Positions 1 to 64,000 of a stretch of 64,000 nt of DNA are shown in pieces. A program made the translations under genes and the position numbers. Numbering within the stretch: the stretch's first letter is position 1; every line of letters starts with the position of its first letter. The stretch lies in contig CAMPDV010000005.1 in the NCBI GenBank assembly GCA_946699065.1, forward strand, positions 1,426,001-1,490,000, in the 5' to 3' direction. The stretch comes from Loxodes magnus (Eukaryota > Ciliophora > Karyorelictea > Loxodida > Loxodidae). A model generated the notes under the pieces. The model searched no databases, was not told the DNA's origin, and saw only the letters and a program-made list of their open reading frames with translations.

Positions 1-70
1 TAAAATCTTATAAATCAATTAAATTATTAAAGCATCATGATGAAATTTTAGAAAAAATTATAATGATATG

Positions 71-97
71 AATAATAATAATAATTATTATTATTAT
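71..97. repeat. (AAT)n/(ATT)n microsatellite
   Basis: A run of AAT units followed by ATT units, close to a perfect inverted repeat. It lies just beyond the 3' end of the LINE (the LINE is on the minus strand), where simple repeats are often found as insertion targets or tail slippage products. Confidence 0.8.
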
Positions 98-147
98 AAA
101 ACTTATATTTCTTTAATAAAAATTGTTAAATAAATAAATTTGATTAT

Positions 148-180
148 AGAGCGCATAGCACATCTTTGGTGCGCAGCTCT
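148..180 (-). repeat. LINE 3' UTR hairpin, copy A
   Basis: An imperfect palindrome: AGAGCGC at one side, GCGCAGCTCT at the other, with TAGCAC/GGTGC pairing inside. It starts 10 bases past the ORF2 stop codon. The same hairpin with its flank TATAATCAAATTTATTTAT recurs at 58592-58625, and a diverged copy lies at 39041-39072. LINEs of several clades use such a 3' stem-loop to bind their own reverse transcriptase; that role is inferred here. Confidence 0.75.
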
Positions 181-189
181 TTCCATATT

Positions 190-3100
190 TCAATGTATGT
201 CCATTTCTTCAAATAAACCTTCTGGTAATAGAAATTCTTCTCTTATTAATTACATATCTTCATCATTTTCCTCTACATTATCTTTTGTTCTTCTTTCTTC
301 TATCTATATACACTTTATTAGATCTTTGATCAAGCTTCCTTTATTTTTTCTTACATATCTTACTAATTTTCGTTTTAATTATTTTCTTCTTAATCAAGCT
401 TTAATAAATCATAAAAATTATCCTTTTTCTGCTCTATAGTATTTTCCTATTTCTTTTTTTCATTCAATTTTATTTTTTTCTTTTTTCTAGTATATCTTAT
501 ATAATCTTTTTCTATCAATTCAACTTTAGATCTCTTTTACTCTTCTTAGGTCTAATGAATTTCTCAAATTTGGCAATATCTCATATTATATCAAATAGTT
601 CCATTCTTTAATTATCTACTTCTATTGCTCTTAGATTTTAAATACATATTTATCTTTTTTCTTTGTATTCTAAACATTTTTCTATTATTTGCCTTTCATT
701 TTCTCTTGCATCACTACAGAAGGGGCATTGACTTGTCACAAAAAGGTGTTTTTCTTTTAAGCAATCATGGTTCCCATTACATCTCGTTCTTATTCTAAAT
801 ATGTAGCATATTTCTTCTTTTCTATTTTTATTTTATCTCAGATAGTTGGGTGTTCCTACTACATATTCATCAAATTATGCTTTTCTATACTGTACTGTTG
901 TTATCATTTACTCCATTCTTTCTCTATCTTCTACCTATACTTTATATTCTAAAATTGCACGATTAATTTTTCCCCCATTTTAATTATTATTATCATCATC
1001 TATTTATATATCTTTGTCCTCAATTTTTAATCCTAATTTTATTGCCGTGTAATATTATTCAAATATAAAGTTTTCTTCTTTACTTAGGTTGAAAATTAAT
1101 CCGTCTACAGTTTTTCCTTAGTTAGCTATTAGTCTTCTCTTAATTTAAACGTTTTCTGTTATAAGTAATGTTTAAATTTCATAAATTACAGTTCATGTTC
1201 TAACATCTCATTTTGCACTTAAAAAGGGGCATCTATGATTGTTCGAAAGATTTTCTCTATATTATTTCTAATTGCTCTATCACTTATTTTCGATAAATTA
1301 TTTGGCCTATAGAATCACTTCTGTTCTATAAGTGAAAAATGAACTTACGAAAGTTTTTATACTTATTCCTGCATTATATGGTGTTTATATCTTATTCATT
1401 GCTATTTTTCCCAGTATTCATGTCTACATTTTTTATATTGCTTCTAGTCTATTCTCCAAGTGTTTTTCAAAACTGATGTTATCTTCTATTATATGACCTT
1501 GGTACTAAAAGGTATTTACTCTTTCTATCCTTAAAATTCCCATCTCGATGTTATTTTCAGAATTTGCTCAGTTACTATTTTCCGCTGTTTTTAATATCAT
1601 TCATTTTATTTTATCTGCAATTTCCAATGTGTACTTTTCTACCCATGAGGTTAAATTTTCTATTATTCTCTCTAATTATTCCCATTTACTTATTGAGGCT
1701 AGGTCATCTGCATATAAAATCATCCTGCATATATTTTTTTTATGTTCATCCATCTTCGTTTTTATAGTCTATCATAATTCCTAGCTTTTAATTCTACAAG
1801 CTATGATCATTCCTATACTGTTCTTAAATTGAAAATTTATAGTGCGCATTATTTACCTTTTTTGAAACCATTTTAATTTTAATTTTCATCATTATGTAGA
1901 TATCCTTACAATTACTTGAAAATTAATGCGTCTAAAATTTTTAAAGCATAACTCAATAAAGAGATTGGTCTATAGTTTATCGGGTCCATCTATCCTCCTT
2001 TTTTGTATATTAATATCATGTATTATAATTTCATCTCCTATTACTACCTCTTAAATCATCTTAGCTATCATTTTGAAAGTTAGTTCTATACATTTTTTCC
2101 TTCCCTTTAAAAATGTTCCTACTTATATTTCATCAGATCCTGCTGCTTTTCATTTCGCCAATTAGTTAATGTTTTCTCAAATTTCATATTTTTTACCCCA
2201 ATTTATCTATTTCTTAAGAATTTAGTTGGTAATGTATTATCGCCAATTTCATATAACTACTATTATTCATCCTAAAAGTTTTAACATCTTCTTTGATAAG
2301 GATACTCATTAATTATTTTTTCTATTAAACAGGTTTTTAGTTTCTTCCACATTTCTGTCAGATTTCCTTTATTTATATTGTCCATAAAAAGGTTAAGTTA
2401 GTTTCTTTTTTCTTGAATAAATGTATTCTTTTCGAACTCTTTGGTATTCTCTATATTTCTTGTTTTTTTGATTTTAATTTTTTGTTATTATTTACCCTTT
2501 ATTTTAATTTCTTGCTGCATTTTCTGAAAATTTTATTAAACTATTTTGTTGTTTAGGAGTATTTATTTATCTTAAAGTTTTAAGTTTAGCTGTTCCACAT
2601 ATCATTTAAACTCCTTCTTATATCTTTTTTTCATCATTTATAAGTCTATGTACCAGGTTATCAATTTCTTCTTCGTAGATATTTTCTTGTATAAATCTTT
2701 AAAATTTTTCTTTGATTTCTTTTTTCTTTAATAGTAGATAATTTATTTTTACTATCTTTATGTTTTTCTAACTTCTTTGCTAATCTTTACCTATATAATA
2801 CTGAATCTATGATCCCTATTACGTATGATTAATAAAAATCACCTTTTATCACCTTTCCTCTCATTATCTCTTCAATTAAAAATTAATCTATTTTATATTC
2901 ATTATTTTAGTGAACAAAAGTACCTATTTCAGTTGGGACTAGCATATTAAATTATTCTGTTTCATGAATTGTAGCATTCTCTTTCCATCTGAATTTGTTT
3001 TCTTTGATAATCATTTCTCTATGTGGGCATTTCAATCATCTATGATAATTACATTAAGTCCTTTTTCTATTGCTTATAGTTTAAATTCATTCACTAATTT

Positions 3101-3480
3101 ATAGAATGGCTCATATTATTTATTTTCATTTGCAACAAGTGCATATACATTTATTACTGCCATTTTTCTCATTATTTTAATGGCCATCACTCTCATTCCT
3201 CCAAAAAGAGTCATTTGGTTCACTTCATTCTATATTTCTCTGATCTCCTTACATATGTAAGTTTCTAATATAGAATGCTACTCCTTTACCTTTTTTTGAC
3301 CCTACATTTATTAAGTTTTTATATCCTGCTACATTACAAATATCTTTTTATTCTTCAATCTAAATCTCTTGTATTGCCATTATGTGGATACTTTTTTTGT
3401 CATGAATTTGTCTAGTGCTTATTTTGCACTTCTAACTCCCCTAAAATTTGATGTCCCTATTTTTATGAATTATTCTTATT
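190..3480 (-). pseudogene. LINE ORF2: AP endonuclease and reverse transcriptase
   Basis: Encodes the endonuclease-reverse transcriptase of the element. Near 3385-3330 the reading gives MAIQEI, then INVGSKKGKGVAFYIRN, as in L1-type AP endonucleases. Near 3150-3030 it gives VINVYALVANEN and then IDDWNAHIEK, the catalytic D-x-N-x-H region, whose W is a TGA. The reverse-transcriptase part begins near 2165 with KWKAAGSDEIQ (W from TGA), and the active site MILYADDLASISK lies near 1735-1697. The C-terminus ends LLPEGLFEEMDIH followed by TGA at 190-192. The frame changes at about 3420 and about 3255, with no GT-AG intron seen to explain it, so the copy looks inactive. The start codon is not resolved. 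Confidence 0.8.
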
Positions 3481-4193
3481 CTTCTTTTTCACTCATCCCC
3501 TCTGCTTCCTCTTCACCACTTTCTTCTTTTTATTCATCTTCCTTCTCCACCTTTCCTTCTTCTTATCTATCATTCTCTGCTACATATTCTTTACATTATT
3601 AGTTCTTTTCCTCTTTTTATCTTTTTCCACTTATTATATCTTTCCTTCTTCTTATCTATTCTATTCTTCTTCTTTTGCCTTTTCCTATTATTTTTGTTGG
3701 GTAATTATTCATTTTTTGTTTTTAAGTTTCTTAGCATAGTAAATTCTAATTTAATTTCGCTTCAGTTTGCTTCTTAATTTTCACTTTTATCTCGCAATTT
3801 ATTCTTTTTCTTATTGAGCTTGCTTTATTTCTTTTTGCTTCTTTTCTTTATTTACACTTTTCCTTACATACTTCATTTTTTTATTTTGTTTGTTTTTTAT
3901 TTCTTCTGTTAGGGTTTAGCGTTTTTAACATAAATTATCTTATCCTATTATCTGATTTTTTCTATATTATATCTTATTTTATTTAATTGATGGCTTTTTA
4001 TTTAATTTAATTCTTTGTTGAACATTTCTCTATCCCTCTGCCTTACATATTTCCATTTCCATTTTTATGAAAATTTTATTTATTTATTCTTTTAGTATAA
4101 AATCTTTCTATTTTTTAATTTTTTAATTGCTTTAATTATTTTTCTATTATCCTCGTTTTATTTCCTTCTCTTCATCTCTTGATTCCTCTATAA

Positions 4194-5150
4194 TCATTTA
4201 TTCTCCTTTTTCAATTATCCTCTTATTTGCTTGATTTGCTTTTAATTCTGGTTTTTTTACGATTAATTTAACTTCTTCAAGCATCTCTAATTCTCTTGTA
4301 TGCAATTTTTTCCTTTTCCTTTTGCTGTTTCCACCCTTCTGCATTGTTGGTCCGTGTACTCTTTCAATTTGCATAAGCATCAAATAAAATTTACTGGGAA
4401 CTGTATTCTCATTTTGTTTCCGTTCAGGTCTATTACTTCTGATAACCTCTTTGATTCGTCTATATCCTTTAATCTAGGTACACTATACTGCTACCTGTTA
4501 GCATTGTAGTGTTTGAGTATGTTTGTTTTACCCTTTATCTAGGTTTTCCATATTACCTCATTATTTCCATTACTTCTTTTATGTTTTAATATTCGTTTAT
4601 TATGAAATATACTGGATAGTTATGGATGTCAAAGTATTCTAATTAGTTTCTTGCTTAGATAGGAATTAAAACACTTTAGAATGCTCATTCTTTGAATATC
4701 CACTAAATGCTAGTATCTTTCTTCATTGTTGAAGGTCAAGTATACATTTTCGTTTTATTTACAATGAATTCGGCCACTTTTTGTCCTCACTCGCTCCATA
4801 TTTGATTCCTAAACATTTGCATCACTTCTTATTCTATGGTCTTTTTCTCATTAAATCAGTATTTTCCAGATAGTGGTTAAAATAAACTGAGGCCACCATA
4901 TCTAATAAATTATCATAGACATTTTAGTATACTCTTGCCATTTATTCTTCAGGGACGTTTGCTGAAACAAGTTGTTCATTCTTTTGTTAAATTATTACTT
5001 AGGTTATGAACTTTTTTATCACTCAATTAATTTCTTATTTTATGTTCCTCCTTTTTAGTGAAATCTGTCCAATCATAGATATATTGGTGTTCTTTTCCTG
5101 TTAAGCATATAATTATTTCATGTTTTTCAATCAGTAAACTTGTTTCTGTG
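4194..5150 (-). CDS. LINE ORF1-like, nucleic-acid-binding protein
   Basis: Minus-strand frame upstream of ORF2, ending at TGA (4194-4196). Readable stretches include KHYNANRQQYSVPRLKD and SKRLSEVIDLNG, then CLCKLKEYTDQQC, which resembles a degenerate CCHC zinc knuckle, and a very basic Gln/Lys tail. Position and composition fit the RNA-binding ORF1 of an L1-type LINE. One apparent TGA-Trp precedes the knuckle. The start was not resolved, and the upstream part was only partly read, so the left half of this entry is inferred. Confidence 0.5.
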
Positions 5151-5200
5151 TAGTCCCAATGCTAGTTTTATGAATCTGTTTCCATTCGTAATAAAGAAGG

Positions 5201-7480
5201 TTGAAGTAATTAAAGCAAAGATATGGTAGAAGAAAGAGCTTCAGGTTTTCTCTCTTACTCTGAGGAGGTGAAAATCCTTCTTGAAACTAACCATTTTTTA
5301 ATATTTCTTAATGCTAATTATTTATTTAGGGTGCTTAGTTGTTTATGACTTCGTACTTAATATCCTTCAAGGCTTAACATTTTATTCATTTTTATATTAA
5401 ATTGCTAATTAAAGTTGTATTAAAAAGAAAGATGGAAATATATGAAATAGTTATTTATGATAATGATAGTACTTCAGCCAATCACCTGGAAAATCCTTGA
5501 AATTACTTTCATTGGAATTTTAAAATTGAAAATGTATTATCTAAATTTAAAAATTTAGAATACTAAACTAGCAAATAATTAAGAAAATATGAGCTTTGGA
5601 ATAATAATTTCTATTTCAGTAAGAATTTAGAGAAAATTTCATATAAGAAATGAGATAAAAGTAAAAATATAAACCAAAAATGAGAATCTTTAATAAATAT
5701 CAAAGAGTAATAATATATTAACCAATATTTTAAAACTAAATTTGCTTTTCACAATATTAATCCTGCATTTTTTATACTTGAGACTAATAAAAAATAATAC
5801 GATAAAAAGATAAAAATGATCGTAATTATAATTAATAGTTATTAAGTTTTAGGATTATAAATTTTATCGCTAATAAGATTCAAGTTTTATTTGAACATAA
5901 TTAAATATGAATCATATTTTAGAAGATAGCTTCGTATAAAGCACTTAATTTTTATATTATAAGTTCTAAAATAAAAAATCTCTTTTAGGGATAAAATATA
6001 AAGTTTTATTATTTTTATTTTGAAATTTCTAAAATATATATGAAGAAGCTAAAAATTTAGCGTTCGTTATTTTAAATTTATTTAGATTTTCTTTGAACAA
6101 ATTATTAAATTTTAAATATACAATTTAAATAGATTACATCCATAAAGTTTTTCTTAAATAACTTTTAGATAAAAATGTTTAATTCAATAGCTGAAAGAAG
6201 TATATATAATATCATAGTAGAATCTATTTAAATATTTTCTCAATAATGTAAAGTTATAGTAACATGATATTAATTAAATTTTAAAGCTAGCATTTATTAT
6301 AGTTGCTCTCACTTAATTATGTTTGTAATGATTAAATTTAAATTAATTATCTTTTTAATTGAATTCCTTATACTGTCACTTCTAATATCTTTTGTATATC
6401 TTTTATATTAATTTAACTTAAAAATTTCCCTATAGATATTTGAATACTTTAATGTAATTATTTTTTACTTAAAAAATAGATTTATTTTATCAAAAGCTAA
6501 GATTAGATAAATGTAAAAAGAGACATTCTAAGCTTAGTTTCTATTAATTTAATTTAGACTATTAGTTTTCAGCAGGCTTTAAATAAATTTTCCTAGTAGA
6601 TTACACTAAATATATTTAGAAAGTAAGTTAAAGCATTTTATACTAAGATTCTTTATTCAAAACATCATTCAAATAAATCCATTATTTTCCTAATTTCTAA
6701 ACCTAAGTTCTATCTGGATAATTTAATATCTAGTGAAAGGAGGTATAAGCAGGCATAATAAACTTAAATCTGTTCTTAGAAGATACTTCGTAGTAACTTA
6801 ATAAAATGACTGGTTATTTACAAATTAAAGGAATTGACTAAGTTATTGATATAATTTGTGGAGAGTTAAAATATTGCTTTTATATATTTATATATAAATA
6901 AAGCTAGAGAAACTACCTAATATAAATCATTTTGTGCCTCAATTATAATAAAGTAGACTTAATACAGTAAAGCATCATCCAAAAGCTATAAGTTTTCTCT
7001 AAATTAATAGCAGCTTCTTTTAGAAGTCATTTAAATGTGACTTTTAGACAAATTTAAAACTAAACGGAAAGAGAGGTTAAAGGGTAATACCTATAAAATA
7101 TACTAAAACGAAATAATTGGAGGAATGCTACAGCAATGAAAAGTATATTTGGACAATAAATAAAGAAAAGCATAGACTAATAAAAGGATAATTCTAAATA
7201 TAGTTAAAATACTTAAATTTATTTATAAGACTAGATACAGAGGTCATACTTAGTACTAGAAACTTATTAGATGTAATTAATTTATATTAAAGAGCTTTTA
7301 TAGGAAGTTATCGTAAATAGCGAAAATCTAAAAGAAAAAATATTATTCATTACTAGGTTTATTTATAGACATCTGAATATAAGTCAAGTAAAGGAACTAA
7401 AATATCTTAAGTAATTAAATTATTTCTATATAAATGATGCTTATTTAACCAGTAAGAGTGGGAGAAAATATAATTTAAAA
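5201..7480. other. AT-rich spacer, including left end of duplication unit 1
   Basis: No convincing gene. The left border of the 10.4-kb duplication lies at about 5661. From 7136 to the citrate synthase start the frame of that gene is open (ATG at 7136, no TGA), encoding a lysine-rich stretch. This could be an N-terminal extension or chance, since TGA is rare in such AT-rich sequence. Confidence 0.6.
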
Positions 7481-8974
7481 ATGGAGTAGCAAGGACAAGC
7501 TCCAGTGGATTTTCCTTAAATAACTCATAAAAGTTCAATGACAGCTGTGTAAAAGCTAGCTTTCTACAAATCAGAACAGAAATCTCTGATTCCTAATACT
7601 CCAGAAGTGATTTAAGAGGAAGTAGCTATTCTGTCTTTACCTGGAGGAAAAAAAGTAGAAATTCCAATTTTAAATGATAGTTTAGGTAATCCAATGCTTG
7701 ATATCCGAAATCTATCAACAAAGGCTGAAATGTTCACATATGACCCTGGATTCGTAAATACTGCGAGTTGTGCAAGTAAAATCACTTATATTGATGGTAA
7801 TAAAGGATAATTATGGTATAGAGGATATGCAATTGAAGATTTAGCTCAAAAATGCTGTCATCTTGAAGTCTGCTATCTATTATTAAATGGAGAATTGCCA
7901 GATAAAGAAGAGTTGGCTAAATTTGAAGATTGGGTAAATGATGAAATGCTTGTTCACTAAAATTTAATTAGATTTTATGAAGGATTTCAAGAAGATGCTC
8001 ATCCTATGGCTATTATGACAGGAGTAGTTGGTGCTCTTTCAGCTTTTATGGAAGCTGAGCCAAATAATCTTAGAGATCATTCTTGGAGATAATAAACTGT
8101 TATTAGAATTATTGCAAAAATGCCAACATTAGCAGCATATGCATATAGAAGATCTATTGGATTACCTTTTGTTCAGCCTAAAAGAGAATTTTCTTTTGCA
8201 TAAAATTTTCTGTATATGATGTTTTCTGACCCCATGAGTAAAGATTTTGATGTTCATCCAACAATAATCAAGGCAATGGACTTAATTCTTCTATTACATG
8301 CTGATCACGAGTAAAATGCTTCAACAAGTACTGTTAGAATTGCAGGTTCTTCATTGGCAAATCCTTATGCTTGCATAGCAGCGGGAATAGCTTCTTTATG
8401 GGGACCAGCACACGGTGGTGCAAATGAAGCGGCTTTAGATATGCTCTAAGAAATTGGATCCCCTGAAAACATTCCAAAATACATACAAAAAGCAAAGGAT
8501 AAGAATGATCCATTTAGATTGATGGGCTTTGGTCATAGAGTATACAAAAACTTTGATCCTCGTTCGAAAATAATGAGAGAACTGGCGCATGAAGTTTTGG
8601 AAGTTACAGGCAAAAAAAATGATCCTGTTTTCCAATTAGCAATTTAGCTTGAGGAAATAGCCCTCAAAGATCCTTATTTCGTATAAAGAAAATTATATCC
8701 AAACGTTGATTTTTATGCTGGTATTGTTCTAGATGCAATAGGTATTCCTAAGTCTATGTTCACAGTTATTTTTGCTGTTTCAAGAGCAATAGGATGGATT
8801 ACTTAGTGGACTGAAATGATGTCTGATCCTTTGTTCAGAATTGGTAGACCTCGTCAACTTTATGTTGGTAATTTACTAAAAACTGTACCAGAAATGGAAT
8901 AAAGAGAATCTACTGAGCACAGTAGAGTCCCAATCTAGAAAAAATTAGTTTGGCCAAGCTCTAGCAAAAAATGA
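7481..8974 (+). CDS. Citrate synthase, copy 1
   Basis: Condenses acetyl-CoA and oxaloacetate to citrate (TCA or glyoxylate cycle). 497 residues, no intron, stop TGA. The catalytic triad is visible: His273 in LLHADHEQN, His352 in [13 protein letters not shown], and Asp410 in NVDFYAG. Other family blocks are [12 protein letters not shown] and [14 protein letters not shown]. The early ITYIDGNKG segment is typical of the bacterial-type/peroxisomal branch. The C-terminus ends SSSKK, not a standard peroxisomal signal. At this start no mitochondrial presequence is clear; the frame stays open to an ATG at 7136, which would add 115 residues. I chose 7481 because homology starts soon after. Internal TAA/TAG codons are Gln; every Trp is TGG. 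Confidence 0.96.
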
Positions 8975-10978
8975 AAAAAACTAACTTTTAATAGTTTACC
9001 TTAGTTATAAAATTAAATATTACATTCAAGAAGAATTAACTTAGGTTCAAATCTTTTAGCATAATGCTTTCATTAATTTGAATATTTACTGCAAATAAGA
9101 AAATTAAATAATTTAGGGATACTTTATTATTTAGATTTTAATAGCCTTTTATACTTATAGAGATTTAGTAAGCTATAAGTTTACCTTAAATCAATCAGTT
9201 AATTTTACAACAAAGTATACTGTATGCTTGTAAAAGTTACATTAATTGCTCTTATTCTAATATCATTAAGTAATTATGAGCTAATATAAACATCATTAAT
9301 TTAAAAATCCTTTCAATTATAGCAAGATATAAGCGCTGGATTAAAGATAATAAGTCTATAATAATTAGGATAATAATACTGAAATAAGATAAACTCTATT
9401 TAATATTATGCTAATTATTATAAACAAAGCTATCTATTTCTAGTTTAATTTAGCAAATCCGCTATTATAAGTGTAACAATCTTAATGAGGTATTAAATTC
9501 TAAATGCTAATGTAAAAGCATAATTATTTATTTAAGCTTTAGTTGAATATTGCATGTGATGGAATTTATTGATCAAGTTCTAACTGTTTTTTATACCTTT
9601 TTAGGTAATTGGAAACTGATATATATTTTACTTTATTTAATGATATCTTTAGATCTTTATAGCTTAAGTAAGGGATAATAATAGTTATTTATATATAATT
9701 AACTTTTGTAAGTCCGCTAGATTTGTTGTTAATTCGAAAGTGTATAATAGCTTTATGAACTATTAAATAAATATAGTATAAATCTTAGAAAATAAACAGC
9801 TTCATCAATCTTAGTTAAAATTATTAGTACTATAAAAACTAAAGGGACATATATAACTATAATGCTTTTGAGAATTATTATATTTAAAGAATGCTATTTT
9901 CTTCTTTATTGTTATTAGCTTTTCTCTTTATAAGCATTTAGAACTTAATAAATTATATTTAATGTATGAATCTGAAAGTTAGTATCCATTTAATTATAAA
10001 ATAAGATTGCTTAAGAGTTTTGTCCCTTATTAAGTTTGAGATATTTATTCTTCATAAATTAATAAGTTAATAGAATAAGCTAGCACTGATTGTTAATAAG
10101 TCATTGTAAGTTACTTTTGACTCTATATTCTTTGTTTTTATGCTTTCTTCATTATTTATTTACTTTTAAGGGAATGAACCAAATAAAACCTACTAGTTAT
10201 AAATGATTTTACTAACAATGGCTAATGAAATAAACTAGCATTCTCTTACAGGATCTATTATCAAATATGATTGGCTTTTGATATTACAGTATAGTGCTAA
10301 AGATTTAAAGAGTTCTAAAGCAACTTTATTTAAATCTAATCAAAATTCTAATTATTAATTTTACTTAGTAACCTTAAATATTAGCCTTAGTACTAAATAA
10401 ATGTATTTATCTATGAAGTATGACTAATTTAGATTAGATGCATAGTATATACAAATTTGGTAAATTGCAAGCAGATAGAAAATACATAAAGAAGAATTAA
10501 GTTATTAGTAAAAGCTTAATTAGAAAATTATAAAAAAGTGCTTATTTTTAGGTATGAAACTATCCTAGAAATAATTCTGAAATAAACTAATGAATTTGTC
10601 TTTCACTGTAATTATATGGAAGCTAAACTTAACTTTAGATATAGAACATTTAATATAAAAAAGTTTATAATATTCATTATACTAGTATCTTAACTTTATA
10701 AGTGTTAAGACTATTCTAATAAAAGTTAGTTTGTCATAAATCATTAAACTACTTTACTACTTTACTACTTTTCTTAAAAAAGAGAACAAATAGTCTAATA
10801 GCAAATGGAGTTAGTTAGAGATTTTAATAACTGCATTATTATAGATAAAATTATTAATGCCTTAGTGGTATTTCAACCAGTTTCTGAATAATCCTGAGAC
10901 TTAAAATAAAGGGTTTTGTATATAATTACATTAAACTAAAATAAAGAGCTTTAACTTAGGATATGCTTACTTATTAAA
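8975..10978. other. AT-rich spacer of unit 1
   Basis: About 2 kb at very high A+T. The only candidate is a weak signal-peptide-like ORF at 9224-9559, listed separately. The rest shows no gene that I can support. Confidence 0.6.
9224..9559 (+). CDS. Doubtful small secreted-type ORF, copy 1
   Basis: Starts MLVKVTLIALILISLSNYE, a good signal peptide shape, and continues as a Gln- and Tyr-rich segment of 111 codons to TGA (9557-9559). Codon 53 (9380-9382) is TGA here but GGA in the second unit (19791-19793). The two differences I saw between copies here are both replacements (the other is Thr/Ala), unlike the conserved pattern in citrate synthase and GH20. It may simply be spacer sequence. Confidence 0.25.
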
Positions 10979-11767
10979 ATGCAAATTACAGAATTATAAA
11001 TGTAGCATGAAGAGTAATAACTAGATATGGGGGATCCTCCAATTTATGTAAAATCAACATATGGAAAGATAAAAGGTAATGATATTTCTAATACTGAGCT
11101 TTATATTCCAGAAAGTAATACTTTCAAATTTATTTCAATTATGTGCATTCAGAATAACTAAATTTCATACTTAAATCCTTATTAAGATCTGTTTGATGAA
11201 AAACTGAAGCTAGAAGAAATTCAAAGCATTTTAGGGGAAGCATAAAAGGTAGTTAGCAGGGCTTACAGACCTATTTAATGCGAAAAGATAATTTCAAAAC
11301 TATTGCTTCTAATATCCATTTTAATGTTCCTTATAGGAATTTTATAAACCATCACTAACACTTTTCAATCAAACCAATAAATTCGCTAAGGAATTTGATT
11401 AATTAGCATCTCCTTTTTTGGATGCTTGTTATGGTCTTTTATTTCTTGCTTTATATCTGAATAAAAAATAAAGATCAGAATGGTTGAGGCTTTAGCAGTT
11501 TTTTGCAAGTAAATGAACGAGGAATTATAAAGATTTAATGTAAAAGTAAGACCTGGATATGATGCAGCTTGAATTGAGTTCATTGATATGGATTATTTTA
11601 GAAGTTAAGAAGCAGATAACTAAACCATTATATCTCAATTATCAGAAGAATATATCCATCTATCAAAGTTTACAGAATAGGAAGATAGTTGCCTTTCAGC
11701 ATAGAAGCAAGCATTTAATTAAAATTCAAACAACGCCAATGAAACTTAAATTACACTCAGGCATTGA
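10979..11767 (+). CDS. Two-span membrane protein with two in-frame TGAs, copy 1
   Basis: 262 residues if TGA is read as Trp at codons 140 (11396-11398) and 198 (11570-11572). Residues 1-100 are soluble and polar. There are two membrane segments at about 115-130 (LLLLISILMFLIGIL) and 141-158 (LISISFFGCLLWSFIS), then SEQKIKIRMVEALAVFC, a NVKVRPGYDAA block, and an acidic Gln/Asn-rich tail. The first TGA sits at the edge of span 2; the second follows RPGYDAA and leads into IEFIDMDYF. The topology recalls the Golgin-7/ERF4 family, but I do not claim homology. Start 10979 is the first in-frame ATG after a TGA; 11027 is an alternative. The stop (11765) could also be 11789. Confidence 0.65.
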
Positions 11768-13924
11768 TTTCCTCATTATAATTAACTTTGAGCATAAAAT
11801 AGTAAGCTTATTAATTAATTAAATTTAAAAAATATCCAATCATATATTTCTACTTTAAAATAAAATAAACTTTCGTACGCTAAAGTAATAGTTGGCTATT
11901 TGTAATATAAGAACAATATATAAGGATTAATCTATGTATTGTAAACAAAATTAAATAAATGAATAAGCTATTTAGTCTATTAGAATGCTAATACTTTCAA
12001 CTTTTAAAGTATTAGATTAAGAACTTTTAACCAAGATAATAAGTACCCTTTTTTAATTTTTCAAAGATGTATATATGAGAACTATAGATAAATAATTTGA
12101 TAGGTTTGTTAAATTAAAAAAATAAGTTTGCTATTAATTTGAAAGTATAAACTTTAAATTATAGACTAAAGGTAAATATTTAAGAGGATATAATCTTACT
12201 TTAAAAGGATTAAAATTAAATTTATAAAGACTTTTTTTAATATTTCAGACAGAAAATTTTGCTGAGCTTGATATGAAATGAAGATGTTTTAAAATAGAAG
12301 AAAAAATGGTTAAGAAAAAGGTGTTAAAGAAAAGCAACAAGATAAAGATTATAATGATAAAAGATTATTTATTCATTCAAAAGATAAACTAAATAAAATA
12401 ATATATACATCATATCTTTTAAACATTCAAATCTTTAATATAATTGTATACATTTAATTTTATTTACTTACTATTACTAGGAATAAACAGAAAATTCATA
12501 AGTAAAGCTTAAATATTTGAAAACAACTAAATCTTTTCTCTTTATTTTGTAATAGTAAAAATAAAGATGACTTTCTTCCTTAAATGAGAAAAAGGAAATC
12601 GCAATAGCAGATATTTTTTACTTAACTTTACAAATTAGTCGATCATATTGAAATTTTGCTGTAAAAAATATTAAAATTAAAACTAATTAAATTTTCTCAA
12701 CTTAATTTATCATAAAAATATTTGGAGAAATAAAAATATAAAAGGAAATTCCTAATTATCCTACTAAATTTTTATAAACATCTTTTAAAAGCATATAATC
12801 ATTTAAAGATCATAAGCACCGCAAAATGTTAATAATGTCAATAGAATAGTTTCTTAAGTAGAATTTTAAAAAAATTTAGTCTTAAACAAAAATATATAAT
12901 TGAGATTAAATGCTACTGTTCTAACCTTACAATTAATGCTAATATTTTGCTTTTATTTAATTAAAATAAATGATAAATAAATAAAAGCTTAGACAAAATA
13001 TTTATTTGCCTGGTATTATTATTTCTATTAATGTTACTTATAAAATTCTTCTTTAAAAAATACTTTGAGTTGGGATTTGGAAGATTTAGTAATTATCCTT
13101 TCCATCACAGTAAAAGCAAATAATTGTAATTTAAATTTAGCGATAGTTTTAAAATATTTTACAGTTTAACCTAAACTCACCAATATACTAATTTCTATTT
13201 TTTTGCAATCCTTAGAATTGTTTAAATAAAAGCTTAATAATTAATTAGTCAAATAATAAAGAGTTGCATGGCTTTTTATATTTATAACCATAAAGCTTAA
13301 ATAAGTAATAATTTTAACTTATGGTAATAGTTTGAATTATCAAATCTATTTAATTAGTTTATAGTTATTAATATAGCAAGTTTTATTAATATATTTCATC
13401 TTATTTCCTAAATGCACTAAAGTGAAATATTAAAAACATTATTTTAAAATATTCTTTGATTTACTTATTTAAGAAATAAAGCAAAAGTTAATATGAATAT
13501 AGATGAGATATTTAATTTAATTTTAGTGAGAATATAATATCTAAATCATACCTATAAAGCCAAAAAAAATTGAGTTTCTGCAAGAGAATAATAAATTTAA
13601 AATCTGAGTACTAAGCATTTTGAAAGCTTTTTATAAAGTAATATATAATATTATCTTTATTTAAAAAGTCCTTCATAATTTTTACTTCTTTGTTTGGACT
13701 TGATGGAGTGTATTTTAATAAAGATATAGTTAATATATTTATTAATATACATAAAAGATTTAAATGCTTAAAATTATTCTAAGCTTACTTTTCATTTTAT
13801 TGCTTTAAAGCTATAGAAGATAAACAACTATTTTAGTTTATACAAATTACCATGAAATACTTCTGAGTTTTCTTTATAAATAAAAATAAGAGCAAATTGA
13901 ATTTTAATATTAATCTATTTTTCC
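11768..13924. other. AT-rich spacer of unit 1 between convergent genes
   Basis: About 2.1 kb between the 3' ends of the membrane protein and GH20 genes. A short lysine-rich open stretch at about 12250-12400 is not convincing. No RNA gene or repeat was recognised. Confidence 0.55.
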
Positions 13925-15532
13925 TCAATATAATGATAAATGATCCTGATTGTAAGAGCAAGAACCATCTCTTCCAAATTCTCTTGTTTCACAGAATGTC
14001 GGCTACAGTGTTTAGGCTTTTACATCTCTTGTTCTTAGTAAGTTAACATGCTGATTCATTCGTGCTGAAGGTATCTTTTTATCATGTTTTCCTGTCCATA
14101 GAGGTTCTGCTAAGGCAGAAGCACGTGGAAAAACTCTAAGTTCCATATTGTTTTCATCAACTTATTCACTCCACTATAAAGCTTCAGCTCCTAAAACTCT
14201 ATTTCCATACTAAGTCATGTTTTAAGGAATTCTCCATGAATAGAAGGTGTACCAAGACTTGAAAGGATCACACCAACTTTTATCTCCTCCAGTTATAAAG
14301 TTTCCAACACCACAGTCAAGATATAAGATATCATGATTTCCAAATCCAAAAGAGGACAAAACAACTTGGCTTTAAGTATTTTCTAATATATCAATAGCAT
14401 AATTAAGTGAATGCCAAGAATGATAAATGACACGTTCTTAATCTTTGTCTAGAATTTTATAATTTATGTAGTTATCTTCGTAATGCATTACTATTTTCTC
14501 TTTACTTATTATTTAGCTTACGTTTCCTAAAAACCATTCTCTCATTAGTATTCCTTCCTCTTCTTCCACTCCATAGCACCAGTTGAAGACTTCATCAAAT
14601 CCTACATGAATTATGTCGCTTTCGAAAATTTACTCCACATCATTAAGAACCTTTCTAACTATCTCAAATGTTTTAGATTTTCTAGGATCTAATTAACCTA
14701 CTGGAACTCCAAGATTGTGTCTATCCCAGCAACTTACAATATCAGGATAAGATTTAGCCCAACTATAAGTGTGGCCTGGCATATCAATTTCAGGAATGAT
14801 CCTAATTCCTCTTTGTTTAGCATATTTAATAAGCTCTTTTACGTCATCAACTGTATACATTTGTTCTTTACTATAAGCTGAATTCAAGGCAAGTTCAGGA
14901 ATTGAAGGAAGTAAGAGTGGAAAGCTTTCACTATCTGTTATATGCCAATGAAAAACGTTTAATTTACTTGCCTACATACCTCTAATAAGATTCTTCAATA
15001 GATCAATAGTGAAGAAGTGTCTTGATGTGTCAACACCTAATCCTCTATGAGAAAAAGCAGGCCAATCTTAAACTTAAATTGGAAGTCCTCTTAGAGATCC
15101 TTGAATTTGTAATTAAGCTAAAGTTTCAAGACCTCTTATTACAGCACTATATGAACTAGCTCTTAAAATAGTATCTCCATTAGCATCAATTTAGAGAGTA
15201 TAATTCTCAGGAGTTTTTCTATTAAGTATGTATGTTTCTTCATCACACATGGAATCACAAATTACATTCAGCTTTAATTCTACACAATCCGGATTCTTAA
15301 ATGAGCTAATGCAATCCTTATGCTTATGAATTAATGGCTCGTATATCTCGAAAGCTTAATCAACAAGCGAACCACTTCTTGCTAAAAGTGTAACCTTAGA
15401 TATAAGGATGTCTAACTCTCCAAAAGCAATATTCTATGGTCTTGGCCAAAGTTACTCACCAACATCAAGAATAGGCTTAACTTGACATTAGGTAAGAAGA
15501 ATTAAGGATGAGATAAGAAGTAAAAATTTCAT
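13925..15532 (-). CDS. Secreted beta-hexosaminidase (GH20), copy 1
   Basis: Removes terminal N-acetylhexosamine from glycans, probably in lysosomes, food vacuoles or outside the cell. 535 residues, no intron, stop TGA. A signal peptide (MKFLLLISSLILLTQCQ) is followed by the GH20 N-terminal alpha/beta domain and the catalytic barrel: SHRGLGVDTSRHF, LNVFHWHITDSESFPL, RIIPEIDMPGH, and HVGFDEV with the catalytic pair Asp313-Glu314. The usual HxGGDE here reads HVGFDE. Trp-rich substrate-binding blocks follow (YHSWHSLN, LGAEALQWSEQVDE). The C-terminal region is Cys-rich. The family is normally about 500-560 residues, so it is complete. Confidence 0.96.
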
Positions 15533-17891
15533 TTTTATAAGTAGTTTTGTATCTTGCTAATATAATAGAATTCCTTTATTACAACTCTATTATAATTACC
15601 AGTAAGCATACCTTTAGTCTATAAACTAATAAAAAATATTAACTTTACTAACCATAAAAGTACGGCAGTTTAAATTGAATAGCGATTTAAAAGCTTAAAT
15701 GATACTTGAGCTAATTTATTTTCTAGTATTTATAATAAAATAAGGAATCAAACATTCACTTTAAGGAATATCTGTTAATACCTATTTAAAAACTATTTAG
15801 TCTTGATTATTTAAACAGGAAAATAAATTATATAGTATGAGTAAAAAATACTAAAATAGCTCCATATTCCATTAATATTAGTTAGAAAGGAATAATTCTT
15901 CACTTTTAAATTAAAAAACTTTAAGAATAGAAATTAATAATAAATAGCATTTCAAGTAACTAAGGAAGAATGTTAGTAAATATCATTGAAGAAAAAATGC
16001 TTCAAAGAATAATAATTAAATAGTAAAGGGATTTTATTGAAATGAACTAGCTCCTCTTTTAATATGGAGAATAGATGAAAGCAAAAATATAAACCAAAAA
16101 TGAGAATCTTTAATAAATATCAAAGAGCAATAATATATTAACCAATATTCTAAAATTAAATTTGCTTTTCACAATGTTAATCCTGCGTTTTTTATACTTG
16201 AGACTAATAAAAAATACTACGATAAAAAGATAAAAATGATCGTAATTATAATTAATAGTTATTAAGTTTTAGGATTATAAATTTTATCACTAATAAGATT
16301 CAAGTTTTATTTGAACATATTTAAATAAGAATCATATTTTAGAAGATAGCTTCGTATAAAGCACTTAATTTTTATATTATAAACTCTAAAATAAAAAATC
16401 TCTTTTAGGGATAAAATATAAAGTTTTATTATTTATTTTGAAATTTCTAAAATATATATGAAGAAGCTAAAAATTTAGCGTTCGTTATTTTAAATTTATT
16501 TAGATTTTCTTTGAACAAATTATTAAATTTTAAATATACAATTTAAATAGATTACATCCATAAAGTTTATTTTTCTTAAATAACTTTTAGATAAAAATGT
16601 TTAAATCAATAGCTGAAAGAAGTATATATAATATCATAGTAGAATCTATTTAAATATTTTCTCAATAATGTAAAGTTATAGTAACATGATATTAATTAAA
16701 TTTTAAAGCTAGCATTTATTATAGTTGCTCTCACTTAATTATGTTTGTAATGATTAAATTTAAATTAATTATCTTTTTTAATTGAATTCCTTATACTGTC
16801 ACTTCTAATATCTTTTATATTAATTTAATTAAAAAATTTCCCTATAGATATTTGAATACTTTAATGTAATTACTTTTTACTAAAAAATAGATTTATTTTA
16901 TCAAAAGCTAAGATTAGATAATGTAAAAAGAGACATTCTAAGCTTAGTTTCTATTAATTTAATTTAGACGTATTAGTTTTCAGCAGGCTTTAAATACATT
17001 TTCCTAGTAGATTACACTAAATATATTTAGAACCAAGTTAAAGCATTTTACACTAAGATTCTTTATTCAAAACATCATTCAAATAAATCACTTATTTTCC
17101 TAATTTCTAAACCTAAGTTCTATCTGGATAATTTAATATCTAGTGAAAGGAGGTATAAGCATGCATAATAGACTTAAATCTGTTCTTAGAAGATACTTCA
17201 TAGTAACTTAATAAAATGACTGGTTATTTACAAATCAAAGGAATTGACTAAGTTATTGATATAATTTGTGGAGAGTTAAAATATTGCTTTTATATATTTA
17301 ACATATAAATAAAGCTAGAGAAACTACCTAATATAAATCATTTTGTGCCTCAATTATAATAAAGTAGACTTAATACAGTAAAGCATCATCCAAAAGCTAT
17401 AAGTTTTCTCTAAATTAATAGCAGCTTCTTTTAGAAGTCATTTAAATGTGACTTTTAGACAAATTTAAAACTAAACGGAAAGAGAGGTTAAAGGGTAATA
17501 CCTATAAAATATACTAAAACGAAATAATTGGAGGAATGCTACAGCAATGAAAAGTATATTTGGACAATAAATAAAGAAAAGCATAGACTAATAAAAGGAT
17601 AATTCTAAATATAGTTAAAATACTTAAATTTATTTATAAGACTAGATAGAGAGGTCATACTTAGTACTAGAAACTTATTAGATGTAATTAATTTATATTA
17701 AAGAGCTTTTATAGGAAGTTATCGTAAATAGCGAAAATCTAAAAGAAAAAATATTATTCATTACTAGGTTTATTTATAGACATCTGAATATAAGTCAAGT
17801 AAAGGAACTAAAATATCTTAAGTAATTAAATTATTTCTATATAAATGATGCTTATTTAACCAGTAAGAGTGGGAGAAAATATAATTTAAAA
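15533..17891. other. Spacer with the duplication junction and start of unit 2
   Basis: AT-rich and without a supported gene. The unit 1/unit 2 junction lies at about 16080/16081. Sequence from 16081 onward matches 5661-7480, with more differences than elsewhere in the repeat. Confidence 0.65.
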
Positions 17892-19385
17892 ATGGAGTAG
17901 CAAGGACAAGCTCCAGTGGATTTTCCTTAAATAACTCATAAAAGTTCAATGACAGCTGTGTAAAAGCTAGCTTTCTACAAATCAGAACAGAAATCTCTGA
18001 TTCCTAATACTCCAGAAGTGATTTAAGAGGAAGTAGCTATTCTGTCTTTACCTGGAGGAAAAAAAGTAGAAATTCCAATTTTAAATGATAGTTTAGGTAA
18101 TCCAATGCTTGATATCCGAAATCTATCATCAAAGGCTGAAATGTTCACATATGATCCTGGATTCGTAAATACTGCGAGTTGTGCAAGTAAAATCACTTAT
18201 ATTGATGGTAATAAAGGATAATTATGGTATAGAGGATATGCAATTGAAGATTTAGCTCAAAAATGCTGTCATCTTGAAGTCTGCTATCTATTATTAAATG
18301 GAGAATTGCCAGATAAAGAAGAGTTGGCTAAATTTGAAGATTGGGTAAATGATGAAATGCTTGTTCACTAAAATTTAATTAGATTTTATGAAGGATTTCA
18401 AGAAGATGCTCATCCTATGGCTATTATGACAGGAGTAGTTGGTGCTCTTTCAGCTTTTATGGAAGCTGAGCCAAATAATCTTAGAGATCATTCTTGGAGA
18501 TAATAAACTGTTATTAGAATTATTGCAAAAATGCCAACATTAGCAGCATATGCATATAGAAGATCTATTGGATTACCTTTTGTTCAGCCTAAAAGAGAAT
18601 TTTCTTTTGCATAAAATTTTCTGTATATGATGTTTTCTGACCCCATGAGTAAAGATTTTGATGTTCATCCAACAATAATCAAGGCAATGGACTTAATTCT
18701 TCTATTACATGCTGATCACGAGTAAAATGCTTCAACAAGTACTGTTAGAATTGCAGGTTCTTCATTGGCAAATCCTTATGCTTGCATAGCAGCGGGAATA
18801 GCTTCTTTATGGGGACCAGCACACGGTGGTGCAAATGAAGCGGCTTTAGATATGCTCTAAGAAATTGGATCCCCTGAAAACATTCCAAAATACATACAAA
18901 AAGCAAAGGATAAGAATGATCCATTTAGATTGATGGGCTTTGGTCATAGAGTATACAAAAACTTTGATCCTCGTTCGAAAATAATGAGAGAACTGGCGCA
19001 TGAAGTTTTGGAAGTTACAGGCAAAAAAAATGATCCTGTTTTCCAATTAGCAATTTAGCTTGAGGAAATAGCCCTCAAAGATCCTTATTTCGTATAAAGA
19101 AAATTATATCCAAACGTTGATTTTTATGCTGGTATTGTTCTAGATGCAATAGGTATTCCTAAGTCTATGTTCACAGTTATTTTTGCTGTTTCAAGAGCAA
19201 TAGGATGGATTACTTAGTGGACTGAAATGATGTCTGATCCTTTGTTCAGAATTGGTAGACCTCGTCAACTTTATGTTGGTAATTTACTAAAAACTGTACC
19301 AGAAATGGAATAAAGAGAATCTACTGAGCACAGTAGAGTCCCAATCTAGAAAAAATTAGTTTGGCCAAGCTCTAGCAAAAAATGA
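17892..19385 (+). CDS. Citrate synthase, copy 2
   Basis: Same length (497 residues), catalytic residues and stop as copy 1. By eye it differs in one replacement, Thr to Ser in the NLS(T/S)KAEMF segment, and one synonymous change nearby. Near-perfect conservation suggests either a very recent duplication, continued selection, or two haplotypes joined in assembly. Confidence 0.96.
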
Positions 19386-21389
19386 AAAAAACTAACTTTT
19401 AATAGTTTACCTTAGTTATAAAATTAAATATTACATTCAAGAAGAATTAACTTAGGTTCAAATCTTTTAGCATAATGCTTTCATTAATTTGAATATTTAC
19501 TGCAAATAAGAAAATTAAATAATTTAGGGATACTTTATTATTTAGATTTTAATAGCCTTTTATACTTATAGAGATTTAGTAAGCTATAAGTTTACCTTAA
19601 ATCAATCAGTTAATTTTACAACAAAGTATACTGTATGCTTGTAAAAGTTACATTAATTGCTCTTATTCTAATATCATTAAGTAATTATGAGCTAATATAA
19701 GCATCATTAATTTAAAAATCCTTTCAATTATAGCAAGATATAAGCGCTGGATTAAAGATAATAAGTCTATAATAATTAGGATAATAATACGGAAATAAGA
19801 TAAACTCTATTTAATATTATGCTAATTATTATAAACAAAGCTATCTATTTCTAGTTTAATTTAGCAAATCCGCTATTATAAGTGTAACAATCTTAATGAG
19901 GTATTAAATTCTAAATGCTAATGTAAAAGCATAATTATTTATTTAAGCTTTAGTTGAATATTGCATGTGATGGAATTTATTGATCAAGTTCTAACTGTTT
20001 TTTATACCTTTTTAGGTAATTGGAAACTGATATATATTTTACTTTATTTAATGATATCTTTAGATCTTTATAGCTTAAGTAAGGGATAATAATAGTTATT
20101 TATATATAATTAACTTTTGTAAGTCCGCTAGATTTGTTGTTAATTCGAAAGTGTATAATAGCTTTATGAACTATTAAATAAATATAGTATAAATCTTAGA
20201 AAATAAACAGCTTCATCAATCTTAGTTAAAATTATTAGTACTATAAAAACTAAAGGGACATATATAACTATAATGCTTTTGAGAATTATTATATTTAAAG
20301 AATGCTATTTTCTTCTTTATTGTTATTAGCTTTTCTCTTTATAAGCATTTAGAACTTAATAAATTATATTTAATGTATGAATCTGAAAGTTAGTATCCAT
20401 TTAATTATAAAATAAGATTGCTTAAGAGTTTTGTCCCTTATTAAGTTTGAGATATTTATTCTTCATAAATTAATAAGTTAATAGAATAAGCTAGCACTGA
20501 TTGTTAATAAGTCATTGTAAGTTACTTTTGACTCTATATTCTTTGTTTTTATGCTTTCTTCATTATTTATTTACTTTTAAGGGAATGAACCAAATAAAAC
20601 CTACTAATTATAAATGATTTTACTAACAATGGCTAATGAAATAAACTAGCATTCTCTTACAGGATCTATTATCAAATATGATTGGCTTTTGATATTACAG
20701 TATAGTGCTAAAGATTTAAAGAGTTCTAAAGCAACTTTATTTAAATCTAATCAAAATTCTAATTATTAATTTTACTTAGTAACCTTAAATATTAGCCTTA
20801 GTACTAAATAAATGTATTTATCTATGAAGTATGACTAATTTAGATTAGATGCATAGTATATACAAATTTGGTAAATTGCAAGCAGATAGAAAATACATAA
20901 AGAAGAATTAAGTTATTAGTAAAAGCTTAATTAGAAAATTATAAAAAAGTGCTTATTTTTAGGTATGAAACTATCCTAGAAATAATTCTGAAATAAACTA
21001 ATGAATTTGTCTTTCACTGTAATTATATGGAAGCTAAACTTAACTTTAGATATAGAACATTTAATATAAAAAAGTTTATAATATTCATTATACTAGTATC
21101 TTAACTTTATAAGTGTTAAGACTATTCTAATAAAAGTTAGTTTGTCATAAATCATTAAACTACTTTACTACTTTACTACTTTTCTTAAAAAAGAGAACAA
21201 ATAGTCTAATAGCAAATGGAGTTAGTTAGAGATTTTAATAACTGCATTATTATAGATAAAATTATTAATGCCTTAGTGGTATTTCAACCAGTTTCTGAAT
21301 AATCCTGAGACTTAAAATAAAGGGTTTTGTATATAATTACATTAAACTAAAATAAAGAGCTTTAACTTAGGATATGCTTACTTATTAAA
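19386..21389. other. AT-rich spacer of unit 2
   Basis: Copy of 8975-10978. The doubtful ORF at 19635-19970 has GGA at codon 53 where unit 1 has TGA. Nothing else is supported. Confidence 0.55.
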
Positions 21390-22178
21390 ATGCAAATTAC
21401 AGAATTATAAATGTAGCATGAAGAGTAATAACTAGATATGGGGGATCCTCCAATTTATGTAAAATCAACATATGGAAAGATAAAAGGTAATGATATTTCT
21501 AATACTGAGCTTTATATTCCAGAAAGTAATACTTTCAAATTTATTTCAATTATGTGCATTCAGAATAACTAAATTTCATACTTAAATCCTTATTAAGATC
21601 TGTTTGATGAAAAACTGAAGCTAGAAGAAATTCAAAGCATTTTAGGGGAAGCATAAAAGGTAGTTAGCAGGGCTTACAGACCTATTTAATGCGAAAAGAT
21701 AATTTCAAAACTATTGCTTCTAATATCCATTTTAATGTTCCTTATAGGAATTTTATAAACCATCACTAACACTTTTCAATCAAACCAATAAATTCGCTAA
21801 GGAATTTGATTAATTAGCATCTCCTTTTTTGGATGCTTGTTATGGTCTTTTATTTCTTGCTTTATATCTGAATAAAAAATAAAGATCAGAATGGTTGAGG
21901 CTTTAGCAGTTTTTTGCAAGTAAATGAACGAGGAATTATAAAGATTTAATGTAAAAGTAAGACCTGGATATGATGCAGCTTGAATTGAGTTCATTGATAT
22001 GGATTATTTTAGAAGTTAAGAAGCAGATAACTAAACCATTATATCTCAATTATCAGAAGAATATATCCATCTATAAAAGTTTACAGAATAGGAAGATAGT
22101 TGCCTTTCAGCATAGAAGCAAGCATTTAATTAAAATTCAAACAACGCCAATGAAACTTAAATTACACTCAGGCATTGA
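21390..22178 (+). CDS. Two-span membrane protein with two in-frame TGAs, copy 2
   Basis: Copy of 10979-11767. Both internal TGA codons are kept (21807-21809, 21981-21983). A visible difference changes TCA (Ser) to TAA (Gln) in the YIHL(S/Q)KF segment. That change would be a stop in the standard code but is a simple substitution here. Confidence 0.65.
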
Positions 22179-24335
22179 TTTCCTCATTATAATTAACTTT
22201 GAGCATAAAATAGTAAGCTTATTAATTAATTAAATTTAAAAAATATCCAATCATATATTTCTACTTTAAAATAAAATAAACTTTCGTACGCTAAAGTAAT
22301 AGTTGGCTATTTGTAATATAAGAACAATATATAAGGATTAATCTATGTATTGTAAACAAAATTAAATAAATGAATAAGCTATTTAGTCTATTAGAATGCT
22401 AATACTTTCAACTTTTAAAGTATTAGATTAAGAACTTTTAACCAAGATAATAAGTACCCTTTTTTAATTTTTCAAAGATGTATATATGAGAACTATAGAT
22501 AAATAATTTGATAGGTTTGTTAAATTAAAAAAATAAGTTTGCTATTAATTTGAAAGTATAAACTTTAAATTATAGACTAAAGGTAAATATTTAAGAGGAT
22601 ATAATCTTACTTTAAAAGGATTAAAATTAAATTTATAAAGACTTTTTTTAATATTTCAGACAGAAAATTTTGCTGAGCTTGATATGAAATGAAGATGTTT
22701 TAAAATAGAAGAAAAAATGGTTAAGAAAAAGGTGTTAAAGAAAAGCAACAAGATAAAGATTATAATGATAAAAGATTATTTATTCATTCAAAAGATAAAC
22801 TAAATAAAATAATATATACATCATATCTTTTAAACATTCAAATCTTTAATATAATTGTATACATTTAATTTTATTTACTTACTATTACTAGAATAAACAG
22901 AAAATTCATAAGTAAAGCTTAAATATTTGAAAACAACTAAATCTTTTCTCTTTATTTTGTAATAGTAAAAATAAAGATGACTTTCTTCCTTAAATGAGAA
23001 AAAGGAAATCGCAATAGCAGATATTTTTTACTTAACTTTACAAATTAGTCGATCATATTGAAATTTTGCTGTAAAAAATATTAAAATTAAAACTATTTAA
23101 ATTTTCTCAACTTAATTTATCATAAAAATATTTGGAGAAATAAAAATATAAAAGGAAATTCCTAATTATCCTACTAAATTTTTATAAACATCTTTTAAAA
23201 GCATATAATCATTTAAAGATCATAAGCACCGCAAAATGTTAATAATGTCAATAGAATAGTTTCTTAAGTAGAATTTTAAAAAAATTTAGTCTTAAACAAA
23301 AATATATAATTGAGATTAAATGCTACTGTTCTAACCTTACAATTAATGCTAATATTTTGCTTTTATTTAATTAAAATCAATGATAAATAAATAAAAGCTT
23401 AGACAAAATATTTATTTGCCTGGTATTATTATTTCTATTAATGTTACTTATAAAATTCTTCTTTAAAAAATACTTTGAGTTGGGATTTGGAAGATTTAGT
23501 AATTATCCTTTCCATCACAGTAAAAGCAAATAATTGTAATTTAAATTTAGCGATAGTTTTAAAATATTTTACAGTTTAACCTAAACTCACCAATATACTA
23601 ATTTCTATTTTTTTGCAATCCTTAGAATTGTTTAAATAAAAGCTTAATAATTAATTAGTCAAAATAATAAAGAGTTGCATGGCTTTTTATATTTATAACC
23701 ATAAAGCTTAAATAAGTAATAATTTTAACTTATGGTAATAGTTTGAATTATCAAATCTATTTAATTAGTTTATAGTTATTAATATAGCAAGTTTTATTAA
23801 TATATTTCATCTTATTTCCTAAATGCACTAAAGTGAAATATTAAAAACATTATTTTAAAATATTCTTTGATTTACTTATTTAAGAAATAAAGCAAAAGTT
23901 AATATGAATATAGATGAGATATTTAATTTAATTTTAGTGATAAATTAATATCTAAATCATACCTATAAAGCCAAAAAAAATTGAGTTTCTGCAAGAGAAT
24001 AATAAATTTAAAATCTGAGTACTAAGCATTTTGAAAGCTTTTTATAAAGTAATATATAATATTATCTTTATTTAAAAAGTCCTTCATAATTTTTACTTCT
24101 TTGTTTGGACTTGATGGAGTGTATTTTAATAAAGATATAGTTAATATATTTATTAATATACATAAAAGATTTAAATGCTTAAAATTATTCTAAGCTTACT
24201 TTTCATTTTATTGCTTTAAAGCTATAGAAGATAAACAACTATTTTAGTTTATACAAATTACCATGAAATACTTCTGAGTTTTCTTTATAAATAAAAATAA
24301 GAGCAAATTGAATTTTAATATTAATCTATTTTTCC
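22179..24335. other. AT-rich spacer of unit 2 between convergent genes
   Basis: Copy of 11768-13924 with a few substitutions and one-base indels. No gene seen. Confidence 0.55.
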
Positions 24336-25943
24336 TCAATATAATGATAAATGATCCTGATTGTAAGAGCAAGAACCATCTCTTCCAAATTCTCTTGTTT
24401 CACAGAATGTCGGCTACAGTGTTTAGGCTTTTACATCTCTTGTTCTTAGTAAGTTAACATGCTGATTCATTCGTGCTGAAGGTATCTTTTTATCATGTTT
24501 TCCTGTCCATAGAGGTTCTGCTAAGGCAGAAGCACGTGGAAAAACTCTAAGTTCCATATTGTTTTCATCAACTTATTCACTCCACTATAAAGCTTCAGCT
24601 CCTAAAACTCTATTTCCATACTAAGTCATGTTTTAAGGAATTCTCCATGAATAGAAGGTGTACCAAGACTTGAAAGGATCACACCAACTTTTATCTCCTC
24701 CAGTTATAAAGTTTCCAACACCACAGTCAAGATATAAGATATCATGATTTCCAAATCCAAAAGAGGACAAAACAACTTGGCTTTAAGTATTTTCTAATAT
24801 ATCAATAGCATAATTAAGTGAATGCCAAGAATGATAAATGACACGTTCTTAATCTTTGTCTAGAATTTTATAATTTATATAGTTATCTTCGTAATGCATT
24901 ACTATTTTCTCTTTACTTATTATTTAGCTTACGTTTCCTAAAAACCATTCTCTCATTAATATTCCTTCCTCTTCTTCCACTCCATAGCACCAGTTGAAGA
25001 CTTCATCAAATCCTACATGAATTATGTCGCTTTCGAAAATTTACTCCACATCATTAAGAACCTTTCTAACTATCTCAAATGTTTTAGATTTTCTAGGATC
25101 TAATTAACCTACTGGAACTCCAAGATTGTGTCTATCCCAGCAACTGACAATATCAGGATAAGATTTAGCCCAACTATAAGTGTGGCCTGGCATATCAATT
25201 TCAGGAATGATCCTAATTCCTCTTTGTTTAGCATATTTAATAAGCTCTTTTACGTCATCAACTGTATACATTTGTTCTTTACTATAAGCTGAATTCAAGG
25301 CAAGTTCAGGAATTGAAGGAAGTAAGAGTGGAAAGCTTTCACTATCTGTTATATGCCAATGAAAAACGTTTAATTTACTTGCCTACATACCTCTAATAAG
25401 ATTCTTCAATAGATCAATAGTGAAGAAGTGTCTTGATGTGTCAACACCTAATCCTCTATGAGAAAAAGCAGGCCAATCTTAAACTTAAATTGGAAGTCCT
25501 CTTAGAGATCCTTGAATTTGTAATTAAGCTAAAGTTTCAAGACCTCTTATTACAGCACTATATGAACTAGCTCTTAAAATAGTATCTCCATTAGCATCAA
25601 TTTAGAGAGTATAATTCTCAGGAGTTTTTCTATTAAGTATGTATGTTTCTTCATCACACATGGAATCACAAATTACATTCAGCTTTAATTCTACACAATC
25701 CGGATTCTTAAATGAGCTAATGCAATCCTTATGCTTATGAATTAATGGCTCGTATATCTCGAAAGCTTAATCAACAAGCGAACCACTTCTTGCTAAAAGT
25801 GTAACCTTAGATATAAGGATTTCTAACTCTCCAAAAGCAATATTCTATGGTCTTGGCCAAAGTTACTCACCAACATCAAGAATAGGCTTAACTTGACATT
25901 AGGTAAGAAGAATTAAGGAAGAGATAAGAAGTAAAATTTTCAT
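24336..25943 (-). CDS. Secreted beta-hexosaminidase (GH20), copy 2
   Basis: 535 residues, as in copy 1, with the same signal peptide, barrel motifs and Asp-Glu pair. By eye there are two conservative replacements (Phe3 to Ile in the signal peptide, Asp to Glu in GELDIL) and about four or five synonymous changes. The excess of silent and mild changes fits selection on the protein in both copies, or in both alleles. Confidence 0.96.
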
Positions 25944-26819
25944 TTTTATAAGTAATTTTGTATCTTGCTAATATAATAGAATTCTTTTATTACAACTCTA
26001 TTATAATTACCAGTAAGCATACCTTTAGTCTATAAACTAATAAAAAATATTAACTTTACTAACCATAAAAGTACGGCAGTTTAAATTGAATAGCGATTTA
26101 AAAGCTTAAATGATACTTGAGCTAATTTATTTTCTAGTATTTATAATAAAATAAGGAATCAAACATTCACTTTAAGGAATATCTGTTAATACCTATTTAA
26201 AAACTATTTAGTCTTGATTATTTAAACAGGAAAATAAATTATATAGTATGAGTAAAAAATACTAAAATAGCTCCATTTTCCATTAATATTAGTTAGAAAA
26301 GAATAATTCTTCACTTTTAAATTAAAAAACTTTAAGAATAGAAATTAATAATAAATAGCATTTCAAGTAACTAAGGAAGAATGTTAGTAAATATCATTGA
26401 AGAAAAAATGCTTCAAAGAATAATAATTAAATAGTAAAGGGATTTTATTGAAATGAACTAGCTCCTCTTTTTATATGGAGAATAGATGAAAGCATTTTTA
26501 AAAAGAGCTTTAAATTATTTATCTAGTGAATAAAAAATAAGTAAAATAGACTTTATTCATATTTTGGTAGCGTTATTTTTTAATAGGATACCTTATTTCT
26601 AAGCTTATAGATGAAAATAAAGTGGAAAATAATTTTTTAAAGCTAAATTAATAACGAAATATAGCTAGATCAATGATACGATTAATACTGTTGGTTCTTA
26701 GTACTGTGAGAATCAGTATGAAGAGAAAATGTAGCTAGAAAAGCAAATAAATTTAATTAGAACTATTATATTAATATAAAGAAGCGATAAATAAGGTGTA
26801 AACAAATATAATATTAAGA
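25944..26819. other. Spacer across the right end of the duplication
   Basis: Unit 2 ends at about 26490. Unique AT-rich sequence follows. No gene seen. Confidence 0.6.
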
Positions 26820-27115
26820 GTACGAAGAATTCGAAGTCACTTTATATTGGAAGTGACTCGTCACTTTTCTTCTAATTCTCTCATCTCATTCGCATTTGTC
26901 CATTTTCTAGGCTTATGGAGCATGGGGTGCTTGTGTTACATTAAGCTTGCCAGAAGGAGCGCATGGACCAGTTTTCTAAAATTTAAAACTTACTCTAGGT
27001 CCTCAACTGCCTTGCTCTTAGTTTCCTTCAGCGAACACGCTTGGGAAAAGCCATTGAAGAATAGGAAGAAATACGAACCTGATGATTAAAAACAAAGGAA
27101 TCAAGCAGGTTACTC
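26820..27115 (+). ncRNA. GC-rich island, possible structured RNA
   Basis: About 290 bases at clearly higher G+C than the flanks. It opens with a perfect 8-bp hairpin, AGTCACTT, 8-nt loop, AAGTGACT, followed at once by CGTCACTT, which can pair with the same arm. All three plus frames are largely open and none looks like a known protein. The size would suit an SRP- or RNase P-class RNA, but I could not match their diagnostic motifs. It could also be a degraded foreign gene. The strand is arbitrary. Confidence 0.3.
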
Positions 27116-27414
27116 AAGCCATTTAAAATTTAGGTCGCTCTTATGAATTATTATAATATCCTTATAAAATTCTTCTTAAATAACTAGGTAAATAATGTCT
27201 GCAGTTTCTATAAAGAGTATTTAATTCTTTCTTTTATAATTTATTCTAACTTCTTGGCTAATAAAGAACACTCTTCTACAAATCTAACAGAATAAAATTG
27301 CCTCTTTAGTAAGTAAGAAAAGTGATGACTAAAGTAAGTTACTATCGTGTATTTTAAAGTCTTGTTTACATTTAATTATTAATCGTTCAGTCGTTTTGAG
27401 AATAAATAAAATTG

Positions 27415-30400
27415 ATGGAAACAAATTCTTCTCATTCAGAATTAGAGATATTTAAGCAGAACTCTGATATTAATATATATAAGCAAGCGATTGATGAGTA
27501 AAGCGAGTAGCTTTTTGAATCTTAAAACTAGAAAGCAGTTTCTTAAAAAAATAACTATTTATAATCAAAAACTCCAAGACTTTACCAGCTTGAGTAGCAG
27601 GATTACCTTTCAACTGGTTAGTATATAGATACTGTTAAGACTAGAACAAGACCATCATCAGCAAACGTTAAAAATGTAAAGCCAAGATTTTAAGGATAAA
27701 GGAGAAATAGGCCTCAATCAGCTAAGCCAACGAGTGGAAGTACTTCTATTCCTCCTAAGTACTAAAACAGCTAAAAGCGTTTTTATAATACATAGCCCTT
27801 CCTTTAAAAACGAAAACCATGAAAGAAAGAAGATGCGAAGTAGAAAATATTAGTAACTAGTTAGTATTACGATAAAGAGAGACTATTTGAAGAAAATATA
27901 AAATATAAGAAATAAATAAACTTCTTAAAGCATGATCAGATTACACTTAAAACCAAAATTTCTATGCTATTGAAAGAATTGGCTAAATAGGAAGATTTAT
28001 TAGAGCGACTGACTAGATTGAATAAAGAGGAACAGAGGGGAGGAATATCATAGGTAAGAGCCAATATTTACTTCGAAAGACAATTAAAAAGTCAAGTTAA
28101 AGAAATGAGAGCTAAGCTCAAATCTAAAGAAGATGAATGTGAAATTCTTAAAAGAAATATGAAAAATACTAAATATTTAGAACTTGAAAAAGAGCTAAAA
28201 ACTGTTTAAGAAGAATGTCTCAGACTTAAATAAATTGCGTAAGATAACATTAGAGATGCGCATTTCGAATCTTAGAATGCTCTTTATGCTTAGAATAAAA
28301 TGGAAGAAAACTAATAAATTCATTTATAGCAAAATCTCATAAACACTTTAAGAAAAGAAAATCAAGAATTATCTCAACTATGTAAAAATGCAGAAGATAA
28401 TGCTAATGTTCTAAAAAAGAGAATTAAAGAACTAGAAAGGATCAATAAGCAAAATAAAAAACAAGTTCTTGAGTCAAATCGAGAGGAGATGATTTCTGTA
28501 AGAAAGTAAATGCAAGATAAATAATCTCAGCATGAAATTCAATAGAAAACAATAAAAGAGCAAAAGAATTAATTAGAAATGTTAAAATCCTAAGAGGAAG
28601 AGTTACAAAAAGGTATAAAATAAAAGGATGAACAAATAAATGAACTTAAGAATTACGTAAAATTCAAGGAGCAAGATAACAGTCTTTAATTAAAAAGAAA
28701 GGAGGAGCAAATCAAGTAGAATCAAGAAAGGTTAGAATAAATTTTGACTTCGACATCCTAGGATAATTTTTTAGTTAAAGGATTTGAACAAAAGCTGCAT
28801 GAACTTTAGTCAAAGCTATTTCTAAATGAGTAATATTATAGAACAGGATCAGCATAGGTTTTATCTAAATATAAGGCTTAAAGTAAAAAAATGGAAGATT
28901 AGATTGCTTATTCAGAGTAGGAAAAAATAATGCTTTAAAAGTAAATTGAAGATTTAAGCACTTAATTACTTTAAAAAGGAGAAGAATCAAGTGAAAGTAG
29001 CAAGAAAAACAAAAAGAAGACTTTAAATGAATCTAATATTTCGGAAAAGGATCAAGCAATAAAAAGTTTGTAGCAAACTATAGAGGAGTTACAGAAATAA
29101 AATGCTGCTCTTACTCAAAGCAAAGAAAAAGAGATAAATTAGCTTTAAAAATAAATATAAAGCTTATAAAATATTTCCCAGAATGCTTAAGATTCTTAAT
29201 AAATAGATGAGGAAATTAATAAGTTTAAATAAGACAAGAAGCAAATTTAAGATACTATACAAAACCAATTTTTACAAATTCAGGAGTATTAAGTGAAGTT
29301 AAATTAGCATGAAAATCAGCTCAAAACTTTGTAAATGTAAAAAGCTCAAACTGATAATTAATTAGAAAGATAATAGCTAAAAAATTAAGATTTGAATACT
29401 GAAGAAAAAGACTCTAAAAAATAAGCTCAGCCTTAGTAAATAATAATTACTGTAAAGAAAGCATCGACATTAAATAAAGAAGCTGAAGACACAAAAATAG
29501 TTTAGTAAAATGAAGATATTTCACAGAACTAAAAATTAAGTTCCTAAAATGAGATTTTCAACCTTAAGACTATATAAAAATAAGAGAATATTTAGTAAAA
29601 GTAAGATAGTAATAGTGATAGTGATAGTGATAGTATAACTGAAGAGATAGAAAAGAGTTAAAGTGAAGATGAAAAATCAGATCAAAAAAATTTATCTAAA
29701 ATATTAGAAAATTCTTAAGATTAATAAAGTGAAGATGTGCTAATTAGATCAACTATTTCCTAGAATAATAAAATAAATTAATTGCAAAAAATATAATCTA
29801 AAAGCGATTTCTCAGAAACTTAATAAACAAAAATATAAAAGTAAGATAAGTAGAGTGGACTTTAAATCTAGAAATAATAATTAAAGCAATACGAATTAAG
29901 CTTCATAAAATTAGCTTAACAAATAAACTAAGCTGAGTAAAATGCAAAGCAGAATAAGATTTCAAAGTTTAGATGTGCAAAGGAATATTTTATTTTCAAG
30001 GTAAAACAATTTCCTAAAGAGCAATTAAGACAATTTCACTTTCCAAATTGGAATGAGTATATAGACTTAAAAGATATTATATTTTATGGAGATCAAATTC
30101 AGAAAGAATTCCAGATTTTTAGCTTAAGTAAGTAAGAATTTAAATCCATATTCGACTAGTTGCAACAAATGGAGCAAACGTTAGCTCTTCCTGTTCTTTT
30201 TACGTACATTGATTTATATAGAGCTGCTCTTGACGAAAAGGATGAAATAAATGAAGAAAATTATAAAAGGATTAAAAAATTTCCTTTCATGAGTAATATT
30301 GATTCAAGTAAGCAAATATACCTGTATTTAAAATAAATTACTTCCCAAGTTGATTCTAATCAGATTATTTTTTAAAGCTTTGGTTTTGAGCATGAAGAAA

Positions 30401-33400
30401 GCTAAAAGTTGATGGCAATGAATTATGAGCAATTTTAAAAAATTTTGCTTTAACTTATTTAAATTAGTCCTAAGGATATCAAGAAGCTATTTAAAAGGTC
30501 TATAGTGGGTAATTCATAGGAAATTTTATCTCATCATTTTGCTTCTATTATAGAATCCTATCGTGAGCCTGATATAATATTACATGCTTATCTTCACTCA
30601 TTTACTTTGGAGCATAATTTGTTGGATATAATCGAGAATCATAAATTCGACTTTAGTTACTTTTATATAAAGAAGCAATAGCCTGATATTAAGCTCTCTG
30701 ACTGTTACAACAAAAAGCAATTCACTAAGTTAGTAAAAAAGATATTTGGGTGTACGTTCTAGCAAGTAAGCGTTGTTTTCTATCATTTAAAATGAATGGA
30801 AAAGGTACAACTTAAAGATTTCTGTACTTATGCAGATATAGTAATAGAAAATTAAAATGGAGATTGTGATTTTTTAGGTCTAAGTAGAAAATTTCCCCTT
30901 AAAAGAAATAAAAAACTAATCTAATAAGAATCTGAAACTTTTGATATCTTAAAGGTATTCGCTAAATTCTTTGACTCTAATGGAGTGTCTACTATATAGT
31001 ACTATGAAACTCATGGTTTAAGTGCTGACTAAATTTTAACTAAAAATTAGTTCATTTTTAAATTAGCAGATCAAATGAAGGAAGTAAATCAAAAGGAGGC
31101 TGAAAAACTTTTTATCTGCTTAGTTAATAATTCTGAAAATAAAGTACCTGCTTATCATCTCATGACTTGTGTTGACTAACTTAGAAAAAATCCAGTGATG
31201 GAGGAAAATCCAGATTTGCCAACTTGGGCTTCTGACATACGATTTACCAATTAGTCCTTGAACTCCTAAGAGCTTCTGTCATCTAAGCGATAATAAAGTT
31301 CAGATAGGAAAAAGTCAATTGAAAATAAAAATGAATAAATTCAAAAAACTAACTCAAAAATAGAGAATTTTTTGATTTCCAACTCAGATAATAAATAGAT
31401 TAACGATAGGGCAACTGAAAGAAAACCTTCATAACCTTAGATAGTATAAATAATAAAATAGCCTACTCTAAGAAATAAAAAGAACCTTACAGTTGAAGAG
31501 ATTTTGCATGCTGTTGACTTAAAAATTAAAAATAGCAATAAAAATCCCAGAGACTTCTGATATCAAGATTTAAATCTCAGTAACATGGCAGCAAAAACTC
31601 AGTTATTGAAAGCCTTTGAAAATCTGGGACTTTAAATATAAATAGAAGAAATTTCCAATTTCATGCTGCAGCTAAATCCTTAATAACCTACAAAATGTAA
31701 TGTAGAAATGTTTGAAAATTTAATAGAAAAATATTAAGAAAATTTGATCTAAATGGAGTATTTAAATTAAAACTCTCTACAAATATAGAATGCTAGTGAT
31801 GATGATATTAAAACTTAAAGCGAGTCTAGCGGAACTTATGAATCAAGTAAAGCTAGAATTCCTTAAGAGACTTCATAATTAGCAAAGCCTGAATAAAATG
31901 AAAACAGCCTTTCACGAGATACCTAATGAAATTAGCAAGAGTTATTCTAAAGAACTGCCTCAAAGGAAAGCAATTTCAAATTAATTTCAAATTAAAATAA
32001 TTCATTTTCCCAGGGTTAAGTAGATTACTAGGTATAATAGCAAGATCTAGATAGTGAGATTCAAAAAATTTTGCTTCATCTATCTTATAAAATGTAAGTT
32101 AATAGGAAATCTAGAAATGATTTTGGAAGCTTACTCTTTTAAAAAAAAATCGAAAAAAAAAAATTCCTATAAAAATCATGAAATCAGTTAGAAATAAAAA
32201 AGCTTATAACTTAGTCAGAAATCTTAAGGCTTAACGATACTCAAAAAACTAATAAGTTTGTAGAGTTTTTATTTAGAAACTAGAAAAAGGCAAAAGCTCA
32301 GGAAATTTTAGATAACTTTATATAAAATGTGGCTGAATGGAAGGTTTTTGAACAAGAAGATGAAGAAGCTTTAGATGAGCATATAAGGAATATAGTCATC
32401 TAAAACAAGAATAATCTAAAATCGGAATGCAAAAAGTATGATACGCACTAGACAGGCATAATTAATAAATAGGACTTCTTAAATATTGTTGAAACACTCA
32501 ATCTGGACTTTTAGTCTAGTCATTTAGAGTTTTTATTTGTTCTCTTTTATAGCTCTACTGATGATATAGACTCAGTGCCTTATAAAGTAAGTGATTAAAA
32601 CAGGAATTTATGAAAGCTTATGCATACCCATAGAATGAAGACTAAAGCTAGAATAACTAATAGGAAGAATTTTCTTAAAGTAGATCTTAAAGGAAAAATA
32701 GCGATGAATCTTAAAATTAGCAATCAATCATTAGCTAATCTTCCAGCGAAGATGAAGAGGAAAATACGGAATAGAACCAGAGTAGTGAGAATATATAAAT
32801 AACAGAAGAGGAAAGGTAAATAATATTTAATAAATGCATTAACGGAATTATCAACTTTATTCATAAGACCAATCAATAGATAAAAGATCTTTTTCCTGAT
32901 GTAATGAGTGCTCTTTAATTTTTAACCTGTCTACAGAAAATTGGAATTAAAACTTCTGAGCTAGAATTTACTGTCATTTTTAGATCCTTAAGTCCAGGCC
33001 CTGAAGATGACTCTATACAAAGATCCGCTCTTGAATCCATCATTCAATAATATGATTAGAAAAAAAGTTAACCTGCTTCAAGTGATTCAACTCCTTTTAA
33101 TAGGTAACTATTTCATGCAGTGTAATGTTCTCAAAATAAAAAAACTTATAGGTTATGGACAACAGTTAGTTTTAATTCTAATAAACATAGGAAAATCAAT
33201 CTCAGTAGAGTATGCAAAAGTCTGTAGTATCTTCACAAAAGACTGAGTCAGAAAGCGACTAAAGCTTCAGCAAAAGTAGCAGTAACAGTGAAAGTGAAAC
33301 TAATAGGTAGCAAAATGAAAATGAGTAAGATAGTAAAATTAACCAGCAAGAAAATCAATACTCAGATTAGGTAATTTTTGACATATAGTATTCGTCTTCT

Positions 33401-33430
33401 AACTCTCTATCTAATGAAAGTGATTATTGA
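27415..33430 (+). CDS. Large coiled-coil protein with degenerate EF-hands
   Basis: 1993 residues after removing two 17-nt introns; the frame closes exactly at TGA (33428-33430). Residues 1-160 are basic and Ser/Pro-rich. Residues about 170-680 are a long Glu/Lys/Gln coiled coil. Then comes a (Asp-Ser)n patch, followed by a globular part starting FRCAKEYFIFKVKQFP. EF-hand-like loops read FDSNGVSTIQYYE and YDTHQTGIINKQD. The C-terminus is acidic, Ser/Gln-rich. Five in-frame TGAs fit Trp: codons 136, 1127, 1382, 1505 and 1589. The composition suggests a cytoskeletal or basal-body protein, which is inference. No family is recognised. Confidence 0.85.
32587..32603 (+). other. 17-nt intron
   Basis: GTAAGTGATTAAAACAG, phase 0. 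Without removal the frame turns into basic, non-homologous sequence; with removal it gives EFMKAYAYPQNED and a Ser/Glu-rich acidic tail consistent with the rest of the protein. Confidence 0.8.
33104..33120 (+). other. 17-nt intron
   Basis: GTAACTATTTCATGCAG, phase 2. Splicing joins STPFN-S-VMFSKQKN and brings the Ser/Glu/Gln-rich C-terminus into frame up to a TGA. Confidence 0.8.
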
Positions 33431-34452
33431 TTAAATACTTAATTGTTTTAATCAGTTATTTACTTATTTCATCATTTGAATATATTTCTTCTTCTTTTAC
33501 TCCTACTATATTTTCTATCTTTCCTTATATTTTTATTTTATAAATTAATAAAATAAGAAGTATTAGTTATTAGCATTGGCTTTAGTTCTGAGTCTAGAAT
33601 TTTCATTATCCTTAATATTTGATATGAGTAATTCATAGCATTATCTTTAGCATTATTTCTGAATTATATTAATAGCTTAAGTAATTACATATTTTAAGCT
33701 AGGATCATTTGATCTAATCAACTAGAAAGTAATATTTAGTCACCCACTTAATTACCATTTTAATAAGCATGCTTCATTGCTTTCCTACTATTTATTATTT
33801 AATCAAATGGTCTCTTGTTATGCTCATTTAACTGATAACTATATTTACCTAATAATTTAGTAATATTCTAAAGTTTGGGTAATTTCATAATTATTCTGGT
33901 TCTTTATACCCTCAACTAGATTTCTATAGAAAGGTAATTAAAATAAACATTATTACATAAAAGAAAAGTACTGATCTAAGAAATTTAGAGTAATAAGATG
34001 CTAAAGGTAAAATAACATAAATAGAGGTATAATAGTTTAAATTAGAAGTATGTTCATTATTCTATAATCCTTATTATTATAACTTATTTACTCCTTACAT
34101 TGTAATAGAAGGAAACTTAATTATAAACTGATAGTATTAATACAGTTTATCACTCATAACCAAAGTTAAAATTTACTCATTTTAGTTAAAGTTGAAAATG
34201 TTGAATTAGCTAATTGTTAAAAAGTAATAAGTATACAGAGTTCTATCCTTAAGCAATAATATGATATAATTACTTTGCATAAAAATAGAGCAATTAATTT
34301 AATTAGCTAAATATATTGATTTTCTCATATATAGAACAATTCTAAACAAATGAGAGAAACTTATCTATGCAGGGTTAAATTAAGATTAATTAAAATTTAA
34401 TTTTAAATGATATTTATCCAAAAAAATAATCTTTAAAACTAGAGTGTTAGAA
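33431..34452. other. AT-rich spacer between convergent genes
   Basis: About 1 kb with no supported gene or RNA. Confidence 0.55.
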
Positions 34453-35259
34453 TCAAAATCCAAGAAAAGTGGCTTCAGTACTATTATCCGCTGATTCGTA
34501 ATCTTTTACATAGGACCCTGCAGTATCAAAATCTTCAAGATCGGTTGAAATATCATTAATAAGCTAGGAAGCTGATGCTGTTTCAGGTTCTGAGAAATCA
34601 TCTTCATCTTCTTCATAATAGTTAACCATATCATCATCAATGTCTTCTTCAACTTAATATTCAACTTCCTATAGATCCCATTTCTTTTCATTTAGACTGC
34701 TTATATAAGCTTCAAGATCAACTTCTGTGGTATCCATAACATCATTTACTCTGCCTTCAGTTGTCTATAAGATAGCTTCAATATCATTTTTCTGAACATC
34801 TAATTGATCTAAAATGCCCCAATAATCATTTTCTAATTTTTCTCCTGATTCTCTAGTTGCTTCGTCAAGCTAATCAAGGTTTTCATAAATTATTTCCTCA
34901 ATATCATATAAAAATTTATAATTAGCCTCATCCGATGTAGATATATAAGTTTACTCAAAATCATAGAGAGCTTCTTCATATTATCTAGTCACATTATCAT
35001 AGAAATCTTTCACCCATTGAACAGCTCTTTTTAATTCCTCCTCTGATTCTTGCTTGAGATATCCGTATCCAGAATAAACTGTTGTCATCATTTCTTACCA
35101 TTACTACAAAATTTCTAAATCAACTCGCTTGTAGTCTTCTAAAATTGATGGGTCATATTTGTAAAGATTTAAGCTATCTGTGTTATCAAATCCAAGACTA
35201 TCCTCAGAGTAAGCATTTAAGAATAAAATAGCAACTATCACTAAAGCCTTCGAATTCAT
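34453..35259 (-). CDS. Secreted acidic helical protein
   Basis: 268 residues, no intron, stop TGA. It starts with a signal peptide (MNSKALVIVAILFLNAYS) followed by a highly acidic, Tyr- and Glu-rich body with coiled-coil spacing (AVQWVKDFYDNVTRQYEEAL, then YDIEEIIYENLDQLDEATR). There is an Asp/Glu run near residue 215 (EEDIDDDMVNYYEEDEDD) and a C-terminus ending EATFLGF. No membrane span follows the signal, so it is likely secreted or stored in vesicles. The acidity could bind calcium, as in ciliate secretory-granule proteins; this is inference only. All Trp codons are TGG. Confidence 0.85.
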
Positions 35260-35911
35260 TTATTTATATTTCCTCCGAAGCGTTAAATACTAGCTTAGTT
35301 GTTTCTGAAACGAATTTCTCCTTACAAAAAACAACTATATATTCTATATAAATCCCTTTAATTTAAATAAGTTTTTAAAACGATTTATTTTTATAAATAT
35401 TTATAGCTTAAACTTTATTTACCCTTGCTCTTATAAAGTAATGAAAGAAGCTTAAGAGTTAAAGGACTTAAGTAGAAATTCTAATTTCTGAAAAGGCTAA
35501 ATACTATGTTACTTTAATTAAGAATCTAAGCATTAGGTTTATTATTAATATTTTACCATTACATCGTAGAAAACATTAATGCATTAGATCTTTTATATAT
35601 CACCTTATATCTAATTTGAATGTGAAGCTAATTTATTATTTTAGCTTATAGCTCTTTATTTGCTTTTGCTTATTTATTGCTAAGATGAAAAAATGTTAGC
35701 AAGTCTTAAAAGATAGCTATATAATGATTAATCTTAAACTATAAAAAAGCGAGATAACAGAACATCAATTTATATGGTCTAAATAGTTAATTATTGAGAA
35801 GCAAGCAAACTTGCTTAAAAAATGTATTTATCTTTAGGTAAAAAATGGAAACTAAATTGTTTAAATTTAATTTATCTTTTCTCTCTAGAAATCGAACTAT
35901 TCTTGATTCTA
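35260..35911. other. Spacer downstream of the CPxC protein gene
   Basis: AT-rich. On the minus strand, no TGA occurs in any frame from the CPxC domain end down to 35767, which bears on how that gene stops. Confidence 0.6.
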
Positions 35912-36781
35912 CTAATGAAAGAAAATAAAAACTCGGTATATAGGAATGTACCTTGTGATTAAACCCACTTGCTCGTATTACTTGAATTCACTGAATCTTG
36001 TTACCTTTAGATCATTTTCTGCAATTTATTCTTTTATAACTGTAGTTCAAACTCTGGTAGTTTTTTGAATTCCATTGAAACTATAAATGCATTTCCAAAG
36101 GCCTACACTCGAAACAGTATGTCCAATTTTGTCTTTACATATGGGACATACAGCATTTAATTAAACATCTTGAATTAGCACTAACTTTTCAACAACTCCT
36201 CTATTGAATACTACAGGTTAATCGTAAGCTCTACAATCAGAATTTTAGCAAATACCTAAGTAGTTAATTCCAATATTCACAGTTAACTAACCTAAACTAT
36301 AAGGCTTTTAATATTCTGATAGCTCTCCCTTTTAAATGGGAAAATAGCCCTTTTCATCTTTAGTAAATTTAGGAAATATTACTAACTAATCGCCATCATC
36401 TCACTAATAGTCTGAGATTTATCCCTAGTACTCAAGAATGACATGGTCTTTACCTCGAACAGGTTTATAGTTTGTATAGGTTCCCATACAAACATCAGAT
36501 ATCAACTTTTAAACTTGCAAGTCACTTTTATATTCATTAAACTATCCATGAAACACTAGATTCCCATTAAGATTATCTTAAGTTATAGTTAAGTAAATTT
36601 ACTAAGTACCACGAGCCTTAATTTGTTTCTAAACTACTTCTTATTATTAAAGATTTGAGGTAACTTCTGCTGTTTTAATATCTTAAGTTGCTACTTTCTC
36701 TTCATACTAGTTAATCTAAAGGGGAAGAATTTGATCTTTTTTCTATTATTTTACTTAGTTTTAACCACAACATGAACCCAT
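35912..36781 (-). CDS. Myristoylated-type CPxC-domain protein
   Basis: 289 residues if it stops at the TAG-TAG pair (35912-35914, 35909-35911). It begins MGSCCGQNQ, a dual N-myristoylation/palmitoylation signal, so it is probably membrane-tethered; an ATG one codon earlier exists. A Gln-rich segment is followed by a beta-rich region and a C-terminal zinc domain: VCPICKDKIG, then GLWKCIYSFNGIQK, then V-W-TTVIKEQ and FSEFKQYEQVGLI. This matches the CPxC/GFxxCxY/W pattern seen at the end of many protist ubiquitin-system and F-box-like proteins. Two TGAs fit Trp: codon 127 (36401-36403) and codon 245 (36047-36049); the second is at the conserved Trp. No TGA stop is available nearby. Confidence 0.75.
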
Positions 36782-37471
36782 CATTAAACAGTTTCATTAA
36801 GAGCCTAATTAAATACAAAAATCAAGATATTCTACTAAAGCCTTCTAATTAATTAGTTAAATAGCCAAAATTAGGTAATTCAGTAGCTTTAATTCTTTAA
36901 TGATTAATAGTTTTATAACTTTAGTTATTTAGTGAGTTGATAGTTTACTCTCATTATTAGAGACATAGAAGATATCATTAAAACTAATACTTATAAAACA
37001 AAAGCAGGTGATCTTTAATCTAAGAGTCAAGATTGTAAAGTGATGCCATGAATACATTGCAGATAATAGTTTAATTAGCAAATTACTTTTGTTAGGTTTC
37101 GAAACAAATTTAGATTTCACAATTATAAATTTTCACTTTGTATTATCCTTTACACTTTTATAAGATTTTATCATTTATTTACAATTCTTTGCTATAAAAC
37201 ATTAGGAGAAAAAATATCTTAAATTCAATAGATAATCGCTGTTTAATTTAAATATTACATTTACATAATTTAATTTTTTTAGCTGAAGATAAAATTCCTT
37301 AGCTGATTATAAAAATAAATTAGAGCAATGCATTATTAAAGCTCACTATTCTACATATAGTCAGATTTATTCTACATAGTTATTCTTAGAAATGCTATAG
37401 TGATGAAAATAAAAAGGAAAGAAGGTTAAAGGAAGTTATTATTAAATAAGTTTGTTAAAAATTAATGAAAA
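36782..37471. other. AT-rich spacer
   Basis: About 690 bases between two minus-strand genes. It probably holds the promoter of the CPxC gene and the 3' end of p24. No gene seen. Confidence 0.6.
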
Positions 37472-38326
37472 TCATATTATCACTCTGTTGTCTAGTAACC
37501 TTTTAATATAAAAAACTTGCCAGGCACTAAGGCTGATAATCACAACGCATTCTAAAAAGGTGAAAAGGAAAATATTCTTATTGGCGTCTGCTATGGTTTT
37601 AAAATGAGATTCATGCCTTATTTCTGAAAATTCGATATCTACCCACAAGTCTTTCATTACTTTATCAACATCAAGTAATCGCTCTTCAATTGGTGTTAGA
37701 TGTTTTTATTCTAAGAGTTCGTCTGATGAGTTACCTGCGTGAATTGCAAAAGTTACATGAACTTCTTCAATGAAATTTGCATTATATAATTTAATCTCAT
37801 AAAGTCCTGGTTTAGTTGCCTCAAATCTAAAAATGCCCTCCTTCTTTTCATTTTTTTTAAATATAACAGTTTCTTTTTATTTTATTTCGATATTAATGGC
37901 TTCCTTATCAGAACTGGATACAAACCAGGCTCCTCTTACTATAGATGGAACATTCTTTATGTTTTGTCCAAATGTTTCTTCAGTGCGAGCTGGTATAGCA
38001 ATCGTTATTAAGTCTGCAGGTTCAAAATCTGACATTTTCATTTCCCATTCTTCACTTAATAATTTATAATCATCTGAATAAATAACATTTTTATCTTCTT
38101 CTTCCTTAGTCTACTTACTCTGCTAGAATTTGCCCTGAAATTATGCTGAAGAATCTTTCTACCTTTAAGTTTGTTCAGTGTTTTATACTTATGGATATTC
38201 TGCTTGAATTTCGTTCTCCAACTGCTATTTATCAATTTCAAATGGATCTTCTTCTTTCTTAGCTTTGCATTCTAAATTCTTTATTAAAAGGAAAACTATA
38301 ACCAGCTTTAAGTATGAAATCTTCAT
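37472..38326 (-). CDS. p24/EMP24-GOLD cargo receptor (TMED family)
   Basis: 284 residues, no intron, stop TGA. p24 proteins cycle between ER and Golgi in COPI/COPII vesicles and select cargo. A signal peptide (about 1-21) is followed by an unusual acidic, Gln/Lys-rich insert of about 65 residues. Then comes the GOLD domain (IFRFEATKPGLYEIKLYN, VHVTFAIHAGNSS), the membrane-proximal helix with LLDVDKVMKDLW, IRHESHF and NKNIFLFTFLECVVI, one membrane span, and the short tail FYIKRLLDNRVII. The tail keeps an aromatic residue, basic pair and hydrophobic C-terminus typical of p24. The family is usually 200-230 residues; the extra length is the insert. Confidence 0.93.
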
Positions 38327-38720
38327 TTTTAATAAAAATGAATGAACCATAAAATTATTTTCGTTTATTTAATTTCGAAAAAAGTAAATCAGCCAGATAT
38401 TATTAGACTGCTTCATCTTAACTATACTAAAATACTACAAAATTGTAATTAATACATTCAAAGTGAAGATTCAATAGAAATATATTATTTCATAGATGAC
38501 ATAAATTAGATAAGAGAATCTGGAAGTCTGAGCTCCTTCTCCTCTGTTATAGATTCTATAAGTTTATTTAAATATAAAATTTAGTTTCTTTTAAGTCTTA
38601 AATAAGAAGGTGAGTTTATTCTATAACCTTTACTCTAATTAAAGTATTAATAATCCTTTTTATATAATAGCTAATTGTATATCATATCTTATATTATACA
38701 AATTACAATGTAAATATTTC
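38327..38720. other. AT-rich spacer
   Basis: Upstream region of p24. No gene seen. Confidence 0.6.
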
Positions 38721-39012
38721 TCATTTGATCTTATTATTATTATCAACTATAAGTTCAATAAATGCTTGCTTTCCCTGGAACTTCAACCAGTTATAGGTTT
38801 CCAATTTTTATCAAGGTTCGATTCCTTTATCATATTTTTAATGTGGATGGTTATTCTCAACCTTCATCTCATTAAGGTCTATTTCTTATCCTATCTTTTT
38901 TGTAGACAATGCTGCTATTTATATAGATTCTTGCTAATCTTCAGGTTCTTTGGTTCTTTTTCTTTAAATCTTTTTATAGCAAGAGTAGTGCTTTATTAAA
39001 TGCTGGAAAGAA
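38721..39012 (-). CDS. Possible gene fragment ending next to a LINE tail
   Basis: A minus-strand frame of about 95 codons with coding-like composition. It contains RKRTKEPEDQQES, KKIGQEIDLNEMKVENN, one TGA-Trp and ETYNWLKFQGKQAFIELIV, and ends at TGA (38721-38723). The upstream part runs into the LINE-type hairpin at 39041-39072, and no start could be found in frame. A different frame upstream begins MRYYALIIIFIQLF, inside the hairpin, probably by chance. It may be the 3' part of a gene cut by the insertion. Confidence 0.4.
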
Positions 39013-39032
39013 TTATAAATAATTAAATAAAA

Positions 39033-39075
39033 ATGATTATAAGCGCGTAGTACCTCATTGGCGCGCAGATCTTTC
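39033..39075 (-). repeat. LINE 3' tail hairpin, copy B (diverged)
   Basis: TGATTATAAGCGCGTAGTAC and the rest of the hairpin match copies A and C with several substitutions, in the same orientation as copy A. The sequence upstream of it (higher coordinates) is not the LINE C-terminus, so this may be the tail of a nonautonomous, SINE-like element. Confidence 0.65.
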
Positions 39076-39279
39076 AATATTAATATTTAATATTAAGAAA
39101 AATGTTCTCATGTTTATTGTTAAAATTCTAGAAGTCCAATGAATCATGTCAGCTTCTCCAAATGAGGAATTTTCTTATTAGAAATTAGTCTTGAATCTTG
39201 ATTCAAATGCTTCAGTCTTCTTGAATAAGGTCCAAATAAGAATTAGTTATTGAGTTATTAATTAGAAGGCCTGTCAGTC

Positions 39280-39445
39280 AAACTTTCATACTGCTAGAGA
39301 GAACTCTCGGGCTAAGTTAGGCATGTCTTAACGGAGTTTATCCACCCTTCCCCATAGTGGCATCTAGTGCGAGATTACTCGCAATGCAGTATACACTGCA
39401 CCAGATTACCTACTAGTTTTTCTGATGCGGTCGACATCCATTTTT
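39280..39445 (-). repeat. GC-rich island joined to a LINE-type tail
   Basis: About 165 bases much richer in G+C than the flanks, with short palindromes (GAGAGAACTCTC, GCGAGATTACTCGC, GCAGTATACACTGC) typical of a structured RNA. On the minus strand it lies 200-400 bases upstream of the copy B hairpin. A SINE-like element with a structured head and a LINE-derived tail would look like this; that is inference. One frame is open but not protein-like. Confidence 0.4.
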
Positions 39446-39990
39446 TTATAATATAAGCACCTCTTGATCTTCTATTTTTTTCTGAAGAACAAAGCTCTCA
39501 AATTTTTTCCATTCTTTTGTTATTTCAGTTTTTTACATTTCTTTTTTTGGATTTTTATTAATTAATCTCAACATCAATCTTAATTTCTTCAGTCTATTGG
39601 AGCTTCTCTAACTGTTATCTCAAGATTAACGTCAAAGCTGTTCTTCTGTTAAGAATTTATTCTGAACAAATTGCTTCCTTTAGTACAAAGTTTCTAAATT
39701 CATTTTTTCGATGTATGTCCTTAGTTCTCTTATTCTCTCCGAAAGATCGTAAATGATCACATTCTACTTGCTAAGAATTTTCTTCATTTTGACACATTAC
39801 TCATATACGGATTTATTTTCTTTCTCAACTATTGAGTTTTTTTCCTAGTTACCTTTGGTCTTTTACCTGATTTGATAAACAAGATTATAGTGATTTTCGC
39901 TTTTTCTCTTCTAGTCTTGCTTATCTCCTACCTTTCTTTACTTAGTTTTTGATGTTTAACCGATCTCTGTTTTCCTAGATAAATAGATTA
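39446..39990 (-). pseudogene. Coiled-coil reading frame, apparently broken
   Basis: Minus-strand sequence with strong coding character that switches frame. Successive pieces are RRQARLEEKKRKSLQ, then NKSVYEQCVKMKKILSKQN and LSERIRELRTYIEKMN, then QQLEKLQQTEEIKIDVEINQ in another frame, then EWKKFESFVLQKKIEDQEV. I found no GT-AG introns of 14-20 nt that join them. It may be a decayed host gene or part of the mobile element next to it. Confidence 0.4.
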
Positions 39991-41426
39991 TATTATTAAT
40001 TTGATTTTAATAAACCTTCTAAGTTATTAAATAAAGGTCAAAGCTCTTAATAAAACATAAGAAATGCTCTAAATATTTAAGCATAATACGAAAGATATCA
40101 CTTCGCGAACTTCTTTATGGTAATCTAAATAGCGAGGTAAAGGGAAGTGTTTTCCTCTAGTAGAATATAAATGAATAGAGTACTATTTTATTGAATATAG
40201 GATATTTTTATATATTAATATTAGTTACTAAAAGCTTATATACTTTATTAATTAATAAATATAAGCTCAAAGTTCCTTAATCTTTAAGCATTTAGCAGTT
40301 ATATCTTATTTAAAGAACTATCCTTTTTTAATTGGCTTTAAGGCTTCTATGCAGCATAATAAGATATTCTTAACTTTATTTTCTTAGCATGGCTTAACTT
40401 AAACTTTGTGTTCTATAGAAGTATTTAAGAGGAAATAAATAAAGATTATTAGTGTTGAAAGTGATTAGGAATTAAGTTAATTTATATATACACTTATAAG
40501 TAAGATTCTAGCTGCTTATTTTAAGAGTTTAGAAATTAATTAGCAAACTGCAAAATTAAGCTAATAATCACTTAACTTTATGAAATGCCTGCAAATAATA
40601 ATTAAGGAAATCTTCTTTCTTAATTAATAATAATTGAAAATGCTTATTTTAATTGTTAATCTCCTTTTTGCTTATATGAAGTAATTATTTCTTAATCCAA
40701 ATATAAAAGACAAGAATTTAGGGAAAGCAAAGGAAAGTAATACCGTAGTGACTAGTATTTTACTTTACTATAGTGAAATATAGTATAGTGCTATAATGCT
40801 AGGTATTAAACCCATTTCTTACTTTACTTATATAATTCTAATGATTAGCCCTAATCTAGCACACATTTATAGTTATAGACTCTATTGGATATAACTAATA
40901 ATAATGCTTTACCTTCTAAAGCTTACTTAGATAAAATATGTGATTATAAAGAGAAACTTGTGCTTATAAGATTTAGCACCTAAATAGTTAATCTATAAAT
41001 TTAGAGAAGATAATAAAGCCTTCAATTTAATAAGACCATATCTAAAATTAAAGAAGGAAAAGGCTAGTTTTATAAAGGTTTAAGACATAATAGTCTGATA
41101 TTATGTAAATATAGTTAATTTAGTGTTAAATTTAGGCTGAAAGTGTTGGTATTAGCAAATGTATACTAACTAATCATAAATAAAGAGCTTGATTCTTGTA
41201 ATTAAATTGGAAATATTAAAAGTTAGTATTCATATTATTGCTAACTTTACCAGCTATTAACTTCATCTTTTTCTTTTAGAACAATTCTTTCTCTTATCTG
41301 CCTCTGATTTATAATAGGTTGACTAAAGCTGTAAAAGCTAGTATGATAGATTAGTTATGATGTGGTTTGAAAGTAAAGTGAATTAGATATTTAGAGCTAG
41401 TAATAAGATAAAATTATTATTGTAAA
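39991..41426. other. AT-rich spacer
   Basis: About 1.4 kb with no supported gene. Confidence 0.5.
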
Positions 41427-42305
41427 ATGAATTAAAACACTAAAAGTACTCAAAGCACTTAAAGCACTAAAAGCAACACTAAACTGCTTTCTATTAAACT
41501 TATTGACTCACCACATCTATTTAACACCGAATAGTAGGAAAGAGAGATACCTGCAGGCAAAATACTAGCAAGAGCTAAATCCTTCGAATTTTTATAAAAT
41601 AAACTTTTCAGTGACAAGCAAAGCAGAAGAGAAATAGAAGAGGAAATCAAAATGGCTAAGAATAGGCTGAAATAACTGAAAATATAGGACGAAAAGACTG
41701 AAAAAGAAATATAAGAAACACATAAGAAAAAGGAATTTATTAAAGACTTAAAAGAAAAATATAAAGAAAAGAAGAGAAACAATGAAAAAACTATTTTTAA
41801 ATAAGACCTGTACATTCAGAAGTAAAAACTAGCTATTTTGAGAAGGAAGTAAGAAAATTAAATGAAATAATAAAGGTAATAAGATGCTATAATAGGAGAC
41901 TTATCTAAAATATAAGAAATTAAATTTATTTCAAAGTAAATTAAGCAATCTATTGAATAATCTCGAGCTAACATATTAAACTAAAATTCTAAAGTAGCTG
42001 AAATATAGCAGCAGCAAAAAGATCTTTACAGTAACTAGAAGAATAAATTGCTTCAAAGGAAAGCCAAAAGTAATAGAAACTATTTATTAAGAGCAGAATG
42101 AAAATAATACGAAATGTAGAAATTAAAGGATTTGCTTAAGTATCTAGAGCGATAAGAAAACACTATGAAAGGGAAATTAAAAAATAAGAAAATATAGTAC
42201 ATAAACGCCTTTAAGGATCTAGAACAAATTATTCTTTAGAGTACTACAAGCAAGACTAAAGTATATTAACAATTTTTTATTAATTAGAAATAATTAATAA
42301 TTTGA
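41427..42305 (+). CDS. Coiled-coil protein, basic
   Basis: 292 residues, stop TGA (42303-42305). A Ser/Thr/Gln-rich N-terminus (MNQNTKSTQSTQSTKS) is followed by IPAGKILARAKSFEF and an almost continuous Lys/Glu/Gln coiled coil from about residue 65 to 270. One in-frame TGA (42099-42101, codon 225) fits Trp within RAE-W-KQYEMQKL. No domain is recognised. Structural or cytoskeletal work is likely but unproven. The minus-strand frame opposite is only its shadow. Confidence 0.75.
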
Positions 42306-43985
42306 CTTTATGATTTTATAAAAAACTTATATATAAAATGTATAAATACTTCAATAACTGCTGCCAATATTTTACTTATTAAGCAAAACATGTATAATAA
42401 CAAAGCCATGTTTAATAAATGCTTCATTAATAATTTAGAGAAGGTTAATGGTGTTGAAAATATCAGATATACTAAACATTAGATAAATAAAATAGCTTAT
42501 AATCTAAATAAAGGAAAATGAAATATCAAATGAATAGCGAATTAATGTAACATAAGTAAAATTAACTTTATATGTTTGTTTGATTTAGCTATTTAATAAG
42601 ATATTTAAAAGTGCTATCTATAATAAAGAAGTATAAGCTATTTATACTGCTTATCATTTTAATCTCATAGCTTCGTTTTTTGATTTCATTATAGCCTCGT
42701 TTTCTTATGCTAATAGTTTAAGTTACTTATTATTAATATTAAGATGCATAGGCATAAGTTCTAGTAAACTTAAGTTGGAAGGATAAAATTAATAAAAAGC
42801 ATAATTAAGATTTAAATCCTTTATATATAGTAAATGCTATATAAATAAAAAGGTTAAATCCTCTTTAATCATTAGAATCTTATTTTACTCTTTTGTATTA
42901 AATCTTCTAAGTTTAAATCAAATAAAGTTAGCTAGGCAGCTTATGAAATTTAATTAGTTTGCTGCTTAGCTATAGAATTATATTCAAATTACTTGCAGAT
43001 AAAGCTAGAAAAATTAAAGTTTACTAATTCTTTATTTTAGGAGAATATTGATAAAAAGATAAATCTGAATAAAATGTATAGTTTGGAAAAATCTTTCTTA
43101 GAGTAGTTAACTGCGAAGATTGCTTCATTTAGAGTTTCATCTTTACTAAAACTAATAGTAACTACGATATTAGTTCATCTTATGGAAGCATAAATAGCAT
43201 GATTAAGTTTTAAGGAGTTTGATTATATTAAAAGTAATCAATTTATTTATTTAAATTATAAAAGTGTTTCAGTATAAGAACCAAAGACAAGTAAGAGATT
43301 TAGTTAATTATCCCTAATAAAAATTCCTAAGATTTTCATCTTTCTTTGACGGAAGAAAAAAATATTTACCATAAAACTGTTTATTTCTGAAATTGAAAGT
43401 GAGTAGTTATGTATGAAAGAAAGTAACTTAAAAACAAATAATGTTGAGAGTAAAATTTTAGAGTATAATTACATCTTTATAATATAAAAGTTTAATAGAA
43501 TTGAAATATGTAATTTATAATTAGATATTAATGAATTAGCTATAAGTTAAACATATTATTATATTAATATTCTATATCATTTTTTTAATAAGTTAAGTAT
43601 CTACTCTCTGTAGCTCGCTTTTTTTTGAGATTTCAAAGATATGAATCTGTATTTAGTAAATTGACTTTAATTAGTATTAATTTAGTTTTAGCTTATTATT
43701 ATTATATTTCCTCTTGGATCCTTATATGTTTGTAAATTTAAAGATTTAATTTCTATATATAAAAGCTCTTTAAAATATAAGATTAGGAGAATATTCTAAT
43801 CTGTAGGACTTGGACTGATAATAATAAAATGTGGCGCTAGATAAAGAAAAGTATAAATCAGAATTGACCTTTTATAATGATTATATTCTTGATGGCTATA
43901 GGATTGTTATCTATATGAGAGGGTGTTTATTTTTAAAGATAAAGAAGTAACATTATTGTAATTTTCTATACAGGTTGCTAAGGAT
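42306..43985. other. AT-rich spacer
   Basis: About 1.7 kb. No supported gene, RNA or repeat. Confidence 0.5.
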
Positions 43986-44198
43986 ATGCCTAGTCCCTTC
44001 TTTTACCTTGAAAATCAAGATCCACCAAAAAAAAGTTAGATAGAGATTCTAGAATTTGAAAATCACTTAGTAAAAAACTTCCTAACTAATTTTACCAACA
44101 TTAAGGAAGTTAAAGGAGAAAAAGAGTTGAAGTATAAGAGGGAATAATAGTAAGAAATAGCTTAGAGAAGCTGGAATGAAAAGTAAAATTTTAATTGA
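43986..44198 (+). CDS. Small hypothetical protein
   Basis: 70 residues, stop TGA (44196-44198). It begins MPSPFFYLENQDPPKKS and continues as a charged helix-forming segment (QIEILEFENHLVKNFLTNF, then KREQQQEIAQRSWNEKQ). No family is recognised. Codon content is less A+T-extreme than the flanks, which supports coding. An upstream exon is possible because TACAG precedes the start, but none was identified. Confidence 0.5.
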
Positions 44199-45479
44199 TT
44201 TTAATAAGCTTTATTTTACTTCTTTTAAAATTAGGGTATTCAAGATATTAATGTAGACTATCTTTATTTCAAAGATTACATAATATTGCTCAAATGCAAT
44301 TGGCAGTTTTAGAATGATTTTGCTGTAAAAATAGTTAAATTATTAAATTAAAATTACTTACAAGCAAATATAATTTACTTTAAGCTTCTTCATAACTAGC
44401 ACTTTTATTATTATGTAAAGCTTTTAGTTTTTAATAGATCTAAAGCTTTTGTGTTAATTGTGAAGAATCTAAAGTTATTTGGTTTAAAGAATCAATATGC
44501 TTAACTAAATGATAAAACTTATTTATCTAAAACTAGTAATGTAATAAGGATAAATTTATCTATTCCATATAATTATGTTTTATAGTAATGCTTACTAAAT
44601 TTAAAGTTATTGTTTTATGATACCTAACTTGCTTTAAGTAGGTTGTTTGCTAAAGGTTCCTTATAATTTGGTTATTTATTATAGAATTAGTTGAATTTCT
44701 GTTTAGTAAAATGTGAGCATCTAGTGCTTATTTAATTAGCTTACTTGATAGCGTTTATCTTATTAATTATAAGCACTATAAAATAATCTATTTTTATCTC
44801 CTTTTAGATTAAAGATCTTCATCTTAATTCCCCTTCAAAATACTTATATTAGCAATTGTTCAAGGAAAAACTAAATAGCATCATAAGATGAAGTTTCTTT
44901 AATCTATTTAAAAGTAGAGAAAAGCTTAAAGTATCACTATACAGATAATAGGAAGAGATAAGGTTAGCAATAGCTTAATTATCAAATAGCTTTACTAATT
45001 TCATTTATTCATATCTTCTGATATAATTGTATACTCACAATCTAATGTGCTTTTTATAATTAGAATGCATATAATAACTAAGGAGAATAATTAACAAACA
45101 TTAAAGTAGTAAAGTATGATTTTATTTATATAAGTAGTTTGTTTTTAGTTGCTTAATAAGAAGAAGATAGCTATACTCTAATCATAAATGCAAGAATTAT
45201 GCTTAATTGAAAAGAAAGTAGCAAATTAATAGGAAATAAGATAAAAATTATAAAGAAGCAACTATTATTAAACTAATGTCATATCTTTAAATAGATAGAC
45301 AAGAGTATCTACTTCTTTTATTAATGATTCCAACTAGAAAAAGATAAATTAGAATTTATGGCTCAGCTTCTAACATAATACAGATTAAAAGTATAAGATC
45401 TAAAAGTAAGATTTAAACTATATTGAAAAAGGATGTAGTTTTAATGGAAATAAACTATTATAAGTTTAATTGTTGACTT
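44199..45479. other. Spacer with two weak open stretches
   Basis: A stretch at about 44811-45020 reads IKDLHLNSPSKYLYQQLF and continues with Lys/Gln-rich sequence. Another starts at ATG 45188 and reads MQELCLIEKKVANQQEIRQK up to about 45470 without a TGA. Both could be exons of an unrecognised gene or chance open frames, so they are not called. Confidence 0.35.
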
Positions 45480-46286
45480 TCATTAGTTAGGATCAAATGC
45501 TTGATTTTGTTCGTTTGTTTTTCTCCTTTTAAAGGGTTCACTAGGAAAATCTTGATCTTGAATTGTCTTGACTCTGCGTTACTAAAATTTCTATTCTTTT
45601 TCTTTTTTATCTACTTCCATATTTAGCATATGTTCTCTAATCTCATAGGTTGTTGTTTTACTTGACATTTTAGCTGAATTTTATGCCGATTTTTTGCTTT
45701 TGGGATAATTATAACTTCTTTGGTCTTCTTCTTACTACTTCTTATATTTACGCTTTCCAAATATTTTAATTACTTAGTCAAAATCTTAGATATCTATTTA
45801 ATCAAGATCAATTTTATTAGGATATAGCTTCTCGAGAAGATCCTTCAATTCTGGTTCTCAATTTAAAGCCTACTATTCCTATGTTTTTTCTTCAAGTTCG
45901 CTTTCATATTTTTGCTTTATTCTTTATATATTCTGAAGCGATTTACTTATTGTAGATTGTATAAATTGCTAGATCTACTCATTAGCAAACAATTTTAACC
46001 CATAAAATTCCTTTTGCTATACTTACATTTTTTTAACCTAGTAGAATTCTTCTATATTTTAGACTAATTTAGTAAGATCATCTTTCATAACTGTTAGATC
46101 ATGAAGGCTGATCTATCCTTGTTATAGTATGATTTACTCAAGAACGTAAATTAAAGTCAGAACTTCAAGTTCGCTCATGTCATGCTTAATTATAAATTTC
46201 AGAAGGGATTGATCATCTTCATTGTTCTCCTTGCAAAACTGATGCAATATGAATCTAGTTGAGTATTTCATTTTATAAGCTGACAT
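45480..46286 (-). CDS. Coiled-coil protein with basic C-terminus
   Basis: 268 residues, stop TGA (45480-45482). The N-terminal half is helical (MSAYKMKYSTRFILHQF, FIIKHDMSELEVLTLIYVLE). A central coiled coil is followed by a basic, Lys/Gln/Ser-rich tail with SKKSAQNSAKMSS and EPFKRRKTNEQNQ, which could act as nuclear localisation sequence. An in-frame TGA (45858-45860, codon 143) fits Trp in ALN-W-EPELKDLLEKL. It is divergently arranged with the large gene at 46725, sharing a 438-base upstream region. Function unknown. Confidence 0.75.
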
Positions 46287-46724
46287 ATAAAAATGAATTT
46301 AAGTACTGAAATATAATGAATATGATCATTATAATTCTGATATAAGTCCTAATTTTACTAATGCCTGTATCTACTTAATTTAGCTATTTCAATATTAGCC
46401 TAGAATATGATAATTGCTGATACTGCTGAATTTATTAAGGTATTTATGCTAAAATGATAGTATATTATTATGATTGCTAAACCTAATCAATTCTATTATT
46501 TATCTTAACTACCTACTTTAATTCATTTCCTCTTTAGTGCATTATAGCTTGTTTTGATAGTCCTCTCTTAATCTTATGAGGCAAGAATAAAGTATGGATA
46601 CTAATTAGTAATAGGATTAATGGTGTCCTTGGTAATAGATATAGCAATGAGAGTTTAATTTAAAGTAACTAGATTAATAAACTTAGTCCTAATAATTTCA
46701 AAGTAATAGCTTTATTGACATTAT
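46287..46724. promoter_or_regulatory. Divergent intergenic region
   Basis: 438 bases between the starts of two diverging genes, so it must hold both promoters. It is AT-rich, and no specific motif was recognised. Confidence 0.4.
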
Positions 46725-49700
46725 ATGGAAGAAATTAACCTTAATGAGAACTAAGTTTGTAACACTGAAGAGGCACCTTTCAATAGTGATCTTGTTCTTA
46801 ATTATAAATAATTCAGCGAAGATGGCTCTTCTCCTAGAGCAAGCGTATCTAGCACTTCTTAAATCATATATACCTTAAAGTAAGACCTCACTTAAAAGCA
46901 GATACTTAGCTCTTTGTAGATAACTTCATAAGAGAATGACTAAAACTAGACTTAAAATTACGAGAAGCAGATGAAAAAGCTTAACCTTATGCTTTCTAGA
47001 CTAGAAGTTTAGGAAAAGAACCCATTCGAAGTGGAATATGGTAAAACTAAATAGCAACTTAATGACTTCAAGACAAAGCTAAATGAACTCATAGGGAGTG
47101 GAAGTAAAGAAAGCTAATAGCCTTTTTTTAAAGACAGCAGTTTCGAATAAACAGTTTAATAAATCTAATTCAAGGAGCTAGATAAACCAAAGCGCAATCT
47201 AAGAGCTAAATCTAGCGAAGCGACAAAAAGAAAGAAATTTTAAGAATTCTTCTAAAATAATGAAGCTTAAAATTCCATTTACAGTGAATTATCTAATCCA
47301 GAAGAAAGTTAGGATGTAAATAATATTTATAACTAGGTTTCGCAACCTCTTGGGACAACTTTTAGCTAAGAAAATATCCAGCAAGCTAATAGTAACCTTA
47401 CATATAATGTGAAAAAGATTGAGTGCTAAAAAATAATTAGAAAGGATACTATTAGAAAGAGAGATAAAAGTTAAAAGGATTAATTCGAGTAAATTTTTTA
47501 AAACTGGGAGGATTTTCCATATATGTAGAAGTAGACAAACTTTAGCAGGTCATTTACTTCTAATGATTAAAAAGAGAATAAGAAATTGTCTATTCAGTAA
47601 ACAGTCAAAAGATAATCCTAAAAAAAGAAACTTAAATGAAGCTAAAGCTATAAAAGCATAAAAGAAGTTAAGGATTAATCATTAAGTCCTTTTAAATTCT
47701 ATAGATAGCATTCTTTATCTTAACTCTCAAAACAAGAAGTTAAATCAGATGAAACTCGTTCAGAAATTTTCGAGTAGCTTAAATAATAAAGAGAAAGAAA
47801 GGATTAGCCAAAAACAAGAGAGACAATAGTCTAAAAGTCGTAAATAGAAGTACTTGAAGAGGAACTTAACAAACGAAAGTAAGAAAGGATTAATAAAAGA
47901 CGAAATCAATTAAAATAGTAGAAGGAAAAATTTTAAAAAAGCGAAGAAAACATTTTCCAAAGTATGGAACTCGAAATTTAAGATTCTAGAATGAATGCTT
48001 AAGATGTAGCATATTCAGCAAATAGCATTCAAATAAAAGACTAAATAAATTAAAAATAGCAAAGTTAAGAGCCATTAGTTTTGGTACAAGAATAAGAATA
48101 AGAATAAGAATAAGAAAAAGAATTAATGCTAGATAATCTTGACTTAATTATCTAAAATTAAAAGAATAAGTTAGAGCAAATGAGAAATAAAAGGAAATAA
48201 AACCTTTAAATTCTTAGAGAAAGTAATTCTAAAGAAAAATTAATAGACCGAATTAAAGAGGAAGAACAAACTTAGCAGATTTCAAATGAACATCAAAACA
48301 AAAAAAGAAACGAACCCATAGAGTAGAACATAGATGAAGTGCAATCTTCATAAATAAACTAAGATAAACAAAATAAATGCAAGGATAAATAATTTAACGT
48401 AATTATAGACAATAGTGATAATCAAAAAATATAAGAAGGAAAAACCATTAATTGTAACTTAGTTCTAGAAGCAAAGCAAACTTCTTACATTATGGAATAG
48501 AAAGAATAAAATGAGAAAGTTTAGAATAGCTAAGATCAACTGAATGGAAGTTTAATAAAAGTAAACATAAAAAGTAAAAATAATCAGATGAATAGTTAGC
48601 AAGATAATGCTGCTGACTAAAAAGAGAAATTAACATAGGAATTAGCACAAGAAGCTACATAATTCAGTAATGAAAAACTAAAAGAAATAAATAAAGCTAT
48701 AGAAAATTAAGCAGTCAAACCTTTTAGCAAACAATAGTCAGTCTAGCGTAGCATTCTAAAATTAACTCATAATAATGTATCTAATCCTGTTCTATCTGAC
48801 TCTTAATATAAGCAGATATAAAAAATACAAGTGAAACAGTAAATTAATATGGATAAGAACAAAAAGCAAGATTAAAAGAAGTAAAAATATTAAAAAGAAT
48901 AAAAGCAGCCAATTTACTAGTAAATAATACAGTAAAATTTAAAGAAATGGAAAGATAAGTAGATTAAAAGATAAAGATAATAAAAAGATGTATTTAAGGA
49001 AACTCAACAAAGCAGTCCCTTAATTTCCACTTCAAGCCTTTAAGGTAATCCAACAGAGAGCTTCAATTCTATATTAAATTAAGAAAGCAAATAGTGATTG
49101 CTGGGACTTAAGAAAGAGCTATAAAATATAGAATCCTTTCAAGAAATTCAGTCCAAAGTTGATTAAAAAAAAATTGACTTAAAAAATGTGGTTGATAAGG
49201 TAATGGCTCTTGCAGAACTTTGTGATCGTAATTCACCTATGCAAAATAATGAAAGCAGATATTAGCAGATTTTAAATAGTCAATTTAAGACGAACGAAAG
49301 TACTTATAAGGAATAAGAAGTTCGCTTAAATAGTATTTAAAACAGAAAATTTTAGCCAATTTTCAACGGTAGAAGAAATAAGTCAATGGATATTTAAGGT
49401 CATAGATAGAGAGCAAATAACTATATAAAAAAGAATGCTACTCCAACACCAAAATCTCAACTTAATAAAAGTTAAAATTTCTAATCCAGATAAGATGGAT
49501 ATAATTAAAGCAAACCCTAGCAGATAAAAAGAAACAAATCTGAGTAAAATTTATCATTCAAAGATAAGGTTCTCTCAAATTAATAAGGAGCATAAATTAA
49601 TTAAGTTCCGTAACAATAAATAAATCAAAATTAGATTAACTATCTAAATAAAAATCCATCTAGCAAGAAAAAAAACCAAAATAGCAAGACATAGCGCTCC

Positions 49701-51465
49701 AAAACTTCAGTTATTCAGCAATATTTAAATTAAAGAATAAAATAAATCTAGTAACGTCAAGCTGAAGTTATTTCAGAAAGCTTCTATGGAGGAGATATTT
49801 AGAAAGAGCACTTGATCAGCTCATTAAATTCTGTCAGAGACAAAAATATCATTTTAAACCTCCAATAAAATTAGTCTTTCGAATCAGATTCTCTCTTTTT
49901 GACTCAAGTTTCTGGAAGGGAAACTTAGACTCAATAAACATTGGAGTTAGACCAGTTTACATCAAGTGAAAACTATAAAGGTTAAAGTGAATCTAAGTAA
50001 TTATTTGGATATTAGGATCAATCTTTACTTTAAACTGAGTAAGCAAAAAAAAGTCTAAATTAGGGAACTCCAACTTTTTCATTAATGAAATAGTAGATGA
50101 AATACTTGAAATCTGAAGGTTAAGTTAATATGTTTACTTCTTAAAGCTTAATTTAAAATAATGATACTCAGGAAAAAACTGAAACATCTATCAATCCAAA
50201 AAATTCTTTGAATGATTAATAGGAAATAGTCTCTTCGTGAACAACTTAAGGTAGATCAATAACTCCTTCACCAATCATTACAAAAAACAAGGATAAACAA
50301 CAAATCTTGCCCTAAAACGAAACTGATGAATCAACTTAAAAAATGTTAATGCAAGAATGGAAAGAAAGCAAAGCGAAAAGAACTGATCTTTTGTTCACTC
50401 TCAGTGCATTTGTATCAGATTAAAGTTTCTAAAATGAACTTTAATAAGCTTTCTTATCCTAGCAGTAAAACTAGAAGTTACTCGAGGCCTTTTATGAACT
50501 ATTAAAAGATAAAGGCTAAAAAGACTAGCAAAAATAGTTTGAAACTGAATATATAAATAGATTCGTTACTAATATAAAATAAGGGTTACATTCATATCAA
50601 AACTTTGTAGAAATTTTACATGTCGATAATGTGTCAAAAAAGAGGGTTAAAAAATTCAAGGAAAAACTTTAAAGTTTCAAAGATGAGTATTAATTCTAAA
50701 TTTAATAAGACTGTATCAATAAATTTTTATAGGTTTTTTATAAACTTCAGCCGTTTCTTGAAAATTTGTTAGAGATAAAGCAGAGTGAAAAGGCAGCCAA
50801 GTTGTTTAAGAAAATGTTCAAAAAAAAGGGAAAACTATATACATAAAGATCATAAAGTGTTATGAAGAAACCCAAATATAAATAAATTCTAGTAAATAAG
50901 AATAAAAGCAAAAGCAGCTTCTCAAATTCACAAGCTTTATCAATAAATTAGTAAGACAGTTTGCTTAACAAATAAACAAGTGCTGTATAAGTAAATCAAG
51001 CTTCTCGTAGTATTTCTCCTAACTTCAATATGACTCTAAATTTAGATAGTAAAAGGATATCTTTCAAAGAATTTATGAAGGTAAAAATATTCCAAGAGTA
51101 TTAGCAAGTATAAAATTTAAAGTGCTAAGAAAAGAATCAAAGAGTGATAGACGAAGTTGCCAGAAATAGAAGTGTTGCGAAAAGATTTACATGAATTGAA
51201 GAATACCAAAAACTAAAGGTAATTTACTAACTTACAGAACAAATCAAAAAAATTAAACGTCGAGCAATATAAAAATGAGCAAAAATTTATGGAAATTTTA
51301 AATTCAGTTTGGAAGTTAATAAATGAAGATATAAGATAATGAAAGTCAACTAAAAGAATATTATAAATGCATGGAAATATTCATTAGGATAGAAAGACAC
51401 TTTTGGAATTCCTTATGAATAACAGTATGAGAGACGAGGTTGCAAGCATCGAAGATCTGTATTGA
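46725..51465 (+). CDS. Very large Gln/Lys-rich protein
   Basis: 1573 residues with one 19-nt intron; the spliced length is exactly 1574 codons. The protein is strongly polar and rich in Gln, Lys, Ser and Glu, with several coiled-coil stretches, a short EQEQEQEQE repeat near residue 463, and a more ordered C-terminal part from about residue 1210 (LLFTLSAFVSDQSFQ, INRFVTNIKQGLHSYQNF, VFYKLQPFLENLLEIKQ). It ends RKTLLEFLMNNSMRDEVA and then SIEDLY. Four in-frame TGAs fit Trp: codons 791, 1172, 1490 and 1533; the last is only 41 codons before the stop. Long Gln runs are encoded mostly by TAA/TAG. No known domain was found; a cytoskeletal or RNA-granule scaffold is possible. Confidence 0.8.
51219..51237 (+). 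other. 19-nt intron with TACTAAC
   Basis: GTAATTTACTAACTTACAG. It contains a perfect TACTAAC, the yeast-type branch-point consensus, 5 bases before CAG. Removal restores the frame KNKSKKLNVEQYKNEQKF through to the final TGA. Confidence 0.75.
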
Positions 51466-52397
51466 TATCTTTTTCAAGTTCTTAAAGTTACAATTTTTAA
51501 GCTTTTATCTTCATTTATATTACTAATCTTCATGCTAATAACTAAAATTACAATAACTAAATCATCAGGTTATCTTACAGATCCAATCTAATGCTTTATT
51601 CTCTAGAATTTGTATCTTCTTTGATTTGAAAAGCTGCTTTTATCATAAATATCTTAAATAAAATGAAAATTTAATACATTAAATTGATTTAAGAGAGTAC
51701 CTTTTGATTTTTATGATTAGCTGCAAAACTTCTATAAATATTTCTTTATTATATGAAAGATATTTAGTCAACAAGTTATCTTAATAAATTAAAAATCTAA
51801 ACATGACATTAAAGCAAAGGAGTAGTATAATAGATAGCTAATAATATAAACAAGCTATTAAGGAATAAATCTATCATTTTTATATATAAATCTATCAAAG
51901 AGAAAGCTTCTTAATATGCTTTTAAAGTTTATCTTCTGTTTCTCTTACTAAGTGATCTTACTCTAAGTAAGACTTTTAAAGCAAACTTTATTTATTTAAA
52001 AAGTTAAAGTAGAAAATACTTAAATACTAAATACAGAGCTGTCTTGTATTCTTTAGTAACTATATTAATATACATCAATAAATATAAAAGCAAGGTATAT
52101 TTAAAAATCATCATTAAGTTTACAAATAGCTTTTCAGGGAGTTTATATGATCATATAGAGTGTTTTGAGTGGCTCTAGTAAAATAGTTAAAGCTATATTA
52201 AAGAAATTTTAATTATATCAACTATATAAATATATTCACATCGCCAAGTTATTCAGCTTAGCATCGCAAAATCGATGATATTTGTATAAATCGGAGAATA
52301 TTTGGAAGAAAGAAGTTAGTTATAATGACGATTAGAAGTTCTAATAAAAGTGAATTAATATACATAATTAATTTAAGTATTAGTATAAACTTGTTTA
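51466..52397. other. AT-rich spacer between convergent genes
   Basis: About 930 bases without a supported gene. Confidence 0.5.
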
Positions 52398-52764
52398 TCA
52401 ACTTAAAATGTATACGATATTGTAGAACATTCTAAATAAAACCTTACACCCAAAATAGAAAATAGGTCTGTATTATTACTTACTGACATTCCGTCCATTA
52501 CTATGAATCCTTATTTACTTCCTTTAAATTTGTATATAATTCCGCAGAACAAGGTGCAAACCAAGTAGAAAAGCATTCCATAAACAAAGCCAAATCCTAT
52601 AATTCCAGCAACAGCTCCACTAGTGATGGCTGTCATATAACGACTAAATGATGTTCTTACCCTTATTGTACTATTTTCATCTCCTCAAATGAAAATGAAG
52701 CAACTTTTTGCTAAGAGTCAGGTCTCATCTTCTAAACAGCGCTTTGCTTAATAAAGGAGCTCAT
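52398..52764 (-). CDS. EMC6: ER membrane complex subunit 6
   Basis: EMC6 is a small multispan core subunit of the ER membrane protein insertase. The conserved body reads GDENSTIRVRTSFSRYMTA, then ITSGAVAGIIGFGFVYGMLF and YLVCTLFCGIIYKFKG. Two 16-nt introns (52468-52483, 52432-52447) must be removed to give TYFLFWVMFYNIVYILS and TGA, which matches the family's TYVLFWTFLYG ending. The middle exon is only 20 nt. The ATG-led N-terminus (MSSFIKQSAVQKMRPD) is in a different frame. Only a 14-nt GT-AG stretch could bridge it, so there may be a sequence error, an unusual intron, or a different start. Compare about 110 residues in other eukaryotes. Confidence 0.8.
52432..52447 (-). other. 16-nt intron of EMC6
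   Basis: On the minus strand GTAAGGTTTTATTTAG. Splicing turns FWVQGFIQN, which has no stop, into FWVMFYNIVYILS followed by TGA. Confidence 0.8.
52468..52483 (-). other. 16-nt intron of EMC6
   Basis: On the minus strand GTAAGTAATAATACAG. Splicing joins VMDGMS to TYFLFW, restoring the conserved third membrane segment. Confidence 0.8.
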
Positions 52765-54059
52765 TTTCTTCTTTATAAATTTTAAAAATATATATAAAGA
52801 AATACCAAGCAAGATACCTTTATTTAAAGCTTTAGTTTTCTTTAATACTTTTACCTAAGAAAATATTCCAGATTTAATTCATTTATCATCTCAGAAAATA
52901 TAGAAGCTTATCTTTCAATAAAAGCACTACATCTAATTTAATTAAGATTAAGTTTCAATTACAATTAGAAGGTAAACTATCAAGATATATCATATTTTAG
53001 GCGAACCTATCAACTATTATATATATCTGTAGTGAAATAAAGCATCTTAATTACTATTACTTCATATATTAACTCCAATGATATGCTTAATTGTATAGTC
53101 ATTCCATTTTAAGTAAAATTTAATAAATCCAAGTACAAACACTAAGAAGTCACTATTTATTTATTGCCTAAACATTAACTTCCTTCATTTTAGTAAAAGA
53201 CTTTCTTAAAATGAAATAAAGCTTTAGATTTTAATAAGTTAAAATATAAATATGAGGCTTATATAAGTTGCTTGGTAAGATAAATAAGTTGCACTTAAAT
53301 AAGCTACAAATCCCTTTAAAATATTTATTTAAGTTTAGTGATTTTATTACCTAAAATATAAAGGAAAATAAATAGCCCATTTATGCATGCTATTAAAACG
53401 AAACTAATAATTAAATAATTAAGATAGGCTATATATAATTCATAAAGCTTTAAAATTATCATCAATATCCTCTAAGACTTTATCTTAACTCATAAAATTA
53501 AGAGAATATGAATGATAATTTGCTTAGAACTATACCAGAATAAAATAAGTTTAATACGTAAAATAACTAATTCAAACTGATTAGACATATTTGAATAAGT
53601 TAAACTACCTTTTTAGATATCTATAACTATCTCTCAACTACTACATACTTAAATTTCTCAAGTGTTTTCAGAATGCTTATATAAAACTTTATAATTATAA
53701 CTTTATTTAATATCTACATTCCTACTTCATTCTATCTTTCTAGTATAAGAAGATATCAAATTAAAGATTTTTAGCTTCTTTTGTTTTTCGTTTAAATGAA
53801 GTATTTTTTAAGATTTTTGGCTTTTAAAAAGGTTTTATGCATGTAATAGCTAGAGCTAAAATCATGTCGCTAATCAGTTTCTGTTATTTGCTTTATAAAT
53901 AGCATTGCAAAGGATTCTGTAAGGTAATTAGAAGGGAAATAAAGGTAGATAATGAGATAAAAGAGATTTAAAATAAGAGTTTAAAGTTAATTTCCTCCAT
54001 ATTTGCCATATTGGTTTTTTACTTTAAAACCGGGATTTTGCACTTTATTATAAAATAAC
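52765..54059. other. AT-rich spacer
   Basis: About 1.3 kb between the divergent EMC6 and mucin-like genes. No gene seen; promoters are presumably here. Confidence 0.55.
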
Positions 54060-57000
54060 ATGAGACATACTGGCATAGTTTTCCTGAGTGTGATTCTTCT
54101 AATGATCACTCCATCTCTGCAGCAAGCCGGAAAAGAATTAAATATATGGAAAGCAAACTTAATCCCAAATTTGAGCTAATTGAGTTTATAATAAATAAGA
54201 GGTTTATTTTCATAAGTAAGGAATGATATTTTTGCCGATATGAAAGCAAATTTCACTGCTTATTCATCTCGAAAAGAATTCTTGTTAACTCATATTCCTT
54301 AGTAGCATGCTGCTGAGGTCAGAAATCAATTTGTAGCATACGAGCAAGATTATAAAGCAGCTGAGCATATTATTCTAGCTATAGAATAGGAACAGTAAAT
54401 TATTAAGCAAACTTACAAAACCGCACCAGCTGAGTACGAACTTAAAAAGGGAGAAATACTTAAGTTGGTACCAATTAACGTGAGATCTTTCGTAGAATCA
54501 TAATTTTTAGCTATTGAAAAGTAAGCTCAGAAGGAACTTAGTGCACTACCTGTAAATGAAACTCAGTAACCTTCAGGCACAGAAGCATAACCTATAACAC
54601 CAACTCCAACTACTCCTTAGCCATAATAGCCTGTTAATCCTTAACCTGCTCAAACATAGCCAACATCTTCAGAAGAACTAGATGCTGTAATGCCATAACC
54701 ACCACTTCCATAATAAGCTGAATAAACAACAACTCCTTCTACTGAATAAAGTTAGACAACAGAGCCAGTCATGCCATAAGCACCATTAGTAGACTAGACA
54801 ACAACTTCTGAATCTAATTAAAATTAAGGAAATGAACCAACAATGCCTAAACCATAGGAAGTTGAAGTAGCAACTGGACCAGCATAAGGTCAACCAGAAT
54901 CTACAACTTCTACTCCTCCAGTTTAGGAGACTTAAAAGCCTGCTAAAGATGCTGTTATGCCAAGTAAACCATAAGCTGAATAAACAACTCCTTCTACTGA
55001 ATAAAGTTAGACAACAGAACCAGTCATGCCTAAACCTTCATAAGTTAATTCAACTTCTTCCTAAGGCTCAACAACTGAGTCAGTTATGCCTAAACCTACT
55101 TAAAGCGAAACTAAAACACCTACCACTCCATCAACAACATAACCTAGCTCAAATACTACTGTAACTACTCCAGTAACAACTCCAACTACTCCAGTAACGA
55201 CTCCAACAACACCAGTAACAACTCCAACTACTCCAGTAACGACTCCAACAACACCAGTAACGACTCCAACAACACCAGTAACAACTCCAACTACTCCAGT
55301 AACGACTCCAACAACACCAGTAACGACTCCAACAACACCAGTAACGACTCCAACTACTCCAGTAACGACTCCAACTACTCCAGTAACAACACCAGTAACG
55401 ACTCCAACAACACCAGTAACGACTCCAACTACTCCAGTAACGACTCCAACTACTCCAGTAACAACTCCAGTAACTCCAACAACACCAGTAACAACTCCAA
55501 CTACTCCAGTAACGACTCCAACTACTCCAGTAACAACTCCAACTACTCCAGTAACGACTCCAACTACTCCAGTAACAACTCCAATTACTCCAGTAACGAC
55601 TCCAACTACTCCAGTAACAACTCCAGTAACAACTCCAGTAACGACTCCAACAACACCAGTAACAACTCCAACTACTCCAGTAACGACTCCAACAACACCA
55701 GTAACGACTCCAACTACTCCAGTAACGACTCCAACTACTCCAGTAACGACTCCAACAACACCAGTAACAACTCCAACAACACCAGTAACAACTCCAACTA
55801 CTATGTAAGAGACTAAAACTCCTGGATAAGAAGCTGTTATGCCAAAGCCAACACAATAAGAATAAGTGTCAACTACTGAATCAAATTAAACAACAGATCC
55901 AGTTATGCCAAAGCCACCATAGTAAGAATAAACTACTTCTAAAGGAGAAAGCCAAACAACAGAACCAGCTATGCCTAAACCTTCACAAACTGAATCTTCT
56001 ACATAGTAACCTGCTACAACACCCCAATCAAGCGAAGTAACAACACCTGCATAAGAGACCAAAGCTCCCGCTTAAGATGCTGTAATGCCTTAACCACCAG
56101 TTCCAGAATAAACAACTCCATCCACTCAATAAAGCTAGACAACAGAACCAGTCATGCCAAAAACTTCATAAGGATAGCAATCTTCAACCACTCAACCTAA
56201 TCCAAGTCAAGGAAAAGAACCTGTAATGCCTAAACCTGTTCAAACTGGAACAATATCTACAGCATAACAACCCGTTTAATAGCAAAGTCTTACTAATGAA
56301 ACTACATCTTAAAATTAAGCAATTTCAGCTACACAGCAAACAGAGTAAGCTACTAATCAAGTTGATCAAGACGCTGGAGTGTCTAGTGAAGCAGGAGCAG
56401 AAGTAGAAGAAGTTGAAACTGAAGTAGAAGAAGTTGAAGTAGAAGAAGTTGAAACTGAAGCAGAAGAAGTTTAATAAACTGATGTTTAACAAAATTCAAC
56501 AATAGTAACAGTTATTGACTAATAGGTTGATGAGGAAAATGGAAATGAAAGAGAAGAATAAGAATAAGAAGAAGTATAAACCGAAGAAGATGAAGAATGC
56601 GAGTGTGAAGATTGTGAAGATGATGATTGCGAATGCGATGATGATGAATGTGATGATGATGAATGTGATGATGATGATGATGATGATGAATGTTAAGAAT
56701 AAAATGAAGAAAGCGATGAAGATTAATAAGAATTTTCTTTATGGAATTCAATCGATATATCTAGCAAAGAATCATAATTATAAGCTCCTGTAAAACCATA
56801 ACCTGAGTAATAAGAATCAGAAACTGCTGAAGTCGAACCAGTTGAACAAGAAGATGCTACAGAATAGACGGAAGCTGCTGAAACATAAGAATAGCCTGAA
56901 CCAGCTGAAGAGCACGTCATGCCAAAATCTTTACCTGTAGAACTTACTGTATCTGAATCTTAAGAACCTATAGTTTAAAATGAGGTGTAAACTGAAAATT

Positions 57001-57346
57001 AATAGCAACCAACTGAAAATGTAATGCCAAGAGTTTAGCAATAAAATGTTTAAACTCTAAAAGCTCCATAAGAAGGATTGAATATGATGTCGGCCAATTT
57101 ATTCCTACTTAACAGTAATTTTTTAATTCAGGTGACACTTTATTAGAAGGTGAAGCTGGAATAGAAGGTTTTTCGAATGGCCTTCACAATTCATATGTAG
57201 AGTTATTCACTTTATTACAAGTTTTAGGCATAGTTTTCTTACTATTCGCCTTTTACTTCGTTGGTAAAAAGATTATAACTCAAAACAAATCCTCCTAGAG
57301 TGATTTTCTTTACGAAAAACTTCTTGAATACAACGAACGCCCTTGA
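54060..57346 (+). CDS. Mucin-like type I membrane protein with Thr-Pro repeats
   Basis: 1089 residues after removal of one 17-nt intron, stop TGA. A signal peptide (MRHTGIVFLSVILLMITPS) is followed by a helical ectodomain of about 160 residues. A long Thr/Pro/Gln region follows, with recurring EPVMPKP or DAVMPQP motifs at intervals and a block of TTPVTTP heptads (55140-55800). Then come acidic Glu-Val repeats, a striking Asp/Cys segment (CECEDCEDDDC and onward, 56600-56695), more VMPKP motifs, one membrane span (about residues 1035-1057) and a short tail ending KLLEYNERP. Thr density suggests heavy O-glycosylation at the cell surface; the Asp/Cys block could bind metal. Both are inferred. A ciliate surface or cyst coat protein is possible. 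Confidence 0.85.
55140..55805 (+). repeat. 21-bp minisatellite coding TTPVTTP
   Basis: About 30 copies of a 21-bp unit (and shorter truncated units) that encodes alternating TTPVTTP. Unit variants differ at ACA/ACG/ACT Thr codons, so the array is old enough to have drifted at silent sites but stays in frame. A long open minus-strand frame across it is a repeat artefact. Confidence 0.9.
57115..57131 (+). other. 17-nt intron
   Basis: GTAATTTTTTAATTCAG. Removal joins SANLFLLN to SDTLLEGEAGIEGF and brings the transmembrane helix and cytoplasmic tail into frame. Confidence 0.85.
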
Positions 57347-57592
57347 ACAATTTTATTTCATTTCATGCTTAAAATATAATTTCAAATTATCTTATTGTAT
57401 TTCCATTAAAAATCATCTATTTTCATTAATTACCTAGTTCTTATAGCATACTACCATTTATTAGCATTACTATTAATCTTATTTTTATTTCCCTCTTTGC
57501 TAGAAAAAATATTCATAAGACTCTTGATATCAAATTTTAAGTATTTTAATTACTTTTTTAATTTAGTATTTGTCCTTAAAAATTGGGAAGGT

Positions 57593-58210
57593 ATGCCTGA
57601 AAATAAGATAAAAAGTTGGTTGAATTAATTTATAGAGAAATAATACAATATAAACTTACTTAAATCTCTCTTTGCTAAACTCATATGTTTTTATTATTAT
57701 ATAGCAAGAAATAAAATTATCATATCATATATTAGTGTTGGAATTATTGCTAATAGCATCTTTAATTGTTAGCTATTTTACAGCTTAAAATAGAAAAAAT
57801 CTTAAAAAGGCAAGCAGAATGAAGTTTCTTATGAATGCAAAAGTAATAATAAGGAGCCAACTATGATTTAATACCTTTTTAGTTTATATTTTTAGACTTT
57901 CTTTATGATATCATCAACTCTTCAGAAGGCTTAAAAAGGATATGAACTATATTAAAAACTAGCTTCAAAGATATTCTATATGATACTATTTAAATTAAAA
58001 AACCAAAATTAAAGCTCTTATTACAAATACCTTAATATGCTAAATCAAGCTCATGCCTATAAATCTATTCAATTAGTCTAGAGTAATCTGGCTATTTATA
58101 TTAGTGCTTCTTAATATTTAAGCATTAGAAATATAGGTGATAATGTATCAGTGACATAAGTTAAAGTATTAGAAGAATAAGGAAAATGGTTAATAAGTTG
58201 TAATCATTGA
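57593..58210 (+). CDS. Hypothetical membrane protein
   Basis: 205 residues, no intron, stop TGA (58208-58210). The N-terminus MPENKIKSWLNQFIEKQ leads to LLKSLFAKLICFYYIARNK and a membrane segment (IIISYISVGIIANSIF), a polar loop with SQKGKQNEVSYECK, a second hydrophobic part (MIQYLFSLYFQTFFMISS), and a soluble C-terminal domain ending NIGDNVSVTQVKVLEEQ and GKWLISCNH. The layout recalls small organelle inner-membrane assembly factors, but I could not assign a family. Confidence 0.6.
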
Positions 58211-59031
58211 AATCATTATAAAATCATTAATACTGCTTGGCTTATTTGCTTCCATTTGCTGCTTAGTTTAGCTTATAAATTTGCATTTACTTTCTATATA
58301 TAAATTAAAACTAAATCAGATTGACTATTTATTAGAATCTTTATCTGTATATAACAGTATGAAAATTAGAATCTGTAAAGCAGATTTGACTGTCTAATTT
58401 ATCTAGAGGAATGAACCAAAAGTATTAATTTTTTAGATTTAAATAAGCTTAACGAAGAAATAAAAAGGAAAATGAACTAATTAATAAGCAATGGATTTAA
58501 GCATAGTACATCTATGATATTAAAGTAATAAAATACCCTAATTAACCATATAAAGCTTAAAGTAATAAGCTATAATAATAAATTATTATAAAGAGCTGCG
58601 CACCAACGAGGTGCTACGCGCTCTATAATCAAATTTATTTATGATAGAATAAATCTTAATATGCACCACATTTTCAAATTATAGTTAAATAAATCAACTA
58701 TTTAGTCTTAACCTTAATTAGCTTAATTTTAGCTTTGCCATTTGCAAATATAAATTTATTAAAAAAGCATAATGTGATTGAATGAAGGTTCCTATTAAAA
58801 TACAAATATATTAATAGCTAAATTTAAGCCTTTGTATAAATAAAAGGTGCAAATCAGGCACATTAAGGTATAAGAATATATTTATTTTGCCCTCTAATTG
58901 AAATATTGAAATATAAAGGTAATAAAACTAGTCTTAGATAATTATTAATTGATGGGTTTGATACGTAGTAAAGCAGTTTTTATAGAATTGAAATAGATTT
59001 GAAATAATTATAATTATACTAATATTTTTAA
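58211..59031. other. AT-rich spacer with a LINE tail
   Basis: Contains the copy C hairpin at 58592-58625. Otherwise no supported gene. Confidence 0.55.
58592..58640 (+). repeat. LINE 3' tail hairpin, copy C
   Basis: AGAGCTGCGCACCAACGAGG and the rest of the palindrome, then CTATAATCAAATTTATTTAT, the same as the 3' end of the 120-5200 LINE but on the plus strand. No LINE coding sequence precedes it, so this is probably a strongly 5'-truncated copy of some 60 bases. Confidence 0.7.
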
Positions 59032-59532
59032 ATGTAGCAGATAAAAATACCCCAATAAAATCCAACGGAACAAGTTTCGGAATTGACAGAACTTATTAAT
59101 GGAGACCAGGGAAGCGATTTATAAGAGTTTGCATTTAAGTTTTAGAAGTTACGCAAGCAGGCAGTAAGGAATTCCTTTTAATCTGAAAACTTTTGGAAAA
59201 CATTGGAGTAGTATGTGCAGTCAAATCCTTATTACTATAAGAAAAAAGATGTTTTACAAAAGTTCAAGACAAATACTTAGTACATTTATGAGGAAAATGT
59301 TCTCCAATACTACTAGAATTATCCAACAATAACAGATCCTATTCAATGAAGAGATGTCAAGTAAATATGAAACTTGAATCCAGACAGACTATTTATTCCA
59401 AATTATGTCGCAAGCAGAATTTTAGGAACAAAAATGCATGAGAAATTGATAAAGTTGAACAACAAAGAGTAGGAAGCTTAGAATGTCGAAAAATCAGAGG
59501 AGTTAGAAGATTTAAGATCTCTGCTTGTATGA
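59032..59532 (+). CDS. Hypothetical soluble protein
   Basis: 166 residues to the first TGA after the body (59530-59532); a second TGA follows two codons later (59539-59541), so the exact stop is open. The sequence includes NFWKTLEQYVQSNPYYYKKK, YEENVLQYYQNYPTITDP and NPDRLFIPNYVASRILGTK. In-frame TGAs at codons 106 and 113 (59347, 59368) fit Trp in PIQ-W-RDVKQI-W-NLNPD. No known family. It lies 355 bases upstream of the PP2A gene on the same strand. Confidence 0.7.
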
Positions 59533-59886
59533 TTTGTTTGAAAAAACTAATAATTAAGTTTAGCTAATTATGTATCTTTAAGATATCAAAGTATTCTAAT
59601 TTTAAAATCAAATTTCATCATAAATTCAAGCCTCTTTAACAACATCTTATTAGAAAATAATCAGTTTTAAGAATAAAATTTCATAGTTCAAGTTATAGAT
59701 AAATTCAGAAATGCTCTTTAAATATAGAAATGAATGAACTAAGTATATTCTTACGAAGTGTCTCATTTTATAGGTATAATACTTGTCAGGATTTTCTCTG
59801 TTGCAAATTATGCTATAGGGTATAAATTAAATTGACAAACTTTTATCTGAAAATAAAAATTTGAAATTTAAGTTAGTTTTTATTTA

Positions 59887-61612
59887 ATGTCAGGAGATAG
59901 TTCTCTATATTCGATAGCAGTTCTAATAGACGAATTAAAAGCAGAAGAATCAGGTAAAAGATCAAACGCATTGAAGAATTTGTGCACTGTTGCGTAGGCT
60001 ATAGGGCATGAAAGAACACGCCAAGAACTAATCCCCTATCTTACTGGTATTTTTTAATTCAGAACTGATGGATGATGATGACCAAGTGCTCATTCAAATG
60101 GCAGATACCCTATCCCAATTCATACCATACATTGGAGGAAAGTCTTATGCTCACCTTTTACTAGAACCTCTAGAATAACTCTGCCATATAGAAGAGACTT
60201 CTGTCAGAAATAGCTCCATCTCTGCTCTTAAAAAAATCTTTAAAAGTGCTCCTGAAACTGCATAAAATCAGGGATTTTAATTTATCTAAAAGACTTTTCA
60301 TGAGCAATGGTACACGAGCAAAGTTACGGCTTCTAATTTAATTCCAACTACATTTGAGTTAGTAAACAGCCAGAAATAAATGGAGCTGATAGAAATTCTT
60401 CTTTCTTTATCTAAGGACATCAATCCATAAGTTCGAAGGGCTGCAGCTGTCAGCCTCAACGAATTAATTTCCTTTTTAAATTAGGAAAATTAGACTTAAT
60501 TTGGTAAAATCCTAGAAATTCTTTGTAATGATGAGTAAGATTCAGTTAGGCTCCTAGCAGCTGAAACTTCAATAGAGATGGGAAAAAAACTAAAATTATA
60601 AAAGAGCAGTGTTAGCTTAATGCCATAGGTAAACCAATTAATTGAAGATAAAAGCTGACGTGTACGATATGTACTAGCCAGCAAAATATGCGACTTAACA
60701 ATAATAAGTAATTATTCTATTATTTTGCCTATTTTCATCCGCTTCTTACGAGATGTTGACGTTGAAATAAGGACTGTAGCCAGTTAAAATTTAGCAAAGT
60801 TCTGTAAACTTCTCCAAGTAAACGAAATTATATCCCAAATATTACCACAACTTCAAGCACTTACAAAGGACTAATAGACAATTAGAGCTGCGTTAGCTGA
60901 GAATTTATGTGAACTAGCGCTTATCGTGAATAAATAGTAGGCTAATGACATAATCTTATCAATTTTGCTTACTCTACTTAAAGATGATTCTCCCGATATA
61001 AGATTCTGCGTATTAAATAATCTAGACAAGTTGGATTAAGTAATTGGCTTGAATAGCTTAGAGTCGAATATACTTTCTGCAATCAGTGAAATATCTGAAG
61101 ATAAGAACTGGAGAGTTCGATTGAGTTTGGTGGAAGTATTTCCTCATATAGCAAAGTAATTGGGTAAGAAATTTTTTGAAGAAAAGCTATGTCAGTTTTA
61201 CTTAGAGTGGTTAGAAGATTCAATATTCGCTATAAGACAATAAGCTATAAAAATACTTAAAGAGTTATATAACATTCTTGGAATAGATTTCATTAACTTG
61301 AAAATTATGCCTAAGCTTTTGGTTCTCTAAAGCTTTACTAACTATCTTTATAGGTTAACTATTCTTTTTGCTATCTTTGAATTGGCTGAGGTTTTGCCAT
61401 AAGAATATTTAAAAACCTAAGTATTGCCGCTTGTAAATTAACTCAGCACAGATTCGGTACCCAACGTACGCATGAATTCTTGTCGTTGTCTGGGAATTAT
61501 TGGTAGAAGATTAAATGATCCGGAAATAAAGTAATAATTATAAAAGTTAAATCAGGATGAAGATATTGACGTTAAGTACTTTTCAAAGCTTTCTATTGAA
61601 TCACTCACTTAA
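59887..61612 (+). CDS. PP2A 65-kDa scaffold (A) regulatory subunit
   Basis: 569 residues, a HEAT-repeat scaffold that holds the catalytic and B subunits of protein phosphatase 2A (589 in human). One 16-nt intron. HEAT blocks are plain: GGKSYAHLLLEPLEQL, EETSVRNSSISALKKI, PQVRRAAAVSLNELI, EDKS-W-RVRYVLASKI, EDKNWRVRLSLVEVFPHIAK, VPNVRMNSCRCLGIIG, and the final DEDIDVKYFSKLSIESL. The Trp of EDKSWRVRY (human Trp257) is TGA at 60656-60658 (codon 252), while the Trp of KNWRVR is TGG. Homology ends at SLT, followed directly by TAA (61610-61612). No TGA occurs in any plus frame for about 400 bases beyond, so TAA is the probable stop. Confidence 0.95.
60047..60062 (+). other. 16-nt intron of PP2A A subunit
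   Basis: GTATTTTTTAATTCAG. Removal joins LIPYLT to ELMDDDDQVLIQMADTL, the expected first HEAT repeat. Confidence 0.9.
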
Positions 61613-62927
61613 ATTTAATATGGATAATATACACTTTTCGCTTAACAATTTTAACTTCACTAAACTCTTTCCAATTATTACCTCTATCAATCACTTTTTT
61701 CTATTTTATTGCATATAATAAAAGCTAACTTTTAAATAGTAAAGCAGCAAAATCCCATCTATAAATGCAAAAATCTCTATTAGTTTAGATCCATCAAAGA
61801 AAACAGGAATATACTATAAATAGCATTAATCAGTATCTATTTAATAGTAACTTTGTCGTTTATCTTTCTGGATTTTTATTCTTGGAATAATTTTTCATAT
61901 TTAAGGCAATTAATAAAATGCTAAAAGACTACTGCTAAATTTAAATAGTAAGATCCTTTTTTGGTTTTAATTCATAAATGTCTCTTAATTAAACTAAGCC
62001 AAAAGCTTTTAGTATATACATAAATTATTTTGATGATAATAGTTTAATTAATAGATACAACTACTTACCTAACTTATAGTTTAATGCTTGGATTGTATAA
62101 TTGTGGAGAGATAATTATAGTATCATATTAAATTATAGTAGAACAATGCTTTATTACAGTTATAAATATGTTACATAGTTGTTTATAGTTCATTCTTTAT
62201 TCTATTAATCATTTATATATACTACCATCTTCAGCTTTTAAAGTTATTACTTATATCACAACGATAAATTCTTCAGTTAGTTATTTGCCAAAGCTTTATT
62301 GCCTTTTAGTTGTGCACTATTCATCTCATATATATGGAAGTTATAATACTGTCTTGGAAATATTTTTCTAAGCTGTTAAACTAGAATTTTAGCACAAAGA
62401 AAGCAATAATTTTGAATCTAAGTTTCAGGTGATGTCTCGTTAATATAATAGTAATTACAGAATAGTTAGTAGACTAGCACTAAGCCTTAGAATATTAAAG
62501 ACATTACTATTATACTAAATTATTAATATAATTAAATTAGTTATGCATCATCATTTGCAATATTATTTAGATAAGCTAAGCATTAAGATTCTTAAGCAAA
62601 TCATATAATTATATAAGTATAAAGTTAATCAAAAACTCCTATCTAATTGATTTAACTTAGCATTAAATTCATTAAAATAAGAGCTTTGCATTGCTATTCT
62701 TAAAATTTAACCTCACTAAAGAATAATTAATGTTAATACTTTGAATATGGTAAATGAAGTACTTAAAAGTATAAAGTGTAGAAGATTAGTTTTTGCATAA
62801 ATTAAGAATGTTATAATTTTTTGTAGGATGTACAATGCTACTCTCTCCAACTGCTCAATTTCTTCCTCTACTATATTTCATATGGAGCACTATTTTAAGC
62901 GTTAATTCCATTAGATTGCATAAAGTT
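61613..62927. other. AT-rich spacer downstream of PP2A
   Basis: About 1.3 kb. The first TGA in any plus frame after the PP2A homology is near 62030. No gene supported, apart from a possible C-terminal extension of the next gene (minus strand, about 62820-62927). Confidence 0.55.
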
Positions 62928-64000
62928 TCAAAGTCGCTATTTGCTACACTTATAGCATTACCATCCTGGCTTACAGTTTTAGCAATATTTCTAATATTAC
63001 AATTTACTCTACGCTGTTTTCATGATGTTAATACAGTTAATCTCATTATTTATAGCGCTATTTTATATACCTTTTATAAATGAAGTTGATGATTACTATC
63101 TTTGCTTTATTTACTTGTGTCCTTGATCTTCAGTAAAGCTTTTATTAATCCGGGTTTGAAACGGTTAATCGCTAGATATATAACTTCTATTCCTTTCTTT
63201 GAAGTTTTAGATTTTAAGACATTAATCTCTATATTTTTTTAAGAAATCTTCACTATAATCCTTCTTAGGGGTATCCTATCTTGAAGTATTTAAGCTTAGA
63301 AGACTTGAATTAAAAGATTCGTTAAGCATTGAAAGCTTTTGCTCATTCATAAGTGTGGAGTTTGCTTGCATCTTCTAGTTAATGTATATTAGCGCTCTTG
63401 GTGTTACTTTATTCTAAGAAGTATTATGAGCAGGTGAGCAGAGAAGCTTTAGTGAATTTAGTTTTTTCAATGTAGATTCTTTTTCGTTAGTGAATAACCT
63501 TTCAGTTTTATTAGGTTCAGTTACTAAATGCTCCTTTAAAACATGCTATATTTACTATCAGGATTCAGGAGATTTACATAACCTAAGATTTTGTTCTTCA
63601 GTTGAAATAAGTCTTGTATTTCTACTTAGAATAATAATGGCTGGCTTAATACCTGCAAAAGGATTTCTATTGTTTTGTATGATTACTGGAGGAATTATTA
63701 CAGCACATTTGCATTACTCAGAGAAGAAGCCATCTAGAATATAGAATTTATCTTCCTCTACATTCTCCATATACTAAGTTTCAGACTCATATTATATGGT
63801 TAAAACAGGATCATGAAGTAGCATATACAAAGTTAACTTAAACAACTTCTAAATCGCTTATACAAACTCTTGGGACTAAGTAATTGATATAAGCTACTCG
63901 AACGACTATTGCTAAACAAGTTCTTTTACATTACTCAAATACAAATCCAAAAATTCTTTTTAGTCTTAGAAGAGGAAAATCTTTTAGGAATAATCTTGGA
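62928..64000 (-). CDS. Hypothetical protein, cut by the window edge
   Basis: A minus-strand frame open from the window end to TGA (62928-62930), about 357 codons. It has one earlier in-frame TGA read as Trp (SPES-W-QQIQHV). Segments include FVQAIQKLFKLTLYMLLHDP, YILDGFFSEQCKCAVIIPP and NPFAGIKPAIIILSRNTRLI, which alternate like a beta-rich OB-type fold. A Ser/Lys/Gln-rich linker and a Cys-containing end (YCQNCKPGWQCYKCSKQRL) follow. If TGA at 62928 is Trp, the frame continues NFMQSNGINAQNSAPYEIQQ with no further TGA nearby. Function not assigned. Two plus-strand frames opposite are shadows. Confidence 0.65.

Follow-up and report, generated by a model that had tools for sequence, protein, structure and literature searches.

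The DNA analysed here, hereafter the window, is a stretch of 64,000 nt. It is AT-rich (26.5% GC) and looks gene-like once both TAA and TAG are read as sense codons. On its plus strand lies a gene whose predicted product is identified, by a full-length HEAT-repeat match to PR65, as the scaffold (A) subunit of PP2A. The features of this gene are the following.

59887–60046, plus strand: exon 1 of the PP2A scaffold (A/PR65) gene, start codon ATG 59887; supported by its translation and by the human PR65 alignment, which runs from residue 5
60047–60062, plus strand: predicted 16-nt GT..AG intron, GTATTTTTTAATTCAG; required by the frame, homology unbroken across it
60063–61609, plus strand: exon 2, ending on the final codon ahead of the presumed TAA stop; Pfam matches to HEAT (3.4e-35) and PPP2R1A-like HEAT (1.6e-14), phmmer E ~4e-118
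60656–60658, plus strand: in-frame TGA (codon 252), which aligns with human Trp257
61610–61612, plus strand: TAA, likeliest stop of the gene; followed in the same frame by TAAs at 61616 and 61625, with no TGA before 62648

In a phmmer search against the PDB, with X placed at the TGA, query residues 2–565 aligned with residues 5–583 of human PR65 alpha (E ~4e-118), and 221 of the 564 aligned residues were identical to human PR65 (2ie3_A). Like the human protein, the product would be a HEAT-repeat protein, of 569 codons here versus 589 residues in human. The two differ at Trp257, which is a TGA codon here, and in the human KEWAHAT motif, the Trp of which is replaced by Phe (TTC). No relatives of the gene were found in viral contigs.

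The rest of the window was annotated by six-frame Pfam scans of 26400–54301, 57200–64000, and 9000–13800, supplemented with the minus strand of 1–6800 and ten chosen frames. This yielded PP2A, citrate synthase, GH20, and emp24, together with lesser HEAT-type matches to PP2A and three matches below the cut-off (endonuclease fragment PF14529, NRN1, and AraA_central). PDB searches with four other frames returned nothing usable (one match, E 0.41), Rfam gave no match in the window at the gathering score, and ARAGORN, run with bacterial settings, detected no tRNA in the 64,000 nt. Two de novo coding scans performed poorly, the PP2A gene being absent from both final sets. The gene map comes from a third coding scan, trained on frames already picked, one of which (37472–38330) had been supplied out of frame.

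Three further features were seen. A 10.4-kb direct tandem duplication (5637–16083 and 16058–26494; 99.2% identical, with 52 mismatches and 19 gap openings) contains the citrate synthase and GH20 genes. The divergence of its copies is near the heterozygosity of ~0.6% given in excerpts of the Loxodes magnus genome paper (PMC11441545), so the copies are possibly two haplotypes joined end to end by the assembler. On the minus strand, a long region at ~150–5200 carries a weak endonuclease/reverse-transcriptase-type match (PF14529, below the cut-off) at ~2.9–3.2 kb and many in-frame TGAs in the scanned frame; it is probably a non-LTR retrotransposon, perhaps a degraded one. Finally, a low-complexity, GC-richer coding-like frame at 54234–57077, with a 21/42/63-nt tandem repeat at 55163–55802, shows no TGA at the end of its coding signal.

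The in-frame TGA at codon 252

The preliminary description, made from the sequence alone, had proposed that TGA 60656–60658 occupies the position of a Trp of the PP2A A family, and the phmmer alignment bears this out, as the X is placed opposite human Trp257. The eight neighbouring residues, EDKS on the 5′ side and RVRY on the 3′ side, are all identical to human PR65; the PDB relatives behind this comparison are nearly all mammalian-type A subunits. The homology said to continue for over 300 residues was likewise recovered, extending 313 residues beyond codon 252, up to query residue 565. Trp occupies 5 of the 564 columns in the aligned human PR65, and the corresponding codons here are three TGG, one TGA (codon 252), and one TTC; the chance of a random in-frame TGA falling on a Trp column is ~0.9%. 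On sequence comparison, Trp is supported as the best reading of the site. In a two-sided automatic coding test, which left out the second tandem copy and the low-complexity gene, only 5 out of 1698 TGAs passed, and the PP2A TGA failed: its own frame was the best on both sides, with a downstream score of −1.3 versus the threshold of 3. The claim for PP2A therefore rests on homology and not on coding score.

With an ordinary ciliate code (NCBI table 6), the PP2A TGA would have to be a peculiarity of one gene, being spliced out as a mini-intron, bypassed by programmed readthrough, or decoded as selenocysteine. The predicted 16-nt intron in the same gene speaks for the first of these. However, nine GT..AG spans of 12–120 nt include the TGA; the smallest, at 49 nt, would put the sequence out of frame, and the sole frame-keeping one (69 nt, 60609–60677) would delete a conserved motif. 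Thus, no plausible mini-intron takes out TGA 60656, and the escape by splicing that the preliminary description had allowed for finds little support. Against selenocysteine, the homologs have Trp at this residue, not Cys or Sec, and in-frame TGAs occur in other gene models too, which does not fit an exception in one gene. We give very little credence to this explanation.

Also very improbable is that the TGA reflects a sequence error, the true base being G (TGG), or that the gene is a decaying pseudogene. A dead copy would also explain the missing terminal TGA, as no TGA stop is present where the PP2A homology ends. On the other hand, the sequence has kept 221 of 564 residues identical to human PR65 with no frameshift besides the one 16-nt intron, and decay should leave more damage than this gene shows. 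A lone sequence error at TGA 60656 is made less likely by the in-frame TGAs of the other models.

The end of the PP2A gene

The PP2A homology ends at codon 565, and both the coding score and the GC content fall at ~61600 (GC 0.326 in exon 2 versus 0.24 across the following 150 bases). The first in-frame TAA after this point is at 61610, and the next in-frame TGA, at 62648, lies 1,038 nt beyond it. There is no GT dinucleotide between 61577 and 61738. When all GT..AG introns of 10–80 nt with donors at 61480–61800 were listed, each one ended either at an upstream TGA (61558, 61567, or 61597), which as a stop would remove conserved C-terminal residues, or at a TGA no less than 421 nt beyond 61610. 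One 17-nt candidate intron, 61546–61562, was rejected since it deletes LNQDEDIDVKYF, which matches LTQDQDVDVKYF of human PR65.

As no usable TGA lies near the end of the homology, either in the direct frame or through the listed introns, TAA 61610–61612 appears to be the likeliest stop. Sense TAA occurs 21 times inside the PP2A frame, and TAA may thus be dual in this gene, serving both as sense codon and as stop. The preliminary description overlooked that TAA, and not TGA, apparently closes the gene itself. It is conceivable that the stop at 61610 is a single-base sequence error, with a TGA seen as TAA. The karyorelict survey by Seah et al. in 2022 reportedly noted a possible use of UAA as stop in a small minority of transcripts.

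TGA, TAA and TAG in the other gene models

The following models were used for the comparison with the rest of the window.

59032–59529, plus strand: gene model lying 5′ of PP2A, two in-frame TGAs (59347 and 59368), stop TGA 59530–59532; no usable homolog
27415–32589, plus strand: long coding frame of 1725 codons, 5 in-frame TGAs versus 28 expected by chance; no Pfam or PDB match
46725–51344, plus strand: long coding frame of 1540 codons, 6 in-frame TGAs versus 25 expected by chance; no Pfam match
45486–46286, minus strand: gene model in which coding signal flanks an in-frame TGA (first base 45860); ends TAA-TGA
7481–8974, plus strand: citrate synthase, no in-frame TGA; stop TGA 8972–8974 (codon 498), PDB alignments ending at residue 483 or before
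13925–15532, minus strand: GH20 beta-hexosaminidase, no in-frame TGA; stop TGA 13925–13927, 17 residues after the best PDB alignment stops
37472–38326, minus strand: emp24/p24 family protein without in-frame TGA; stop TGA 37472–37474, 6 residues beyond the Pfam match

TGA had been described as the stop of most other genes in the window. This part of the description stands for five of the ten other hand models, namely citrate synthase, GH20 hexosaminidase, the emp24/p24 protein, and two unannotated models, which were chosen for having a TGA where their coding signal or homology stops; in the three annotated genes the TGA stop comes 6 to ~20 residues past the end of the homology. The remaining five are less clear: two long models get to a TGA (33428 and 51463, respectively) only via inferred introns, one model ends in TAA-TGA, one has a TAA followed by a TGA 12 codons on, and in one no TGA lies close to where the model appears to end. 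A possible 43-nt GT..AG intron was noted by eye at 51345–51387, toward the 3′ end of the 46.7 kb gene; beyond it, the frame continues as far as TGA 51463. On the minus strand, the model at 35987–36784 has two in-frame TGAs, with the next in-frame TGA ~70 codons past its apparent end; either termination at TAA, as in PP2A, or an unseen intron might explain this. An Sfi1-like Trp repeat considered for the 46.7–51.3 kb gene was dropped as insufficiently regular.

The eleven hand models comprise 6393 codons, among which there are 18 TGA, 39 TGG, and 222 CAA and CAG codons. Sense TGA thus makes up 0.28% of codons in models that are mostly without a homology anchor. Only one of the 18 in-frame TGAs, that of PP2A, is anchored by homology, and the other 17 are in hand-made models without relatives. 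With 5 TGAs against 28 expected by chance, and 6 against 25, the two longest frames look coding yet use TGA. The PP2A TGA is therefore probably not alone, and TGA read as Trp is probably common in the window, with the models other than PP2A supporting rather than proving a sense TGA. As the preliminary description had put forward, one codon probably has two meanings here: the Trp257 alignment argues for TGA as Trp and the clear TGA ends for TGA as stop.

TAA and TAG are clearly sense codons, occurring 500 times in the 6393 codons, and they are probably read as Gln. In the PP2A and citrate synthase alignments, Gln was found in 7 out of 38 TAA/TAG columns versus a background of 3.5% (5 out of 21 for CAA/CAG), and the TAA columns alone (n = 29) had Glu in nine and Gln in four. 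When TAG was translated as Gln or as Glu, the Pfam scores were 453.8 versus 452.1 bits for citrate synthase and 252.4 versus 250.7 and 32.1 versus 30.6 for GH20. For TAA, Gln scored above Glu with GH20 (252.4 versus 249.0 and 32.1 versus 26.7 bits with Pfam, 206.7 versus 203.3 with the PDB) and with PP2A against PR65 alpha in the PDB (341.5 versus 339.7 bits). The two were near-level for citrate synthase (453.8 versus 453.7 bits) and emp24 (104.9 versus 105.1 bits), and Gln fell below Glu in the Pfam matches of PP2A (PPP2R1A-like 57.7 versus 61.7, HEAT_2 83.5 versus 86.5, and PDS5 56.3 versus 63.4 bits). On balance, Glu seems the weaker reading of TAA; Gln for both codons is the published reading for NCBI table 27, to which the scores lend modest support.

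In the five genes with a clear TGA stop, the final 20 codons (100 codons in total) contain no TGA, no TAA, and three TAG, where 2.6 TAA and 1.3 TAG are expected at the rates of the same genes outside their last 20 codons (p ~0.08 for zero TAA). The TAA average over all models is higher and is dominated by two Gln-rich genes. A depletion of TAA before stops is thus only suggestive in this small sample of five genes. For L. magnus, excerpts of the genome paper describe a depletion of UGA and UAA, but not UAG, in the ~20 codons before the stop (PMC11441545).

These counts also bear on a Condylostoma-type code (NCBI table 28) in a heterotrich, in which all three stop codons would be sense in the body of a gene and stop near its 3′ end, and which would leave the Trp reading of the PP2A TGA unchanged. 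It would account for the apparent TAA end of the PP2A gene, and an intron of 16 nt is of heterotrich size (15 or 16 nt). However, in the terminal 20-codon stretches of the five models with a TGA end, TAG was found three times against 1.3 expected, a small sample, while C. magnum depletes all three stops near gene ends. Sense TGA, at 0.28% in mostly unanchored models, also exceeds the 0.042% of C. magnum and the 0.120% of Parduczia given in parts of Swart et al. (PMC4967479), and none of the models has a clear TAG end, though TGA partly guided the choice of ends. Accordingly weighed, this alternative is unlikely, if far from negligible.

The genetic code and known systems

We consider it probable that the window is nuclear DNA from a ciliate whose ambiguous code is of the karyorelict type (NCBI table 27). 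Four things were observed directly: the TGA aligns with Trp, no credible intron covers it, genes elsewhere apparently end in TGA, and PP2A has no TGA close to its end. Table 27 is consistent with the sense use of TAA and TAG, the Trp and stop roles of TGA, the very small intron, the low number of genes, and the presence of a frame resembling a retrotransposon. Judged by its code, the size of its intron, and the style of its genome, the source is probably a karyorelict, either Loxodes or one of its relatives, with a heterotrich akin to Condylostoma as the less likely alternative. As counterpoints, strictly TGA-only stopping would leave the PP2A gene without a stop, and its 16-nt intron is below the L. 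magnus mode of 17.

With the karyorelict-type code, TAA and TAG would be decoded as Gln and TGA as Trp inside coding sequence. According to the published model, TGA would terminate only near the 3′ end of the mRNA, where termination beats translation. The PP2A TGA lies 317 codons before the end of the coding sequence and would hence be read as Trp, and the PP2A message probably ends on a TAA that would serve as an occasional, context-dependent stop. For decoding by the ribosome, for the role of proximity to the transcript end, and for TAA as stop we infer from published work on relatives. We give about even odds to the further proposal that both TGA (Trp/stop) and TAA (Gln/stop) are dual in one genome, with TGA as the main stop, and that the PP2A gene displays both at once.

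The PP2A gene, itself strongly conserved, cleanly exemplifies a codon with a double meaning, and shows why the choice between Trp and stop must fall to the place of the codon in the message and not to its identity. For gene finding, translation with table 6 cuts the PP2A protein short after residue 251, and a TGA-only stop rule with read-through at 60656 adds ~346 residues past the apparent end. The dual-use code of the window is already published, table 27 having first been printed in 2016, which the preliminary description missed, as it did the probable frequency of TGA as Trp here; what appears mildly new is one gene with an apparently dual TAA alongside a dual TGA.

According to Swart et al. 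(2016), UGA means Trp or stop depending on context in both Condylostoma magnum and Parduczia sp.; UGA as Trp was tested by mass spectrometry and ribosome profiling, termination was favoured near transcript ends, and C. magnum depleted all three stops near ends (PMC4967479). An earlier single-cell transcriptome study, to judge from excerpts, treated karyorelicts as plain UGA-stop users (PMC6935857). Excerpts of the L. magnus genome paper assign karyorelicts to table 27 with UGA as the only stop, and report introns of mostly 25 bp or less, with a mode of 17 nt and a negligible number below 16, as compared with 15 or 16 in heterotrichs (PMC11441545). Dual-meaning stop codons are listed for Karyorelictea, Condylostoma, and Plagiopyla in parts of a PLoS Genetics article (PMC11687900).

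As far as these sources go, the window resembles the table 27 organisms (Parduczia sp. and Loxodes magnus) in its sense TAA and TAG, in TGA as Trp inside genes and stop at their ends, and in a very short intron. The large L. magnus genome, described in the same excerpts as rich in retrotransposons and repeats (PMC11441545), is also consistent with the few recognisable genes and the endonuclease-type match at ~2.9–3.2 kb. The difference from table 27 lies in the apparent TAA end of PP2A, in contrast to UGA as the only stop in the L. magnus text. With Condylostoma magnum (table 28, PMC4967479, in part) the window shares TGA as Trp and stop and TAA as Gln and, apparently in one gene, stop; in C. 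magnum, however, TAG is also a stop, the three codons are depleted near ends, and sense UGA is rarer (0.042%). If both TGA and TAA are indeed dual, the code would lie between those of karyorelicts and Condylostoma, with TAG as the sole fully reassigned stop codon.
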